From Clostridia bacterium (GTDB lineage Bacteria; Bacillota_A; Clostridia; Monoglobales; Monoglobaceae), in contig JAFSDQ010000015.1 in NCBI GenBank assembly GCA_017436135.1, forward strand, positions 77,517 through 141,516: 64,000 nucleotides of DNA, in the 5' to 3' direction. A program made the position numbers and the translations under genes. The notes beneath the pieces are model-generated. The model ran no database searches. It was given only the letters and a program-made list of their open reading frames with translations, and was not told where the DNA came from. Positions 1-64,000 of the stretch are shown one piece after another; the first letter of the stretch is position 1, and each line of letters starts with the position of its first letter.

Positions 1-251
1 AACATTGCCGGTTCCAGCTTAAGTCTGATTGATTGACTTTGGGGCATATAAATTGCCTCGGTCACATTTACCTCTTCCCCTGTGCTGTCTGTAACCGAAA
101 AGTTTGCGGATTTTGCAGTATGCGGAAGAAGCTGCTTTGGCAAAGCCACGCTTACACTATACTCCTGCATACCCTGACTATAGACTTGCTTAAAGACAGG
201 AGGCCTTAAACAACGGCCGTACATTTGAGACGCTGTCCCAAACGAATAATT
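1..251 (-). CDS. Partial coding frame, Ig-like domain, continues off the left edge
   Basis: On the minus strand an open frame runs from about 251 to the window edge without a stop. It is one register away from the end of the LamG protein that terminates at 190. From about 210 down it reads as a plausible beta-sandwich segment (PPVFKQVYSQGMQEYSVSVA, later ANFSVTDSTGEEVNV), which resembles SbsA/Big-type bacterial Ig-like domains. The only nearby ATG (minus strand, inside the overlap) has no signal peptide after it and no clear ribosome binding site. I therefore infer that this is the displaced C-terminal part of the upstream secreted protein rather than a separate gene. A separate overlapping gene cannot be excluded because the rest lies outside the window. 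Confidence 0.55.
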
Positions 252-2415
252 TTACATCATCAATACCACCTGCAGTTATACCGCTAATTGCACTTGCAGA
301 AATTGTAGCAGTATCTGTTTCAGTATCAACAGATGTTGTAACAATCTTGCATTTTACAAGCTCGTTTCCTTTATATACTGCCAAAACTGCAAAAGGAGCA
401 TTTTCTGAAGTATATTCTTCTATTTCAAGTGCCTCAACTTTTACCTCTGTTGCAGCTGCAATATTAAGGCTTGTAAGAGCTTCATCTGCCTGATTTGTAA
501 ATTCTGCACCCAACTCCCCGGGGTTGAATATGCGAAGTCCGCTCTTATATAGCTTACTTACATCTGTTGCATTAAGCTCACCTGCATATAGGGAGAATGT
601 AGCAATATCACCATGGAAAGCAGAGTTTCCAACACCGCCTACAGTACCGCCTATTGCAAGATAGTCAGCTGTATTGTGATTGGCTCTGCCTTCATAGGCA
701 AGCTGTGAATAATCATATCTCTCCATCGCATTCACGCTACCCTCTGCATATAACACACCATCTACATACAATTTGTGTGACCATGTTCCGTTATTTGGAT
801 ATGTCTCTGTGGGTTTTGATGTCCATGTTCTTGTTACAGCATAGTGATGCCACTGTCCATCATGGGCAGAAAGGTCAGCGAGGGTCGCCTTTTCTCCTCT
901 GTCCGTTTTATTGGAGAATACCATCGTACCATAGCTGGGGGTTTCATCTGCAAATGCACCTGTTTCAAACTGCACTCTGTAGGCATCTTTTACTGCAGTT
1001 GAGCCACTAATTGTGTTTACAAACTTGGGATGTCTGCCTACACTGAAGAGCGCCATTCTCTCGCTTGAATTAAGCGTGCCCGTTGCGTCTGCGTTTACAG
1101 TATAGTCAGGGCGTACCCATGCCTCAACGGTTATATTCTCTTCGTCACTAATCTCATAATCATTCAAACGAACTGTCACCTGGGCTGTGGGGTTCAACAA
1201 GTTGCCCGTGGTTGCATCAAGAGAAGCAAATCTCAAGAACTCTACACCGTCTTCCACCATACGCGTAGGCAGAGTATAAGAACCACTGAGAGAGTTATCC
1301 AGCATAACACCTGCAGATGTTGAATCAGCAGTTGCAGCAACGCCTGTTCCGTCATCTTTGATATCCATACTGAATACCTTTCTGCCGTTTGCAGGGAAGT
1401 ATGTATCCCGTGCCGCCTCGTAGTTTGACCTTACTGTTGCCTCGGGCAATACTCCGTCATACATCTTAAAGGTGGAGATATCGCCACGGAAAGCCTCTGC
1501 AGAATTGGTATAACCGCCAATACATAAGTGATTCATGGGATTGCCCGGCGTTCCTGTTGTGATAACCGATCTTGTTGATGTAGCACCTGTCTTTGAACCT
1601 CTGTACGCGCCGTTTATATAGAGCTTATTCGTCCAAGTTCCCGTGGTTTCTGTGACAGCCGTCCATTCTCTTGTTATAACAAGATGCATCCATGTATTGT
1701 CAAACTCATCCATATAACCGTTAATCGGATCAGTAGTATCACCTGATGCGGTCACGCTGTAGAATGAATTTTGATCATTAGCATCTGCGTTCTGGTTATC
1801 ATTGTCAAATCTCGGTCCACCGTAGGAAGTATTTCTCACCATCCAGTTAAATTCAAACAAATTCTTGTGAGGGTTAACATCATCTATACCTCTTGCGCTA
1901 CCAAAGCTGAATACTCTGTTATAGTCACCCTTCTGCCCTGTAACACGAGTATCTCTTACAGGTCTGATCCAGGTTTCAAAGGTCAACGCATCCTTATTTG
2001 CGATATCAAGGCTATGAGCCATAGGTACAACTATACGTGAGTCTTCCTTGGTATATGAGTATGTTCCTGTACCTACTTTTTCTCCCGTAACTTCATCCGT
2101 AGCAGTATTCTCAAGAACATCACGGGCAAAGGTCAGGTATTTAACCGAGCCCTCCTGGTGATAAACAGGCGGGTCTGTGTGTCCAGATGTAATACTCTCA
2201 ATCGACAATGACGAGCCGGATTGGAGATTCCCCTGTGTAGCCGCCGTTGCCGCTACGGTTGTAGTTGTACCATTTACACCTTCACCTTCTACACCCGAAA
2301 TTGCCAATTCGAACAACAACGTAGGAGCAGCAGCTTCCGTTGCCCATACCATTCCAATTGGAAGCAATGACATAAGCATACAAATTGCTATTATTATTGC
2401 TACACTCTTTTTCAT
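190..2415 (-). CDS. Secreted protein with two LamG/concanavalin A-like domains
   Basis: The 741-residue product starts with a signal peptide (positively charged MKKS, hydrophobic core, cleavage near ATEA at residue 25). Two similar concanavalin A-like (LamG) lectin units follow, roughly residues 75-335 and 345-630. Each has the pattern 'dis-L-DI..., WIRP, ...HLVITREWT/HYAVTRTWT, LYINGAYRG/LYVDGVLYA, GDI-TF-(M/L)Y-G' seen in secreted LamG proteins. A C-terminal module of about 100 residues ends in VWDSVSN. It has no SLH domain, so anchoring is unclear. It is the last complete gene of the surface cluster and is separated from the preceding gene by a 226-bp gap holding an inverted-repeat element. 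The stop at 190 comes just after a frame that stays open in another register, so the true product may be longer. Carbohydrate binding is inferred from the fold; no catalytic residues are evident. Confidence 0.8.
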   Translation of the reverse strand: MKKSVAIIIAICMLMSLLPIGMVWATEAAAPTLLFELAISGVEGEGVNGTTTTVAATAATQGNLQSGSSLSIESITSGHTDPPVYHQEGSVKYLTFARDVLENTATDEVTGEKVGTGTYSYTKEDSRIVVPMAHSLDIANKDALTFETWIRPVRDTRVTGQKGDYNRVFSFGSARGIDDVNPHKNLFEFNWMVRNTSYGGPRFDNDNQNADANDQNSFYSVTASGDTTDPINGYMDEFDNTWMHLVITREWTAVTETTGTWTNKLYINGAYRGSKTGATSTRSVITTGTPGNPMNHLCIGGYTNSAEAFRGDISTFKMYDGVLPEATVRSNYEAARDTYFPANGRKVFSMDIKDDGTGVAATADSTSAGVMLDNSLSGSYTLPTRMVEDGVEFLRFASLDATTGNLLNPTAQVTVRLNDYEISDEENITVEAWVRPDYTVNADATGTLNSSERMALFSVGRHPKFVNTISGSTAVKDAYRVQFETGAFADETPSYGTMVFSNKTDRGEKATLADLSAHDGQWHHYAVTRTWTSKPTETYPNNGTWSHKLYVDGVLYAEGSVNAMERYDYSQLAYEGRANHNTADYLAIGGTVGGVGNSAFHGDIATFSLYAGELNATDVSKLYKSGLRIFNPGELGAEFTNQADEALTSLNIAAATEVKVEALEIEEYTSENAPFAVLAVYKGNELVKCKIVTTSVDTETDTATISASAISGITAGGIDDVKLFVWDSVSNVRPLFKASCL

Positions 2416-2457
2416 AATAATTCCTCCTTTAGAAATTATAGATTTTAATCCCTTGCA

Positions 2458-2582
2458 AAATGGCTGAAATGGGCTGCCCCGACCTTCACCTCTGCAGAAC
2501 GGATAAATCCGTTCTATGCCACCTCATCCGTCAGCGGTGAATGAGGTGTACATTTTCCCGAGGCATCCCGTTTCAGCCATTT
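2458..2582. repeat. Structured inverted-repeat element upstream of the LamG gene
   Basis: Terminal arms AAATGGCTGAAA (2458-2469) and TTTCAGCCATTT (2571-2582) are perfect inverted repeats, and pairing extends through a GGG/CCC step. Two further hairpins lie inside: AGAACGGA/TCCGTTCT around 2496-2515 and ACCTCAT/ATGAGGT around 2520-2547. The element sits in the 5' leader of the LamG gene transcribed on the minus strand. It may be a small non-autonomous repeat, since short palindromes of the CACCTCATCCGTCAGC type are common between genes in Clostridia, or a structured leader RNA. I see no known riboswitch signature. Confidence 0.6.
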
Positions 2583-2641
2583 CACAAATACTTAAAATTA
2601 TATATATTTTAATACTTTTTCTTAATTTATCTGCAAATCCT

Positions 2642-4375
2642 CTATTTGCTTGTCACTATTCTGTATATAATCACTGCAGTTTCTGCCCTTGTTGCATTGT
2701 TAAGGGGGGCAAACAATCCGTTTCCTACACCATTTACTATTCCCTTTGATGCAAAATATCCAACTGCCGTCTTTGCATAATCGCTTATGCTCCCGCTGTC
2801 TGTAAAGCTTATATCGCCTGTTTCATCTGCACCAAGCGCACGATAAAGAATTGTTACCATATCCTGTCTTGTAATGGGTTCTTCGGGATAAAATCTGCCG
2901 CTGTCGTCACCGAGAGCTATACCCTCTTTATAAGCCCTTGCGATATATGTTGCATACCAGCTGTCAGGGGCAACATCCAAAAACGGAGTTTTGTCATAAA
3001 CAGAGCCTACTCCCATAGACTCTACAACCATCTTTATAAATTCCGCTCTTGTTACGTTATTGTTTGGTGCAAAGGTACCATCAGGATTTCCGTTTACAAC
3101 CTTTTTCTCATAGAGAAATTCTATTGCATTCTTTGCCCATGGCACATCATCAATATCCGAGAAAGTAGGAATCTCTTCTGTTTCGTCACTTGGAAGAACT
3201 ACGGGTCTTGCCCCTGTAGAGCCGTTATTTCTGTCAGATGGCACCCTATCGACTCCTCCTGTTGAGACGCCACCCTTTTTTTCTTCTATCAGTCTGTTGA
3301 ATTCAGAAACTGCCGCCTTGCATGTTTCAAAGTCTCCTCCGCGCAGAGAGCCGATTACCTCTTTATCCTTTCCGTTCTTCAGGTTCCGGTAATCGCTCCA
3401 GTTTATTTCCCAGCCTTCGCCCTTGAAATATTCATCGGAGAAGTTTTTGAATATTTTTTCTACCTTGCTGTCTGTGCCAATTTTAATCTGCGTTAAAAGC
3501 ACACTGTCGCAGATATATGCTTTTATCTCTGCTATAGTCTTTTTTCCGTCAAATTCGGCAAGTCTTTCGATTAGCTCCCCTTCGTCTATAACCTCATAGA
3601 GCTCCCTGGCAATGCTCGGGGTGTCGTCTGCGTCTTCTTCTACCTCAAAGCCAAAGTCTTTATAGTATGTATCGTACCAAGTCTGCCAATCGTCGCTATC
3701 TTTTATAACCATAAACTTTGCCCCTGCCACTGCCCCGTCATACTTTTCCTTGACATAATCCATTGCTTCAATGATGCCTTCCTCGTCATCGGCTGCAGGC
3801 ACTGTGTAGGTTGCGTCGTTCTTCATAAGATACTCAAACTCCAAAGCCCCGTCTGCCTTGTCTTTGATTGAGTTATAGCCGCTTACATCTACCCCCAGAA
3901 TTTGTGCGTTTCTCGGAACACCAACAACACTTCCCATAGTTGCAGTGTCGCTGCTTGCGGCATCACGGACAGCTTCAAGCAATGCTACTCTCTGCTCCAG
4001 ACTGCCGTATGAAAATGTAGTGGTATACTTCGAGAGCTTTGCTCCCGAAATCTCCAGGGTGTAGTCAGCACCGGCAATTTCCGGCATTTTTATTTCACCA
4101 AAGTCAAACCGTACAACATTTCCGACCAATTTAGTGCTTGTAAAATCAACCATCACATCTGCGTCGGGGTCTGCCGTTGTATCTATCAACCTGAAAATAA
4201 GCGTTGCATTTGCTCTTGATGAGCTGACTGCCCCCTCGACCCTTATGGAATGCTCCCTCGCGTTATATACTATGTTCACATCCGATATTGTACCAAGCTC
4301 CGCATCTGCAAAAACGAGGCTCATTCCACAGGATAACGCAAGCGCCAATAAAATTGCTAATATTCTCTTTATCAT
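2642..4375 (-). CDS. Secreted protein with three C-terminal SLH domains
   Basis: The 577-residue product has a signal peptide (MIKRILAILLALALSCGMSL, cleavage near residue 23-25). An N-terminal beta-rich region that I cannot assign covers residues 25-130, followed by a helical region to about 370. Three S-layer homology domains occupy residues 405-577, each with the typical FxDI/V...WA/Y...I, G...GxFxPxxxxTRAE pattern (for example NVTRAEFIKMVVESMG). SLH triplets bind pyruvylated secondary cell-wall polymers non-covalently, so this protein is expected at the outer cell surface. It sits 14 bp downstream of the 1077-residue SLH protein on the same strand, consistent with one transcript. The middle region was not recognised, and it could be a cohesin-like or structural spacer. 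Confidence 0.82.
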   Translation of the reverse strand: MIKRILAILLALALSCGMSLVFADAELGTISDVNIVYNAREHSIRVEGAVSSSRANATLIFRLIDTTADPDADVMVDFTSTKLVGNVVRFDFGEIKMPEIAGADYTLEISGAKLSKYTTTFSYGSLEQRVALLEAVRDAASSDTATMGSVVGVPRNAQILGVDVSGYNSIKDKADGALEFEYLMKNDATYTVPAADDEEGIIEAMDYVKEKYDGAVAGAKFMVIKDSDDWQTWYDTYYKDFGFEVEEDADDTPSIARELYEVIDEGELIERLAEFDGKKTIAEIKAYICDSVLLTQIKIGTDSKVEKIFKNFSDEYFKGEGWEINWSDYRNLKNGKDKEVIGSLRGGDFETCKAAVSEFNRLIEEKKGGVSTGGVDRVPSDRNNGSTGARPVVLPSDETEEIPTFSDIDDVPWAKNAIEFLYEKKVVNGNPDGTFAPNNNVTRAEFIKMVVESMGVGSVYDKTPFLDVAPDSWYATYIARAYKEGIALGDDSGRFYPEEPITRQDMVTILYRALGADETGDISFTDSGSISDYAKTAVGYFASKGIVNGVGNGLFAPLNNATRAETAVIIYRIVTSK

Positions 4376-4389
4376 ATTTTATACCTCCG

Positions 4390-7300
4390 TTATCTCACAA
4401 TATCCTTGTATATTATAATGGTCTGAACCTGTCCGCCGCTATAAAATACATACACATAATCGCCTACAGAAATATTATCTATTGCCGCCTTTTCAACAAA
4501 ATACTTATCTTCAACCTGCCTCTTGTCTACAAGGCAAACATTTCCTGTAAGGGGTGCAACCTCTTGAGTCTTTGTCGTTCCGTCATCAACCTCAACTGTG
4601 ATATAGCTCTCGTTCCTGTCTGCAACCTTACCCAGTATACCCTTTGTATGCTGCGAGTTTGCTTCAGGACTACATTCAGGTCTTTTAAAGCTTGCTATAT
4701 ATTTTGTATCATCATTGTTTTTTTCCTTAAGGCTGTCATCTATGGGGTTATCTACACCCTCGCGCGTGTGTGCGCCTCCTTGCAGGAAGTATGTAACCGC
4801 CCTTTGAATGGTTCCGTCAGGAAAAACCTTAAGCCTGAACACATCTCCCGGCTTTGCATATTTCAGCTTCTCTACGCTATTAACTATAGATGTCGCGACG
4901 ACCGCATCGGTATCAACCTCGTACTTTCCTGTTAAATCAAGCTTGTATGTTACCTTTCCGCCGTTATACCAGCCGTGGATAAGAGTTATCGCATCTCCGT
5001 CTTCGTTAAGACCCTCACTTGATGATTCGTAAACAAAATGCGAATTCAGGCTCAACCTGCTTGTGTAGTTAGTCCAAACAAGTATATCTGCTTCCCTTTC
5101 GCTTCCCGTTGTAGAATATATGCCGCCTGCAAACTCATAGTTAGTGCTGTTAAGCACGCTCTCTGCGGGCAAAACAGAGCACGCTGTATCACGGTCATCT
5201 CTTGTTTTTGAACCATAAAAAGCGAACACCTTTGCAGTCGTTTTATTGGCATAGAACAGGAATTTGTTCGAAACCTTGTTAAACAGCATCTGCGAGCTCG
5301 CAACATACATAAATTTATCTGTAGTATTGCTGAGACACTTGAGTAAATCGTCGTGTCCGCCCTCACCAATAGTTTCTGCAGTATCAAGTGCAAACAACTT
5401 ATTTTCGGCATTTATGCGATAACGTACAACCTCTTCCGAAACAATATCCGAAAGTCCGCGGAAGCCGTTTTCAACTCCGTCTGTTAAAACACTCTTGTTG
5501 TCTATCTTTATGCCGTCTGCCGTTACCTTGTCTGCTATATCGTAAATAACCGCCTTTGCATCCATTGTCATTATTTTAATCCGGACATCCTTATCAAATC
5601 CGATATCAGTTGCACTATAGCCCATAAACAAGCCTGTCTGCCATCCTGTCGGGTCGCTTGTTGCCGCTTTTACGATATCACCGTATATATTGAAGTAATA
5701 CAGACTGTTCTGCCCTATTGTTGGCTCTGTTTCGCTGCTCATCGGGATATAATTATGAGAAATCTCACGCCAGACGTCATTTAAATAAATTTCTCCATCC
5801 TCTATCTTGGTAATTTTACCGCTCTCACTTGACTCTGCAACGAACATTCTTATAAGCTTTTTACCGTCTTCGTTCTTACTTTCGTATACAGTTACCACAT
5901 TGCCCACATCAAGCTTTTTAAGCTCAACTGCCTCACCGAGAGCATTCTGGACAAATACATTGTCGTCCGAACTCCACTCTATGCTGTCATTGCTGAAATC
6001 GGCCTTAAACGCGCTAAAATCGGCTGCAATAGACGATATCACATAATCATCATATTCTTCTATTACGATATTCTGACTTCCGTCATTGTTTTCAATAACA
6101 CGAAGCTTACCGATAAAATTATCGAGGTTGTCAATCATATCCTCAAGGGATTTTTCTGCGGCTACGCCATTATAAATAACACGTGAAGAAGCTTTAAAAT
6201 CTATTGTTTCCTCTTTTTCGTCGCCCTTTTCAAAATATGTAATCCCATCATTGTCAAGACTCACTATTTCACATTCTTTTGAAGAAATGTCAATAATCTC
6301 TGTCGAGTCTGCGGGTATAATCGCTTTTATGGTCTTAACTCCATTCTTTACCCGATAATAAAATTCGGAGTCTATTCCCAAAAAACCTCCTGCCGCACTG
6401 TTTCCTACCTTGTAGGTTTCATTGTTTATCCGCACCTCGTTCGTCCCAAGGTCAGTATCAGGAAGGTTAAGAGATGAGAAAGAGTTCGCTGTAACTATTC
6501 CCTCTCCTCTGTATATGTTTTGAGTATCACAAAGTATGCTGTCCAAAGTATCGTAAGTCACATGCTCGTTATAAATACCGTTTGGCACTATACAGTCTGC
6601 CTCTATCGCATTTTTCAAAAGTCTTACCATGCCGCCGCGGCTTAACATCTCATCCTTAAGCGTGCCCTTTACTATGCGCTCTTTTATAGCAGTAGTTATA
6701 TATCCATTCGGGTATCCGCCCGCCTCTTCTGCAATTTTGCGGTATCCGAGAACTCTTACCAAAACCGTAGCCGCATCAATTTCTGTTATAAACTCATTGG
6801 GGGAGAAGGTGTTCTCCGTCGTGCCGTTCATAACACCAACGCCGCCGAGATAGCCTATTGCCAGGGCATTTGGATTTTCTGCATTCACATCCGAAAATTT
6901 TGCCGACTCTACTTTAATGCCATCATCTTCTGTAGAATTTACATCCTTATATATTGCGTAAACTGCACTTGCAAATTCGCCTCTTGTAACGGGCATATTC
7001 TCGTCAAAAACGCTTTCTAATAAGTTAATCATTCCAAGCTGCTGGAGCAAATCTATATCTCTCTTAAACTTCTCATCCGTTATATCAACATAACGACTCT
7101 TTCCCGAATACTCTCTGTAAACCGGCTTTTCTTTGGGCTTGCCAAAGAATTGGAAGCCATAAAAGTTCATAGTCGATGCTGCTGTCGTTATATACACATC
7201 ATGCACACCCGTAACCTTCTGCAGCATTTCTGCAGAGTTGGTTTCGGGTACTGCAAATTCAATCTGGGTAATCGGAACCAAAGCAATAGGGTCGCTGTTT

Positions 7301-7623
7301 GGACTATCAATCATAATCTTAATCATTGACGCATGTCCCGCTCTTGCACCCGCGGTTGCCTCAACTGTTAAAGGCGCCGTTTTTCCAAAATCTATCTTTC
7401 TGTATACAAGATAGCCCTGCGGCCAGATTGAACCTATTCTGTTCGCCATGAACTGCAGGTCTCCTACTCCTGCTATTGAGCTTTCTTTGTCAAGGGTTGT
7501 CGCATCTATATAATTAAATGCATCTGCCGCAAAAGAGCTTGTCGGAATCAAAACCGTCGTCAGGATTATAGAAAAAGCCAGCATAAAAATCAGAAATTTT
7601 TTCATTTTATTTTGTCTTTTCAT
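4390..7623 (-). CDS. Large secreted protein with N-terminal SLH domains
   Basis: The 1077-residue product starts with a signal peptide (core LIFMLAFSIILTTVLIPT, cleavage near residue 33). A carbohydrate-binding-module-like segment follows (about 40-160; IDFGKTAPLTVEATAGA resembles the start of CBM6-type folds). SLH-type repeats lie at about 170-340 (YVDITDEKFKRDIDLLQQLG, FSDVNAENPNALAIGYLGG, with VTRGEF and ITEIDAATVLVRVLG). The remaining 700 residues are beta-rich and unrecognised, ending in VGDYVYVFYSGGQVQTIIIY. The ATG at 7623 is preceded by AGGAGG about 10 bases upstream, inside the end of the preceding gene; an in-frame ATG six codons later is an alternative. The architecture parallels the 756-residue SLH protein at 27,583-29,835. 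It is likely a cell-wall-attached surface protein in the polysaccharide cluster. Confidence 0.78.
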   Translation of the reverse strand: MKRQNKMKKFLIFMLAFSIILTTVLIPTSSFAADAFNYIDATTLDKESSIAGVGDLQFMANRIGSIWPQGYLVYRKIDFGKTAPLTVEATAGARAGHASMIKIMIDSPNSDPIALVPITQIEFAVPETNSAEMLQKVTGVHDVYITTAASTMNFYGFQFFGKPKEKPVYREYSGKSRYVDITDEKFKRDIDLLQQLGMINLLESVFDENMPVTRGEFASAVYAIYKDVNSTEDDGIKVESAKFSDVNAENPNALAIGYLGGVGVMNGTTENTFSPNEFITEIDAATVLVRVLGYRKIAEEAGGYPNGYITTAIKERIVKGTLKDEMLSRGGMVRLLKNAIEADCIVPNGIYNEHVTYDTLDSILCDTQNIYRGEGIVTANSFSSLNLPDTDLGTNEVRINNETYKVGNSAAGGFLGIDSEFYYRVKNGVKTIKAIIPADSTEIIDISSKECEIVSLDNDGITYFEKGDEKEETIDFKASSRVIYNGVAAEKSLEDMIDNLDNFIGKLRVIENNDGSQNIVIEEYDDYVISSIAADFSAFKADFSNDSIEWSSDDNVFVQNALGEAVELKKLDVGNVVTVYESKNEDGKKLIRMFVAESSESGKITKIEDGEIYLNDVWREISHNYIPMSSETEPTIGQNSLYYFNIYGDIVKAATSDPTGWQTGLFMGYSATDIGFDKDVRIKIMTMDAKAVIYDIADKVTADGIKIDNKSVLTDGVENGFRGLSDIVSEEVVRYRINAENKLFALDTAETIGEGGHDDLLKCLSNTTDKFMYVASSQMLFNKVSNKFLFYANKTTAKVFAFYGSKTRDDRDTACSVLPAESVLNSTNYEFAGGIYSTTGSEREADILVWTNYTSRLSLNSHFVYESSSEGLNEDGDAITLIHGWYNGGKVTYKLDLTGKYEVDTDAVVATSIVNSVEKLKYAKPGDVFRLKVFPDGTIQRAVTYFLQGGAHTREGVDNPIDDSLKEKNNDDTKYIASFKRPECSPEANSQHTKGILGKVADRNESYITVEVDDGTTKTQEVAPLTGNVCLVDKRQVEDKYFVEKAAIDNISVGDYVYVFYSGGQVQTIIIYKDIVR

Positions 7624-7641
7624 TTACTCATGCGCCTCCTT

Positions 7642-9402
7642 TCAGTCAAGTATGATTTGTCTGGTAATCGCAACTGCACCCTCGACAGAATCATATTTCC
7701 ATGCAATCGCCTTTATTTTGTAATCCGAGCCATCATCCAAATCTATCCCCGCTGTATTTGCCATAAGCTTTCCTGCTTCAACGTTGGCATCAGGGATAAT
7801 TTTGTTCATTATGCCATCCTTATAAACAATCATTGTCAGAACATAATTACCCTCTCCAACCACAGGAACAGAAATCGTAACCGCATCTGACTTTTCAAGG
7901 GTTTCTGCATATCCTTCTATCTGTACCGAGTCATCAGGTGCTATGCCCTCGAAAAATGCTTCCGTCTTAAATGGGAGGCTGTAAGCCCCAAGCCACTTTC
8001 CGTTTATATCCTTCAGGTCTTTCGAGAACCAAATCTGATAGCTCTCGCCATAATCAAGGACATCGTTAATAGGTATTGTGACTTCTCCTGCATTATATTC
8101 TATAGTCCCTGTATTGAGCTCTTTTAAACCATCTGCGCTCTTGATTTTTACATTCTCTTTGGTTATAAGAGCCGGGTCTACCTCGCCGCTTAAGGTAAAG
8201 CTTATACTGTCGGGTGTCGCTGATACCACCTTTTCATCTGTCTCAAATGCGGGTGTTGCCGCCTCCACATACGGCTTCTTGCTTGCAAGGTACATATCCT
8301 CCACCAGCTCGCTTATATTGTCATCTATGCCGCCCTGATAGAGTCTGAATTCCGCAATATCACCCTTGAAGGCACTTCCGTCTCTACCAAGGTTTGTAAG
8401 ATTTTCGCTGGATGTACTGCCTCCGATTACAAGATGGTTTAGGGGATTAGTTTCGCTTGCCGCAGATGACGGATAATCCCCCTTTGTAACCTCTATACTT
8501 GATTTCACACCTCTGTAGACACCGTCTATATAAATTCTGGATTCCCATTTTCCTTTTCCTGAATCTCCCTGTACCCATTTTCTTGTAATTACCAAATGAG
8601 TCCACTGTCCGTTTATAGACTGTCCGTTTAATTTCTCGTCTATATATCCAACTGCAGGATGGGGGTCAATTTTTGCATCATAGAAACTGAAATATACATC
8701 GCTTCCATCTGTTTTGGGTTGCGGCGTAAATCTGGGTCCGCCGCTTGATGAATTTCTTGTCATCCAGTTAAACTCAACTACAGTAGTTGCCGTAGTTGCG
8801 CCGTACGCTCCTCTTGCGCTTCCCAAAGAGAAAACATCAAAATAATCTCTGTGGTTTGTTGCCGCACCCGCTGCGTTTGCTCTGTTGTCGTTTAAATCTC
8901 TGGTCGGTCTTACCCATGCTTCAAAAATCAAATCCTGATTTGCTATATCAAGAGATTTGTCAAGCGGAACAACCAAACGCGCATTACCTCTGTCGGTCAC
9001 ATAATCGTAGGTTGTTACATCATCATCGTTCTTTGGTCTGCTTGCCGCGAACTTTATATATTTTATGTTTGTATTGTTTTCGCCCGCTTCTTTTCCGTAA
9101 ATCGCAGACGTATCATGAGCATTTGTAATGCCACCCACAAAGAAATCAGAGGAAACACCATCTACTTTTTGTATATACTTATCTGTTTCCCCGCTCGCCT
9201 TTACAAGGGATGTTGCCGCAAGTCTGCCTTCGCTCTCAATATCCGCAATGCTGACTCCGTTTTCTCCGCCGTCTTGTATTTCCATATCGAAAATCAGCTT
9301 GGCAGGTTGACCTTCCGCCACATCGGCTCCTGATGCAACACCAACTGAAAAAAACCATGTCATCAGGCATATTGCCATCAATAAAGCTATTCTTTTCTGC
9401 AT
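7642..9402 (-). CDS. Secreted LamG-like protein with Ig-like domain
   Basis: The 586-residue product has a signal peptide (MQKRIALLMAICLMTWFFSV, cleavage near ASGA). One LamG/concanavalin A-like domain covers about residues 120-370 (LDIANQDLIFEAWVRP, WTHLVITRKWV, SRIYIDGVYRG, FKGDIAEFRLY). An SbsA-type Ig-like domain follows at about 385-480 (SISFTLSGEVDPALITKENV, GESYQIWFSKDLKDING), then a C-terminal beta domain of 100 residues. It is closely related in plan to the 741-residue protein at the left edge and probably arose by duplication. It lies 18 bp upstream of the SLH gene, suggesting co-transcription. A glycan-binding accessory role is inferred from the fold; no catalytic site was seen. 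Confidence 0.8.
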   Translation of the reverse strand: MQKRIALLMAICLMTWFFSVGVASGADVAEGQPAKLIFDMEIQDGGENGVSIADIESEGRLAATSLVKASGETDKYIQKVDGVSSDFFVGGITNAHDTSAIYGKEAGENNTNIKYIKFAASRPKNDDDVTTYDYVTDRGNARLVVPLDKSLDIANQDLIFEAWVRPTRDLNDNRANAAGAATNHRDYFDVFSLGSARGAYGATTATTVVEFNWMTRNSSSGGPRFTPQPKTDGSDVYFSFYDAKIDPHPAVGYIDEKLNGQSINGQWTHLVITRKWVQGDSGKGKWESRIYIDGVYRGVKSSIEVTKGDYPSSAASETNPLNHLVIGGSTSSENLTNLGRDGSAFKGDIAEFRLYQGGIDDNISELVEDMYLASKKPYVEAATPAFETDEKVVSATPDSISFTLSGEVDPALITKENVKIKSADGLKELNTGTIEYNAGEVTIPINDVLDYGESYQIWFSKDLKDINGKWLGAYSLPFKTEAFFEGIAPDDSVQIEGYAETLEKSDAVTISVPVVGEGNYVLTMIVYKDGIMNKIIPDANVEAGKLMANTAGIDLDDGSDYKIKAIAWKYDSVEGAVAITRQIILD

Positions 9403-9464
9403 ATTACTTCCTCCTTATGTATTTGCAATTGCGGGGCAAAAGCCCCACAATCACAAAAGTAAGC

Positions 9465-12400
9465 TTATTTCTCAAATCTGAACCAGCCAAGCTGACAAGC
9501 CTTGTTGGAATTTGGATCTCCGCCAAAGTCGAGATAAACCGTATACGTTCCTGCAGGAACGGGATTGCTCAACTCCGCAATTTCTTCTGTAAATACCCCC
9601 GGCTCACAGGGTGCCGTCTGAATGGCAGTGGTTGCAATAACGTTGTTGTCAGCATCAACTACACGAACATTTATCGGCTGTCCTGCGTGTTCTTCATCAG
9701 TAACATAGTAGTTTATCGTCATCTTGCTGCACTGTGCCAGAGTACGAACATTGGAATATCCCGCTGTCGTTCCCGGGAGTGCAAACATAAGCTTTCTGAG
9801 TGCATCTACTCTGTCATATCTTACATACTCAAAGGGTCTGTCGGGATTCATAATACTAATATTTTTATCCCATCTTCCGCCCTGATAACGAGCCTCTGAA
9901 GCTATGTCGGACGAATCCGCACCCTTCTTAATAAATCCAAAGTATGTCATATTGGAGGTCTTGCCTTTTCCTTCGTAAACGAAATCAAGATAAATATCGT
10001 ACGTGCCCGCCTTGACATCTTTAATCAGCGGAACCTTTATAGGTGTTACATCATAGAAGCCCTGATTGAGTGTCCTGATTTCCGCAACAGGCTCGCCTGT
10101 GGGCTTTACAAACTTTTCGGTTGGCTCACAAAGATACACCCTGATAAGCTGACCGAGATATTGGTCACGGCTGCCCGCCGCAAGCACAAAGTAATCAGAA
10201 TCTTCATCAATGGTCCTGTTTGCAAAGCGAACCGTATTTCCCGTCCATGTAGATTTAACACCGTTTATGTACGGGTTCTTGGTTCCAAGACTGCTGTCGG
10301 CTATGAAGAAGTCAGGTTGTGCTCCCGCTCCGGAGATGCGATCGGTATAGTTTGCCAGATATGTAACGTTACTGAATTCCTCTGTTTTATCAGTTCTTGT
10401 TCTGTTGAAAACGCTTATACCGCCAATCTCTACCGAGAAGTAATCCTTTACTTTAATCCATACATTGTTCTTCCCCTTGGTGTCATCAATCATAAATCTC
10501 AATGTATTTGCCTGCTCGTTGCTCGGCGCATCGCTCTGGGGAATTTCAACATCATATTTCTTACCGCTCTCCATACTCTGACCAACTGTTACCTCAAGCT
10601 TATCAAAGGTCCAATGACCAAGACTGCGGAAGTTTATAATCATTTCGTTTGCACTATCGCCGAAGTCTACGTCCGAGAACTCTATGTATTGACCATCGTT
10701 TGAGAACTTCGCAAAGCCATCCTCTGCATCTACTGTTACGCCCTCTGATATTTTTGCTTCTTTTGCACTATACTTCATACTATATTCTTCGTTCTCAAAT
10801 CTTCTGTAGTTGTTCATATACGGAGCTTCTCTATCAAGGTGTGCCCCCGCAAAGAACGGACGCTCTTCACTGAAGTATTCATCTGCAAGTGCGTCTGCAA
10901 CAGGAATGGTATCATCAAGCTCTATATTACCCAAATACTGATTGTTCCACTCTCTGCAGTACGCTTCAACACCATCAACGCCCTGGAAAAGCTTCATTCT
11001 GGCATAAGTATCGCCTGTAAGGAATGAGAGATTTTCAAACGTGTCATAGCCATGAGCGTTTCCATCCCAATAAATCAATATATCGTAATGGTTTCCGTCA
11101 GGCTTCTGCGTTGTTTTATATACATAATTATTGCGAACCGTTGTATGACTCTTGTCGATACTTGCATTTGTACCATTTGTGTATATTGCTCCTGCATCCT
11201 GTGTAAGCAAGCATGCGTCGTGAAAATCATTGTACGCAATATCACAAGCAAGGAAGGGTGCATTACCATGTCCAACCTGTGACTCGGGTCCGTCCAGGAA
11301 CTTATAATACTCATTTCTACCAAAGTCTAACGCGCCTCTTCCTGTGTTATAAACAGTATTGTTGTAAATTGCAAATCCACCGCGCGGAACAGTTACATGT
11401 TCCCACGCCTGGGTATCCGCGTGAATACCTGAAACGTACGCACCCATATATCCGCAGTCATTCATAATATTATTTTCAAGATATGTGTAAAGACCTATCA
11501 TATACACTGCCGCAGCTGCACTGTGGTCAATTCTTGAATTTGTAATAATATTATCACTGCCGCTTATAAAGATACCAAGCTCTCCCCTTTGGGGTGCACC
11601 CTCTTTAGCATTGTAGTAAGGGAAGTCAATATATCCGTTACGCTGATCAGAAGAAATGGTATAGTGAGCAATATATCTCATATTCATACCGTTGAGCATA
11701 CACATCGTGCTGTCCTTCATTACCACGCTTCCGCCAATTGTTTCAAAGCCCTCGATATTTACATATTTTCTGCCTGTCAAATCAGCGACCAGCATTCTCG
11801 CCTTTGCTTCAACATTTACAGTCTTTGGGTCTGCTCCCTCGGGCAAAATCATATACATTCTGTCCTCGTCTTGAGGCTTCACCCATTCTCCCGGGAGATT
11901 CATCGCATTTTTATGTCCGACAATCATACCCCAGTTCCACTGGTCATTTGTTTCCTTATTTATCGTCAGGGAGTTAGCCCAGTTTCTCCACCACCATCTC
12001 TGCTGTCTGTATTCATCAGAGATAATAAGCTTACCCTTGGTGCTGCTCTCTATAAGGCCATTATTCATCGCATATCCGTTAGAGAATATGCCTACATACA
12101 TTCCTCCCTGCCAATAGTTATCCTCCTGGTCGAGAAGCATATCGCTGACAATCGCATCATAGTCTGCGCTCTCGTATTCGGTAGAAACAGTTTCATACGA
12201 TGTCGCTTTATTTTCCTTCTTTTGCAGCTCTGTTGCACGCTTTTCCCACTCTACGCCCCCAACCTTGAAGGCATCGGCATCTCCCGAGGCTTTGATAAGG
12301 TCAGCTCTTACGCCCCACGCATTGCTGAGTTCCTTGCCCGTTGTAAGGTGTCCGGGAGCATCAGGATATCTCGCCTCCGTCTGAAGCTTGTCGTCTATAA

Positions 12401-13802
12401 AGATCTGATTTCTTCCAAGCCCCAAATCAAAATTCATACCGAATATATATACACCCTTTTCTTCATCAAAAAGAGCGGGTCTTCCAAGAGGCTCGTTTGC
12501 AGAAATAACAACTCTCTCGCCCTCTGCCGCCTTAAAGGTGATAGGCGCCTTTGCAGTACCGTCATTCTGCGGGGTAAGAACTTCTCTGTATGTACCCTCG
12601 CGCACTATAACAGTATCTCCCGCTACCGCAACAGATGCCGCCTTTGCAAGCGTTTTAAACGGTGACATAGAGCTACCCGAGTTATTGTCGTTTGCCACAT
12701 CATTTTGAGCTACATAGTATGTGTTTCCTTTTATTTCCGCCTCCGCAGGTCCTATAAACTCTTCAAACTTCGCGAGGGCAAAGTTATAAAAACCCTCTTC
12801 TTCAAGTATATCACGAACCGTATACTTATCATCAATTGCAATCAAGCCGTCCTTGTAACCAACGGTTTCACCCGCAAGCTCTGCAAAGAAACGAACAGCC
12901 GCCCAAACTCTGCCCTCATGATTTATTATTACGTTATCAGGACCATCTGTCGGTTGTGACAGTCCCTCTGTAATTTTGCACACACCATTCATCACAACTA
13001 CCTCGTGCGTGTCACTTCTCATAAGAACATAATTCTTTTCGGGAATAACCTCGTGATAATATCCTGTCGCCTTTGCCAAAGTATTGATAGGCAGATATAT
13101 AGATCCGTTAAAGAAGTACGGCAAAAGCTGTGTGTCATTATTATCAAGGTAACGCTTGCCGCCATTTACAACTATAGCAGATGCGTTTTCGTGCATCAGA
13201 ACGGTTGATGTAGTTTCTATTGAGTACCTCTGCACATTCTCGTCGTCAGAAAATTTAGGGATTGGCGCAGTGGACGGAGGCCCCATCGTCAGCTCCTTTT
13301 CAAATCGCAACTCTTTAATGCTTATCCCTTCATCTGAAGCAATGGTAATCTGCTTCTCCCCCCGCCGCTCTACGTATTCACTCAAAGCACCGTAAGCACC
13401 CCATGTTCTGTACTGCGGCTCTTGGTCTTTGCCGAGGTTTTTACCAAATTCCAATTTATATTCTAAATCTGTTCCGTATTCCAGATTAACTGCATTATAA
13501 GTATCTGTGTCGCTGGACAAAACTATATTGCCGCCGCCTGTATATTTAATGGTTACACTTCGGGAGCCATAAGGCAGATAAAATCCCCATGTTGCACTTC
13601 CGCCCGCATCAATTTGAACGCCATTTTGCGTTGCTGTTGCATTATTTGTAAAAATACAGTCCTCTGGGCTTACCAGATGCTCGCTTTCACCCGGATAATA
13701 CCCCGGAGTCCAGACGTATGTTGGTTTGTCTGTCCCTGCAAACGCCGATATTGACGAAAACAGCATAGCCGCCACAAGGATTCCGCATAATATTTTCTTC
13801 AT
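9465..13802 (-). CDS. Secreted right-handed beta-helix protein (pectate-lyase-like), paralog A
   Basis: The 1445-residue product has a signal peptide (MKKILCGILVAAMLFSSISA, cleavage after AFA). An N-terminal beta domain (about 25-190) is followed by a copper-amine-oxidase-N/stalk-like domain (about 205-345; IVVNGGKRYLDNND, YLPINTLAKATGY). A DUF1565-type entry then leads into a right-handed parallel beta-helix (about 358-950; TYYVAQNDVANDNNSGS, SPFKTLAKAASVAVAGDTV, VREGTYREVL, then repeated NNTVYNTGRG-like coils). CBM6-like and other beta domains run to the C-terminus (about 960-1445). In known families this helix fold includes polysaccharide lyases (PL1, PL9) and related hydrolases; the catalytic residues were not identified here. 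The start is supported by AGGAGGT in the 36-bp gap. Its paralog lies immediately upstream. Confidence 0.8.
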   Translation of the reverse strand: MKKILCGILVAAMLFSSISAFAGTDKPTYVWTPGYYPGESEHLVSPEDCIFTNNATATQNGVQIDAGGSATWGFYLPYGSRSVTIKYTGGGNIVLSSDTDTYNAVNLEYGTDLEYKLEFGKNLGKDQEPQYRTWGAYGALSEYVERRGEKQITIASDEGISIKELRFEKELTMGPPSTAPIPKFSDDENVQRYSIETTSTVLMHENASAIVVNGGKRYLDNNDTQLLPYFFNGSIYLPINTLAKATGYYHEVIPEKNYVLMRSDTHEVVVMNGVCKITEGLSQPTDGPDNVIINHEGRVWAAVRFFAELAGETVGYKDGLIAIDDKYTVRDILEEEGFYNFALAKFEEFIGPAEAEIKGNTYYVAQNDVANDNNSGSSMSPFKTLAKAASVAVAGDTVIVREGTYREVLTPQNDGTAKAPITFKAAEGERVVISANEPLGRPALFDEEKGVYIFGMNFDLGLGRNQIFIDDKLQTEARYPDAPGHLTTGKELSNAWGVRADLIKASGDADAFKVGGVEWEKRATELQKKENKATSYETVSTEYESADYDAIVSDMLLDQEDNYWQGGMYVGIFSNGYAMNNGLIESSTKGKLIISDEYRQQRWWWRNWANSLTINKETNDQWNWGMIVGHKNAMNLPGEWVKPQDEDRMYMILPEGADPKTVNVEAKARMLVADLTGRKYVNIEGFETIGGSVVMKDSTMCMLNGMNMRYIAHYTISSDQRNGYIDFPYYNAKEGAPQRGELGIFISGSDNIITNSRIDHSAAAAVYMIGLYTYLENNIMNDCGYMGAYVSGIHADTQAWEHVTVPRGGFAIYNNTVYNTGRGALDFGRNEYYKFLDGPESQVGHGNAPFLACDIAYNDFHDACLLTQDAGAIYTNGTNASIDKSHTTVRNNYVYKTTQKPDGNHYDILIYWDGNAHGYDTFENLSFLTGDTYARMKLFQGVDGVEAYCREWNNQYLGNIELDDTIPVADALADEYFSEERPFFAGAHLDREAPYMNNYRRFENEEYSMKYSAKEAKISEGVTVDAEDGFAKFSNDGQYIEFSDVDFGDSANEMIINFRSLGHWTFDKLEVTVGQSMESGKKYDVEIPQSDAPSNEQANTLRFMIDDTKGKNNVWIKVKDYFSVEIGGISVFNRTRTDKTEEFSNVTYLANYTDRISGAGAQPDFFIADSSLGTKNPYINGVKSTWTGNTVRFANRTIDEDSDYFVLAAGSRDQYLGQLIRVYLCEPTEKFVKPTGEPVAEIRTLNQGFYDVTPIKVPLIKDVKAGTYDIYLDFVYEGKGKTSNMTYFGFIKKGADSSDIASEARYQGGRWDKNISIMNPDRPFEYVRYDRVDALRKLMFALPGTTAGYSNVRTLAQCSKMTINYYVTDEEHAGQPINVRVVDADNNVIATTAIQTAPCEPGVFTEEIAELSNPVPAGTYTVYLDFGGDPNSNKACQLGWFRFEK

Positions 13803-13838
13803 AATCCTACCTCCTGTATATTTAAATTATTACACTGT

Positions 13839-16800
13839 CTATTCAAACCTGAACCAGTTGAGTTGATAGGTCTGTCCTTTATCATTACTGTCAGGGAAGT
13901 CAAAGTACACTCTGTAGTTTCCTGGTGCTACACTTTGGGAAAGCTCTACAAGCTGTCCCCCTGCCGAAGAAGCGCCTGTATTAAACGTTCCTGTGGCAAC
14001 TGTGGTTTCTTCAGAGGTTTCGCTGTTATACGATACCACCCGAACCCCAACATCTGCAGCTGTATCATTTTTACCCATAACTGTATATGCCACTTTTATA
14101 TCAGAGCATTCTTCGTTGATTACATCAACATCGCTGTAACCCACTGTATCTCCGGGCAAAACAAAGGTAAGCTTAAACCTTGCTGTAGTGGTTCTGTCTT
14201 CCAAAGCTGCAACAAACGACGATTCGCTGTCTTTTTTAGTACTGATGGAAGAATCGTACAAACCGCCCTGATAGCGCACTTGAGCTCCTATCTCTGATGT
14301 ATTCTTATCTTTTGAAAGGAATCCGCAATAGAGTATTGTTGATGTTTCGCTTACAGCTGTAGTTTCCTTTCTGAATTCAAGATAAATATCATAGGTACCT
14401 GCCTTTATATACCCGTCGGCATTTGTAACAGGAACCTTTATTGGTGTTATGTCTGACATTTTCTGATTATATACAACAAACTTTGCAACAGGGGTCTTTC
14501 CTGTTTTAACAGGATTATTAAAGCTGTCAGTCGGCTCGCACACATACACATATACAGGCTGCTTACGCAGCTGATCACGAGAGCCCGCTGCCATTACAAA
14601 ATAATCAGAATCATCCGTAATAGTCACATTTGCATATCGAAGAATTGTGTTTTCAAGAGTATTATGAACCGCTGAACAATGAGGATTAGAAGCCGGAATA
14701 TCATTAGATAAAAGCATACTTTTTGTAAGCTTATCTACCACATTGGTTGAATTATGAGGCAAAGCATCCGTATACTGGCTCATATATGTAAAGTACGAAA
14801 ACAGCTCTGCTGAATCCTCCTTTAGCTCTCTTTTATAAACACTCAATCCGCCAATTCGCACAGAGTATAAATCCACAACCTTTAATCTGACATTCTTTTT
14901 CCCGCTTGTAGGATTTATGGTAAATCTGTGGGAACAGGTCTGGTCCCCCTGTCTTGGCTCCTGTTGAGGGAGTGTAATTTTATATGTCTGCCCCTCTGAC
15001 GGGTCGCTGTCAAAGATGTTAAGCTCAAGCTCATCAAAGGTCCAGTTTGCATCACACCGATAGCTTATAACCATTTCATTAGAGCCTGTGCCAAAATCAA
15101 CCTCTGAAAAATCGAGATACTGATTGTTTGCAGTATAAGACACATATCCGTCAGAAGCATCCATAACCACTTCTGCATCAGACGGAGTTGCCTCTGCCGC
15201 TCTGTACTGCATAGAATAGTTGTTTTCTTTAAGCTTGTTATAATTGTTGAGGTAATAATCTTCTCTGCCAAGATACGCCCCTGCAAAGAAAGGTCTGTCC
15301 TCGCTAAAATATTCATCTGCCAAAGCATCTGCAACAGGCTTTGTACTGTCAAGCTCCAACGCTCCAAGCTTATGATTGTTCCAAAGTCTGCTATAAGCTT
15401 CTGCCCCCGGAACACTGGCAGGGGAAATGAGCCTCGGGCCCTTTTCTCCTGTAACAAAAACCAGATTATCGTAGGTATCAAAACCATTTGCACTGCCATC
15501 CCAATAGAGAAGAACCTCATAGGGGTTTGTATATCTTTCGTCTACCGTTTTATAAATATAGTTTCTGCGGAAATCTGTAGCCTTCTTGTCAAAAACAGTG
15601 TTTCTGCCGTGAGCATATACCGTTCCCGCATCCTCTGTCATAAGACACGCATCGTGGAAATCGTTGTACGCAATGTCCATGGGAAGCAAAGGCGCGCTGC
15701 TGTGAGAAATAATGTATGGGTTTGCCTTTACATCATCAAACTCATTTTTGTTGATGCTTACAGCACCTCTACCCACATTATATACCGTATTATTATAAAC
15801 AGAAAGTCCGCCTCTCGGCTTCCCCATAGGCTCGTAAGGAACCGTTTCTATACAAATTCCCGCAACATAAGACCCCATATATCCGCAGTCATTCATTATA
15901 TTGTTCTCAATATAGGCATAGGTGCCTGTGCAGTACACAGCGGCACCTGCACTATGGTCAATTCTTGAATTTACGATTATGTCGTCTGTTCCTCCAAGAT
16001 AAATTCCGTTCTCGCCCCTTTGGGGTGCCCCTGCATTTTTAAAATCAAAGGGAAAATCCAGGTAGCCCTGTTTTGGGTCTGCGTTCAATGTGTAATGAGA
16101 AATATATTTCATATCCATTCCGTTGAGCATACACATTTCACTGTTATTCATAGTTATACCGCCGCCAAATGTGTCAACGCCCTCAATGTTAATATATTTT
16201 TTGTCCGTCAGGTCAATTACACGCTGTCTTGCTTTTGCTTCAACCTTTATATCCTCAGGGTCAATGCCCTCCGGTAAAATCATTTTAAGCGCCTTATTCT
16301 TGACTACCCATTCATAATCAACGGACATGGCGTTTTCGTGACCAATTATCATACCATAATTCCATTGGGAATTACTGCCGTTGCTGATGGAATTGCACCA
16401 ATTATCCCACCAATACATTTTTGTTCTCTCGTTGGAGATAGTCAGCTTTCCGTCTGTGCTGCTTTCGATTTTCCCCGAAAGAACAGCATAGCTGTTGCCG
16501 AATGTGCCTACATAAATTCCACCCTTCCAATAGTCATCCTCATAGCCCAGCAAACAATCTCCCATCATGGTTGTAAGGTCAACTGCATTTGCATCGGTGT
16601 CTACCTTAAAGATGTCCCCTCTTACACCCCATGCCTGGCTTAAATTATCCTTATGGACATTTTCCTCTGTAGGATCGGGAAATCTTGCTTCGCTTTTCAT
16701 TTCTCCATTCACAAAAATCTGGTCTTTGCCTGTTCCCATTGTACCTGTGCCATTATTTATACCACTCATATCAAAGGTATATACTCTTTTTTCCTCATCG

Positions 16801-18341
16801 GTAAGAGTGCCTCCGCTTATCTCTTCTGTGGCAGAAATAACAACCCTCTTGCCCTCTTCTGCCTTGTAGGTTATAGGAGCTCTTTCAGTTCCGCTGTTTG
16901 CAGGAACAAGAGTTTCTCTGTAAGTTCCCTCCTGCAACACAACAGTATCTCCTGCCACCGCAATCTGTGATGCCGCTAAAAGAGTTATAGGTGACGAATA
17001 TTCGCCTGTATTTGAATCCTTACCTACTCCCTCCGGGGCAACATAATAGGTTTTGCCCGAAAGCTTGCTCTCTGCAAAAGGTTCTATTTTTTCAGACATA
17101 TAGGCGTAAAAATCCCCGTCCTCCATAATGTCACGGACAGTATACTTGTCATCAATGGCAACAAGACCGTTTTTATAGTCTACCGTTTCTCCCGCAAGTT
17201 CACCAAAATATCGAACAGCCGCCAGAATTTCTCCCTCTCTGTAAATAAATACATTATCAGGAGCCGCCACAGGCTCTGACAACCCCTCTGCAACCGTACA
17301 ATTACCACCCATAAGCACAACCTGGTGAGAATCACTTCTCATCAAGGCATAACCCTTTTCAGGAATTACCTCGCAGTAATAGCCAAGAGCCTTTGCAAGG
17401 GTGGAAACAGGAAGGTACATAGACCCGTCAAAATTATAAGGCTCTGTTTCGATATTATTGTTGTCAATATATCTTCTTCCGCCGTTTACCAGAATTACAT
17501 TGGCGTCCTCATGTATAATTACCGTAGACATGGTTTCCATTTCGTATTTCTGCTCTGTTTCATTGTCAGAAAATTCAGGAATATAGCTACGGGGAAACGC
17601 TGTGCTTTCTACCGTATAAGGACCCATGGTTATTTCTTTTTCAAAACGCAATTCGTGTATGTATATTTCTTGGTCGGAGGCGATTGTAACCATTTTTTCT
17701 CCACTATGCTCAACCTGCTCCACAAGTACACCGTAAGAACCAAATGTTCTGTATTGAGGGTTGCTTGCTCTCCCCGAATTTACTCCAAATTCGATTCTCT
17801 GTTCTGCTCCGCTCCCCTCGCAGAGCTCAACAGGATTATAAGAAAACTCCTCGGTTGTCAGAGTTATGTTTCCACTTCCTGTGTACTTTATAATAATACT
17901 TCTGGAATTGTAGGGAAGATAAAAGCCCCAGGTCGCACTTTCCCCGGCACAGATTTTTATGCTTCCGTCCTCTTCAGGTACTGCGGTCACACAATCTTGT
18001 GCATTTACAATATGCTCTGTTTCTCCAAACAAATATCCCGGCATATAGCCTTTATATGTATCGGAATTTTTGAATTCTGCAATATATCCGTTTCTCACGC
18101 CGGGATACTTTGCATCAAAAGCTTCACGGAATGCAGCAATGGTTGAATATTCTGCAGCCGCTTTATCTTCCTCTGCTTTGTTTTCATTCCAATAGCTTTT
18201 TGCCTTTTCGTCCGCCTTTCCTAATGCCCAGTCGTCAGCATATTCTGTATACAAGGAGGGTTTTGTCCGTCCTGCCATAACGGAAACCGAGGACAACATC
18301 ATAAATGCAGCAATTATACCGCAAAAAATTCTTTTTTTCAT
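13839..18341 (-). CDS. Secreted right-handed beta-helix protein (pectate-lyase-like), paralog B
   Basis: The 1500-residue product is the first gene of the surface cluster. It has a signal peptide (MKKRIFCGIIAAFMMLSSVS, cleavage after VMA) and then a 65-residue charged insert (ADDWALGKADEKAKSYWNEN) absent from paralog A. After that come the same modules in the same order: N-terminal beta domain, stalk-like domain (VNGGRRYIDNNN, YLPVSTLAKALGY), DUF1565/beta-helix (KTYYVAPEGVGKDSNTG, GDTVVLQEGTYRE), and C-terminal CBM-like domains ending QLNWFRFE. Long stretches align with paralog A almost residue by residue, so this is a tandem duplication. Extracellular binding or cleavage of a plant or host glycan is inferred. 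A regulator gene of the DeoR family is divergently transcribed from the 240-bp upstream gap, which also holds palindromes. Confidence 0.8.
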   Translation of the reverse strand: MKKRIFCGIIAAFMMLSSVSVMAGRTKPSLYTEYADDWALGKADEKAKSYWNENKAEEDKAAAEYSTIAAFREAFDAKYPGVRNGYIAEFKNSDTYKGYMPGYLFGETEHIVNAQDCVTAVPEEDGSIKICAGESATWGFYLPYNSRSIIIKYTGSGNITLTTEEFSYNPVELCEGSGAEQRIEFGVNSGRASNPQYRTFGSYGVLVEQVEHSGEKMVTIASDQEIYIHELRFEKEITMGPYTVESTAFPRSYIPEFSDNETEQKYEMETMSTVIIHEDANVILVNGGRRYIDNNNIETEPYNFDGSMYLPVSTLAKALGYYCEVIPEKGYALMRSDSHQVVLMGGNCTVAEGLSEPVAAPDNVFIYREGEILAAVRYFGELAGETVDYKNGLVAIDDKYTVRDIMEDGDFYAYMSEKIEPFAESKLSGKTYYVAPEGVGKDSNTGEYSSPITLLAASQIAVAGDTVVLQEGTYRETLVPANSGTERAPITYKAEEGKRVVISATEEISGGTLTDEEKRVYTFDMSGINNGTGTMGTGKDQIFVNGEMKSEARFPDPTEENVHKDNLSQAWGVRGDIFKVDTDANAVDLTTMMGDCLLGYEDDYWKGGIYVGTFGNSYAVLSGKIESSTDGKLTISNERTKMYWWDNWCNSISNGSNSQWNYGMIIGHENAMSVDYEWVVKNKALKMILPEGIDPEDIKVEAKARQRVIDLTDKKYINIEGVDTFGGGITMNNSEMCMLNGMDMKYISHYTLNADPKQGYLDFPFDFKNAGAPQRGENGIYLGGTDDIIVNSRIDHSAGAAVYCTGTYAYIENNIMNDCGYMGSYVAGICIETVPYEPMGKPRGGLSVYNNTVYNVGRGAVSINKNEFDDVKANPYIISHSSAPLLPMDIAYNDFHDACLMTEDAGTVYAHGRNTVFDKKATDFRRNYIYKTVDERYTNPYEVLLYWDGSANGFDTYDNLVFVTGEKGPRLISPASVPGAEAYSRLWNNHKLGALELDSTKPVADALADEYFSEDRPFFAGAYLGREDYYLNNYNKLKENNYSMQYRAAEATPSDAEVVMDASDGYVSYTANNQYLDFSEVDFGTGSNEMVISYRCDANWTFDELELNIFDSDPSEGQTYKITLPQQEPRQGDQTCSHRFTINPTSGKKNVRLKVVDLYSVRIGGLSVYKRELKEDSAELFSYFTYMSQYTDALPHNSTNVVDKLTKSMLLSNDIPASNPHCSAVHNTLENTILRYANVTITDDSDYFVMAAGSRDQLRKQPVYVYVCEPTDSFNNPVKTGKTPVAKFVVYNQKMSDITPIKVPVTNADGYIKAGTYDIYLEFRKETTAVSETSTILYCGFLSKDKNTSEIGAQVRYQGGLYDSSISTKKDSESSFVAALEDRTTTARFKLTFVLPGDTVGYSDVDVINEECSDIKVAYTVMGKNDTAADVGVRVVSYNSETSEETTVATGTFNTGASSAGGQLVELSQSVAPGNYRVYFDFPDSNDKGQTYQLNWFRFE

Positions 18342-18405
18342 AAATTCCCCTCCAAATAATTTTTATTTCAATACTCTTTCAAAGAATATTGTATCATAAA
18401 TTTGT

Positions 18406-18438
18406 ACATTGGTATATGTAAATTCGTACCAATAATGT
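18406..18438. promoter_or_regulatory. Palindromic candidate operator upstream of the beta-helix cluster
   Basis: Arms ACATTGGTA (18406-18414) and TACCAATaATGT (18427-18438) form an inverted repeat 65-100 bp upstream of the start of the 1500-residue gene, within the divergent gap. On the minus strand a TACAAT-like -10 lies downstream of it, but I could not find a convincing -35. It may bind the adjacent DeoR-type regulator or another carbohydrate regulator; this is inference from position and symmetry. Confidence 0.4.
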
Positions 18439-18534
18439 TGCAACTCGTGATTTGACGCGGTATGTTCATCTGTATAAAATATTTGGGAATATCGGTTACA
18501 TCCCCTTATCGAGGAGTCAACAAAACTCCTCTTG

Positions 18535-18563
18535 TTGACAAAAAAAGTATCTATTGATATAAT
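18535..18563 (+). promoter_or_regulatory. Sigma-A promoter of the deoR-type gene
   Basis: TTGACA at 18535-18540 and TATAAT at 18558-18563 are separated by exactly 17 bp, a full consensus match. It lies 80 bp upstream of the regulator start codon. Just downstream, TCAATAT (about 18586) and ATATTGA (about 18602) form an inverted repeat that could be an autoregulatory operator. Confidence 0.8.
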
Positions 18564-18643
18564 AAAACAATCAAAAACGATTGTCAATATATGGCCAAAA
18601 TATTGATAAACGCTCAATATCAATCAAAAAAAGAGGGGTATGT

Positions 18644-19396
18644 ATGTTAAAAGAAGAAAGATATGATAAGATATTGGAAATATTAGAAAATGACACCTAT
18701 GTTACGGCGCAAGAACTCAGCAAACGGCTTTATGTAAGTCTGCCTACAATTCGTCGTGACCTTTCAGAATTATATAGCCGTGACCTGCTGGTAAGAACCC
18801 ACGGAGGTGCTAAAAAAGCAAAGGCAGAGCTTACCGTAATGCCGCTGGATATCAGGCAAAAGGTTAACCACGGCATAAAAAGAAATCTTTGTCAGGCTGC
18901 CGCAAGCCTGTTGAAGCATGACGATGTGATTTTTCTTGATGCCTCCACAACAGTATGGCAAATGACGGATTTTATTTCTCCAAACCTCAATATTACAGTA
19001 GTAACAAACAGCATTCCCTTATCGGTCCAATTGTCACGGCGTGGGTTGGTAAATTTTTGTACGGGAGGGGCATTAAGGCAAAGGTCTATGTCATATGTAG
19101 GAATATTTGCACAGAATTTTACAGAAAACTTTAACTTTGACAAGGTATTTTTCTCCTCTTACGGAGTAAATGACGAAAACATTATAGTTGACACCTTGCT
19201 GCCCGAAGTATTGTTGCGGAAATCCGTTTTTGCCCAATGCAAGGAGAAGGTTTTTCTATGTGACAGTTCAAAATTTTTTCTGCCTGCAACTTATAATTTG
19301 ATAAATCTGGAAAGCGTAGATTATCTTATTACAGACAAAAAGGATTTAAAGAATAAATTCAGCAAAGATTTTGCGAAAAAAATTATTTATGTATGA
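18644..19396 (+). CDS. DeoR-family transcriptional regulator
   Basis: The product is 250 residues when started at ATG 18644, chosen because AAGAGGGG (18631-18638) is well placed before it. Residues 1-57 form the DeoR-type winged helix-turn-helix (RYDKILEILENDTYVTAQEL, SLPTIRRDLSELYSRDLLVR). The rest is the sugar-phosphate-sensing DeoRC domain (DVIFLDASTTVWQMTDFI, VVTNSIPLSVQL, FCTGGALRQRSMSYVG). DeoR regulators usually repress sugar catabolism genes and respond to phosphorylated sugars. It is divergent from the beta-helix/LamG/SLH cluster, so that cluster is the likely target, though this is inferred from position. It ends before a terminator shared with the convergent phosphoribosyltransferase gene. 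Confidence 0.88.
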   Translation: MLKEERYDKILEILENDTYVTAQELSKRLYVSLPTIRRDLSELYSRDLLVRTHGGAKKAKAELTVMPLDIRQKVNHGIKRNLCQAAASLLKHDDVIFLDASTTVWQMTDFISPNLNITVVTNSIPLSVQLSRRGLVNFCTGGALRQRSMSYVGIFAQNFTENFNFDKVFFSSYGVNDENIIVDTLLPEVLLRKSVFAQCKEKVFLCDSSKFFLPATYNLINLESVDYLITDKKDLKNKFSKDFAKKIIYV

Positions 19397-19441
19397 TGTA
19401 ATTCTTCTCAATTCATTATTTACATCTGTTGTATAAAACAC

Positions 19442-19466
19442 AAAAAGCCGCATAAAGCGGCTTTTT
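19442..19466. terminator. Bidirectional Rho-independent terminator
   Basis: AAAAAGCCGC/GCGGCTTTTT with a short ATAAA loop, flanked by A and T runs. It lies between two convergent genes and can serve both. Confidence 0.88.
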
Positions 19467-19478
19467 CAATATGAAATT

Positions 19479-20045
19479 TTATCTTATAGGGTTTCCCTCT
19501 TTGTCAAACAAAGGAAGCGGCTCTAAATATATTATGTCATCACGGTCAATGGCATCCCCCTCTGCAAGCACAGCCATTTTACCCACAATATTTCCCCCAA
19601 CAGCGTTTACAAGTGCCTCAAGCGCCAGCAAGGATTCTCCCGTGCTGATTACATCGTCCACAATCAATACACGCTTACCTTCCATTGCCTTTCTCTCATT
19701 TTCACCAAGGCAAAGACTTTGCTTTTTCTCGGTGGTAATAGAATTCACTTCCACTGTCTGAACATTTTTCATATAAAGCTTGGGACCTTTTCTTGCAACA
19801 ATATAGTTGTTCTGCCCGGATTGTCTTGCCATTTCATACAAAAGAGGTATGCCCTTACTCTCCGCCGTAATCATAATATCATACTCCGGTGCTTTCTTTA
19901 AAAGCTCGGCTGCTGCCGCCTTTGTAAGCTCCACATCTCCAAACATAACAAAGGCGCCTATGTACAATTCGTCATTGAGCTTGCACAAAGGCAGAGAGCG
20001 CTCCAGCCCTGCGATATTCATTGTATACTCTGTTTTTTTCATCAA
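19479..20045 (-). CDS. Adenine/xanthine-type phosphoribosyltransferase
   Basis: The 188-residue protein carries the type I phosphoribosyltransferase fold. The PRPP-binding motif is KRVLIVDDVISTGESLLALE (about residues 123-142), and the upstream TAESKGIPLLYEMAR and YIVARKGPKLYM segments are typical of adenine phosphoribosyltransferases. It would convert a purine base plus PRPP to the nucleotide in the cytoplasm. Length fits the family (170-190 residues). It is somewhat divergent from classical Apt, so the exact base is uncertain; xanthine is an alternative. It is a single gene divergent from the methionine synthase pair and ends at a shared terminator. Confidence 0.82.
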   Translation of the reverse strand: MMKKTEYTMNIAGLERSLPLCKLNDELYIGAFVMFGDVELTKAAAAELLKKAPEYDIMITAESKGIPLLYEMARQSGQNNYIVARKGPKLYMKNVQTVEVNSITTEKKQSLCLGENERKAMEGKRVLIVDDVISTGESLLALEALVNAVGGNIVGKMAVLAEGDAIDRDDIIYLEPLPLFDKEGNPIR

Positions 20046-20128
20046 AAATACGCCTCCAAAGCATATAAATTTGTCACCCTAAAGTATACCATTCTTTTTT
20101 TCCCATGTCAAATTTATTATTCTTCTTA

Positions 20129-20157
20129 TTGCAAAAACAATCTATATAATGTATAAT
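20129..20157 (+). promoter_or_regulatory. Sigma-A promoter of the metH operon
   Basis: TTGCAA (20129-20134), a 17-bp spacer, then TATAAT (20152-20157). It lies 40 bp upstream of the reactivation-domain gene. No S-box or cobalamin riboswitch fits in the 40-bp leader. Confidence 0.75.
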
Positions 20158-20196
20158 GTAAAAATAATATATTCTGATTGTCAGGGTGAAAATATT

Positions 20197-20871
20197 ATGA
20201 CAGACTATACTATTGATAAATCCCGTGTATTGCGGTATTTGGGCATAACCGGTGAATTCTGCCCTCCCGATATTGATGGTCTGATAGAGGCTCTGTCCCA
20301 TAAGCTTTGCTCTCTTGTCAGTCCAAAATACACTTACAAAATTTTTCCCCTTACAAAGGGAGAGGGGTTTGTGTTGGCAGATTGCGGCATTACCCTTTTG
20401 GGAAATACCGCAAATGAATATCTGCAAGGCTGTGATTCCTGCGGAATACTTTCAGCAACCCTTGGGCACGAGGCAGATAACCTTATCCGCCGTACACAAG
20501 TTACCAATATGACAGAAGCCCTGATATACGACGCCTGTGCCACCGACCTTACAGAAAAGGTTTGCGACAGGGCGCAAAGAGAAATTGAGGAGCTTGCAAA
20601 GGCTGAAGGCAAAACAATCGGCACTCGATTCAGCCCAGGCTACGGTGACCTGGATATAGGGCTTCAGAGGGACATTTGTTCTGTTCTTGATACAGGCAGA
20701 AAAATCGGTATGACACATACCGATGACTTTCTTCTTTTGCCCACAAAGTCAGTTACCGCTTTTGTAGGCATAGGCTTGCCCCAAAAGATTAACAGTCACC
20801 GTGCAAAAGGTTGCGAAAACTGCAATATGAAGACAACCTGTGCTTTCTGCAAAAAAGATATACAGATATGA
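20197..20871 (+). CDS. Methionine synthase reactivation (activation) domain protein
   Basis: The product is 224 residues from ATG 20197; the longer upstream reading has no ribosome binding site and overlaps the promoter. It matches the stand-alone MetH activation domain: YLGITGEFCPPDIDGLIEAL at the N-terminus, the central Arg-x-x-x-Gly-Tyr-type motif GTRFSPGYGDLDIGLQRDIC, and a Cys-rich tail (CENCNMKTTCAFC). In the full-length enzyme this domain binds S-adenosylmethionine and re-methylates inactive cob(II)alamin. Here it is a separate gene directly upstream of the catalytic subunit, a split seen in many Clostridia. The two genes are 14 bp apart and surely co-transcribed. Confidence 0.88.
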   Translation: MTDYTIDKSRVLRYLGITGEFCPPDIDGLIEALSHKLCSLVSPKYTYKIFPLTKGEGFVLADCGITLLGNTANEYLQGCDSCGILSATLGHEADNLIRRTQVTNMTEALIYDACATDLTEKVCDRAQREIEELAKAEGKTIGTRFSPGYGDLDIGLQRDICSVLDTGRKIGMTHTDDFLLLPTKSVTAFVGIGLPQKINSHRAKGCENCNMKTTCAFCKKDIQI

Positions 20872-20885
20872 CGGGAGAAATAACT

Positions 20886-23252
20886 ATGGAAAAAAATATT
20901 CTGAAAGATTTGAAAAATAATGTTCTTCTATTTGACGGAGCAATGGGAACAATGCTTCAGGCGGCAGGGCTGCCCACAGGGGGCCTTCCTGAACTTTACA
21001 ACATTACCCACCCGGAAATTGTAAAAGAAATACACTCTTCTTACATAGCGGCAGGGTCGAATATTATTACCTCAAACACCTTTCAGGCAAATGAATTTAA
21101 GCTCAAAGATTGCGGTTATTCCCCTGAAGAAATTATCGAAGCCGGAATCAGCCTTGCCAAAGAGAGCGGGGCAAAATATGTTGCCCTTGACATAGGTCCT
21201 CTGGGGCAGCTTATGCGCCCTATGGGAACTTTGAGCTTTGAGGATGCCTACAACGCTTTTAAAAAGCAGCTTATTGCAGGAGAAAAAGCAGGGGCAGATG
21301 TAGTTCTTTTTGAAACAATGTCGGATATTTTAGAGGTTAAGGCGGCTGTTCTTGCCGCAAGGGAAAATACCTCTCTTCCCATATTTGCAAGTATGACATA
21401 CCAAAAGGACGGCAGAACCTTTGTGGGCTGTGACCCGAAAACAGAGGCGATTGCCCTTTCTTCTCTGGGTGTGGATGCCCTGGGTCTTAATTGTTCTTTA
21501 GGTCCCAAGGAGCTTGAACCCATTATTGACGAAATTCTTGAATTTTCTGCTGTTCCTGTTCTTATTCAGCCCAACGCAGGCTTGCCTGAAATCCGCGACG
21601 GTAAAACTGTATATTCAATTACAGCAGAGGAATACAGCGACTATATGCTCGCCTTTAAGGAAAAGGGCGGGGCAATTCTTGGAGGCTGCTGCGGAACAAC
21701 CCCCGAATACATCAGGGCTCTTGCTCAAAAGCTGACCTCAAGAAAAAGGGTTGTTACGGCTCCTAAATTGGTTTGTGCCGTAACCTCGGGCACAACCTCT
21801 GTTATTCTGGACGGCAGAACAACCGTTATCGGCGAGCGGATAAACCCCACAGGTAAAAAGCTTTTAAAAGAGAAGTTAAGGGCACAGGATTTTGGGTATC
21901 TTATGGGGGAGGCAATAAAGCAAAGCGAAAATGGTGCAGATATACTTGATGTAAACTGCGGACTTCCTGAAATTGACGAGGCAAAAACCCTTCGCCGTGC
22001 CGTTGAAGAAATACAATCCGTTGTAAATCTGCCCTTGCAGATAGACTCCTCTGACCCCATTGCAATCGAGGGTGCTGTTCGCATTTACAGAGGAAAACCA
22101 ATAATAAATTCTGTCTGCGGAAAAGCAGAAAGCATGGCAAAAATATTACCCATTGCGGCAAAATACGGTGCAGCCCTTGTGGCACTCACTCTTGATGACT
22201 CGGGGATTCCCGAAACCGCAGAGGAGCGTCTTGCAGTAGCAGAAAAAATTGTCATGGAAGCTAAAAAATATGGCATTCCCAAAGAAGATATAATAGTAGA
22301 CTGCCTTGTTCTTACTGCCTCTGCACAACAAAAGCTTGTAATAGAAACCATTAAAGCCGTAAACCTTGTAAAAAATAAGCTTGGGGTAAAAACAGTCCTG
22401 GGAGTTAGCAACGTTTCCTTTGGACTCCCCTGCAGACCTGTCCTCAATTCAGTATTTTTAAGTGCTTGCTTTGGTGCAGGACTTGATTCTGCAATTATAA
22501 ACCCAATGTCAAAGGAGGTCATGGACTCTGTCAGAGCCTTCCGTGTGCTGAATTTTTCAGACACCGAGGCGGCAGACTATATCTCCCATTACTCAAACAC
22601 AGAGGCAGCTGCTCCACAGGAAGTAAGCTCTGCCGACCTGAAAGCCCTGATTGAAAGCGGACTTAAGGAAGAGGCAGTTTTTAAAACAAGGGAGCTTCTT
22701 CAAAGCAATGCCGACCCTATGGAAATAATAGAAAAGCATTTTATTCCTGCCCTTGATGCCGTTGGCGAAAAGTACGAAAAAGGTACGGTTTTTCTTCCCC
22801 AGCTGATGCAGGCGGCAGAAGCGGCAAAGGGTGGCTTTGAAATCCTACGGGAGCAGAATAAAACAGACACTCAGATTTTGTCAAAGGGTAAAATTCTTAT
22901 TGCAACCGTAGAGGGTGACATTCACGATATTGGAAAAAATATAGCAAAGATGTTGCTGGAAAACTATGGTTATCAGGTTCTTGATTTAGGAAGAAGCGTA
23001 CCCCCTGACGAGATTGTGTCTGCGGCTCTTGAAAACGATATTAAGCTTATCGGCTTGAGCGCACTTATGACAACAACTGTTTCAAGCATGAAAGATACCA
23101 TAACAAAGCTCCGCGAGGCAGGCTGTACTGCAAAAATTATGGTTGGCGGTGCTGTTTTGTCAGAGGAATACGCAAGCTTTGTGGGCGCAGACTACTATGT
23201 AGCAGACGCACGGGCAGATGTGGAAATCGCAAATAAAATATTTGGAGCATAG
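20886..23252 (+). CDS. metH: B12-dependent methionine synthase, lacking the activation domain
   Basis: The product is 788 residues from ATG 20886. An N-terminal homocysteine-binding barrel has zinc ligands C203, C268 and C269 (GLNCSLGP, GGCCGTTPEYI). A pterin-binding barrel follows at about 310-570 (VIGERINPTGKKLLKEKL, ILDVNCGLPE, LQIDSSDP). The cobalamin cap and binding domain is at about 600-788, with the axial-ligand motif DIHDIGKN at H680. It transfers a methyl group from methyltetrahydrofolate via cobalamin to homocysteine. The S-adenosylmethionine-binding reactivation domain is absent and is supplied by the upstream gene. No metF lies nearby. The pseudouridine synthase gene begins 7 bp after its stop. 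Confidence 0.92.
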   Translation: MEKNILKDLKNNVLLFDGAMGTMLQAAGLPTGGLPELYNITHPEIVKEIHSSYIAAGSNIITSNTFQANEFKLKDCGYSPEEIIEAGISLAKESGAKYVALDIGPLGQLMRPMGTLSFEDAYNAFKKQLIAGEKAGADVVLFETMSDILEVKAAVLAARENTSLPIFASMTYQKDGRTFVGCDPKTEAIALSSLGVDALGLNCSLGPKELEPIIDEILEFSAVPVLIQPNAGLPEIRDGKTVYSITAEEYSDYMLAFKEKGGAILGGCCGTTPEYIRALAQKLTSRKRVVTAPKLVCAVTSGTTSVILDGRTTVIGERINPTGKKLLKEKLRAQDFGYLMGEAIKQSENGADILDVNCGLPEIDEAKTLRRAVEEIQSVVNLPLQIDSSDPIAIEGAVRIYRGKPIINSVCGKAESMAKILPIAAKYGAALVALTLDDSGIPETAEERLAVAEKIVMEAKKYGIPKEDIIVDCLVLTASAQQKLVIETIKAVNLVKNKLGVKTVLGVSNVSFGLPCRPVLNSVFLSACFGAGLDSAIINPMSKEVMDSVRAFRVLNFSDTEAADYISHYSNTEAAAPQEVSSADLKALIESGLKEEAVFKTRELLQSNADPMEIIEKHFIPALDAVGEKYEKGTVFLPQLMQAAEAAKGGFEILREQNKTDTQILSKGKILIATVEGDIHDIGKNIAKMLLENYGYQVLDLGRSVPPDEIVSAALENDIKLIGLSALMTTTVSSMKDTITKLREAGCTAKIMVGGAVLSEEYASFVGADYYVADARADVEIANKIFGA

Positions 23253-23258
23253 CTTTTT

Positions 23259-24194
23259 ATGAAAGAATTTAAAATAGACAAAAACAGCCAGGGGCTACGG
23301 CTTGACAAGTTTATGTTTAAGCTTATGCCCACCCAGAAATCAGGGGAAATATATATGGCTCTTCGCAAAAAGAAGGTGCGTGTAAACGGCAAGCATAAGG
23401 ACGGTGCCTACCGTTTGTGTCCTGATGATTTGGTTTGTATTTATATGAATGACGAATGCTTTGACACAGGGACGAATATTACATTTCCCTGGGAAGCGGC
23501 GGACAGCAATATAGATATTGTGTACGAGGATGAAAACATTCTTGTTATCAACAAGCCCTCGGGGATGCCCTCCCAGGATACTGATAATATTTCCGACTCT
23601 TTAGAGAGCCGTATGCGGTCATACCTCTTTAAAAAAGGGGAGCTTGACCTCTCATGTCCCGCCCCCTTTATTCCCTCTCTTTGTCACAGAATAGACCGAA
23701 ATACATCAGGGCTTGTTATCGGGGCAAAAAATCCCTCCGCCTTGCGGATTATAAATCAAAAAATAAAGGACAAGGAAATCCGAAAATTTTATATTTGTCA
23801 AACACAGCATACCCCAAATCCGCCACAGGGCAGAATTTGCGGGTGGCTCACCCGTGATAAAAGCACAAGACGGATGCTGTTTTCCAAGGAAAAGCCAAAG
23901 AGTTCTCCCGATGCAGTGTGGTGCGAAACTGTGTATAAAACTTTAAAGGCGGGAACCCCCGCAACAGTTGAGGCAGAGCTTCTTACAGGGCGTACCCACC
24001 AGATAAGGGCGGGCTTTTCCGCTATTGGTTGCCCCCTCACAGGAGATGTGAAATACGGAGCAAAAACTGATGGAAAAAAGGAATACCAGCATCTTGTTTC
24101 ATATAAAATAATATTTGATTTTAAAACCTTTGGGGATAGTCTTGAATACTTAAAAGATAAGGTTATCACCCTTGACAAAGGAGAAGGAGTATGA
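23259..24194 (+). CDS. RluA-family 23S rRNA/tRNA pseudouridine synthase
   Basis: The 311-residue protein has an N-terminal S4 RNA-binding domain (about 12-75; LRLDKFMFKLMP, KKKVRVNGKHKDGAYRL). The RluA catalytic domain has the active-site motif HRIDRNTSGLVI, whose Asp is the nucleophile, plus a downstream LLTGRTHQIRAGFSAIGCPL block. It converts specific uridines to pseudouridine. The substrate (RluC/RluD-type site) cannot be decided from sequence. It overlaps the next gene by four bases (ATGA), so translation is likely coupled. Confidence 0.88.
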   Translation: MKEFKIDKNSQGLRLDKFMFKLMPTQKSGEIYMALRKKKVRVNGKHKDGAYRLCPDDLVCIYMNDECFDTGTNITFPWEAADSNIDIVYEDENILVINKPSGMPSQDTDNISDSLESRMRSYLFKKGELDLSCPAPFIPSLCHRIDRNTSGLVIGAKNPSALRIINQKIKDKEIRKFYICQTQHTPNPPQGRICGWLTRDKSTRRMLFSKEKPKSSPDAVWCETVYKTLKAGTPATVEAELLTGRTHQIRAGFSAIGCPLTGDVKYGAKTDGKKEYQHLVSYKIIFDFKTFGDSLEYLKDKVITLDKGEGV

Positions 24195-24670
24195 AAAAAG
24201 AAACCAAAACAAACGCAATGCGGATTTTAGACAGAAACAAACTTCAGTATAAAGAGCTCACCTATGAATGTGACGGCTTTTTGGACGGAGTTTCCATTGC
24301 CGAAAAGCTCAATCAGCCTCTTCCAAAAACCTTTAAAACTTTAGTCACCCTTGGCAAAAGCAAAAAATATTATGTTTTTGTTGTCCCTGTTGCAGAGGAG
24401 CTTGACCTCAAATCAGCGGCGGCATCGGTAGGGGAGAAATCTGTAGAAATGATTCCTGTCAAAGACATAACCGCCGTTACAGGCTATGTGCGTGGAGGCT
24501 GCAGCCCTATTGGTATGAAAAAGCAGTTTACCACAGTAATTGACAGCTCTGCAGAGGACTTTGATACAATTATGTTCAGTGGAGGCAGACTGGGGGCACA
24601 AATAGAAATGAACCCCAAAGACCTGTCCGGACTTATAGGAGCAATTTTCGCCAATATTACTCTTAAATAG
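24191..24670 (+). CDS. ybaK: YbaK-family Cys-tRNA(Pro) deacylase
   Basis: The 159-residue protein matches the YbaK/EbsC family. It has the entry NAMRILDRNKLQYKELTYEC, the conserved central FKTLVTLGKSKKYYVFVVPV and the GYVRGGCSPIGMKKQF motif around the substrate pocket, and the usual length of 155-160 residues. It hydrolyses mischarged Cys-tRNA(Pro) in trans of prolyl-tRNA synthetase. It is translationally coupled to the RluA gene through an ATGA overlap. Both act on RNA and probably share the upstream metH transcript. Confidence 0.9.
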   Translation: MKKETKTNAMRILDRNKLQYKELTYECDGFLDGVSIAEKLNQPLPKTFKTLVTLGKSKKYYVFVVPVAEELDLKSAAASVGEKSVEMIPVKDITAVTGYVRGGCSPIGMKKQFTTVIDSSAEDFDTIMFSGGRLGAQIEMNPKDLSGLIGAIFANITLK

Positions 24671-24704
24671 TTTTTTCAGCTCTGTTTTTTGGGCAAATTT
24701 TCGC

Positions 24705-24733
24705 TTGACTATACAGAGCTGATATGTTACAAT
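24705..24733 (+). promoter_or_regulatory. Sigma-A promoter of guaB
   Basis: TTGACT (24705-24710), a 17-bp spacer, then TACAAT (24728-24733). It precedes a leader of about 100 bases that contains a terminator-like hairpin. Confidence 0.78.
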
Positions 24734-24750
24734 TACCATAATGAGTTTCG

Positions 24751-24799
24751 ATATTCCGCAAAGATGCTTTAAATACATCGGGTATGCGGATATTTTTTT
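24751..24799 (+). promoter_or_regulatory. Terminator-like hairpin in the guaB leader (candidate attenuator)
   Basis: ATATTCCGCA (24751-24760) pairs with TGCGGATAT (24785-24793). An inner GATG/CATC stem extends it, and a T run reaches 24799. This intrinsic-terminator shape lies between the guaB promoter and its start codon, so readthrough must be allowed for expression. It does not match the purine riboswitch consensus that I know. Regulation by attenuation is inferred. Confidence 0.5.
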
Positions 24800-24838
24800 A
24801 CAAAATAGACTATTACAAAAGGAAAGGACGTGGCTTAA

Positions 24839-26302
<1,464 letters not shown>

Positions 26303-26306
26303 TATT

Positions 26307-26340
26307 AAAAGGCTGAACGAAATCAATCGTTCAGCCTTTT
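26307..26340 (+). terminator. guaB terminator
   Basis: AAAAGGCTGAACGA/TCGTTCAGCCTTTT, a 14-bp perfect stem with an AATCAA loop, five bases after the stop codon. Confidence 0.92.
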
Positions 26341-26341
26341 G

Positions 26342-26478
26342 TTGTAGGGACAGTCGTCCTCGACTGTCCGCAAAATATATTAACATTTTAAAACAATCGT
26401 CTTGCTAATATGAGTAATTTCTACGAAAATATAAAATAGACAATCCAAACGGACCGTCGGGGACGCCGGTCCCTACAA
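26342..26478. mobile_element. MITE-like inverted-repeat element
   Basis: Perfect 10-bp terminal inverted repeats TTGTAGGGAC (26342-26351) and GTCCCTACAA (26469-26478) bound 137 bp with no coding potential. Each end also forms an internal hairpin (GGACAGTC/GACTGTCC and GGACCG/CGGTCC). Short elements with GTAGGGAC ends are frequent between genes in Clostridia. No transposase is encoded, so it would be non-autonomous. It fills most of the 229-bp gap after guaB. Confidence 0.6.
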
Positions 26479-26531
26479 ATATGGCTATTTCACAGTTTGT
26501 CAGTACAACTCACAACAACCGCTTTTTTAAC

Positions 26532-27488
26532 TTAATTTGCACTCTTTACAAAAACAGTATTTTCTTCTTCGCTCCAGTCAACTGTTGCGTCCATAGCCTC
26601 TGTAACTGCACGGAGAGGAAGATATGTTCTTGAATTATAAAGCACCGCAGGAATATCAATCTCAAACTCAACGCCATTTTTTACAGCCGTTCTATTCAGG
26701 ATTGTAAATGAAAGCTGGTGCTTACCCGTCATTGTAACTGTCTGGGTTTCCTCGTCCCATTCAACCGTATATCCCATCTTTTCTGCAACTGCACGAATAG
26801 GTACCAATGTTCTTCCTCCTATAATCATAGGCGCAGTATCGGGTGATATAGTTTCGTTGTCAATAACAATTTTAGTTTCGCCCTCTGCATAAGACATACT
26901 TGCAAGCATTGCATATATATCCGGAAAATGATTTTGACCAGCGTCATCATCACGGGAATACCTTATCTTATATAAAAAGCCGTTTTTGGCAGTAATATAA
27001 ATAGCATCGTAAAAGCCCTGGTCATAAAACCCGGGGGCACTTGCTGTATAAGCCTTCTCAAATTTATAATACAGGGTTCCGGCAATAGTTTCGTATTTTT
27101 CCAATGTTGATTCTGCCTTAACACTTACATCCACATAGTTTGCAGATGATAGATTCTCTGCAATATATTCATCAGAAAGGGAACTTTTACAATAAGCTTC
27201 CCAGAAATTTTCTTCCTCTGCTTCTCCGGAAATATCTCCCAGAAGGTCCAGTCCATAGGCATTTTCCATGGGCTCTGCTGTAATCATTACCCCTTCATTG
27301 CCGCTATCCTTGTGAACATACACAACTGCTTTGAAATCTTCCGCGTCCTCACGTTCATTAAATCGCCAGTCATCAGACAGTATAAAACTGATACCCATGG
27401 CATCTTCTGTAATAGTTTGAGCAAAGGTTGGCAAGGTGATGCTTGTGAGCATACATACTATTGTTAATACTGCAAATACTTTTTTCAT
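26532..27488 (-). CDS. Secreted protein with copper-amine-oxidase-N-like stalk domain
   Basis: The 318-residue product has a signal peptide (MKKVFAVLTIVCMLTSITLP, cleavage near TFA). A central domain of unknown function covers about 25-205, containing ISFILSDDWRFN and VMITAEPMENAYG (reminiscent of PsbP/LpqN-like lipoprotein folds). A C-terminal pair of stalk-type repeats lies at about 210-318 (MIIGGRTLVPIRAVAEKMGY, YNSRTYLPLRAVTEAMDATV). These stalk domains are common extracellular modules in Clostridia and do not imply amine oxidase activity. It has its own consensus promoter in the 94-bp gap after the SLH gene, so it may be independently expressed as well as read through from the export operon. 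Confidence 0.8.
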   Translation of the reverse strand: MKKVFAVLTIVCMLTSITLPTFAQTITEDAMGISFILSDDWRFNEREDAEDFKAVVYVHKDSGNEGVMITAEPMENAYGLDLLGDISGEAEEENFWEAYCKSSLSDEYIAENLSSANYVDVSVKAESTLEKYETIAGTLYYKFEKAYTASAPGFYDQGFYDAIYITAKNGFLYKIRYSRDDDAGQNHFPDIYAMLASMSYAEGETKIVIDNETISPDTAPMIIGGRTLVPIRAVAEKMGYTVEWDEETQTVTMTGKHQLSFTILNRTAVKNGVEFEIDIPAVLYNSRTYLPLRAVTEAMDATVDWSEEENTVFVKSAN

Positions 27489-27518
27489 AATAATCTCCCC
27501 TCAATATATAATAATCAT

Positions 27519-27547
27519 ATTATAAACCTTTACAATAAATATGTCAA
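27519..27547 (-). promoter_or_regulatory. Sigma-A promoter of the stalk-domain gene
   Basis: On the minus strand TTGACA (27547-27542), a 17-bp spacer, and TATAAT (27524-27519), 30 bp before the start codon at 27488. Confidence 0.8.
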
Positions 27548-27582
27548 ACAAGCATCCGCATTTTTTAAATAATTGTAATATT

Positions 27583-29835
27583 TTATTTTTCTGAAATTAC
27601 TATAACTCTTATTCTGCCGCCCTTGCTGCTTTCCTTATCATAAAATGCGGTTATTTTGTATTTATCTTTATTTGAAATAACCTCCGATAAATCCGTCATT
27701 GAATACTCCTGGGCGGTTGCACTCTCTCTTTTATATACAGCAACCTTATCACTTATTTTATATGTCACATTATCCCCAATCAATTTGTCCGAAGCAATAT
27801 GGGTAATATTCCCCTTTACAACATTTATGGATTTCAAATAATCAGGGCGCTGCGGTGAGCCCGCTATCATTGCAGCGTTTCCTGCACTTATACTCATTGC
27901 ACCGTTTACAGTATATCTTTTCCCATCAGCCAAATATTCATAAACCATACTGTCGCCCCTCTTTTTGGCGCTTAAGACTATTCCGTAGGAGAAAGCATCA
28001 TTTGTCACATTATTGAGTATCAGCTTTTCTATTTCTCCTGCGGAATTTTTTTCTGCATATAACACATCATCCCTGCTTATATCTATTCCGTCAAGCCGTT
28101 GTCCATACACCTTTGTATACAATGATGTTTCATTTGCATACCTTGCCGCAATATCAAGGATTTGTATGGACGAGGAAATTTTATCGCTTCCCAGCCTCTT
28201 TCCCCTCCAGTTAAAGGTTCCGCTTACAGTTGATGAAGTATTTATTCTTGTCAGTCTTGCGTAGCCATCCTTAAAAGAAACCTCTGCTACCGCATTTTTA
28301 CTCTCTGTGTAATCCTTGTCGGTTATATAATCATAGGAAATCCCCTCGGGGGTGGTAATCTTTACATAATAATTGGTATATGTATTCATTTCGCCGTCTG
28401 AATACTCCTTTGTGCCTGTTTCCGTAACATAACCAACTATTCCGTCTGCTGTTTCTGCAACCGAGATAACATCTGCAATTTTATTATCCCGCCCAAGAAG
28501 CAGGGTAATTGTATCTCCGTATTCAAAGCTTCCCCCTGAATACAGCTTATTATATGCCGTACTGCCCTCAATCTCATAATCTTTTCCCGAAACAGTAACT
28601 GAAGCCGGCATATTTTTATTCGGGATGGCTTTCTCGTATATCCCCGTTATTTTACTGTTGTATGCCATTACTATATTCAAATCCTTAAGATAATACAATA
28701 TATCATAATTCTGAATATTTTCTTTGCCTGCAGGTACACCGTCTCTTATATACCTTGTGTCGTCACCTAAAGACAATGTTTTAGTCCATGTTCCTCCAAG
28801 GGCAGTCACAGGACCTGTCACGTTTCCTTTGCTGTAGGTTACATAGTCTGTACTTCCGCTGTCTGTCTTGTTTACTGTCAGCTTATCACCAAGCTCAAGC
28901 TGTCCCTTAAGTGCTGAAAATGTAGTTTGGCTTTTACCTTTATAAACAGTTGTACTGTCATCAATATCTACAGGACTTACCCTGTCGTCTCTGTATGCCA
29001 TAACCTTGTCAGAGAGGACAGAATACACTACATATTCCTCTGTTCCAATTTTTTGAGAGTCTGTAACAAAGGCAATGAGCTTTGTATTGTTTTTTATTAC
29101 CGCATCGCCTTTTGTACCAACCTTTGTCTTATTAAAATCACGATTTATCTTATATGTGCCCTTGGATGTAAAGATTTCATCTGTACCCACAGAATCTTCC
29201 TCATTGCTGGTGGCAATAATTGTTACGTCTTCTGCGATTTGAGTATCAAATATTGATATAAGAGGATTTTGCTGTCCTTTTATCTTTACTTTCAGGGTAT
29301 TATATACAAGCTGTGCAACCTGACGCCTGTTCATCATTTCTCCGGGAACACATTCCAAATCATCCGTCATATCAAAATTATCCGCAAGTCCAATCTGTCC
29401 CGACGGCCAGGAGGTTCCGAAATCCTCGTTGCTATACCCAAGAACCCGAAGAAGCATAGTAACTGCCTCCTCAAACAAAACCGTATCTTCAGGACGGAAA
29501 TTTCCGTCAGGATACCCGCTTACAATTCCTTTTGTAACGCCAACACGCACATAAGGTGCAGACCAGTGCTTATAGGTTACATCAGGAAAGGGCGAAACCG
29601 CCAGGTTTGTGGCTACAGAATTTCTGTACGAGGATGCCGCAACTGCTATTTTGGTAAATTCTGCCCTTGATACATAATCATCAAGACGCATATTTCCGTC
29701 AGGGTCCCCTGTCATTATATTCAGCTCTGACAATACATCAAGTATGCCATTATTTTCTGCATCAAAATTTGCAGATACAGCAATTGTACTTGAAATCATA
29801 CATGTTATAATAAATACCGCTAATATTTTCTTCAT
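27583..29835 (-). CDS. SLH-domain surface protein in the export operon
   Basis: The product is 750 residues when started at ATG 29835, chosen because AAGGAG precedes it at 8 bases; an ATG six codons earlier overlaps the permease stop and lacks a site. A signal peptide (MKKILAVFIITCMISSTIAV) leads to SLH repeats in about residues 25-180 (NMRLDDYVSRAEFTKIAVAA, FPDVTYKHWSAPYVRVGV, GYPDGNFRPEDTVLFEEAVT). About 570 residues of beta-rich sequence follow, with repeated short modules that resemble the large C-terminal part of the 1077-residue SLH protein. Its function is unknown. It lies 14 bp after the ABC permease gene and so appears co-expressed with the exporter. Confidence 0.8.
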   Translation of the reverse strand: MKKILAVFIITCMISSTIAVSANFDAENNGILDVLSELNIMTGDPDGNMRLDDYVSRAEFTKIAVAASSYRNSVATNLAVSPFPDVTYKHWSAPYVRVGVTKGIVSGYPDGNFRPEDTVLFEEAVTMLLRVLGYSNEDFGTSWPSGQIGLADNFDMTDDLECVPGEMMNRRQVAQLVYNTLKVKIKGQQNPLISIFDTQIAEDVTIIATSNEEDSVGTDEIFTSKGTYKINRDFNKTKVGTKGDAVIKNNTKLIAFVTDSQKIGTEEYVVYSVLSDKVMAYRDDRVSPVDIDDSTTVYKGKSQTTFSALKGQLELGDKLTVNKTDSGSTDYVTYSKGNVTGPVTALGGTWTKTLSLGDDTRYIRDGVPAGKENIQNYDILYYLKDLNIVMAYNSKITGIYEKAIPNKNMPASVTVSGKDYEIEGSTAYNKLYSGGSFEYGDTITLLLGRDNKIADVISVAETADGIVGYVTETGTKEYSDGEMNTYTNYYVKITTPEGISYDYITDKDYTESKNAVAEVSFKDGYARLTRINTSSTVSGTFNWRGKRLGSDKISSSIQILDIAARYANETSLYTKVYGQRLDGIDISRDDVLYAEKNSAGEIEKLILNNVTNDAFSYGIVLSAKKRGDSMVYEYLADGKRYTVNGAMSISAGNAAMIAGSPQRPDYLKSINVVKGNITHIASDKLIGDNVTYKISDKVAVYKRESATAQEYSMTDLSEVISNKDKYKITAFYDKESSKGGRIRVIVISEK

Positions 29836-29849
29836 AAGTCTGCTCCTTA

Positions 29850-31034
29850 TCAATCATATCTTAATGCATCTATAGGATTAAGCCTTGCAGCATTTCTTGC
29901 CGGTAAATAGCCAAAGGCTATTCCTATCCCCACCGAAACACCAAAGGCAAGAGCAATTGCCCCGGGGGACGGGGTTGCATTCAGCCCCAGGAATTTACCG
30001 CCCACCACTGCAACAATCGAGCCAAGTATAATTCCCAAAATGCCACCTACACCGCTGACGGTTCCTGCCTCTATTACAAATTGTGACAATATTGCTCTGT
30101 TTTTTGCCCCTAAAGATTTTCTTATGCCGATTTCTCTTGTTCTCTCGGTTACTGAAACAAGCATTATATTCATAATTCCAATACCGCCCACCAGCAAGGA
30201 TATTCCTGCAATAAACACCAACAGCAGAGTCATAGTATCCGTCATATCTGTCGCCATATCAAGAACCGTGCTCATACTTGTAACCGTAAAATAATTATCA
30301 TCCCCGATTTTTGCAAGAAGCTCTGCTTTAATAAAATCCATTGCCTCATTTACAACCTCATCACTTTTTGCCGTCACCGTATAAGAGCTTATAAAACTGC
30401 TTAAAGCATATCTTGCCGCCGTTGTATAGGGTATATATACCACATCATCAGCGCCTCCGCTTTCAGAATCGTCCTTTTCCTCAAGAACACCCACTATCTT
30501 ATATGATACACCGCTCAATTTGATAGTCTGACCTATGGGGGATTGACCTCCAAAATATTCCTTTTCAATATAAGAGCCTATAACACAGGTTTTAGCAACG
30601 TTTCTTATATCCATATAATTCAGGAAACGCCCTTTTGACATATTAAGCATCTTAATATCTGCATATTCCTCACTGACTCCTGTTGCATTTGTTACAGCGC
30701 TTTCTGTGCTTGCCCCTGCTCGCACTGTCGCTCTTTGCATTGATACTGTAGGGGAAACATTTGTCAAAAGCTCAGGGTTTTCGTCCCGAAGCTTGTATAT
30801 GTCCTCTTCATATACTGTTCGGCTTCCTCCCCTGTTTTGAACATTTATGGTAATTGAGGTTGTTCCCAGCTCCTCAAATGCATCTATCATCTTCCCTGTC
30901 ATTCCGTTCATAAGACTGACAAGAATAATTACTGCTGCAACCCCGATTATTATCCCCAGCATAGTCAAAAAAGAGCGCATCTTGTCGTACAAAATATTTG
31001 AAAGAGCAAGAGCAAAGGATTTTTTAAGACTCAT
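29850..31034 (-). CDS. MacB-type ABC transporter permease
   Basis: The 394-residue membrane protein has the MacB/FtsX layout. The N-terminal helix (LTMLGIIIGVAAVIILVSLM, about 22-41) is followed by an extracytoplasmic MacB-PCD domain of about 210 residues. The C-terminal FtsX domain has three helices (LLLVFIAGISLLVGGIGIMN; the coupling segment VTERTREIGIRKSLGAKNR; GVSVGIGIAFGYLPARNAAR). These transporters work as mechanotransmitters that drive export of peptides or drugs through partner proteins. It overlaps the ATPase gene by 4 bases (ATGA), so the pair is translationally coupled. The substrate is unknown. Confidence 0.9.
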   Translation of the reverse strand: MSLKKSFALALSNILYDKMRSFLTMLGIIIGVAAVIILVSLMNGMTGKMIDAFEELGTTSITINVQNRGGSRTVYEEDIYKLRDENPELLTNVSPTVSMQRATVRAGASTESAVTNATGVSEEYADIKMLNMSKGRFLNYMDIRNVAKTCVIGSYIEKEYFGGQSPIGQTIKLSGVSYKIVGVLEEKDDSESGGADDVVYIPYTTAARYALSSFISSYTVTAKSDEVVNEAMDFIKAELLAKIGDDNYFTVTSMSTVLDMATDMTDTMTLLLVFIAGISLLVGGIGIMNIMLVSVTERTREIGIRKSLGAKNRAILSQFVIEAGTVSGVGGILGIILGSIVAVVGGKFLGLNATPSPGAIALAFGVSVGIGIAFGYLPARNAARLNPIDALRYD

Positions 31035-31768
31035 ACCACTTCCTCCTCATCTCCTGCATGGACTATGCCGGCAAACTTATTTATATCGGCTGCTCCGTCA
31101 TAGGTAATCTTTCCGTCCTGGATTTTTATAACCCTTTCCGCCTGGGCGGCAATGGTGTTATCGTGAGTAATAAGAACTATGGTATTCCCCTCTTTGTGGA
31201 GCTTCTTTAAAAAGTCAAGGACTTCCTTTCCTGTCCTTGAATCAAGGGCGCCTGTAGGCTCATCTGCAAGGATTACAGACGGCTCTCCCGCAAGGGCCCT
31301 TGCAATAGACACCCTCTGTTGCTGTCCCCCTGACAACTGGGAGGGCATATTCTTCGCCTTATCCTTAAGCCCTACCCTGTCTAATGCAAGGTATGCCCGC
31401 TCCGTTTGTTCCTTTTCCGAAAGCCCCCCATATAAAAGGGGAAGCTCTACATTTTGCCTTACTGTAAGCTTTGGTATAAGATTATATTGCTGAAATATAA
31501 ATCCAAGCATTTTATTTCGGATTTCCGCTTGCTCATCATCCGTCATGGTACTTACATCTGTGCCGTCAAGAAAATATTTCCCCGAGGTAGGCACGTCAAG
31601 ACAGCCTATTATGTTCATGCAAGTAGATTTTCCGCTGCCCGACTGACCTACAATAGCAACAAATTCTCCCTTTTGTATAGTCATTGATATCCCGTCAATT
31701 GCCCGAACCTCATTGTCACCCATTTTATAAATTTTATAGACATCACGAAACTCTATCAATGCAGCCAT
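31031..31768 (-). CDS. MacB-type ABC transporter ATPase
   Basis: The 245-residue ATPase has Walker A GQSGSGKST (41-49), a Q-loop in LGFIFQQYNLIPKLT, the signature LSGGQQQR, Walker B VILADEPTGALD, and the H-loop in IVLITHDN. These are all typical of the LolD/MacB/FtsE class, with an LDSRTGKEVLDFLKKLHKEG D-loop region. It energises the adjacent permease. Its start codon shares one base with the stop of the HlyD gene (TAATG), and its end overlaps the permease start, so the three genes form one tightly coupled unit. Confidence 0.94.
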   Translation of the reverse strand: MAALIEFRDVYKIYKMGDNEVRAIDGISMTIQKGEFVAIVGQSGSGKSTCMNIIGCLDVPTSGKYFLDGTDVSTMTDDEQAEIRNKMLGFIFQQYNLIPKLTVRQNVELPLLYGGLSEKEQTERAYLALDRVGLKDKAKNMPSQLSGGQQQRVSIARALAGEPSVILADEPTGALDSRTGKEVLDFLKKLHKEGNTIVLITHDNTIAAQAERVIKIQDGKITYDGAADINKFAGIVHAGDEEEVV

Positions 31769-33438
31769 TATCTCATACCTCCGCCGCCGGGCATACCGCC
31801 CGGTCGATTCCCGCCTGGCATTCCGCCCATACCGGACATTCCGCCCATACCGGGGAACATCATTTGCTGTTCGCCCCCTGCCGAGGGAGTCACATAAACA
31901 GAGTCACCCTCATTTAACCCCGATATAATCTCTACAAACATATCGTTACTTATCCCTGTTTCAACCTGAACAGTTTTATATCCCTCGGGGGCTCTGTCCT
32001 TTTCATCTGTTTTTTCGCCCTTTACATAAACTGTGTTTCCTCTGTTTACAGCGTTTACAGGAACAACAAGAGTATTCTCCGACTTATTGACTACAATTGA
32101 AGCCTCTATATTCATTCCCGGAAGAAGATTTTCGTCAAAATCGGTTATCCGTATTTTGACAGGATATGTGGTTACTCCGTTTGTCCCGATTGTCCCGTTA
32201 ATACTTACATTCTCTACTATTCCCTTATAAGCTCTGTCTTCCACTGCATCTGCGTTTATGGTAACCTCCTGTCCGACTGCCATCTTTTTTATATCAAGCT
32301 CGTCTACTGACAGCTCAAAGCACAGACTGCTCATATCATATATTACCGCAAGAACATTTGACTCCGAGGCGTTTCCTCCCTCTATTTTATCCCCTGCTTT
32401 TTTGTTTTTTCTTACAACTGTACCTGATATAGGTGCCTTTATTGTGTAGTTATCAAGCTGGTCATACAGCTTTTCCCGTTGCAAATATGCTTCCTGCAGT
32501 GATATATCTGCATTTCTTACCTGGTTGTTTACACTTTCTGATTCTATTTTTGCAAGGCTTTCACCATAAGCCACCTTATCCCCCTTTACTTTGGCTACCT
32601 TTATAATGGTTCCGTTTACCTTTGATGTAACTGTCTTTTTCGACATCGCCTCAAAGCTTCCCACATCATTGCAGGCGTATTCACCAACCATTGCCGTTGC
32701 ACCTGAACCCTCGGAAATCGCCCCCGGGTTGCTTACCTCTATTGTTACATAAGAAATTTTCATATTTCCGCCGGTTGTCTGGCTGCCGCTGCTTACCGAA
32801 ACAACTCTGCCCTCCAGAACATTTCCGTTTTCCACAAGAGTTATATATGCCAATTCTCCCGAAGAGATATTTTCAGCATCCGAGGCATTAAACGGAATTG
32901 TTGCTTTTATTGTATTCGTATCAATTATATCTGCAATTTTTGTACCCGGAGAAACATCATCCCCTACGCTGACATAAACCTCGGCAACTGTTCCTGTAAA
33001 GGGTGCGGTCACATTAAGGTCATCTATAGAATCACGGGCATCGCTTGAAGAATTTTCTGCCTTTTGTATGCTCAAGTTCGAGCTTTTTATACTGTTCATT
33101 GCATCAGAGGAATCTATCTCGTAGAGGACCTGGTCTTTTTGCACCTTATCCCCCTCTTCAAAATCGGCACGCAAAATTTCCCCTGTTACAAGAGGTACAA
33201 CTGTATATTCGTCGTTGGCTTCAATTACCGAATTTCCCGATATACTTTCGGCAAGGCTCATCCTTGAAACAACGGCTTCAGTATTCCCCGTGGTTTCGTC
33301 AATCTTCTTTTTGGGGTGAGCACTCAAAAACACAATTGCAGAAATCGCCAGAAGCAATATTATTATAAAAATAACTTTATGCCGTTTAACTGTGCTCCAT
33401 ATCCTTGAGAAAAATCCTCTTTTTTTCTTTTCTCCCAT
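31768..33438 (-). CDS. HlyD/MacA-type membrane-fusion (adaptor) protein
   Basis: The 556-residue product has a short cytoplasmic N-terminus rich in Lys, one transmembrane helix (VIFIIILLLAISAIVFLSAH, about 24-43), then barrel-sandwich and coiled-coil segments. The first lipoyl half is at about 60-150 (VTGEILRADFEEGDKVQKDQ), with a repeated lipoyl unit near 270-360 (TIKAPISGTVVRKNKKAGDK) and beta-barrel domains to about 515. It is longer than classical adaptors because the hairpin/lipoyl part is duplicated. The last 35 residues are an unusual Gly-Met-Pro-rich tail. In monoderm bacteria such adaptors assist MacB-like exporters outside the membrane. It is the first gene of the export operon. Confidence 0.88.
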   Translation of the reverse strand: MGEKKKRGFFSRIWSTVKRHKVIFIIILLLAISAIVFLSAHPKKKIDETTGNTEAVVSRMSLAESISGNSVIEANDEYTVVPLVTGEILRADFEEGDKVQKDQVLYEIDSSDAMNSIKSSNLSIQKAENSSSDARDSIDDLNVTAPFTGTVAEVYVSVGDDVSPGTKIADIIDTNTIKATIPFNASDAENISSGELAYITLVENGNVLEGRVVSVSSGSQTTGGNMKISYVTIEVSNPGAISEGSGATAMVGEYACNDVGSFEAMSKKTVTSKVNGTIIKVAKVKGDKVAYGESLAKIESESVNNQVRNADISLQEAYLQREKLYDQLDNYTIKAPISGTVVRKNKKAGDKIEGGNASESNVLAVIYDMSSLCFELSVDELDIKKMAVGQEVTINADAVEDRAYKGIVENVSINGTIGTNGVTTYPVKIRITDFDENLLPGMNIEASIVVNKSENTLVVPVNAVNRGNTVYVKGEKTDEKDRAPEGYKTVQVETGISNDMFVEIISGLNEGDSVYVTPSAGGEQQMMFPGMGGMSGMGGMPGGNRPGGMPGGGGMR

Positions 33439-33592
33439 TTGATCAACCTCGCTTTTCGTCCTTATGGGCTTGATTTTCTGTTACTATTTATTTTCTAAAA
33501 AATAAGATTAAAAGTCAAGCAGTAAATCGTAAACAATTTGTAAATTTTTTTAGTTATTACAAATAATCCCTATAGTATAATATACAAAGGCT

Positions 33593-33636
33593 AAAACTAA
33601 AATAACTCCGAAAATTTTCGGAGTTATTTTAGTTTT
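33593..33636. terminator. Perfect 44-bp palindromic terminator after the capsid module
   Basis: AAAACTAAAATAACTCCGAA and its exact reverse complement form a 22-bp stem with A and T runs at both ends. It lies just beyond the last virion-module gene and upstream of the HlyD operon. It should terminate the minus-strand capsid transcript and insulate it from the export operon. Confidence 0.88.
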
Positions 33637-33640
33637 AAAA

Positions 33641-34843
33641 TCAATAGCCTAACAGGATTTTTCGGGTTTCTGCCTTTATTTTGTCATTTTTCAGCTGCAC
33701 TCCTTCGGTTTCTCCCTCTAACAAAGAGCGATAATATTCCTCATAAATGCTCTTTTGATAGTTGTCGTGCCTTATGCTGTCATTTTCCAAAATTCTGTTT
33801 GCCAAATCCACAGGATTGAAAATCTCGCTCCAATAATTATCTCGCTCTTGAGTGTCATACTTCTGCTGATTGAATTTTTCGCTCCAGCCTCTTTCGTATC
33901 TCTCCTGCTCTTTAGCTCTTTCTTCACTGTCCCGCTCTGTCACTGATTTTGCAGAATAATTGGCGTTTTCTGCAAGCTGATTATTTGCAGCCACCGCATT
34001 ATCGTAGGTCTTGTCATACACATTTAAAATCTTGTCTATAAGATCCATATCTCCACGATAGCTGTCGTAATACCTTTGATATGCCTGCTCTGCAAGCTGG
34101 GGAATAACATCTGAAATCTGCTTTGCATAATATTGGTTTGCAAGGGCACCTGCTGTCACACCTGCAGAATTTGTGTATCCCCCTGTAAGAGCCGAATAAC
34201 TTGCCATTGCATCTCTGCTTGCTCTGTCGGATTCCTGCATATATTTTGCTCTGTAGGCTTTATATACAGGGTCATCATTGGGGTCGTAGGAAAATTCCTT
34301 GCGGTTTTTCAGCCCATTGATAATTTCTTCCATCACAGGCATCCAGTCAGACTCGTACTCCTGCGCCAATTTATCAGGGGTTTCTATTCCCATGGTATCA
34401 GCATATTTTTCAACAAGGGAGTTTACATCGTCAGCCCACGCCCACGCTTTTCCCTCATTGTCGATATACAGGGTATTGAGAGGCACGCCACCTATGGATA
34501 CAGTATCATTTCCATAGGTCAGGGCATCTGCCCCCAATCCATATTTCCCCGCTGCCGAGCCATAGGCATCGCTTACCCTGACAACAGGGTTTCTGCTGTC
34601 CTTATAGAAGCTTGTGACGCTTTTTTGTATTTCAGCTTCTGGGGCATAAGTTATACCCGCATCTGAATCGTAATAGGAAGGCTTCATAAAATCCTTGCCG
34701 TTTAGAGTAACGTTTCCTGTCACATCATTAAATCCTATGGACTTATCAGAAAATCCCATTTTGTTCAAGGTCGCCCTTATTCCCACTGCGCCGTCTTTTA
34801 CGGGGATATCTTTTTTCTTTTCTGATTCTATAGTATTAGCCAT
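33641..34843 (-). CDS. Phage-type structural protein, coiled-coil, unknown
   Basis: The 400-residue protein is not recognised as a named family. The N-terminal 160 residues contain short beta-repeat-like segments (SIGFNDVTGNVTLNGKDF, SIGGVPLNTLYIDNEGKAW). The rest is strongly helical and charged (RASRDAMASYSALTGGYTNS, then long E/K/Q/R-rich stretches such as DSEERAKEQERYERGW), compatible with an internal virion or tail-tube protein. The Ala/Gly/Ser-rich SALTGGYTNSAGVTAGALAN segment recalls phage internal or ejection proteins. It has no signal peptide. It is the last gene of the virion module, 23 bp after the gp10-like gene, and is followed by a strong terminator. Confidence 0.6.
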   Translation of the reverse strand: MANTIESEKKKDIPVKDGAVGIRATLNKMGFSDKSIGFNDVTGNVTLNGKDFMKPSYYDSDAGITYAPEAEIQKSVTSFYKDSRNPVVRVSDAYGSAAGKYGLGADALTYGNDTVSIGGVPLNTLYIDNEGKAWAWADDVNSLVEKYADTMGIETPDKLAQEYESDWMPVMEEIINGLKNRKEFSYDPNDDPVYKAYRAKYMQESDRASRDAMASYSALTGGYTNSAGVTAGALANQYYAKQISDVIPQLAEQAYQRYYDSYRGDMDLIDKILNVYDKTYDNAVAANNQLAENANYSAKSVTERDSEERAKEQERYERGWSEKFNQQKYDTQERDNYWSEIFNPVDLANRILENDSIRHDNYQKSIYEEYYRSLLEGETEGVQLKNDKIKAETRKILLGY

Positions 34844-34866
34844 AAAATCCTCCTTTCTTCTCGCGT

Positions 34867-36525
34867 TTAATATGTTCTTCCTCCGTTATGGGAAGTAATC
34901 TCAATATCATGAATTACCACCTTGCCGCAGCCCTCAACCATCACGCGAAAGCTGTTGCATTTACCAAACCTCACAGGGACACAATGTGTGGAAAAGCCAC
35001 TGTGGGATATTTCTCCGTATTTGATAAAATCTCCTCCGTCAAAGGAAAGATACACATTTACAGAGGAATTTTCCTCCATATCCATTCGAAGCCATATACA
35101 GGAGAGGCCTTTGTTTTCTATCATATCGTAGGTAAATCTCTTTGATACAACACACCAGGAGGTAGGCTCATCCCCTCCGTTCATTCTCCACATTTCTCCA
35201 TCAGCTATGCCGTAAAGACTGCCGTTATAGGAACAAAATCCTTCAAATACCGTGTCGTCCTCTCTTACCCAGATGCCTGTATCGGGAGTGTACACAAGAA
35301 CATCTGTTTTTCCGTCTTTTCCTTGAGCAGAACAATAATAATGCCTGCCGTCAGAGCCGGAAACACAAGACGTATATTCCCCTTTAAGCTGGGGAGCTAT
35401 TCCAAATGGTTCGCCTCCGCTGTATCCTTTGAAGCCGTCGTTTGACAGATAATAAAGAACACCGCCTATTTCGCAAATGCTTCTTCCGTCAATGCAACCC
35501 CCTGCCGTTTGCTTGGGCATAGCAAAATTTACCGGAGCATCTCCGTAGATATGGTGAATACACTCTCTTTTAAATGCAACAACCGCTGTGCGATAGCTGC
35601 ATATACCTGTGAATTCTCCCCCTGTACCTACCATTCCGTACCAGCTGTCGTCACCCAGACCCTGATAGGAGTAAAAGCTTGTGCAATCTCCAAGTCTTGA
35701 TGCGTATATACATTCACCCGAGGTGGCTGTTCCCCACAGACGATTGTTATGGACACAAATGTTGTCCATATCGGGGACAGAAACCTTTATTGTGACTGTA
35801 CCGCTTTCTGTACCATTTGTAAATTCAGCTCTCTGCCCTTTTTTGTTATACATTAAAAGGGTTATTTTGTTTGTGCTTACCGAGTCTACCACCATGCTGA
35901 CAATATCATTTTCTGAAGCGTAATCCTTTCTGCCCGACACCGTTTTTGTATTATTTTTTGTGTTCTGACAGCCTGATATAACAATACTGTCACCTACAGA
36001 AAAGTTTTTGGAAAAATCAACATTACTTGCAGAAATATACGAAGTATATGTATCCGTGGTATTGTTGTGGGAGGAATAAAAATTAAGATTTTTTACCTGC
36101 ATAATCTTCTCCATAGAGGTCAGAGAGTCCGATATCTCCCCTGTTTCAGGGGAGGGGAGATAATCATAGTAAACCTTGTCAGGAAATATGCAAATTTTGC
36201 CGTTAAAATCAGCCACTGCCTTTTTGCCCTCTGTCAGCTCTCCTTTTATTTTTGTTCCCTTGTAATAAAAATATTTTCCTGCCACCCCTGTAAAGGCTGT
36301 CAGTTCACCCCCTGTATATTCAGGAGCACAAAGGGAGCAAGCTCCAGGCGCTGATGCAATGTATTTTCTCGCCTCTCTCGGCATGAGAGAGGGAATTGCA
36401 TCTCCTGACATATTAGTCATTTCTGTAAGGGACGAGTCAGCTATTTTATCTCTTCTGTCAAGCCCTGCAAACACCTTCAGTTGAGTCCTTGAGTTGCTTT
36501 TTGCCTGAAAATATGGTAATGCCAT
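34867..36525 (-). CDS. Phage tail/DNA-stabilisation-like protein (gp10-type, putative)
   Basis: The 552-residue protein is beta-rich, with repeated Gly-Tyr/Trp strand motifs spaced as in a beta-propeller (NICVHNNRLWGTATSGECIY, SYRTAVVAFKRECIHHIYGD, IGGVLYYLSNDGFKGYSGG, YNGSLYGIADGEMWRMNGG). Its start, with an F.GLDRRDKIADSSLTEMTN segment, resembles podovirus packaged-DNA stabilisation/tail-hub proteins. That assignment rests on overall look and gene order, not on a diagnostic motif. It lies 22 bp after the connector-like gene. Confidence 0.55.
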   Translation of the reverse strand: MALPYFQAKSNSRTQLKVFAGLDRRDKIADSSLTEMTNMSGDAIPSLMPREARKYIASAPGACSLCAPEYTGGELTAFTGVAGKYFYYKGTKIKGELTEGKKAVADFNGKICIFPDKVYYDYLPSPETGEISDSLTSMEKIMQVKNLNFYSSHNNTTDTYTSYISASNVDFSKNFSVGDSIVISGCQNTKNNTKTVSGRKDYASENDIVSMVVDSVSTNKITLLMYNKKGQRAEFTNGTESGTVTIKVSVPDMDNICVHNNRLWGTATSGECIYASRLGDCTSFYSYQGLGDDSWYGMVGTGGEFTGICSYRTAVVAFKRECIHHIYGDAPVNFAMPKQTAGGCIDGRSICEIGGVLYYLSNDGFKGYSGGEPFGIAPQLKGEYTSCVSGSDGRHYYCSAQGKDGKTDVLVYTPDTGIWVREDDTVFEGFCSYNGSLYGIADGEMWRMNGGDEPTSWCVVSKRFTYDMIENKGLSCIWLRMDMEENSSVNVYLSFDGGDFIKYGEISHSGFSTHCVPVRFGKCNSFRVMVEGCGKVVIHDIEITSHNGGRTY

Positions 36526-36547
36526 CTATATACACCCCCTCTCCTTT

Positions 36548-37330
36548 CTATACACAGCTATAGTTTCTGAAGTTTGCTTTTGTAGTCATGGGTCTGCGGC
36601 CGCCGTACTCCCTCATCAGCTCCTCATACAGGAAGTTATATTGTGTCATGTGGGCATTATAACTTGTGTAATCGTGCTGATATAGAGCGCATTTGGCAAG
36701 AATATATTCTATGTACATAGTATCGTAGGGGGCTTCATCAATTTCCGTAACATCATCTATTACCCGCCTGATAGCGAGAGGGGCCTCTGTTTGTGCATTC
36801 AACACCTCACGGTCCAGAATAATTTTATCATCTCCCACTTCCATTACATGCACAGCTTCTGCCTTTTTCCAGTCAGGGGCTTCCTGAATATTTGAAAGAG
36901 TTGCAATTTCTATTGTGTCACCTGTAATAAAGGGGGATTCGGTAATTTCTATCGTGTCTGTTCCTGTGTTAAATTCCCCCACAATCTCGGGATTTCTTAC
37001 AGGCTTTGGCAAAACCAGATAAACCACCCTGAATTTTTGTTTTATTCCCGTTTCCCGGGGGGCGCAAAAATTGTCTGCAAAGCTGCGAAAATCGTATTTA
37101 TTAAACAGTTGATTTCCCACATATACCAGCTCTACCCTTTCAAAGGGAATATCATCAGGAAGAACAAGCTCTCCGCAGCCGTCAACCTCTGTTTCTATTA
37201 CACCATAAATTTTTATAATATTCCGACGCAAGCTTGCCGTTACCTCATCACACCAGCTAATCTTTTCCTCAAGGGTGTATGGGTTGGGGCATAGGGCGTC
37301 GGCTCTCTCTATTGCCCTTAATATCTCCAC
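36548..37330 (-). CDS. Phage head-completion/connector-like protein (putative)
   Basis: The 260-residue protein begins with a helical segment typical of phage head-tail connector proteins (AIERADALCPNPYTLEEKIS WCDEVTASLRR, written in two parts). A beta-rich middle portion follows (TIEITESPFITGDTIEIATL), then a C-terminal helical part (MYIEYILAKCALYQHDYTSY). N-terminal helices of this kind pack around the portal in head-completion proteins of tailed phages. It lies 7 bp after the 79-residue gene. Assignment is by pattern and position. Confidence 0.55.
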   Translation of the reverse strand: MEILRAIERADALCPNPYTLEEKISWCDEVTASLRRNIIKIYGVIETEVDGCGELVLPDDIPFERVELVYVGNQLFNKYDFRSFADNFCAPRETGIKQKFRVVYLVLPKPVRNPEIVGEFNTGTDTIEITESPFITGDTIEIATLSNIQEAPDWKKAEAVHVMEVGDDKIILDREVLNAQTEAPLAIRRVIDDVTEIDEAPYDTMYIEYILAKCALYQHDYTSYNAHMTQYNFLYEELMREYGGRRPMTTKANFRNYSCV

Positions 37331-37337
37331 GTTGCAC

Positions 37338-37577
37338 CTATCCTTTCAGGCTTTCCATATACTTTTGGGCAGCAAGCTCCTGTAGCCTGCTTCTCTCCAA
37401 TACAAGAGCAACGCATCTTGGAACCATAACCTGAACGCCTCTTTGAATCTGATAATTTGTACCGTTTACCGTAACAGTAAGGTCATCCTTGTACTTTGCA
37501 TTATCCTTAATAAGCATTACAGGAACCGCCTCATTATAGAAAGCCTCTGTGTTTGGTTTCTTTGCTTTTGTCGCCAT
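37338..37577 (-). CDS. Small phage-module protein
   Basis: The 79-residue protein contains a compact core (LTVTVNGTNYQIQRGVQVMV PRCVALVLERS in two parts), where NGxxYxIxRG.V.VP resembles small proteins found next to capsid genes in many Clostridia phages. It is probably a head-decoration or structural accessory protein. Its position directly after the major capsid gene supports this. No characterised family was recognised. Confidence 0.6.
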   Translation of the reverse strand: MATKAKKPNTEAFYNEAVPVMLIKDNAKYKDDLTVTVNGTNYQIQRGVQVMVPRCVALVLERSRLQELAAQKYMESLKG

Positions 37578-37642
37578 TTTATATCTCCTTTCCTTGGGGC
37601 TGTCCCCAAATTTGGGGGACAGCCCATACTATAAATCAGTTT

Positions 37643-38881
37643 TTAATAACTGCAGGTTGTTTCTACACGAACAAGAAATTCAGGTGAGAGAATTTCTGCA
37701 GTCTGTGTCGCCTTCCAGCCAACTGTACTTCTCTGGTCAAGAGGGTCGCCTGTACCGGCACTGCCCTTTTGCTTGAGAATAGTTTCAAGACCGCCGCCGT
37801 TAATATTGGTTACACCATAAGCATTCTGTCCTACAAATAATGTAGAATAGATATTTCTGCCCTGTGCGCCTGCGCCTGCAGGATAAATTACGCAACCGCT
37901 TATGATTGAGGCATCAGGAGCCTCCTCCACTGTTATTGTTGCACTTCCCGCAACACCTGCCGCAGCAATTGAAATCTTGTAGTCAAAGCCGTTAATCTGA
38001 ATGCTTCTGCCCGAAAGAGCGTCAGCATCAGCTGCAGACAGCTCCTCCTTGATTGTAATTGTGCTGCCTGAAACAGAAGCAACTGTCAAGGTTCTTGCAT
38101 TGCCTGTTTCAACTGTTTCTGCATTTCGGAGATTTTCTGCGGAGAAGATTTTTGCTTCTGTAGATTCAACAAATACAACTCCGTGAATTTTACCGATTGC
38201 ACCCTTATACCAATCCTCTGGGTCAACATTCTGCTTTACTGCCTTCCATTCGGGGTCGTTTGTAAGGTCGTTTGCAACGTCAGGGTGAATAATTGCCACA
38301 TAACAGCCATCCTTAAAGGGGGTTGCGTTATTTCTCTTAAGGGTTGCAACAGCTCTCTTTACTGCCGCAACAGAAAGATAGTCGTTGTCCTCATAGTTTG
38401 CAAGACCGCCTACCAGCAAGGCTCTGTCTGCCTTGCCGTTACCATACTGAACATTTGTACCTGCGTTAATCTTTTCGCGTATAACTGTGTCCAGAGTACG
38501 GCCTGCCTGGTCGCCAAGAACAGTCTGTGTTTCGTTGATTATAGCATCAACAGAGGATAATGTAAGCATATCAGAAAGTGTTACATAATCACCATACTGT
38601 TCAACTGTAGATTCAACTGTTGTTACGTTAAGGGAATTACCCGTGGGGGTTACACCCTCTGTAAGAGGAACAAGCGCCTTGGGAAGAGGACTGAACTTTC
38701 TGAATTCTATAGTCTTTCCGCTTCCTGCAGGAATCGGCTTCTGCTGACCAAACTGTGCATGCACAAGCTTGGGAGTAGCAAAGCGGATAAGCGCCTTGTC
38801 ATAATAGGTTTTCATTTCGGGAGTAAGATTGTTTCCCCCGTTGTTTGTAGCAGTTGTCTGGGTATTGTAGTTTATACTCAT
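37643..38881 (-). CDS. N4-gp56-family major capsid protein
   Basis: The 412-residue protein has the features of this HK97-fold capsid family. These are the N-terminal TPEMKTYYDKALIRFATPKL and the conserved GKTIEFRKFSPLPKALVPLT (family motif 'F.ky.pL.~a..pLtEG'). Then follow a strand-rich VESTVEQYGDYVTLSDML, VAIIHPDVANDLTNDPEWKA (conserved 'iHP.v..dL..d..w'), the GAIGKIHGVVFVEST segment, and a C-terminal GAGAQGRNIYSTLFVGQNAY block. It would self-assemble into the virion shell. Length and motif order are intact with no frameshift. Confidence 0.88.
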   Translation of the reverse strand: MSINYNTQTTATNNGGNNLTPEMKTYYDKALIRFATPKLVHAQFGQQKPIPAGSGKTIEFRKFSPLPKALVPLTEGVTPTGNSLNVTTVESTVEQYGDYVTLSDMLTLSSVDAIINETQTVLGDQAGRTLDTVIREKINAGTNVQYGNGKADRALLVGGLANYEDNDYLSVAAVKRAVATLKRNNATPFKDGCYVAIIHPDVANDLTNDPEWKAVKQNVDPEDWYKGAIGKIHGVVFVESTEAKIFSAENLRNAETVETGNARTLTVASVSGSTITIKEELSAADADALSGRSIQINGFDYKISIAAAGVAGSATITVEEAPDASIISGCVIYPAGAGAQGRNIYSTLFVGQNAYGVTNINGGGLETILKQKGSAGTGDPLDQRSTVGWKATQTAEILSPEFLVRVETTCSY

Positions 38882-38938
38882 ATAAAATCTTCCTTTCTTT
38901 TTGTAATACTTTGTTTCTTTTGCATATTACTGCGTAAT

Positions 38939-39415
38939 TTAGAAGCTTATCTTTTCGCCGTTGCGGGCTCTTTCGATAATTGCATCTATTTCCTTGTCAG
39001 ATAAATCCTTGGGATTTTTCTTCACAACAGCAGGGCTGTTCTTGCCTGCACCGTTTTCAGCAATACGATTTCTGCGCCCTTCATATCTTGCAAGGGCTTC
39101 CTGTACAGCCTCTGTTATAAGCTCTTCAGCATGAACAAGAACAAATGCCTCTTCAAGAGTCAATCCCTTTTCCAAAACATAAGCTTTAAATGCGGGATTT
39201 TTCATTTCCTCTTCCATATTGAAGTCGGGCTTCTTTTTCAGAAAATCACGATGTTGCTGTGCGATTTCCTCGACTCTGCTCTCGATAAAGGCTTCTCTTT
39301 CCTCATCTGCCATGGGAAGCTTACCGCCTTTTTCCTTTGCGTCGCCTTTGCCGCCCTTTACCAGGGTGTTCATAGTTGGCTCTGTTTGTTTTTTTGTTGT
39401 GTAAAAATTTAACAT
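38939..39415 (-). CDS. Scaffold-like phage protein
   Basis: The product is 158 residues from ATG 39415, chosen because AGAGGAG precedes it at about 6 bases; an upstream in-frame ATG adds seven residues without a site. It is highly charged and helical (EEREAFIESRVEEIAQQHRD, ELITEAVQEALARYEGRRNR) with a short basic tail (KNPKDLSDKEIDAIIERARN). This composition and its position immediately before the major capsid gene fit a capsid scaffolding protein. A small hairpin GCTTCAT/ATGAAGC at 39430-39446 lies just before the ribosome binding site. Confidence 0.6.
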   Translation of the reverse strand: MLNFYTTKKQTEPTMNTLVKGGKGDAKEKGGKLPMADEEREAFIESRVEEIAQQHRDFLKKKPDFNMEEEMKNPAFKAYVLEKGLTLEEAFVLVHAEELITEAVQEALARYEGRRNRIAENGAGKNSPAVVKKNPKDLSDKEIDAIIERARNGEKISF

Positions 39416-39455
39416 TTTTTCTCCTCTCTGCTTCATTTTATGAAGCTCATGTTTT

Positions 39456-39527
39456 CTATGCGGATTCCCGGGAATTTATTGATTTATCCTCCGCACAATA
39501 AGATAATACACCCCACAAAAGTGTCAT
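39456..39527 (-). CDS. Possible small peptide (23 residues) upstream of the scaffold gene
   Basis: An ATG at 39527 has a strong ribosome binding site (AGGGGAGG) and is followed by 23 codons (MTLLWGVLSYCAEDKSINSR...) ending at 39456, 41 bases before the scaffold gene. It could be a leader peptide or a remnant of a longer gene at the front of the capsid module. Its coding status cannot be proved from sequence. Confidence 0.35.
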   Translation of the reverse strand: MTLLWGVLSYCAEDKSINSRESA

Positions 39528-39540
39528 AACGTGCCTCCCC

Positions 39541-39569
39541 TTGATTTTTTTTAAAAATAATGATATACT
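39541..39569 (+). promoter_or_regulatory. Sigma-A promoter of galK
   Basis: TTGATT (39541-39546), a 17-bp spacer, then TATACT (39564-39569). AGGAGG at 39595-39600 is the ribosome binding site for the start at 39609. Confidence 0.78.
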
Positions 39570-39608
39570 CTTTTTAACACACATAGGAAAAATCAGGAGG
39601 GCAACATC

Positions 39609-40775
39609 ATGATAAATCAACTTAAGAAACAATTTTTGGAAATTTTTGGCGGTGCTGATGAGGGAATCAGAGTTTTTTCCTCTCCCGGTCGTGTAAATCT
39701 TATTGGTGAGCATACAGATTATAACGGAGGGTATGTTTTTCCTGCCGCACTTACAATGGCTACAACCATCATTGCGCGTCCCAGAACCGACAGCCTTGTC
39801 CGTATGGCAGCAACTGACCTTGAGGGCATTGTAGAGGGTGACCTTAATACAATAGATAAATATAAAGACTTAAAATGGGGTAACTACCAGTTTGGTATAT
39901 TTGATGAATTGAGAAAATCAGGCTATAACATCTGCGGTGCAGATATGCTTTTCCACGATACCACACCCCACGGAGGCGGACTTTCCTCCTCGGCTGCAAT
40001 TGAGATTTCTGCCGCAATTGCCATGGCAAGCCTTGGAGGTGCAAAAAATATTGATAATATAGAGCTTGCAAAAATCAGTCAGCTTGCCGAGCATAACTAT
40101 ATCGGTGTAAACTGCGGAATAATGGACCAGTTTGCGTCAGCTATGGGTAAGAAAAATCATTTGATTTTCTTAAACTGCAAGACCCTTGACTATAAGCTTG
40201 TCCCGATTAAGCTCGATGGCTATAAGCTGGTTATTTCCAACACAAACAAAAAACGCTCTCTTGCTGCATCAAAATACAACGAAAGACGCTCCCAGTGCGA
40301 AGCAGGTCTTGAAATTCTCAAGGAAGCAATGCCTCAAAAGGAATGCCTTGGAGATATATCTCCACAGGAGCTTGAAAATTCAAAGCATCTTATAGAGGAC
40401 CCCATTGTTTTAAATCGTGTTACCCACGTTATTGAAGAGGATGACAGGGTTCTGAAGTCCATTGACGCACTCAATTCAGGCAATCTTATTGAATTTGGCA
40501 AGCTTATGACAGCTTCCCATATTTCTCTTCGTGACCTTTACGAGGTTTCCTGTCCGGAGCTTGATACTTTGGTAGACAGCGCTCTTAATACAGAAGGTGT
40601 TCTTGGTTCAAGAATGACAGGAGCAGGCTTTGGCGGTTGTACTGTCAGCCTTGTAAAAGAGGACTGTGTTGACACCTTTATCGAAAAGGTGGGTGCTGAT
40701 TACCTTGAGAAAATCGGTTATGCCGCTTCCTTCTATGTTTCTGAAATAGGCGACGGAGGAAGAGAAATTATTTAA
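39609..40775 (+). CDS. galK: Galactokinase
   Basis: The 388-residue GHMP kinase phosphorylates galactose at C1 with ATP (Leloir pathway). Diagnostic motifs are the galactokinase signature GRVNLIGEHTDYNGGYVFPA (residues 27-46), the ATP-binding GGGLSSSAAIEIS near 120, the MDQFASAMG segment near 175, and the C-terminal TGAGFGGCTVSLV. Length matches the family. It is a single gene with its own promoter and terminator; galT and galE are not next to it. It faces away from the capsid module, which uses the opposite strand. Confidence 0.94.
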   Translation: MINQLKKQFLEIFGGADEGIRVFSSPGRVNLIGEHTDYNGGYVFPAALTMATTIIARPRTDSLVRMAATDLEGIVEGDLNTIDKYKDLKWGNYQFGIFDELRKSGYNICGADMLFHDTTPHGGGLSSSAAIEISAAIAMASLGGAKNIDNIELAKISQLAEHNYIGVNCGIMDQFASAMGKKNHLIFLNCKTLDYKLVPIKLDGYKLVISNTNKKRSLAASKYNERRSQCEAGLEILKEAMPQKECLGDISPQELENSKHLIEDPIVLNRVTHVIEEDDRVLKSIDALNSGNLIEFGKLMTASHISLRDLYEVSCPELDTLVDSALNTEGVLGSRMTGAGFGGCTVSLVKEDCVDTFIEKVGADYLEKIGYAASFYVSEIGDGGREII

Positions 40776-40793
40776 AACTTAAATAAAACATTT

Positions 40794-40837
40794 AACGGTG
40801 AGGATTCTTTTGAGAACCTCGCCGTTAATTACTTTTT
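40794..40837 (+). terminator. galK terminator
   Basis: AACGGTGAGGATTC pairs with GAGAACCTCGCCGTT with small mismatches, followed by AATTACTTTTT, starting about 20 bases after the stop. Confidence 0.8.
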
Positions 40838-40947
40838 GTCAATTTTTATTTACACTTTTACATATTTTTCTTTTAATTGCATATTATAATTATATAAAAT
40901 TAAAATTTCCGCAACTAAAGGTTGCATAAAATTCAAACCATAATTGA

Positions 40948-40976
40948 TTGACTTTTTGCATATACATTTATATTAT
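40948..40976 (+). promoter_or_regulatory. Sigma-A promoter of the HTH-phosphohexomutase operon
   Basis: TTGACT (40948-40953), a 17-bp spacer, then TATTAT (40971-40976), with an alternative TATAAT about 10 bases on. It drives the gene at 41,036 and probably the two genes after it. Confidence 0.65.
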
Positions 40977-41035
40977 TTATATATAATAGTTTAACCTGAA
41001 TCACACTGTTTAAGGTTAAGGAAAAGAGGATAACT

Positions 41036-42655
41036 ATGACTATTGGCGAAAAAATTACACGGCTTCGTACAGATGCGAATATGTCCCAGGAGCAACTTGC
41101 GGAAAGGGTTTCTGTTTCCCGTCAGTCTGTTTCAAAATGGGAAATGGATCAGACCCTTCCCCAGATTGACAATGTTCTTCAGCTGTGCGAAATATTCAGC
41201 ATTTCTGCAGATGAGCTTTTAAAGGATGATATAAACATAAAAACCACAGCTCCCCCCTCGGTCCAAAATAAATATTTCGGCACAGACGGCTTCAGAGGAG
41301 AGGCAAATAAAACTCTGACCTCTATGCAGGCTTATAAAGTGGGAAGATTTTTAGGCTGGTACTACTCCTCTCAATTGTCGGGTTGCAGTAAGGTTGGTTA
41401 TCGTCCCCGTATAGTTGTAGGAAAGGACACCAGACGTTCCAGCTATATGCTTGAATATTCAATCGTTGCAGGAATAACAGCCTCGGGGGCAGACGCACAC
41501 ATGCTGCATGTTACCACCACCCCCAGCGTATCTTATGTAACAAGACAGGACGAGTTTGATTGCGGAATTATGATTACCGCTTCTCACAATCCCTTCTTCG
41601 ACAATGGTATTAAAGTTATAAATAGATACGGTGAAAAACTTGATGACCGCACAACCTCATTGATTGAAGCTTATATAGACGGCAATCTTGCCCCGCTTGG
41701 TATAAGCGGTGATGATTTACCTCTCGCCCACAGAGAAAAAATAGGCTGTATAGTAGACTATGTTTCGGGCAGAAACAGATACCTTGGGTACTTGATTTCC
41801 CTTGCATCACACTCCTATAAGCACCTTAAAATAGGGCTTGACTGCGCCAATGGTGCATCCTGGATGCTGGCAAGCTCTCTTTTTGGTGCTCTCGGGGCAA
41901 AAACCGAGGTTATCGGTGCAGAACCTGACGGACTTAATATAAACACAAAGTGCGGGTCAACTCATATTGAAAAGCTGTGCAGGCTTGTTAAAGAAAAACA
42001 TCTTGATATGGGTTTTGCCTTCGATGGCGATGCCGACCGCTGTATTGCCGTAGACGAAAACGGAAACATAGTTGACGGGGACAAGATAATGTATATTTTA
42101 AGCAAGCGTCTTCTGGACCGTGGGATGCTCAATGATAATACTCTGGTTACAACAGTTATGTCCAACAGCGGACTTTTTTCTTCCCTTGAAAAAATCGGTG
42201 TTCGTTGCCAGCAAACAACTGTAGGCGACAGGTTTGTCTATGAGTGTATGAACGAAAACGATTACTCTCTCGGCGGGGAGCAATCAGGGCATATTATTAT
42301 GAAAAAATACGCAACAACAGGCGACGGGCTTCTTACCGCTATTATGATAACAGAGGAGCTTTGTGACAAAAAAACTACCCTCTCTAAATTAGCCGAGCCT
42401 GTACACCTGTATCCCCAGTACACAAAAAATCTTAAGGTTGAGAATAAATCAGCAGTTATGGAGGATTCAGAGATTTTGAAGGTGTTTGAAGATGTTAACT
42501 CCGCCCTTGGGGGAAAAGGCAGAGCTCTTCTGCGTCAAAGCGGAACAGAGCCTGTTATCCGTATAATGATAGAGTGTGAGGACATCAGCAAATGCGAAGA
42601 GTACGCAAACAAAATTGCAGATAAAATTACAGAGGGAGGCTATTGCTGTGAATAG
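41036..42655 (+). CDS. Fusion of Xre-type HTH domain and phosphoglucosamine mutase-like enzyme
   Basis: The 539-residue protein joins two modules. Residues 1-67 are a Cro/CI-type helix-turn-helix (IGEKITRLRTDANMSQEQLA, RQSVSKWEMDQTLPQID). From about 80 on it is a complete alpha-D-phosphohexomutase: the substrate loop GTDGFRGEANKTL, the phosphoserine motif ITASHNP with S183, Mg-binding DGDADR (D330, D332, D334), the sugar-specificity loop GGEQSGHI, and the phosphate-binding RQSGTEPVIRIMIE. GTDGxRGxAN and GEQSGH favour GlmM-type phosphoglucosamine mutase, which makes GlcN-1-P for peptidoglycan. It may bind DNA and sense amino-sugar phosphates; that is inference. It overlaps the next gene by 8 bases. 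Confidence 0.88.
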   Translation: MTIGEKITRLRTDANMSQEQLAERVSVSRQSVSKWEMDQTLPQIDNVLQLCEIFSISADELLKDDINIKTTAPPSVQNKYFGTDGFRGEANKTLTSMQAYKVGRFLGWYYSSQLSGCSKVGYRPRIVVGKDTRRSSYMLEYSIVAGITASGADAHMLHVTTTPSVSYVTRQDEFDCGIMITASHNPFFDNGIKVINRYGEKLDDRTTSLIEAYIDGNLAPLGISGDDLPLAHREKIGCIVDYVSGRNRYLGYLISLASHSYKHLKIGLDCANGASWMLASSLFGALGAKTEVIGAEPDGLNINTKCGSTHIEKLCRLVKEKHLDMGFAFDGDADRCIAVDENGNIVDGDKIMYILSKRLLDRGMLNDNTLVTTVMSNSGLFSSLEKIGVRCQQTTVGDRFVYECMNENDYSLGGEQSGHIIMKKYATTGDGLLTAIMITEELCDKKTTLSKLAEPVHLYPQYTKNLKVENKSAVMEDSEILKVFEDVNSALGGKGRALLRQSGTEPVIRIMIECEDISKCEEYANKIADKITEGGYCCE

Positions 42656-43319
42656 ATTTGTAAAAACCCAGGAATTATTTGATTGTAAAACCCCATATCT
42701 TACAGAGTTCTTTAAAAGGAGCACATACCCCTGGGATATGATACCCGCAATAAGCGAGTATATCAAAACACTTCTCTCCGATGGACTTGAGGGCTTTACA
42801 AAGCACGCAGACGGAGTGTATGTAGGAGAAAACGTCACAATTGCCCCTACAGCCACAATTCATGGCCCTACAATTATAGGAAATAATACCGAAATCCGTC
42901 CCGGTGCATATATCAGGGGAAATGTAATTATAGGAGATAACTGTGTAATAGGAAATTCTACGGAAATTAAAAACAGTATTTTGCTTGACAAAGTTCAGGT
43001 ACCGCATTATAATTATATAGGTGATTCGATTTTAGGCAACAGAGCACACATGGGGGCAGGAGCCGTGTGTTCAAATCTTAAGGCTGACGGCAGTAATGTT
43101 GTTGTCCGGGGAGATGTTTTATATCGAACAGGGCTCCGTAAACTTGGAGGAATTCTGGGGGACGGCGCTGACATTGGTTGCGGCTGTGTTTTAAACCCCG
43201 GTACTGTAATCGGTAAAAATACCTCTGTATATCCTATGACTGCTCTTCGTGGAGTTTTACCAGACAACTCTATTGTTAAAAGCATGAAAAACATTGTGTC
43301 CCGGTTGCCGAAAAAATAA
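42648..43319 (+). CDS. Left-handed beta-helix acyltransferase-like protein (GlmU C-terminal type)
   Basis: The product is 223 residues from the GTG start at 42648, chosen because AGAGGGAGG lies 8 bases before it; it overlaps the previous gene by 8 bases. The N-terminal 60 residues form a short lead-in. Hexapeptide repeats of the left-handed beta-helix follow at about 60-200 (TIAPTATIHGPTIIGNNTEI, GNVIIGDNCVIGNSTEIKNS). It has the GlmU-like GDSILGNRAHMGAGAVCSNL and LGDGADIGCGCVLNPGTVIG blocks, but no pyrophosphorylase domain. It may acetylate glucosamine-1-phosphate made by the coupled mutase. It could also be a sugar-nucleotide acyltransferase with another acceptor. Confidence 0.75.
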   Translation: MNRFVKTQELFDCKTPYLTEFFKRSTYPWDMIPAISEYIKTLLSDGLEGFTKHADGVYVGENVTIAPTATIHGPTIIGNNTEIRPGAYIRGNVIIGDNCVIGNSTEIKNSILLDKVQVPHYNYIGDSILGNRAHMGAGAVCSNLKADGSNVVVRGDVLYRTGLRKLGGILGDGADIGCGCVLNPGTVIGKNTSVYPMTALRGVLPDNSIVKSMKNIVSRLPKK

Positions 43320-43337
43320 TAAACCGGAGGAATTATT

Positions 43338-44048
43338 ATGAGATTTATAACAGTTGAAAACTATGACGAATTAAGCAAGCTTGCAGCGGGAATTATTGCG
43401 GCACAAGTAATATTAAAGCCCAATTGTGTTTTAGGTCTTGCAACAGGCTCGTCACCCCTTGGCACCTATGCAAACCTTGTTGAAAAAAACAAGGCTGGAG
43501 AGGTTGACTTTTCAGAGGTTACTTCAGTAAACCTTGACGAATATGCAGGGCTTCCCGGTGATAACGAACAGAGCTATCGTTATTTTATGGACACAAATCT
43601 TTTCTCTAAAATAAATATAGACAGAGAAAAAACTTACGTTCCCAGCGGTACAGCAGGCAACCCCCAGGAAGAGTGCAAGCAATATGACCAGTTGATTGCT
43701 GACCTTGGCGGAATTGACCTTCAGCTTTTGGGCATCGGTCTTGACGGACATATCGGTTTTAACGAACCTGACGATGCTTTTACAAAGGAAACACATGTTG
43801 TTACCCTTGATGAGTCTACAATTGAAGCTAACTCACGTTTCTTTGATTCTATTGATGATGTTCCAAGAGAGGCATTGACAATGGGTGTTGGAGCAATTAT
43901 GAATGCCAAAAAGGTTCTTCTTATTGCAAATGGCGCAAACAAGAAGGATATTTTAGAGCAAGCCTTCTATGGTCCTATTACACCAAAGGTTCCGGCTTCA
44001 ATTCTTCAGCTTCATCCTGATTTCACTGTAATCTACAGCAAAAACTAA
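43338..44048 (+). CDS. nagB: Glucosamine-6-phosphate deaminase
   Basis: The 236-residue enzyme converts glucosamine-6-phosphate to fructose-6-phosphate and ammonia. It shows the NagB/RpiA/SugarP_isomerase motifs GLATGSSPLGTYANLVEKNK, SVNLDEYAGLPGDNEQSYRY, LLGIGLDGHIGFNEP and ALTMGVGAIMNAKKVLLIAN. Length is slightly short of E. coli NagB (266) but typical for Firmicutes. It is 18 bp after the acyltransferase-like gene in the same transcript, so this operon handles both directions of amino-sugar flux. A strong terminator follows. Confidence 0.93.
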   Translation: MRFITVENYDELSKLAAGIIAAQVILKPNCVLGLATGSSPLGTYANLVEKNKAGEVDFSEVTSVNLDEYAGLPGDNEQSYRYFMDTNLFSKINIDREKTYVPSGTAGNPQEECKQYDQLIADLGGIDLQLLGIGLDGHIGFNEPDDAFTKETHVVTLDESTIEANSRFFDSIDDVPREALTMGVGAIMNAKKVLLIANGANKKDILEQAFYGPITPKVPASILQLHPDFTVIYSKN

Positions 44049-44063
44049 TCTTCAGACATAATC

Positions 44064-44097
44064 AAAGGGTGCAGTTCATCTGAACTGCACCCTTTTT
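44064..44097 (+). terminator. nagB terminator
   Basis: AAAGGGTGCAGTTCA/TGAACTGCACCCTTT, a perfect 15-bp stem with a 2-base loop and a T tail. Confidence 0.92.
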
Positions 44098-44126
44098 ATT
44101 ATAAACCATAATTTAATCAATTTTGC

Positions 44127-44233
44127 AACTCCTCCCGGCACGCGCCCCGTGCCACCCTCCTCAATGAGGAGGGCTCAATTTGGCCTCCCTCTTTGAGGGA
44201 GGTGGATTGCCGTAAGGCAATACGGTGGGAGTT
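44127..44233. repeat. Multi-hairpin intergenic repeat
   Basis: Outer arms AACTCCTCCC (44127-44136) and GGTGGGAGTT (44224-44233) enclose four small hairpins: GGCAC/GTGCC, CCCTCCT/AGGAGGG, GCCTCCCTC/GAGGGAGG and TTGCC/GGCAA. There is no open reading frame. The style matches the short CTCCC-rich repeats scattered between genes in gut Clostridia. The remaining gap up to uvrA (44234-44353) shows nothing further. Confidence 0.55.
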
Positions 44234-44353
44234 TGAAATCTTTTTCGCTTTCTTCAGGGCCGGTGGAGGCCCTCCCCTACAATGCGGCAACGGCATATAA
44301 TTTGTATATCAAAAATAGATGCAGTATAAGATATACTGTATCCATTTTTATTA

Positions 44354-47182
44354 TTACAAATATTTCTTCAAATACTGTCCCGTATATGACTTTTTGCATT
44401 TTGCCACCTTTTCAGGAGTTCCGCAGGCTACAATCTCCCCACCTTTGTCCCCTCCTTCAGGGCCTAAATCTATAATATAATCTGCAGTTTTAATCATATC
44501 AAGGTTATGCTCGATTACCACAACAGTATTTCCCGTATCCACAAGCTTCTGCAAAACCTCTGTCAGCTTATGCACATCTGCACTGTGGAGTCCCGTTGTT
44601 GGCTCATCCAATACATATATAGTATTCCCTGTGCTTCTTTTTGAAAGCTCGGTTGCAAGCTTAACACGTTGTGCCTCTCCCCCCGACAGAGTAGTGGAGG
44701 GCTGACCTATTTTGATGTAGCCAAGTCCCACATCATAAAGTGTGTCCAGCTTTCTTTTAATTTTGGGAATATTTTCGAAAAATTCGCAACCCTCTTCAAC
44801 GGTCATTTCCAGCACCTGATGTATATTTTTCCCCTTATATCTTACTTCAAGGGTTTCCCTGTTGTATCGCTTACCTCCGCATACCTCACAGGGCACATAC
44901 ACATCCGGCAGAAAGTGCATCTCTATCTTTATTATTCCGTCCCCCTGGCAAGACTCACATCTTCCGCCCTTTACATTAAAGCTGAATCTGCCCGAGCTGT
45001 AACCCCTTGCCTTTGCCTCGGGAGTCATGGCAAACAGGCTTCTTATATCCCCAAACAAGCCTGTATAGGTGGCGGGATTGCTCCTGGGAGTTCTGCCTAT
45101 GGGGGATTGGTCAATATCTATTATTTTGTCAAGATTTTCAATTCCCTCTATCTTTTTGTATTTTCCCGGAATCTTTTTTGCACCGTTTAGCTCGTTGGCA
45201 AGAGCTTTATGAAGAATTTCATTTATAAGGGAGCTTTTACCGCTTCCCGATACGCCTGTTACACAGGTAAAGGTTCCTAAAGGAATTTTAACATCAATAT
45301 TTTTAAGGTTATTTTCCATGGCACCCTTTATTGTTATAAATTTCCCGTTACCATCTCTTCTTTTCTCGGGGACAGGTATCTTCTTTTTACCGCTTAAATA
45401 TTGTCCTGTTTCCGAGGTTTCACATTTCATTATTTCTTCCGCTGTGCCCTCTGCAACAATTTCTCCTCCATGAATTCCCGCCCCGGGGCCTATGTCAATT
45501 ATGTGGTCTGCCGCAAGCATTGTATCCTCGTCGTGTTCTACCACAAGAAGAGTGTTTCCAAGGTCCCGAAGCCGCTTCAGGGTTTCTATCAGTTTACCGT
45601 TGTCCCTTTGATGAAGCCCGATACTTGGCTCGTCAAGTATATATATAACCCCCATAAGGCTCGAACCAATCTGGGTGGCAAGCCTTATTCTCTGTGCCTC
45701 TCCTCCTGACAGAGTTCCTGCACTTCTTGACAGGGTGAGGTAATCAAGTCCTACATTTACTAAAAAACCAAGTCTGCCTATAATCTCCTTTAGAATATTT
45801 TTGGCAATTACCACGTCCTTGCCTGTAAGCTTTTCAGACAGCTCTGTGAAAAATTTCAGTGCATCTGAAATTGACAGGTTTGTAACCTGGTTTATATTGC
45901 GTCCGTCCACTGTAACAGCAAGGGTTTCCGGCTTCAATCTTGTTCCGTGGCAATCGGGACAATTCATACTTACCATATAATTCTCAATATCCGCCTTTGC
46001 CCACTCGGAATTGGTTTCGTCATGCCGCCTTTTAAGGTTATTGATTACACCTTCAAACCGGGCATACTGCACACCCTTTGCATATCGTCTGTCATAGGTC
46101 AGCTTTAGCTTTTCGCCCCGTGTACCATAGAGAATTATATCAAGAACATCATCGGGAAGCTCCTCAATTGGAGTGTCAAGGCTAAACCCATATCTCTCTG
46201 CCATTCCCTCATAGTACATTCTTGAAATACTTTGCGCCTCTGTGCCTGACCAGCCCGGCGCCAAAATAGCCCCCTCATTTATGCTCAAGCTTTTGTCAGG
46301 AATAATAAGGTCGGGGGAAACCATTGTAATTGTACCAAGACCCATACAACTGGGGCAAGCGCCGTAAGGAGTATTGAATGAAAACATTCTGGGCGTAAGC
46401 TCCTCTATACTTATACCGCAATCATCGCAGGCATAATTCTGGCTGAATGTCATATCTTCTCCGTCGATAATAGAAATCGTTACAATTCCGTCTGCCATAC
46501 CAAGAGCCGTTTCTATAGAGTCCGCAAGCCTTTTTTCCATTCCCTCCCGCACTGCAAGACGGTCTATTACAATGTCTATATTATGCTTCTTCTGCTTATC
46601 AAGCTTTATTGGTTCTCCTGTAAGCTCCAACATTTCTCCGTCCACACGGACTCTGACAAAGCCGTTCTTTCGTGCATTTTCAAAAGTTTTGGCATACTCG
46701 CCCTTTCTTCCCCTTGCAACAGGTGCCATAATCTGAATTTTGGTTTTTTCCGGCAGAGCGAGGACTGCGTCTGTAATCTGGTCAATGGATTGAGGGGCAA
46801 TTTCTTTTCCGCATTTGGGACAATGAGGCACACCAATATTGGCAAACAAAAGTCTGATATAGTCGTATACCTCTGTAACTGTACCCACCGTTGACCTGGG
46901 ATTTTTGCTGGTTGTTTTCTGGTCAATGGAAATAGCCGGTGAGAGCCCCTCTATGGATTCCACATCCGGCTTGTCCATCTGTCCCAAAAACATTCTTGCA
47001 TAAGCAGAAAGGGACTCTACATATCTACGCTGTCCCTCTGCATATATGGTTTCAAAGGCAAGAGAGGATTTGCCCGAACCGCTGAGTCCTGTCAGCACCA
47101 CAAATTTATCTCTCGGTATTTCCAGAGAGATATTTTTAAGGTTATTCTCTTTTGCCCCTTTAATTATTATATTTTTGTTCAT
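44354..47182 (-). CDS. uvrA: Excinuclease ABC subunit A
   Basis: The 942-residue damage-recognition ATPase of nucleotide excision repair has two ABC modules. Walker [10 protein letters not shown] (about 31-40) and [10 protein letters not shown] (about 640) are matched by signatures [15 protein letters not shown] and [14 protein letters not shown] and by Walker [13 protein letters not shown] and [12 protein letters not shown]. Zinc modules are CPKCGKE and [20 protein letters not shown] with [10 protein letters not shown]. Length and order are canonical. It lies 12 bp downstream of uvrB on the same strand. Confidence 0.96.
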
Positions 47183-47194
47183 TTTGTTCTCCTT

Positions 47195-49156
47195 TTAGTC
47201 CATAGACTCCTCAAGGCGCCTTATTTCATCTCTCAACTGTGCCGCAAGCTCAAACTGCAACAGCTCTGCCGCCTTCTTCATTTCGGTTGTCAGCTCCGCA
47301 ATGGTTCTGTGAATATCCACAATCTCTGTCTTTTTGTTATCGGGAGTAGTTTTTGTAACCGCCTTTGTAGCTTCTATTACCTCGCTGATACTCTTCCTTA
47401 TAGTCTTTGGAACAATGCCGTTTATCCGATTGTACTCACCCTGAAGCTCCCGTCTGCGATTGGTTTCACTTATTGCCCGCTCCATAGACCCTGTAACTGT
47501 ATCTGCATACATTATTACCTTGCCCTCTGCATTTCGGGCAGCTCTTCCTATGGTCTGTATAAGGGAGGTTTCACTTCGCAAAAAACCCTCCTTGTCTGCA
47601 TCAAGTATTGCTACAAGAGATACCTCCGGAATATCCAGTCCCTCTCGAAGCAAGTTAATTCCAATCAGCACATCAAATACGCCAAGACGGAGGTCACGAA
47701 TAATTTCCATTCTCTCTATTGCCTGAACGTCCGAATGCAGATACCTTACCTTAACACCCATATCCTCAAAATATTCAGTAAGTCTTTCTGCCATTTTTTT
47801 AGTAAGAGTTGTAACGAGAACTCTCTCTTCCTTTTCCACTCTCTTTAATATTTCACCATAGAGGTCATCCACCTGTCCGTCAATGGGTCTTACCTCTACC
47901 TGGGGGTCTAAAAGTCCTGTAGGTCTTATAACCTGCTCCACAACTCTGGAGGATTGCTCCTTTTCATATTCCCCGGGAGTTGCACTTACAAAAACTGTTT
48001 GATTCAGCTTTGAATAAAACTCATCAAAGGTAAGGGGTCTGTTGTCAAATGCCGAGGGCAGACGAAATCCGTAGTTTACAAGGCTCTCCTTACGAGAGCG
48101 ATCCCCCGCATACATTGCGTGTACCTGGGGAATGGTAACATGGGACTCGTCCACAAATAGCAGAAAATCCTTTGGGAGATAATCCACAAGAGTAAATGGG
48201 GGACTTCCCGGCTCTCTTCCGCTTATGTGGCGGGAATAATTCTCTATTCCGTTACAAAAGCCCGTTTCAAGCATCATTTCTATATCATAATTTGTTCTTT
48301 GCTCAAGTCTTTGGGCTTCTATAAGCTTGTTGTCTGCCCGAAGCTCCTCAAGTCTTTCCTCAAGCTCCGCCCTGATGCTCTCTATTGCCGCCTCCCTTTT
48401 TTCTGCAGTTGTAACATAGTGAGAAGCAGGGTATATAGCAACATGCTTTCTTTCATCTACAACCTCACCCGTTACAGGATTAAAGTCGCAAATTCTGTCA
48501 ACCTCATCCCCAAAAAACTCGATTCTTACTGCGTTTCCACTGGATTCTGACGGAAACACGTCTATTACATCCCCTCTCACCCTGAACTTATTTCGGGTGA
48601 AGGCTATATCATTTCTCTCATATTTAATCTCTATAAGCTTGGCAATTACATCATCTCTGTCCCGAATCATCCCCGGACGGAGAGATATAACCATATTATT
48701 ATAATCTATCGGGTCGCCAAGTCCGTATATACAGGATACGCTGGCAACAATAATTACATCCTTCCTCTCAAATAAAGCAGAGGTTGCACTGTGCCGCAGC
48801 TTATCTATTTCTTCGTTGGTAGAGGCATCCTTTTCGATATATGTGTCAGATTGAGCAATATATGCCTCGGGCTGATAATAGTCGTAGTAAGATACAAAAT
48901 ATTCAACGGCATTGTTTGGGAAAATTTCCTTAAATTCGCTGCAAAGCTGTGCCGCAAGCGTCTTGTTGTGGGCAAGAACAAGTGTAGGCTTTTGAACCCT
49001 TTCTATAACATTCGCCATAGTAAAGGTCTTTCCGCTTCCTGTAACACCCATAAGAGTCTGAAACTTCTCTCCTTTATTTATTCCGTTGACTATTTTTTCT
49101 ATTGCCTCGGGCTGGTCCCCACTGGGCTTATATTTGGAAACAATCTGAAAATCCAT
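47195..49156 (-). CDS. uvrB: Excinuclease ABC subunit B
   Basis: The 653-residue helicase-like subunit has Walker [20 protein letters not shown] (about 34-52), the beta-hairpin [20 protein letters not shown], Walker [16 protein letters not shown], motif VSATPGEYE, motif [15 protein letters not shown], and a C-terminal UVR domain ([20 protein letters not shown]). It loads onto DNA with UvrA and recruits UvrC. It leads the uvrBA operon and has its own promoter. Confidence 0.96.
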
Positions 49157-49195
49157 AGGATATTATCCTCCATTTATTGTGTACCTTAAATTATC

Positions 49196-49224
49196 ATTAT
49201 ATCACACAGATATAATATATGCAA
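49196..49224 (-). promoter_or_regulatory. Sigma-A promoter of uvrBA
   Basis: Minus strand: TTGCAT (49224-49219), a 17-bp spacer, TATAAT (49201-49196), about 40 bp before the uvrB start. No clear LexA box was seen. Confidence 0.7.
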
Positions 49225-49280
49225 TAACGTTGTATATATAAAATTTTTCTTTTTTATTTTATTTAATTGCATAAAACCCC

Positions 49281-49309
49281 TTGACAATTGGTTATAATTG
49301 TGATATTAT
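49281..49309 (+). promoter_or_regulatory. Sigma-A promoter of the tRNA locus
   Basis: TTGACA (49281-49286), a 17-bp spacer, TATTAT (49304-49309), 41 bp before tRNA-Leu. It is divergent from the uvrBA promoter. Confidence 0.75.
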
Positions 49310-49350
49310 AATAAGGCTTTATTGTTGGCACTGCCTTAAGTGAAGCTTAC

Positions 49351-49439
49351 GCCGGAGTGGCGGAACTGGCAGACGCCCAGGACTTAAAATCCTGTGGGAT
49401 TTTTCTCCCGTACCGGTTCGATCCCGGTCTCCGGCACCA
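49351..49439 (+). tRNA. tRNA-Leu (anticodon TAA)
   Basis: Acceptor GCCGGAG pairs with CTCCGGC, the anticodon TAA lies at 49385-49387, and the long type II variable arm (TGTGGGATTTTTCTCCCGTA) is present. The T arm is CGGTTCGATCCCG, the discriminator is A, and CCA is encoded (49437-49439). At 89 nt the length is normal for a leucine tRNA. Confidence 0.93.
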
Positions 49440-49456
49440 TTTAAATTTAATATTTC

Positions 49457-49735
49457 GCAGGTTATTATCACTTATTTATTTTATTAAAAATAAATACACA
49501 AAATCATATATTGCAGGATATTATCAGTTATTTGTTTTATCAAAAATAAATATACAAAGCCATATATCGCAGGATATTACCAGTTATTTATTTTATCAAA
49601 AATAAATATACAAAACCATATATCGCAGGATATTATCAGTTATTTATTTTATCAAAAATAAATATACAAAATTATATATCGCAGGATATTACCAGTTATT
49701 TATTTTATCAAAAATAAATATACAAAATTATATAT

Positions 49736-49736
<1 letters not shown>
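49457..49736. repeat. Five tandem 56-bp repeats between two tRNA genes
   Basis: Copies begin with GCAGG at 49457, 49513, 49569, 49625 and 49681, an exact 56-bp period, with few substitutions. Each contains an A/T-rich palindrome (TTATTTATTTT...AAAAATAAATA) that can fold as a hairpin. The sixth GCAGG, at 49737, is the start of tRNA-fMet itself, so each unit carries a copy of the first bases of that tRNA at its left end. No protein is encoded. Confidence 0.9.
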
Positions 49737-49812
<76 letters not shown>

Positions 49813-49819
49813 GAAATGG

Positions 49820-49848
49820 AAAACAGTCGTCGCAAGATGGCTGTTTTT
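49820..49848 (+). terminator. Putative terminator after tRNA-fMet
   Basis: AAAACAG pairs with CTGTTTT across a 14-base loop, followed by T-rich sequence 8 bases after the tRNA. Confidence 0.6.
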
Positions 49849-49879
49849 CGTTTCTCGATGTAGTTGAGATTTTAGTCTT

Positions 49880-50069
49880 CGACCTCCGGGTTATATAATA
49901 TTTACATCTGTCCGGAGGTCGGGGGAACCGAGCAGCGACCGCGTCCTGTGGACGAAACAGGGAGCGCGGAGGGTTGTGCCGCAACACAATGAAATCGAGC
50001 AACTTGTTTGCGATGATTGAATTGATGTTGCAAACGGCTCGCTTGCGAGAAATCCCTCCCCTGCACCCA
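49880..50069 (+). pseudogene. Interrupted second 3' half of tRNA-fMet with a 124-nt insert
   Basis: The segment CCGGAGGTCGGGGG (49912-49925) equals the variable/T-stem part of the preceding tRNA-fMet. AAATCCCTCCCCTGCACCCA (50050-50069) equals its exact 3' end. The TTC of the T loop is replaced by a 124-nt insert rich in short palindromes (CCGCG.CCTGT/ACAGG..CGCGG; TTGTG/CAACA; GAGCAACTTGTTTGC/GTTGCAAACGGCTC). Just before it, CGACCTCCGGGTTAT (49880-49894) is a reverse-complement fragment of the same tRNA, so CGACCTCCGG and CCGGAGGTCG form an inverted repeat. This is likely a tRNA-derived repeat or an integration scar. It should not give a functional tRNA. Confidence 0.75.
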
Positions 50070-50071
50070 TG

Positions 50072-50106
50072 AAAAAAGCGTACTGGAATTTTCAGTACGC
50101 TTTTTT
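50072..50106 (+). terminator. Strong terminator downstream of the tRNA region
   Basis: AAAAAAGCGTACTG/CAGTACGCTTTTTT, a perfect 14-bp stem with a GAATTTT loop. Confidence 0.88.
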
Positions 50107-50110
50107 CAGC

Positions 50111-50285
50111 GATATAAATTCCTGACGGAATTTGCGATATGTACTTCGTACACGATATACCTTCGATACGATATGTCCCTTTGGGACGAGAAAAGGAATT
50201 TATATCATATCGCAATCGAACGAAGTGAGATTATATCGAATTTACGAAGCAAATATATCGCACGAGCGTGAGCGAGTATATCGCC
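50111..50285. repeat. Palindrome-rich intergenic repeat with TATATCG units
   Basis: GATATAAATTCC (50111-50122) and GGAATTTATATC (50195-50206) are 12-bp perfect inverted repeats. Smaller palindromes lie between them (GTACTTCGTAC, ATCCTTCGAT-like, GTCCCTTTGGGAC). After them, (T)ATATCG occurs at regular intervals of about 22 bp to 50285. There is no coding potential. The pattern is of repeat RNA or DNA found between genes in some Clostridia. Confidence 0.6.
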
Positions 50286-50309
50286 TAAAGCATATGTGCA
50301 TCTAAACCA

Positions 50310-50338
50310 TTGACTTTTCTATTCTTTGATGATACAAT
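50310..50338 (+). promoter_or_regulatory. Sigma-A promoter of the DUF4838 gene
   Basis: TTGACT (50310-50315), a 17-bp spacer, TACAAT (50333-50338); AAAGGAG precedes the start at 50369. Confidence 0.78.
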
Positions 50339-50368
50339 ATGTGAAAATTGTAAAAAAGGAGCTGTCTT

Positions 50369-52213
50369 ATGAGAACCATAAGCTTTGCCGAATATGAGCT
50401 CAAACGCTACACCGCCGCAATGGGAGTATATCCTGAAATTTCACTTGCTGTGGATGTAAAGGCTTTTGATACAACAAAATTTTTTCAGTTTAACCCTATG
50501 TTTGACGATGCCTTTGAAATCAAAATCAAGGACGGTACAGGTACAATAACCGCAACAAACGAAAGGGCGGTTTTGTTGGGTGTATACCACTTTTTAAAGA
50601 CCCAGGGCTGTCGATTTATTCACCCTGAAGCCGGCGGAGAAATTATTCCTCACATCACAAAGGTTTGTGATGTGGACCAAATATGGTATGCCAAAACCCG
50701 TCACAGAGGCTTTACCGACGGGGTTACTGCAGGGGACGAGAGAGGCTTTGATATAATTCTCAAATATATAGACTGGCTTCCTAAAATGATGGCAAACTCG
50801 TTCTTTACCGAACTTACCGATTATTATTCCCATTATTGCAACCTTTTCAGCTATGTAGGAAATCCCTACAAAAAGCCTGACACACTCACAAGGGAGCAAT
50901 TTGAAATAAACGATAAGCGTTTGGTTGAAGAAATACAAAAGAGAGGTCTTATCCGTCATGGTGCCGGTCACGGCTGGACTGTAGAGCTTATGGGGCTCAA
51001 GGAAATCCACAGAACTGCAGAGGTGCAAAAGTGTGAGCATCCCGAAATTCTTGCACAGATAAACGGAGAGCGGAAATACTATATGGACAGTCCCCTGTTC
51101 AGCAATCTTTGCTACTCAAACCCCAAGGTTCGCCGAGATTTTGCAAATCTTGTTTATGATTATTCCGTAAGCCATCCCGAAATAGATGTTATTCATGTAT
51201 GGCTCGGGGACCAATTTTCAAACTTCTGCGAATGTGATGAATGCAAAAAGCTTACCCCTACAGATTGGTATGTAAAAATTCTTAATGAGATTGACGAAAT
51301 ATTTACAAGCCACGGGTCGGACAAAAAAATTGGTTTTCTTACATATTTTGAGCTTTGCTTCCCACCCACAACGGAGCGTCTTATAAATCAGGACCGTTTT
51401 ATTATGATGTTTGCCCCCTATCAGAGAGATTTCAGGCAACGCTACAGAGATGTTGAGCCAAAGCCATACACCTTTAGAGGGCTTAACACCTATACCGAAG
51501 ACGATATGGATGCCGCCCTTTATCTGTCCCAGTTAAAGGATTGGAAAAAAATATTTACAGGTGACAGTTTTGTATTTGACTATACCTTTTTTGAAAAACC
51601 CTCTATTGTTGATACAACAAATGTATTATATGCAAATATCCCCTATAGTGACAGCGTTTTTCTTCCCGAAATTGGACTTAACGGCCGTATTGAGTGTGGC
51701 GGAATGAGAATTATGTCACCTACTGTCCTTAACATGCACGCAGACCTTCTTCCTCTTTTCTATGGTGATATTTCCTACGAAAAGTTTTACAATGATTTCT
51801 TTGAAGATTGCTACGGCGAGGGCGAGGAAATCTCTGCCTTTCTGGAGGAAATGGCAAAGGCAATGCCCTATGACCATTTGTGTACTATGCTGGGCAAAAA
51901 AATGCCTTTGACGCCTGACGAATCAGAAAAGCTTACAGAGGGCAGGGAGGCTCTGCGCAGGTTCAGGGATAAGCTTTTTGAATACAACCCCGAGAAAGCA
52001 GAGCATCGGCTTAATTGTTTCTACTTCCGTGAATATCTGGATATTTTAGAATTTATACAAACAGCTCTTTTAGAAAAAACCGAAAACACTCCAGAGGAAG
52101 AAACAAAAAAGAAGGTGGATTCTCTGTTCCAGATTACACATCGGAAAGAAGCCATAATGCCTGCTATTTTAAGTGCACGGGCAATAACAAAATTTTTTCA
52201 ATGGCTGGTGTAA
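50369..52213 (+). CDS. DUF4838-family glycosidase-like protein
   Basis: The 614-residue protein shows the layout of DUF4838 proteins, which are related to alpha-glucuronidase and GH20-like barrels. An N-terminal non-catalytic domain (AVLLGVYHFLKTQGCRFIHP, about 67-86) leads to a TIM-barrel region. There HGAGHGWTVELMG, VIHVWLGDQFSNFCECDECK and KIGFLTYFELCFPPTT are the conserved family blocks. It has no signal peptide, so it should act in the cytoplasm or be exported by another route. The activity is not established; a glucuronidase or hexosaminidase-like reaction is only suggested by the fold. Its 3' end shows a possible frame break (small frame at 52,201). Confidence 0.75.
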   Translation: MRTISFAEYELKRYTAAMGVYPEISLAVDVKAFDTTKFFQFNPMFDDAFEIKIKDGTGTITATNERAVLLGVYHFLKTQGCRFIHPEAGGEIIPHITKVCDVDQIWYAKTRHRGFTDGVTAGDERGFDIILKYIDWLPKMMANSFFTELTDYYSHYCNLFSYVGNPYKKPDTLTREQFEINDKRLVEEIQKRGLIRHGAGHGWTVELMGLKEIHRTAEVQKCEHPEILAQINGERKYYMDSPLFSNLCYSNPKVRRDFANLVYDYSVSHPEIDVIHVWLGDQFSNFCECDECKKLTPTDWYVKILNEIDEIFTSHGSDKKIGFLTYFELCFPPTTERLINQDRFIMMFAPYQRDFRQRYRDVEPKPYTFRGLNTYTEDDMDAALYLSQLKDWKKIFTGDSFVFDYTFFEKPSIVDTTNVLYANIPYSDSVFLPEIGLNGRIECGGMRIMSPTVLNMHADLLPLFYGDISYEKFYNDFFEDCYGEGEEISAFLEEMAKAMPYDHLCTMLGKKMPLTPDESEKLTEGREALRRFRDKLFEYNPEKAEHRLNCFYFREYLDILEFIQTALLEKTENTPEEETKKKVDSLFQITHRKEAIMPAILSARAITKFFQWLV

Positions 52214-52308
52214 AGAAGTTTGTGCCCTCTGCAGAGCTTTTTGATAAGGCTCTGCACACTGTATCACAGAACGTTGAGAGAATATTATTCAAGAAGGTAA
52301 TTGTATGA
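52201..52308 (+). CDS. Small overlapping frame at the end of the DUF4838 gene
   Basis: From ATG 52201 a 35-codon frame (MAGVKKFVPSAELFDKALHT and onward, ending ILFKKVIV) overlaps the last 13 bases of the DUF4838 gene in the -1 register. It stops at 52308, overlapping the MBL gene start by four bases (ATGA). It has no ribosome binding site of its own. The peptide is amphipathic and looks like a natural C-terminal tail. The six-T run just before it (about 52191-52197) is a plausible slip site, either in the genome or in translation. It is more likely a displaced C-terminus than a separate gene. Confidence 0.4.
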   Translation: MAGVKKFVPSAELFDKALHTVSQNVERILFKKVIV

Positions 52309-53186
52309 AAAACATAAAAATAACCGATGTACGTTGTCAAAAAGGCGATGCATCATTTTTAATTGATAATGGAAACACAAGTATTTTGTATGACACGGGA
52401 TTTGGTTTTACGGGATATACTGTTGCGGATAATATAAAATCAGTTTTAGGGGAAAGAAAACTTGACTATATATTCTTAACCCATTCCCACTACGACCACG
52501 CTTTAGGAAGTGCATATATTTTAAGACGTTATCCTGATGCAAAAGTCGTTGCCGGGAAATATGCTGTTGAAATTTTTGGACGTGTGGGTGCCAAAAGAAA
52601 AATGAAAGAGCTCGATGCCAAATTTGCAGAAAAATGCGGAGCAGGTGCTTACGAATTCCTCGGGGATGAACTCAAGGTAGATATTGCTGTTGATGAAGGA
52701 GATGTTATCAAGGCAGGAGATATGGAATTTGAAGTTGTTAATTTGCCCGGACATACAAAGTGTTCAATAGGCTTTTTTTGCAAGGAAAACGGTCTTTTTC
52801 TTTCTAACGAAACACTTGGGGTATATGACGGCGAAAAAACCATTGTCCCGTCTTATCTCGTGAGCTATGAAGATGCTATAAAATCAATTGAGAAAGCAGA
52901 AAAACTGAATATAAAATACCTGCTTGCTCCCCATTATGGAATATTAAATGAGGAACAGACAAAATACTTTCTTGATAATATGAAATCTGCATCAGAGCAA
53001 ACGGCGCAAGAAATACAAGACTGCCTGAAAAACGAAAAATCAGACGAAGAGATTTTAAGGATGATAAAAGATAAGTTCTGGCATGGATATATCAAATCAA
53101 TTTATCCTGAAGACGCAATAAATTTGAATACATCCATAATGATACAACTTATAAAAGAGTTTTTTCAAAAAACTATTGACAAATGA
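52305..53186 (+). CDS. MBL-fold metallo-hydrolase
   Basis: The 293-residue protein has the metallo-beta-lactamase fold motif HSHYDH (H60, H62, D64, H65), a downstream LPGHTKCSIGFF and LFLSNETLGVYDG, and a final LLAPHYGIL. Enzymes of this group are hydrolases of varied substrates, often with two metal ions; no specific substrate is evident. It starts in an ATGA overlap with the short frame after the DUF4838 gene, so the two are coupled. The stop lies inside the promoter of the following T-box transcript. Confidence 0.85.
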   Translation: MKNIKITDVRCQKGDASFLIDNGNTSILYDTGFGFTGYTVADNIKSVLGERKLDYIFLTHSHYDHALGSAYILRRYPDAKVVAGKYAVEIFGRVGAKRKMKELDAKFAEKCGAGAYEFLGDELKVDIAVDEGDVIKAGDMEFEVVNLPGHTKCSIGFFCKENGLFLSNETLGVYDGEKTIVPSYLVSYEDAIKSIEKAEKLNIKYLLAPHYGILNEEQTKYFLDNMKSASEQTAQEIQDCLKNEKSDEEILRMIKDKFWHGYIKSIYPEDAINLNTSIMIQLIKEFFQKTIDK

Positions 53187-53204
53187 AAAAACGGGTAGTA
53201 TAAT
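53176..53204 (+). promoter_or_regulatory. Sigma-A promoter of the T-box transcript
   Basis: TTGACA (53176-53181), a 17-bp spacer, TATAAT (53199-53204). It overlaps the last codons of the MBL gene and starts the T-box leader near 53211. Confidence 0.85.
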
Positions 53205-53228
53205 ACCCATTAAAATTTGAATATCACA

Positions 53229-53498
53229 AAAAACGACTGTGACGAGGACGGTCGGATTGTGGAGCCTTAAGAGAGTTGCCGGTTGGTGCAAGGCAATGGC
53301 AAGACTTTCCAATGACTTATCACCTCTGAGTCGGAGGACCGAAAACAAAATGTGAGTAGACTCCTTCCGTAATGCTGCGTAAAGGCAAAGGGCTTGTTAG
53401 AGCTCGGTAAGTGACGGGGATTTTTTCATTTCCGTAATTTGAGTGGTACCGCGGGTTATTATAACTCGTCTCAAAGTTATCTTTGAGACGAGTTTTTT
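53229..53498 (+). promoter_or_regulatory. T-box leader, probably isoleucine-specific
   Basis: Stem I is closed by CGACT (53234-53238) and AGTCG (53329-53333), with a kink-turn-like loop and GAGG/CCTC above it. The apical region carries the expected AGAGAG and GGTTGGTG sequences. The specifier appears to be ATC (53319-53321; context TTATCACCTC), which would read isoleucine tRNA. The T-box TGGTACCGCGG is at 53444-53454. The terminator AACTCGTCTCAAAG/CTTTGAGACGAGTT plus a T run covers 53463-53498. The RNA should allow readthrough when uncharged tRNA(Ile) accumulates. The specifier call is less certain than the T-box call. Confidence 0.85.
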
Positions 53499-53539
53499 GT
53501 TTTGTTCAGTTTTTCAAAAAGCGAAAGGAGATAAAAATT

Positions 53540-53569
53540 ATGGATTACAGTTTGAAAAAATCAGCATAA
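53540..53569 (+). CDS. Nine-codon leader frame after the T-box
   Basis: A strong AAAGGAG site (53524-53530) precedes ATG 53540 and a short frame MDYSLKKSA ending in TAA. The final A of that TAA is the first base of another ATG (TAATG at 53567-53571) in frame with the ACT-MBL gene. It may be a coupling leader, or the stump of a gene originally controlled by the T-box. Confidence 0.4.
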   Translation: MDYSLKKSA

Positions 53570-53616
53570 TGATATATGTGAATCTCTGTACAAATAATAT
53601 AAATGAGGTGATTTAT

Positions 53617-55053
53617 ATGAAAAAGACCTATGTGACCTCTATGCCTAATCATATCGGAGCGTTTTTGAAAGCAAGCAAATGCTTTTCCCGTCTTGGAATA
53701 AACATTACCCGTGTAAGCTACAATAAAGCAGTTGACTCACATACCTTGTTTATTGACGCGGAAGGCACAGAGGAGCAATTAAAGAAAGCAGATGCCGAGC
53801 TTGAAAAAATTGGTTATCTGCAGACGGGAGCCAGTAAGACAAGTGTTGTCTTAATAGAATTCTATCTCCCTGATGTTCCGGGAAGTGTAACAAATGTACT
53901 TGAACTCATCAGCAAATTTAATTTCAACATCTCTTACATCAGCTCACAGGAAAACGGAACAGATTATCAGTATTTCAAAATGGGCCTGTATGTTGAGGAC
54001 TTTGACAAAATTTCGGATTTTCTAAAAGAAGCCGAGAAGCTTTGCAAGGTTCGCGTGATAAATTATAACAGCTCTGAAAAGGTTTATGATAACAGTATTT
54101 TCTATAACACCTATGTTTTAGGCCTGTCACAGACAATGGGACTTCCCGAAGATGTAAGTCGTGAGCTTTTGGTACATGTCAACCTTGCAATGCAGACCCT
54201 TGACGAACAAGGCTTATCACCATACCGCACATTTGACAGCATCAGCAAATTTGCAGAGCTTTTAGGCAACTCAAAAGGAACGAATTTTAATCCTCGCATA
54301 AGCACTCACAAGATAACTGATAATACAGAAATAATTCTTATTGAGCCACCCTGCGGGAGCAATACAATCATTATAAAAAGTAATGACAGGGTGCTGTTTG
54401 TCGATAGCGGATACGCTTGCTATGCTCGCGAAATGCTCCAAGTATTCAAAAAACTTCTTCCCGGGTTTGATACTATGGAAAAGACAATTCTTGTAACTCA
54501 CGCAGACGTTGACCATTGCGGATTGTTACCTATGTTTGACAGGGTGATTGCAAGCACAAAGACTGCAAAGTGCCTTACCAATGAATATGAGGGAAGAAAC
54601 GGTTACAGAGAATCAAACCCTCTTCACAAGCCGTATATAAACATTTGTAAAATACTTACATCATATAAAGCAGTGGGTTCTGACAAGATAACAGCTATGT
54701 GGAACGATATGGAAGAGCTTACAGAACCCCTTACGCAGATTGGTTTCTTTGACTTTGAGGACTTACATTTCGAAGTATATGAGGGCAAAGGGGGTCATCT
54801 GCCCGGCGAGATTGTGCTGATAGACTATTCAAAGCATATTGCAATTACAGGCGATATTTATATAAATACCCATGGTCTTACAGCAGAGCAGGCGGAGTAT
54901 AACCAATATGCCCCGATACTAATGACCTCTGTTGATACCGATTCAAAATTGTGTCTGGAAGAAAGAAAAGCAATTATGCAGCGTCTTGGTGTTGGACAGT
55001 GGCAAATCTTTGGCGCGCATGGTTTCAAGAAAGATTATTCTGTTAATTCATAG
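53617..55053 (+). CDS. ACT-ACT-MBL fusion protein under T-box control
   Basis: The product is 478 residues from ATG 53617, chosen for GAGGTG at 53605-53610; ATG 53569 (16 codons longer, in a TAATG overlap) is an alternative. Two ACT-type domains make up about residues 1-70 and 75-150 (FYLPDVPGSVTNVLELISKF is the classical D.PG..... ligand loop). A helical linker follows, then an MBL-fold domain from about 235 (TIIIKSNDRVLFVDSGY) with metal motif HADVDH at H295, where the usual second His of HxHxDH is Asp. The C-terminal half ends with GDIYINTHGLT and an IFGAHGFKK. ACT domains usually bind amino acids, so an isoleucine-sensing hydrolase is a reasonable but unproved idea. Confidence 0.8.
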   Translation: MKKTYVTSMPNHIGAFLKASKCFSRLGINITRVSYNKAVDSHTLFIDAEGTEEQLKKADAELEKIGYLQTGASKTSVVLIEFYLPDVPGSVTNVLELISKFNFNISYISSQENGTDYQYFKMGLYVEDFDKISDFLKEAEKLCKVRVINYNSSEKVYDNSIFYNTYVLGLSQTMGLPEDVSRELLVHVNLAMQTLDEQGLSPYRTFDSISKFAELLGNSKGTNFNPRISTHKITDNTEIILIEPPCGSNTIIIKSNDRVLFVDSGYACYAREMLQVFKKLLPGFDTMEKTILVTHADVDHCGLLPMFDRVIASTKTAKCLTNEYEGRNGYRESNPLHKPYINICKILTSYKAVGSDKITAMWNDMEELTEPLTQIGFFDFEDLHFEVYEGKGGHLPGEIVLIDYSKHIAITGDIYINTHGLTAEQAEYNQYAPILMTSVDTDSKLCLEERKAIMQRLGVGQWQIFGAHGFKKDYSVNS

Positions 55054-55080
55054 AAAATATAATATAAAAATATCCTCAAA

Positions 55081-55136
55081 CTTGTTGACATTTCAACAAG
55101 TTTTTGTTATACTGTACTTGTTGATATTTCAACAAG
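55081..55136. promoter_or_regulatory. Twin palindromic MarR operator
   Basis: Two nearly identical 20-bp palindromes, CTTGTTGACATTTCAACAAG (55081-55100) and CTTGTTGATATTTCAACAAG (55117-55136), lie 36 bp apart centre to centre. The first covers the -35, the second covers the start region of the marR gene. This arrangement strongly suggests autorepression. Confidence 0.82.
55085..55113 (+). promoter_or_regulatory. Sigma-A promoter of the marR-degV unit
   Basis: TTGACA (55085-55090) sits within the first operator, followed by a 17-bp spacer and TATACT (55108-55113). Confidence 0.85.
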
Positions 55137-55158
55137 TTTGTTTTGGGAGGGTATCTGA

Positions 55159-55602
55159 ATGGATGAGCGTTTTGAAACTTTTACTGTTCTGTTAAACAGA
55201 ATAAACAGAAATATTCGTAAAATTAAAAATGCGGAAATGGCAAATTACGAGCTTCGTAGTCCGCACATTTCTTGCCTTTATTACTTGTATACAGCAAAAG
55301 AGCTGACATCAAAAGAGCTTTGCGAGCGTTGCGAAGAAGATAAAGCCACTATTTCACGAAGCCTTGACTATCTCGAAAAAAATAATTATCTTGTATGCAA
55401 ATCTGACAGCAAAAAGAGATATAACGCTCCTTTTGAACTTACAGAAAGAGGAATGCGTGCAGGCAAAAGAATTGCAGATAAAATAGCCGCTGTTTTAGAC
55501 GAAATAAGTACAGGTATTTCGGACGAAGACAGAGCCATTTTTTACCGCAGTTTGAATATTATCAGCGAAAACATAGATAAAGTGGCAAAATCCTACGAAT
55601 AA
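55159..55602 (+). CDS. MarR-family transcriptional regulator
   Basis: The 147-residue protein has the MarR winged helix-turn-helix: LTSKELCERCEEDKATISRS with the recognition helix DKATISRSLDYLEKNNYLV, a wing KSDSKKRYNAPFELTERG, and flanking dimerisation helices. It starts 23 bp after the second operator with GGGAGGG as ribosome binding site. It is most likely autoregulated and controls the DegV gene 41 bp downstream. A ligand, perhaps a fatty acid given DegV, is not shown. Confidence 0.9.
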   Translation: MDERFETFTVLLNRINRNIRKIKNAEMANYELRSPHISCLYYLYTAKELTSKELCERCEEDKATISRSLDYLEKNNYLVCKSDSKKRYNAPFELTERGMRAGKRIADKIAAVLDEISTGISDEDRAIFYRSLNIISENIDKVAKSYE

Positions 55603-55643
55603 GTGCATTTCATTATGTTTTTAGTATAAAAAAGGAGGGCTAT

Positions 55644-56495
55644 ATGAGAAAAATTAAAATTGTTGCAGACTCGTCTTGCGATCTTTTTGCTCTGAATGAT
55701 ATTGAGTTTGCAAGCGCACCCATGAAAATTATTACAGATAATAAAGAGTTTGCAGACGATGCATCTATTGATGTAGATGACATGGTTGACTATTTATATC
55801 GCTATAAGGGAGAATCAAAATCCTCCTGTCCAAACACAGGAGATTGGCTTGATGCATTCGGAGATGCAGATGAAATTTTTTGCATTACCATTACAAGCGG
55901 ACTTTCGGGAAGCTATAACTCTGCTTGTCTTGCAAAGCAGCTTTATGAGTCGTCCAATGAGGGGAAGCGGGTACACGTATTTGATTCACTCTCTGCAGGC
56001 CCCGAGATTACATTGATTATTGAAAAAATTGAGGACTGCATCAAGAAATGTATGTCCTACGAGGATATTTGCCATCACATAGAGAATTATATGAAAAAGA
56101 CAGGGCTTGTGTTTATGCTGAAGTCACTTAAGAACTTCGCTAACAACGGCAGAGTATCTCCTGTTGTGGCACGGCTTGTGGGGATTGCCGGAATATGTAT
56201 TGTGGGCAAGGCAAGCGACGAAGGGACTCTGGAGCCTATGCATAAGTGCCGCGGAGAGCAGCGCTCCCTTAAAACTCTGGTAGATGATATTGAAGCAGAA
56301 GGCTTTCGGTCAGGTAAAATCAGCATTGGACATTGTCAGAACGAGTCGGCAGCTAATCAGCTTAAAGAAATGCTTCTTGCAAAATTTAAGGATGTACAAA
56401 TAGAAATACATAAATTCAGAGGTCTTTGCAGCTTCTATGCCGAAAAAGGCGGCGTGCTTGTAGGCTTTGAGAAAGATTGTTCTGTTAATTTATAA
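55644..56495 (+). CDS. DegV-family fatty-acid-binding protein
   Basis: The 283-residue protein has the DegV fold. The entry is KIVADSSCDL (about 4-13), with a conserved TITSGLSGSYNSACLA near 86-101, FDSLSAGPEITLIIEK, and a C-terminal HKFRGLCSFYAEKGGVLVGF. Family members (FakB) bind fatty acids and hand them to the kinase FakA. No FakA is in the window. It shares the MarR promoter and ends before a terminator. Confidence 0.9.
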   Translation: MRKIKIVADSSCDLFALNDIEFASAPMKIITDNKEFADDASIDVDDMVDYLYRYKGESKSSCPNTGDWLDAFGDADEIFCITITSGLSGSYNSACLAKQLYESSNEGKRVHVFDSLSAGPEITLIIEKIEDCIKKCMSYEDICHHIENYMKKTGLVFMLKSLKNFANNGRVSPVVARLVGIAGICIVGKASDEGTLEPMHKCRGEQRSLKTLVDDIEAEGFRSGKISIGHCQNESAANQLKEMLLAKFKDVQIEIHKFRGLCSFYAEKGGVLVGFEKDCSVNL

Positions 56496-56512
56496 ATAAT
56501 TCCACTAAACAC

Positions 56513-56548
56513 AAGGGCGTGCCTCGATTTTCGAAACACGCTCCTTTT
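56513..56548. terminator. Terminator between degV and the lysR gene
   Basis: AAGGGCGTG pairs with CACGCTCCTT, extended by an inner TCGA/TCGA, with a following TTTT. It lies between converging genes. Confidence 0.75.
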
Positions 56549-56552
56549 AATA

Positions 56553-57440
56553 TCAATTGGAAAATTCATTTTTCTTTATATACTCAATAAATGTCTTAAA
56601 GCTTTTTGAGATCCATTTATTTTTGTGGTATATAAGCTGTTTCCAGATTTCTATATCCATGTCGCATATATCAAGGCAACATAAACGGCCTGCTTTAATC
56701 ATGTCATTTGTAACAAAATCAGGAAGAAAAGAAATCATATCATCTTGTGCAATAAGGGTAGTTATCATATCTGTTCTTCCGATTTCAAGTATAGGGGCAA
56801 TCTCCAAGGAGTTTTTAGCAAGCTCCTTGTCAAATACTCTTCTGTATCCCTGTCCGTGTTCCGTCAGAATAAAGGGCTCCTTTATTATATCCTTAATTGA
56901 TAAATTCTCAACCCCCGCAAATTTAGAATTGGAATTTGCAACAAAGTGCATAGGAATTTGCTCTTCTTTTGCTATTACATAATCCTTGTTATATATACGC
57001 CCGTCAAGAGTTATAATAACATCTGCTTCGTTATGGTCAAGCATATCAAGCATCACGCCTGAATCTCCCGTTGAGAAGCATATTGACACGTCAGGATATT
57101 TTCGGTGAAAATCCATATAATTTCGGTTAATCATACCATCACAGACAGAATCAGGCGTAACAATATGAATATGCCCGTTGCATTCTTCCTCTTCGAGATT
57201 TTCTCTGAATTCCTCGGTTAAAGCACGAATCTGGTGTGCATAGGAAACAAGCTCCCGTCCTCTTTCCGTCAGTGTTACAGTGTGATTTATTCTTTCAAAC
57301 AAAAGACATCCAAGCTCTTCCTCAAGTTGTTTTATTTGAAAAGATACTGTTGATTGAGAGTAACCAAGCTGCTCTGCAGCTTTGGTGAAGCTGCCAAGCT
57401 CTGCAACATGTATAAAGGTTATTAAATTACGTAATTCCAT
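56553..57440 (-). CDS. LysR-family transcriptional regulator
   Basis: The 295-residue protein has the LysR N-terminal helix-turn-helix (LRNLITFIHVAELGSFTKAA EQLGYSQST in two parts, then VSFQIKQLEEELG). Its periplasmic-binding-like effector domain (IHIVTPDSVCDGMINRNYM, VADVIITLDGRIY-like segments) runs to the C-terminus. It is divergent from the TrpX-like importer and is its likely regulator, usually needing a small-molecule inducer. A palindrome ATCGAATTTTTCGAT-like lies in the gap (57453-57468). Confidence 0.88.
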   Translation of the reverse strand: MELRNLITFIHVAELGSFTKAAEQLGYSQSTVSFQIKQLEEELGCLLFERINHTVTLTERGRELVSYAHQIRALTEEFRENLEEEECNGHIHIVTPDSVCDGMINRNYMDFHRKYPDVSICFSTGDSGVMLDMLDHNEADVIITLDGRIYNKDYVIAKEEQIPMHFVANSNSKFAGVENLSIKDIIKEPFILTEHGQGYRRVFDKELAKNSLEIAPILEIGRTDMITTLIAQDDMISFLPDFVTNDMIKAGRLCCLDICDMDIEIWKQLIYHKNKWISKSFKTFIEYIKKNEFSN

Positions 57441-57491
57441 TATATCTCCTCCGCATCGAATTTTTCGATAGTAAATATCAAAACTATTTGT

Positions 57492-57520
57492 TTGACTAAT
57501 GCTGAAAATTATTATATACT
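57492..57520 (+). promoter_or_regulatory. Sigma-A promoter of the TrpX-like ABC importer
   Basis: TTGACT (57492-57497), a 17-bp spacer, TATACT (57515-57520). An inverted repeat CAAGT/ACTTG (57538-57555) lies just after it and is a candidate LysR or other operator. No T-box is present in this 70-base leader. Confidence 0.75.
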
Positions 57521-57591
57521 ATGTTACAGAAAAAAGCAAGTATTTGAAAACTTGTTATTTCTAAATTTGTTTTATATAAGGAGTTATTGTT

Positions 57592-58566
57592 ATGAAAAAG
57601 GTATTATCTCTGATGTTGGCACTTGTTATGTGCGTAGGTTGTTTATCCCTCACCGGTTGTTCAGGCGATGGTTCGGGGAATGCAAAGTATAAAATCGGCA
57701 TTGTTCAGCTTGTTGAGCACGTGGCTCTCGATGCTGCAACAGAAGGCTTCAAGCAAGCAATTATTGACGAGCTTGGTGAAGATGCGGTTGAGTTCGACTT
57801 CCAGAATGGTCAGAACGATCCAAACACATGTTCAACTATTGCAAACCAGTTTGTTTCCAACAATGTTGATTTAATTATGGCAAATGCTACTCCTGCTCTG
57901 CAGGCAGCTGCAGCAGCAACGGGAGATATTCCCATACTCGGTACATCTGTTACAGAATATGGTGTAGCTCTTGAACTCAATGACTTCAACGGTACAGTGG
58001 GCGGAAACATTTCAGGTACATCTGACCTTGCTCCTCTTGACAAACAGGCAGAAATGATTACCCAGTGGTGTCCGGAGGCAAAAGAAGTGGGTCTTCTTTA
58101 TTGCTCAAAGGAAGCAAACAGTCAGTATCAGGTAGATGTTGTAAAAGCTGAACTTGAAAAGAAAGGGCTTACCGCTACATTATATCCCTTTACAGACTCT
58201 AACGACCTTGCTCAAATTTGCCAGGCAGCAGCAGACAAATCTGATGTAATTTATGTTCCTACAGATAACACAGTAGCAGAAAACACAGGTATTATTGATA
58301 ATATCTGCGAACCTAAAAAGATTCCTGTAGTTGCAGGCGAAGAAGGCATTTGTTCAGGATGTGGTATTGCAACGCTTTCTATCAGCTACTATGACCTTGG
58401 TTACACAACCGGCAAGATGGCAGTGAGGATTTTAAGAGACGGTGCTGATATTTCTGCAATGCCTGTTGAATATGCAGAAAAACAAACTCCTAAATACAAC
58501 AAGCAGAATTGCGAAGCTTTGGGAATTACTCCTCTTGAAGGATATACAGCTATTGAAGAAAAATAA
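57592..58566 (+). CDS. TrpX-like ABC transporter substrate-binding lipoprotein
   Basis: The 324-residue protein has a lipoprotein signal: hydrophobic core to residue 22 and lipobox LTGC with Cys23. The mature part matches the ABC_sub_bind (TrpX/DUF534) family: KIGIVQLVEHVALDAATEGF, DPNTCSTIANQFVSNNVDLI, IPILGTSVTEYGVAL, DVIYVPTDNTVAENTGIID, PVVAGEEGICSGCGIATLSI. Related proteins bind aromatic amino acids or other small molecules. It is the first gene of a three-component importer, followed by permease and ATPase. The ligand is uncertain. Confidence 0.88.
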   Translation: MKKVLSLMLALVMCVGCLSLTGCSGDGSGNAKYKIGIVQLVEHVALDAATEGFKQAIIDELGEDAVEFDFQNGQNDPNTCSTIANQFVSNNVDLIMANATPALQAAAAATGDIPILGTSVTEYGVALELNDFNGTVGGNISGTSDLAPLDKQAEMITQWCPEAKEVGLLYCSKEANSQYQVDVVKAELEKKGLTATLYPFTDSNDLAQICQAAADKSDVIYVPTDNTVAENTGIIDNICEPKKIPVVAGEEGICSGCGIATLSISYYDLGYTTGKMAVRILRDGADISAMPVEYAEKQTPKYNKQNCEALGITPLEGYTAIEEK

Positions 58567-58633
58567 TTATTAAATTTTCAGCCGGAGAGAATGTTCTTCT
58601 CTCCGGCTAATAAAATTTTGGTGGGTGAATGAA

Positions 58634-59566
58634 ATGGAAATTATAACACAGCTTCTGAACGCCTTGCCCGGCTCCTTCTCACAAGGTCTTATATGGGGCA
58701 TTATGGCTATCGGCGTTTATATCACATACAGAATATTGGATGTAGCCGACCTTACTGTTGATGGCTCCTTTGCGACAGGCGGTGCGGTTGCAGTTATGCT
58801 TATTTTAAACGGATGCGATTTGTGGCTTGCAATGTTTCTTGCGTTTGTTGCAGGACTTTTGGCTGGTGCGATTACAGGTCTTTTACATACCTGTATGGGT
58901 ATTCCTGCAATTCTTTCCGGAATACTTACGCAGCTTGCTCTTTATTCCGTAAACCTTAAAATTATGGGCAAGGCGAATCAATCAGTAAATGTAAATCAAA
59001 CAGACCTTCTCGTTTCACTTCGTTGGGTTAAGGAATTTGCTTTCCATAATCCGCTTATAACAGTTGGCGTGGTTTTGGTTGTTTTGATTGCTGTTTTGTA
59101 TTGGTTCTTCGGAACTGAAATGGGTTGTGGCATCAGAGCTACCGGAACAAATCTCAATATGAGCCGTGCGCAAGGTATCAACACAAGTCTCAATAAAGTT
59201 CTTGGTATTATGCTTTCAAACGGACTTGTAGCGTTTTCAGGCGCTTTTCTTGCTCAATACCAGGGCTTTGCCGATGTTAAAATGGGACAAGGCGCTATCG
59301 TTATCGGTCTTGCCGCAGTTATTATAGGCGAAGCGCTGTTTGGTAAGATTTTTAAGAACTTTGCGTTAAGACTTTTGTCTGTTGCGTTTGGTTCAATTAT
59401 ATATTATATTGTTATTCAGGCGGTTATTACTTTAGGAATGGACGCAAACCTCTTAAAGCTTCTTTCAGCAGCAATTGTTGCGGTCTTCCTTGCTGTTCCA
59501 TATTGGAAAGGACAATATGCCGTAAAATATATGAGAAAACATAAGGGAGGTAGGTTAAATGCTTAA
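58634..59566 (+). CDS. ABC transporter permease (TrpY-like)
   Basis: The product is 310 residues from ATG 58634, with GGTGGGTGA upstream; a GTG at 58625 is an in-frame alternative. It is a multi-helix permease of the BPD_transp_2 class with about eight hydrophobic segments (LWLAMFLAFVAGLLAGAITG, PLITVGVVLVVLIAVLYWFF, IVIGLAAVIIGEALFG). The conserved ATGTNLNMSRAQGI loop contacts the ATPase. It is the membrane pore partner of the TrpX-like lipoprotein and overlaps the ATPase gene by 8 bases. Confidence 0.9.
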   Translation: MEIITQLLNALPGSFSQGLIWGIMAIGVYITYRILDVADLTVDGSFATGGAVAVMLILNGCDLWLAMFLAFVAGLLAGAITGLLHTCMGIPAILSGILTQLALYSVNLKIMGKANQSVNVNQTDLLVSLRWVKEFAFHNPLITVGVVLVVLIAVLYWFFGTEMGCGIRATGTNLNMSRAQGINTSLNKVLGIMLSNGLVAFSGAFLAQYQGFADVKMGQGAIVIGLAAVIIGEALFGKIFKNFALRLLSVAFGSIIYYIVIQAVITLGMDANLLKLLSAAIVAVFLAVPYWKGQYAVKYMRKHKGGRLNA

Positions 59567-60365
59567 TATAACGAATGTTGAAAAAACCTTTAATCCGGGC
59601 ACAATAAACGAAAAGAAAGCATTGAACGGTATCGACCTTCATCTTGCAAAAGGCGATTTCGTGACGGTTATTGGCGGTAACGGTGCAGGAAAATCCACAA
59701 TGCTGAATATGATTGCAGGTGTATATCCCGCAGATTGCGGAAGCATTGTAATTGACGGTATCGATATAACTAACCTTCCCGAATATAAACGTGCAAAATA
59801 TTTAGGCAGAGTTTTTCAGGACCCAATGACAGGAACTGCAGCCGATATGCAGATTGAAGAAAATCTTGCCCTTGCTGCAAGGCGCGGCAAAAGAAGAACC
59901 TTGCGCACGGGCATTACATCCAAAGAAAGAGCAGAATACAAAGAGCTTCTTAAAATTCTTGGTTTAGGTCTTGAAGAAAGACTCACGGCAAAGGTTGGCC
60001 TACTCTCCGGCGGTCAGAGACAGGCTTTAACCTTACTTATGGCAACTCTTAAAAAGCCAAAGCTTTTGCTCCTTGATGAGCATACAGCGGCACTTGATCC
60101 TAAAACTGCGAAGAAGGTTTTGGAAATTACAGAAGAAATTGTATCAAAGGATAATCTGACTACCCTTATGATTACTCATAATATGCACGATGCAATCGAA
60201 TACGGCAACCGTCTTATTATGATGCACGAGGGTAAAGTAATTGTAGATGTATCGGGTGAAGATAAGAAAAAGCTGACAATTCCCGAACTTCTTGGATTGT
60301 TTGAAAAGATGAGCGGAAGTGAATTTACAAGCGATAAGGTTATGCTTTCAAAAAAACAGGGGTAG
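59559..60365 (+). CDS. ABC transporter ATPase (TrpZ-like)
   Basis: The 268-residue ATPase has Walker A GGNGAGKST (39-47), a Q-loop in LGRVFQDPMTGTAADMQ, the signature LSGGQRQAL, Walker B LLLLDEHTAALDP and an H-loop in MITHNMHD. In the Walker B extension the common Glu-Pro-Thr is Glu-His-Thr, as in this subfamily. It completes the importer and is translationally coupled to the permease by an 8-base overlap. Confidence 0.92.
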   Translation: MLNITNVEKTFNPGTINEKKALNGIDLHLAKGDFVTVIGGNGAGKSTMLNMIAGVYPADCGSIVIDGIDITNLPEYKRAKYLGRVFQDPMTGTAADMQIEENLALAARRGKRRTLRTGITSKERAEYKELLKILGLGLEERLTAKVGLLSGGQRQALTLLMATLKKPKLLLLDEHTAALDPKTAKKVLEITEEIVSKDNLTTLMITHNMHDAIEYGNRLIMMHEGKVIVDVSGEDKKKLTIPELLGLFEKMSGSEFTSDKVMLSKKQG

Positions 60366-60368
60366 AAA

Positions 60369-61070
60369 ATGTTAGGTGTAATTGTAAATGTAATAACTGT
60401 AATACTTGGATCGTGCATAGGCTTGCTTTTTAAAAAGGGTATTCCCGAAAGGATAAGCAACGCCGCCATGATTGGTCTTGGTGCCTGCACTTTATATATC
60501 GGCATATCAGGAAGCTTATGCGGGGAAAATGTGCTCATTGTAATTGCATCGGTTGTATTAGGTGTAATATCGGGGACGCTTTTAAATATTGACAGTGCAA
60601 TAAACAAGCTTGCAAATAATGTAGAGGCAAAATTCAAAAAAGAGGGTCAAAATGTGTCAATTGCTGAAGGTCTGGTAACTGCCACACTTTTGTTCTGTGT
60701 GGGTTCTATGACCGTTACAGGTTCAATCCAGGCAGGGCTCACCGGAGATAACTCGGTGCTTATAACCAAGGCAACCCTTGATTTTGTGTCATCAATGATG
60801 CTCTCTTCAAGTCTTGGGGCGGGAGTGCTTTTAGCATCTGTTTCGGTTCTTGTTATTCAAGGGGGACTCGTTCTTCTTGCAGGCTTGCTTGCTCCGTTTA
60901 TGAGTACAGGCGCCATTAACGAAATGACTTGCGTTGGTTCAATTTTGATTATAATGATAGGTACAAACCTGATGGGAATTACAAAAATCAAGGTTGCAGA
61001 TTTCCTGCCTGCAATTATCTTTGCACCCATCATCTACAACATTGTAAATTTAATATTAGGGCTTATATAA
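60369..61070 (+). CDS. DUF554-family membrane protein
   Basis: The 233-residue protein is nearly all hydrophobic with about six membrane segments (LGVIVNVITVILGSCIGLLF, NVLIVIASVVLGVISGTLL, LGAGVLLASVSVLVIQGGLV) and the family signature FCVGSMTVTGSIQAGLTGD. The function of DUF554 proteins is not established; they often sit near transporters. It lies 3 bp after the ATPase gene, so it belongs to the importer operon. Confidence 0.88.
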   Translation: MLGVIVNVITVILGSCIGLLFKKGIPERISNAAMIGLGACTLYIGISGSLCGENVLIVIASVVLGVISGTLLNIDSAINKLANNVEAKFKKEGQNVSIAEGLVTATLLFCVGSMTVTGSIQAGLTGDNSVLITKATLDFVSSMMLSSSLGAGVLLASVSVLVIQGGLVLLAGLLAPFMSTGAINEMTCVGSILIIMIGTNLMGITKIKVADFLPAIIFAPIIYNIVNLILGLI

Positions 61071-61078
61071 AAAATGTA

Positions 61079-61519
61079 TCATATAGGAATAAATCCGCTG
61101 AATTCATGTATATATTCTCCCCGCAAGCATTGGGTTTTTATTCCTCGCATTAAAGAATTGCTTTCGTCCAGCTTGCTTATATCCACCTCATCTACCGAGT
61201 TAACTTTTATATGATAAACATATTCAAAAACGGAAGTACCCTTGCTTTTTGCGGGAAAAATATGAAAGTCACGGCGAAAGCTCATGATGTTTGACCCATC
61301 TTTTAGCACCGGCAGAAGTTCAGGCGCCAACAACCAGGTCTGTGTTGTAAATCCTTTAAACGAATATTCAGGGAAGCATCGTTTAAAGACCTCTCTCGCC
61401 TTTTTGTAAGATTGCCGGCAAGCTTCTTTATCAAAGCTGCCTTGTGTGGGAATATGTACTTTTATGACAGCATCCCTAGGAGATAAAATAATCTGCCAGT
61501 CTTTTTTGGGAAGCTTCAT
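61079..61519 (-). pseudogene. Truncated acyltransferase (GNAT_C-type) fragment
   Basis: The 146-residue product matches only the C-terminal domain of acyltransferase-domain proteins of about 300 residues (IKVHIPTQGSFDKEACRQSY, CFPEYSFKGFTTQTWLL, KDGSNIMSFRRDFHIF). Upstream the same frame stays open for 18 more codons without a start codon, to a stop at about 61,574, and still looks protein-like (RLSNQKIHLVKRDK). The N-terminal half is absent. It is probably a 5'-truncated relic, although a stand-alone domain protein is possible. It is convergent with the DUF554 gene. Confidence 0.6.
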
Positions 61520-61613
61520 CTTATCTCTCTTAACCAGATGTATTTTTTGATTACTTAATCTGTTGTCATAATATTACTTCCATATCAAAATTTAATATGC
61601 CGTAATCAAAGAA

Positions 61614-61661
61614 AAAGGTGAAAATGAAAATTGCTTACAGGGCAATAACATTTTCACCTTT
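61614..61661. terminator. Terminator of the 694-residue glycosidase-like gene
   Basis: AAAGGTGAAAATG/CATTTTCACCTTT, a 13-bp perfect stem, with an inner ATTGC/GCAAT stem. It lies 22 bases beyond the minus-strand stop. The rest of the 61,520-61,683 gap holds nothing else clear. Confidence 0.85.
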
Positions 61662-61683
61662 AATTTCAACAGCACCGTTTTCT

Positions 61684-63768
61684 CTACTTTTCGTATACGG
61701 ATAATTCAAAGTCCAGCATAACTTTAACTTGTCTGATTTTCATTTCTATATGCTCTCTGTCTCCGATATATTCCATACAAGGCTCCCACCCAATATTAGA
61801 ATCTCTGTCTACAATAGGCAGAGTATTCTCCGCATTCAGAATTTCATCTTCAGCAACGGCTCTCATTTCTCTTGCGATTGCATTCATTTTATCTTTATCC
61901 CCACATACAGACAACAGCTTGTTCTTCAACAAGAACCATTTCTTTGTATTTAAAACTGTTCTGTATGTATTGGCAATATAATGTGCAATATCCGTCATTT
62001 GCCTTGCGGCATCCTTTTCGGCAATTTTATCAAGAAGTTCAAAGCCCTCATCAAAGAGCTTTATACCTTTTTCGAGAAGTTTCATCTCATCCATAACACG
62101 AATCGGGAATGCCGTCTTTCCTTCGTTTCTCTTTCTTGCCTCGTCATAGACCTGATACATTGTGCGAACAATTGTTTCACCACCCATTTGAGCATAAGGA
62201 ACAGATGCAATATTATGATGAACATTAAGAGAAAGGGGATAAGACGGTCCTATTCTCAATGGCCCATACTGATCCTCGACAGATGTGGGACAACAGCGAA
62301 TACCCTCACTAAATTTCTCCCAAGCCGAAATCACCCTGTCAACATTTTCCTCTCCAAAATCACGAGCCGCAATTTTTCGGCATATATCATCAAAGTTCGG
62401 GCTATGAGATGTGAACGCCCACTTGGCAAGCTCACTTATAAACGATGGGTAAAAGCCATAATGATGCCCTTCCATCAGCCCCGTTAATCCGTATTTCTCC
62501 ATACACTCTAATATTTTGTCATTTCTCTTTTTCCACTGCATCGGGCATGGGAGATATGGGACGGTACCAATATCCCATGTACGTCCTGCCGTGTTTACTT
62601 GAGAATACAGCTTAATTCCGCACTCCTTGGCAACCGCTGCCTCCTCTAAAAAGTTTTTCCCGGGTCCCTCAAATGCAATGGTATAATCCGTGCACGAGCC
62701 CACAGAGTCGCAGAGAGTCATCATTTCAGGCATCTCAAATGTTACAAGTAACGAAACTCCCTTTGGAAGATTTTTGATCATATCGAGTCTTCCGGGGTTA
62801 CAGTTAAAATTGTAGGTCCAGAGCACAATATCTGCGTTTGGGTTATACTTGTATATAACCTTTTGCAAAAGAGAAATCCACGCAGGATACTCATGACTTA
62901 AATAATATTCAGAGCGTCCTCTTCCCATCTCACGCTCTCCGTATATAAATCCTCTGCCTTGTTCTTTTTCTTCTTTGCTTGGAAAGTCAACAGACTCTCC
63001 CACCAAAGTAATCCCTTTCAATTTAGGGCATTTTCTGAACAATGCGCCATACGTACCGTCGTAATAATCATACGCACCGGCATCCTCGGGATGATAGGAA
63101 CTCTTCATATAGCTGTATGCATATACATCTATGCCGTAGCCCTCTGCGCGATAAATAATTTCATTTAAATCCATATATGTATTGGCACTATGGTCAGCAT
63201 CCTTGACAAAAACCAAAATCGCATCCCGTCCCGAGTGGGCAATTTCAGCCAAGTGCTCATTTGGAAAATTATCAAGACCGTATCCCGAATGTACCATTCT
63301 GGGCGAAAATAACGGCTTTTTATATATAGTTTCTCTTTTCAAATAGGGCGCCTTTCTGATGTTCATTAAATCCTCAAGATAATATATGCCCTGTGCCGCT
63401 CCTCTCTCGTCATAGCCACATATTGTTACTCTATCGCTGATTTCTGCAACAAAACCCATATAGCCCTCTGCGTCATTGAGAGGTATATCCGAAAATTCCT
63501 TTGTCGTAAGAATTATGGTATTCTCATTTATGTCGGAAAGCTGCTCCATATATGTTATACCGGCGCCTATATGCATAGATGTCAAAAGATAATCAACAAA
63601 ATCACGTGCTGCATTCTTCAGCACTCTCCCGCATTTCGTTGGAATAGCAATTTGAACACCGCTTTTTAACTCAATTTCATTTTCCCCGCAATTCGTAACA
63701 GAAAAGTCCCGCACATCCTCTTTGTGTACTTGCAACAATCTCTCTCTAAAGCCATATTTTCTCTCCAT
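61684..63768 (-). CDS. Glycoside-hydrolase-like protein (GH20/GH67-type N-terminal domain)
   Basis: The 694-residue protein begins with a non-catalytic domain of the type found before GH20/GH67/GH84 barrels (GYMGFVAEISDRVTICGYDE, RGAAQGIYYLEDLMNIRKAP, about 100-140). A long barrel-like region follows (SPRMVHSGYGLDNFPNEHLA, VLWTYNFNCNPGRLDMIKNL, GLMEGHHYGFYPSFISELAK). Then comes a helical C-terminus. It has no signal peptide. Active-site residues could not be assigned. It is analogous to the DUF4838 protein at 50,369 in design. It is transcribed from its own promoter. Confidence 0.72.
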   Translation of the reverse strand: MERKYGFRERLLQVHKEDVRDFSVTNCGENEIELKSGVQIAIPTKCGRVLKNAARDFVDYLLTSMHIGAGITYMEQLSDINENTIILTTKEFSDIPLNDAEGYMGFVAEISDRVTICGYDERGAAQGIYYLEDLMNIRKAPYLKRETIYKKPLFSPRMVHSGYGLDNFPNEHLAEIAHSGRDAILVFVKDADHSANTYMDLNEIIYRAEGYGIDVYAYSYMKSSYHPEDAGAYDYYDGTYGALFRKCPKLKGITLVGESVDFPSKEEKEQGRGFIYGEREMGRGRSEYYLSHEYPAWISLLQKVIYKYNPNADIVLWTYNFNCNPGRLDMIKNLPKGVSLLVTFEMPEMMTLCDSVGSCTDYTIAFEGPGKNFLEEAAVAKECGIKLYSQVNTAGRTWDIGTVPYLPCPMQWKKRNDKILECMEKYGLTGLMEGHHYGFYPSFISELAKWAFTSHSPNFDDICRKIAARDFGEENVDRVISAWEKFSEGIRCCPTSVEDQYGPLRIGPSYPLSLNVHHNIASVPYAQMGGETIVRTMYQVYDEARKRNEGKTAFPIRVMDEMKLLEKGIKLFDEGFELLDKIAEKDAARQMTDIAHYIANTYRTVLNTKKWFLLKNKLLSVCGDKDKMNAIAREMRAVAEDEILNAENTLPIVDRDSNIGWEPCMEYIGDREHIEMKIRQVKVMLDFELSVYEK

Positions 63769-63887
63769 AAATTTTCTTTCCCTTTCAACTTGTAATCTTA
63801 TACCCCACTTCGTCCCTCATAATATCAATGCCGTTATATATGGGATAGCTATACCAGCTTTAAATTGTTTTCATTTTATTTAAGGAT

Positions 63888-63916
63888 ATAATAACACGCT
63901 ATAATCAATTTGTAAA
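63888..63916 (-). promoter_or_regulatory. Sigma-A promoter of the 694-residue glycosidase-like gene
   Basis: Minus strand: TTTACA (63916-63911), a 17-bp spacer, TATTAT (63893-63888). It is about 120 bp upstream of the start at 63768; the leader between them shows no clear structure. Beyond 63916 to the window end I see no supported gene. Confidence 0.65.
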
Positions 63917-64000
63917 TATATTTTTCCAAAAGTTTCAAATGCTTTTGATAAGACTGACCGAAATCAGAGGCGGATTCGAGATATGATGGAAATTTCAAAA

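What the first reader, a model, noticed from the sequence alone, without database searches (positions are those of the whole stretch)
33593..39527. Isolated virion-structure module without packaging, integration or lysis genes
Six intact, tightly spaced minus-strand genes encode scaffold-like, N4-gp56-type capsid, small, connector-like, gp10-like and coiled-coil proteins. They are bounded by an exporter operon on one side and galK on the other, with a dedicated perfect terminator. No terminase, portal, integrase, holin or lysin gene lies between the host genes. All frames are open with good ribosome binding sites, unlike a decaying prophage. The module may be a domesticated capsid (a gene-transfer, toxin-delivery or cargo compartment) or the structural part of a satellite that borrows a portal and terminase.
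Basis: partly seen in the sequence, partly recalled or inferred. Interest (0 to 1): 0.82.

Follow-up and report, generated by a model that had tools for sequence, protein, structure and literature searches.

The report
Scattered gene-transfer-agent-like capsid genes
Six phage-type shell and tail genes in a bacterium related to gut Clostridia appear to be one piece of a virus-derived particle whose other parts, in its relatives, are kept elsewhere in the chromosome under the same switch, which suggests an inherited machine for moving DNA, and perhaps a toxin, between cells.

Summary
The six-gene block is real and intact, but it is not a lone capsid. In the order of related genomes (51 searched) a matching capsid occurs in 24. 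All 24 also carry a matching P22-type portal and 22 a matching terminase, mostly in a separate operon (about 270 kb away in the one single-contig chromosome). That operon also encodes a CI/LexA-like (S24) repressor and a late-activator-like protein. Capsid, portal and terminase distances follow the host gene uvrB, and median dN/dS is low. A composite promoter (GGCAC-N5-GGCAC, 11-12 bases, -10 box) precedes the block in the window and recurs before portal operons, holin/amidase cassettes, fibre-like genes, a DnaD-like loader and, in three of the window's nearest kin, MuF-RNase or barstar genes. In genomes without the capsid it is at background. Best reading: a dispersed, co-regulated, vertically inherited gene-transfer-agent-like element, related to but on a separate branch from the Faecalibacterium FpGTA published in 2026. 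DNA packaging and transfer are inferred, and the window's own genome is not held, so its portal and terminase were not seen.

The parts
39503..39535 (-). composite promoter element GGCAC-N5-GACAC-N12-TATTAT (10-bp direct repeat plus -10 box)
   Evidence: the only match in the 64-kb window, 0.01 expected; same element before related head, portal and lysis operons
39456..39498 (-). hairpin at the predicted 5' end of the capsid-operon mRNA
   Evidence: stem starts within 8 bases in 17 of 18 head leaders, mean MFE -10.9 against -5.4 in mononucleotide shuffles; the window's own hairpin alone is not significant (12.5% of shuffles as stable)
38939..39436 (-). gene A, 165 aa as called (158 aa from the likelier ATG at 39415); scaffold by position between portal and capsid in related clusters
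   Evidence: phrog_13908, unknown function, 2.1e-14; order in L020, L022, L024
37643..38881 (-). gene B, N4-gp56 family major capsid protein, 412 aa
   Evidence: TIGR04387 261.5 bits, phrog_1357 3.4e-80
37338..37577 (-). gene C, 79-aa conserved protein of unknown role
   Evidence: phrog_15239, unknown function, 6.2e-22; found in 26 of 26 related loci
36548..37330 (-). gene D, 260 aa, head-tail adaptor by position (inferred)
   Evidence: phrog_12105, unknown function; 24 of 26 related loci
34867..36525 (-). gene E, 552 aa, tail nozzle/hub protein of the P22 gp10 - T7 gp12 kind
   Evidence: phrog_511 3.2e-44; model pLDDT 87, podovirus tail proteins as best PDB matches
33641..34843 (-). gene F, 400 aa, mixed N-terminal part and long coiled coil; internal or needle-like virion protein (inferred)
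   Evidence: model pLDDT 76.6, no PDB match at E 0.001 or better; relatives in L293, L045, L028
33591..33638 (-). 20-pair hairpin after gene F, terminator-like

Best explanation
The block is the head-and-nozzle operon of a dispersed gene-transfer-agent-like element descended from a small P22-like podovirus and inherited vertically in this order of Clostridia. Proposed working: an S24 (CI/LexA-like) repressor encoded in the packaging operon holds the system off. On DNA damage it would be cleaved, which frees the divergent operon with a late-activator-like protein and the terminase. The activator binds the GGCAC direct repeats and switches on the distant operons together: scaffold-capsid-adaptor-nozzle (this window), tail protein-portal, fibres and holin/amidase. 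Scaffold and capsid build a head, the terminase fills it with host DNA, and cells lyse. Because the parts lie at distant sites, no single packaged fragment could carry the whole set. Shown, in relatives: gene content, co-occurrence, descent with a host gene, selection, shared promoter element, regulator domains. Inferred: particle formation, DNA packaging, transfer, repressor cleavage (its residues were not checked), the wiring from activator to repeat, and that the window's own genome holds the other operons.
For: Co-occurrence in 51 genomes: capsid in 24, strong portal (E<1e-100) in all 24 plus G018, strong terminase (E<1e-190) in 22 of 24 plus G018; Fisher p 1e-13 and 4e-11. Packaging locus: tail protein, portal, opposite-strand repressor and terminase in 13 of 13 fetched loci. 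Domains: HTH_3 plus Peptidase_S24 in the 2 repressors tested; phrog_36/248 (and 2198 in one) for the 2 activator-like proteins tested; terminase PF03237 and portal PF16510 in the one locus tested. Protein distances track UvrB: capsid r=0.92, portal 0.935, terminase 0.92, 0 of 5000 permutations. Median dN/dS: capsid 0.057, portal 0.065, terminase 0.075. Promoter: 17 of 20 head regions and 9 of 13 tail-protein/portal regions against 0.06 and 0.03 in shuffles, 0 of 13 before the activator. Genome-wide 67 sites against 8 control in 18 genomes, 3 against 6 in 26 capsid-less genomes; 56 of the 67 lie before phage-type genes. Collinear with a Faecalibacterium cluster whose capsid occurs in 30 of 31 genomes of that genus and that fits the published FpGTA I (PMC12946183), reported to make 40-nm particles with about 9 kb of DNA.
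Against: The window's own genome is not held, so its portal and terminase are assumed from relatives with 72-85% capsid identity. No particle, packaged DNA or transfer was observed. Some genomes show loss or damage: G013 has only a weaker terminase match, G031 none and a partial portal, G012's terminase and G011's portal each carry one in-frame stop. Of 24 capsid-bearing genomes 4 have no holin match, and the motif was seen before the first-listed holin in 12 of the other 20 (one of them weak). Three of 20 head regions lack the strict motif; G028 gave no site, and none of G001's 3 sites lies before a phage-type gene. The activator assignment is weak (phrog_36, E 5e-8 and 2e-7; no curated family reached). 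A DnaD-like loader in the regulon of 4 genomes departs from a replication-free GTA.
Confidence: 0.7

Rival explanations
1. A toxin-delivering particle: the capsid carries a MuF-linked RNase rather than, or besides, useful DNA, and kills cells that lack the barstar, in the manner proposed for PBSX-like particles or MuF-toxin phages.
For: In G044, G045 and G046 the same promoter precedes MuF-fragment plus ribonuclease proteins (4 sites) and a barstar gene (1 site). PF00545 scores 37.3 and 42.3 bits (cut-off 24) in the two G045 copies, and PF01337 76.7 and 70.8 bits (cut-off 23.4) in two barstars of G046. The two G045 copies are intact and 63% identical. Jamet et al. 2017 (PMC5576092; [quoted passage not shown]
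Against: Only 3 of the 18 genomes scanned by motif show it. The MuF part is a fragment below Pfam's cut-off (26.2 and 21.1 against 29.6). Only G045's copies look intact; the G046 copy has an early stop and the G044 copy looks shortened (by eye). Portal and terminase are under strong selection, which suggests DNA packaging matters.
Confidence: 0.15
2. An ordinary decaying prophage remnant.
For: Four of 26 related loci keep a portal beside the block, and a few genomes have broken or missing parts.
Against: Median dN/dS 0.06-0.2 for the six genes, distances that follow uvrB over an order, shared regulon, no viral contig in the 27-row clade of the tree (L058 was not put in).
Confidence: 0.04
3. 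The structural part of a satellite that borrows portal and terminase from a helper phage.
For: No packaging genes within the window.
Against: A cognate portal lies in the same genome in 24 of 24 cases, among host-type genes in the 13 regions read; distances follow a host gene. No mobility gene was noticed beside the block, but none was searched for by profile.
Confidence: 0.03
4. A DNA-free protein compartment (encapsulin-like use of the shell).
For: Only head and nozzle genes lie in this locus.
Against: Co-occurring terminase, portal and holin/amidase, several under the same promoter family, have no obvious role in a sealed compartment.
Confidence: 0.04

Closest known systems
FpGTA of Faecalibacterium (Borodovich et al. 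2026, PMC12946183; abstract, sections 9, 10, 26 and passages read)
   Same: N4-gp56 capsid (44% identity to L293), C, D, E, F, portal and terminase homologues; podovirus type; genes at more than one chromosomal site; no replication genes reported by its authors
   Different: In FpGTA I terminase, portal and capsid share one 10.5-kb operon; here terminase/portal and capsid are mostly split. The capsid tree puts the two on separate well-supported branches. The paper's main text had no hit for 'promoter', 'Monoglob' or 'MuF'.
Alphaproteobacterial GTAs such as RcGTA (recalled; passages of PMC12946183)
   Same: phage-derived, inherited, genes dispersed, under host control
   Different: another capsid and tail lineage (recalled); transfer shown there, not here
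PBSX of Bacillus subtilis (recalled; discussion of PMC12946183)
   Same: SOS-type control (recalled), particle genes fixed in the chromosome
   Different: does not inject its DNA and acts like a tailocin (PMC12946183 discussion); gene kinship not compared here
MuF polymorphic toxins of temperate phages (PMC5576092, abstract and passages)
   Same: MuF sequence plus toxin domain; immunity gene nearby in the window's kin (L283, L288)
   Different: described there as exclusive to temperate phages and prophages; here under the promoter of a dispersed element
Bacillus phages Page, Pony, Palmer and Paenibacillus phage API480
   Same: capsid of the same family, 36-37.5% identity; unannotated human faecal phage records reach 48.5%
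   Different: whole phages with records of about 40-45 kb

Membership tests
gene transfer agent (GTA) | phage-derived head, portal and terminase genes, intact | tested here: met
   in relatives: capsid 24 of 51, portal 24 of those 24, terminase 22 of 24, with a few broken copies; not testable for the window's own genome
gene transfer agent (GTA) | vertical inheritance in the host lineage under purifying selection | tested here: met
gene transfer agent (GTA) | no autonomous replication or integration; genes too dispersed to be packaged together | tested here: inconclusive
   dispersal met (270 kb in G015; capsid 16 kb from portal and 19 kb from terminase in G030); integrase not searched by profile; DnaD-like loader in the regulon of 4 genomes
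gene transfer agent (GTA) | particles contain random host DNA | not testable with these tools
   needs induced culture and sequencing of packaged DNA
gene transfer agent (GTA) | transfer of DNA to recipient cells | not testable with these tools
   needs a transfer assay
N4-gp56 major capsid family | TIGR04387 above curated cut-off | tested here: met
   261.5 bits against 60
FpGTA lineage | capsid groups with Faecalibacterium FpGTA in a tree | tested here: not met
   separate well-supported branches; that L293 is FpGTA I is inferred
phage satellite | lacks own packaging genes, borrows a helper's | tested here: not met
   in relatives a cognate portal in 24 of 24 genomes with the capsid; not testable for the window's genome
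MuF polymorphic toxin | MuF domain plus C-terminal toxin plus immunity gene | tested here: inconclusive
   toxin and immunity domains above cut-off, MuF fragment below; in relatives, not in the window

The most novel reading that the evidence does not exclude
A gene transfer agent gated by kinship: one promoter family drives a scattered set of head, portal, lysis, fibre, helicase-loader and RNase/barstar genes, so that particles deliver host DNA together with an RNase, and only kin with the matching barstar survive to use the DNA. The DnaD-like loader would amplify DNA for packaging.
Probability: 0.13. Interest if true: 0.93.

Novelty: new variant of a known kind. Interest (0 to 1): 0.8.

Why it matters
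GTAs are known from few lineages, and the FpGTA authors call theirs the first podovirus-like one and the second in Gram-positive bacteria after PBSX (PMC12946183, discussion). This would be another, separately branching podovirus-like system, seen in 24 of 51 sampled genomes of one order of Clostridia, split into several operons whose shared promoter lets the regulon be read from sequence. It gives a direct test of how a phage is taken apart and rewired into a host function, and at least one carrier, Ructibacterium gallinarum DSM 107454, is a named strain.

Tried and rejected
A sigma-54 reading of TGGCAC...TTGCAC was considered and dropped: the spacing is one base short of the consensus I recall, and a TATAAT-type box follows at a near-fixed distance. 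The L024 tail-fibre protein as query gave no clear third operon, and its likeness to the L282 protein is limited to 12 residues at E 0.084, so the fibre label of that operon rests on L278 (phrog_32680; 34% over 143 residues with L282). The fold search with gene F gave nothing at E 0.001. Inverted repeats near the repressor were listed but no operator was defined. My first regular expression for the repeat used a wrong spacing and missed nearly all sites; corrected. The relaxed motif counts include at least two false picks (P_L178, P_L181), so only strict counts are quoted. The leader alignment was badly chosen (one 6-base row, one wrong stretch) and was not used. My simple gene caller preferred antisense frames in several capsid genes; repaired by scoring all frames.

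The strict motif was drawn up from the same upstream regions it is counted in; the genome-wide scans are the fairer test. Of 24 capsid genomes 17 were scanned by motif, plus G018, which has portal and terminase but no capsid match; G011-G014, G025, G031 and G043 were not. Some families used to label the 67 sites were themselves found through such sites (head and portal were not). dN/dS pairs share ancestry and use the Nei-Gojobori method. Of 34 holin matches, 30 were checked for the motif and 4 were not. Literature: the nine searches in one open-licence library listed no paper on this element; preprints and most subscription journals were not covered.
Full report
What is there. Six intact minus-strand frames lie between galK and an HlyD/ABC/MacB export operon. 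Gene B is an N4-gp56 major capsid protein (261.5 bits against a cut-off of 60). Gene E matches phrog_511, and its predicted model (mean pLDDT 87) finds podovirus tail proteins first, among them P22 gp10 (TM 0.56 by query, 0.64 by target) and T7 gp12. Genes A, C and D match families of unknown function as their best hits, and F has one weak match; A is a scaffold and D an adaptor by position. F is a coiled-coil protein without a fold match. No portal or terminase relative was found in the 64 kb; the only hit of that search was an HTH stretch inside another gene.

The same block elsewhere. A scan of bacterial genomes gave 57 loci with a related capsid. In 26 loci of the close clade (L001-L025 and L186) genes A to F were found in 25, 26, 26, 24, 24 and 21. 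The misses in L001, L004, L019 and L020 lie at or near contig ends; L024 and L025 appear to lack F. Of these 26, 22 show no portal or terminase in the fetched flanks, 14 of them with at least 7.5 kb on both sides and 8 with shorter flanks; L020, L022, L024 and L025 have a portal just upstream of A but no terminase. Flanking genes are shared within sub-clades, but none of the 26 shared two or more gene families with the window, so the cassette sits in a different place there.

The missing parts are elsewhere in the same genomes. Ructibacterium gallinarum (G001) holds one matching terminase and, about 2 kb from it, one portal, on another contig than its capsid. Over the order of that genome, 51 genomes were searched. 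The capsid was found in 24, a portal at E below 1e-100 in those 24 plus G018, and a terminase at E below 1e-190 in 22 of the 24 plus G018 (misses G013, with a weaker match, and G031). Fisher tests give p of 1e-13 and 4e-11. In the single-contig genome G015 (2,757,678 bases) the capsid lies at 1,908,802-1,910,037 and the terminase at 1,637,770-1,639,164, about 270 kb apart; in G030 the capsid lies 16 kb from the portal and 19 kb from the terminase on one contig. In G012 and G013 (L025, L024) the portal is beside the head genes and the terminase match is on another contig.

The packaging operon. Fourteen regions were fetched, thirteen of them around portals. All thirteen hold a tail-like protein of about 290 aa, the portal, a repressor on the opposite strand and the terminase; further small genes lie before the terminase. 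The two repressors tested have an HTH and a Peptidase_S24 domain, as CI and LexA-type repressors do; cleavage residues were not checked. The activator-like protein has weak matches to phage transcription regulators (phrog_36 in both tested, phrog_248 and 2198) and fainter ones to sigma factors and ArpU, all far below curated cut-offs. Neighbours look like ordinary host genes by eye; no profile search for integrases was made.

Descent and selection. Pairwise protein distances of capsid, portal and terminase follow those of UvrB (r = 0.92, 0.935 and 0.92 for 19, 19 and 18 genomes; 0 of 5000 permutations). The capsid is about as conserved as UvrB (window against G015: 80% for both). Median dN/dS over unsaturated pairs: A 0.20, B 0.057, C 0.14, D 0.10, E 0.136, F 0.13, tail-like protein 0.116, portal 0.065, terminase 0.075, repressor 0.087, activator-like 0.14; one small gene has 0.38. 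Single pairs reach 0.52 for A, 0.63 for C and 0.70 for the small gene. In a tree of 91 capsids the window's clade of 27 rows has 100/99 support and holds no viral contig. L058, a 6.7-kb contig filed as viral with a capsid 79% identical, was not put in the tree; it carries B-F and a host-type gene. The nearest of 17 portal relatives found in the viral collection is 47% identical.

A shared switch. Before gene A lies GGCACGTTATGACACTTTTGTGGGGTGTATTAT (39503-39535, minus), the only match of its pattern in the window against 0.01 expected. The strict pattern is found in 17 of 20 head-operon upstream regions, the window's included (0.06 in shuffles), in 9 of 13 tail-protein/portal regions (0.03), and in none of 13 regions before the activator (six head loci with a portal upstream or too little upstream sequence were set aside, and the pattern was drawn up from these regions). 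In 18 genomes with the system the pattern gave 67 sites against 8 for the reversed pattern (G028 had none); in 26 genomes without the capsid, 3 against 6. The stretches behind all 67 sites were fetched. Within 600 bases downstream lie head genes (10 sites), the tail-protein/portal operon (13), holin/amidase cassettes (12), a 102-aa coiled-coil protein (8), a DnaD-like loader (4), fibre-like genes (4), MuF-RNase (4) and barstar (1); 11 fit none, close to background, among them all 3 of G001. Holin genes of this family occur in 20 of 24 capsid-bearing genomes and 3 of 27 others. The motif stands before the first-listed holin locus in 12 of those 20 (that of G025 weak) and in G018, and before none of the 9 others checked: 7 second copies and 2 holins of capsid-less genomes. 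The capsid operon's leader also starts with a hairpin: stem within 8 bases of the start in 17 of 18, mean energy -10.9 against -5.4 in mononucleotide shuffles, 12 of 18 at or below 5% of shuffles. Of 9 tail-protein/portal leaders 1 reaches that level.

Cargo hint. In three of the window's nearest relatives (G044-G046) the same promoter precedes proteins with a MuF fragment (26.2 and 21.1 bits in the two G045 copies, below the 29.6 cut-off) fused to a ribonuclease domain (37.3 and 42.3 bits, cut-off 24), and a barstar gene. Only the G045 copies look intact. Jamet et al. (PMC5576092; abstract and passages read) describe MuF toxins in temperate phages and propose that they ride in the head. The window has one promoter site and it stands before gene A; the window was not searched by profile for MuF or barstar genes.

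Relation to known systems. Borodovich et al. 2026 (PMC12946183; abstract, sections 9, 10, 26 and passages read) report FpGTA in Faecalibacterium: two operons, particles of about 40 nm, about 9 kb of DNA, no identifiable tails. A cluster in the genome behind L051, strain APC923/61-1 (L293), holds terminase, portal, capsid, C, D, E and F homologues in line, and its capsid occurs in 30 of 31 genomes of the genus; that L293 is FpGTA I is my inference from content, size and ubiquity. The same genome has a second cluster of the kind (L051). The window's system uses the same gene kinds but branches apart and is split differently.

Judgement. A dispersed, co-regulated, vertically kept phage-derived system is well supported for the relatives (about 0.9). 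That it packages and transfers host DNA is the best-supported use (about 0.7) but untested. For the window itself one operon and its promoter are seen; the rest is inferred from kin.

Noticed in passing
window 41036-42655: One frame joins a Cro/CI-type HTH to a complete phosphoglucomutase/phosphomannomutase, which looks like an unusual fusion.
   Followed up: no
L028, L045 and loci with like gene sizes (such as L041, L042, L044, L046, L048-L050): Clusters of about 12-13 kb with terminase, portal, capsid and tail genes between host-like genes in other Clostridia (profiles for L045; tblastn for L028 and L045; the rest by gene sizes). Capsids identical to three such loci sit in contigs filed as viral. 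They may be further unsplit GTA-like elements.
   Followed up: partly
L026:9068-13299: Another A-B-E block (capsid 50% to the window) with no portal or terminase evident from gene sizes, outside the window's supported clade: perhaps an independent split. Not searched further.
   Followed up: no
L058 (IMG/VR): A contig filed as viral carries B-F beside a host-type gene (capsid 79% identical); it looks like a chromosome fragment.
   Followed up: no
G029:C18 about 1599-7433: A second, more phage-like set of capsid, portal and terminase in a genome that also has the split system.
   Followed up: no
L270, L273; sites in G015, G016, G019, G021: A DnaD-like helicase loader behind the same promoter; a possible link between replication and packaging.
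   Followed up: partly
L045 and L293 capsid N-termini: They start with residues like LNLQLFA or KIDLQRFA, which I recall as a Prp protease site, together with a 106-aa peptidase-like gene in L045; both seem absent from the window's block by eye.
   Followed up: no
window 190-18341: A row of large proteins, by eye secreted, all on the minus strand.
   Followed up: no
L283 and L271: A gene that looks by eye like an M16-type peptidase lies between the two MuF-RNase genes in G045 and after an unassigned promoter site in G015.
   Followed up: no
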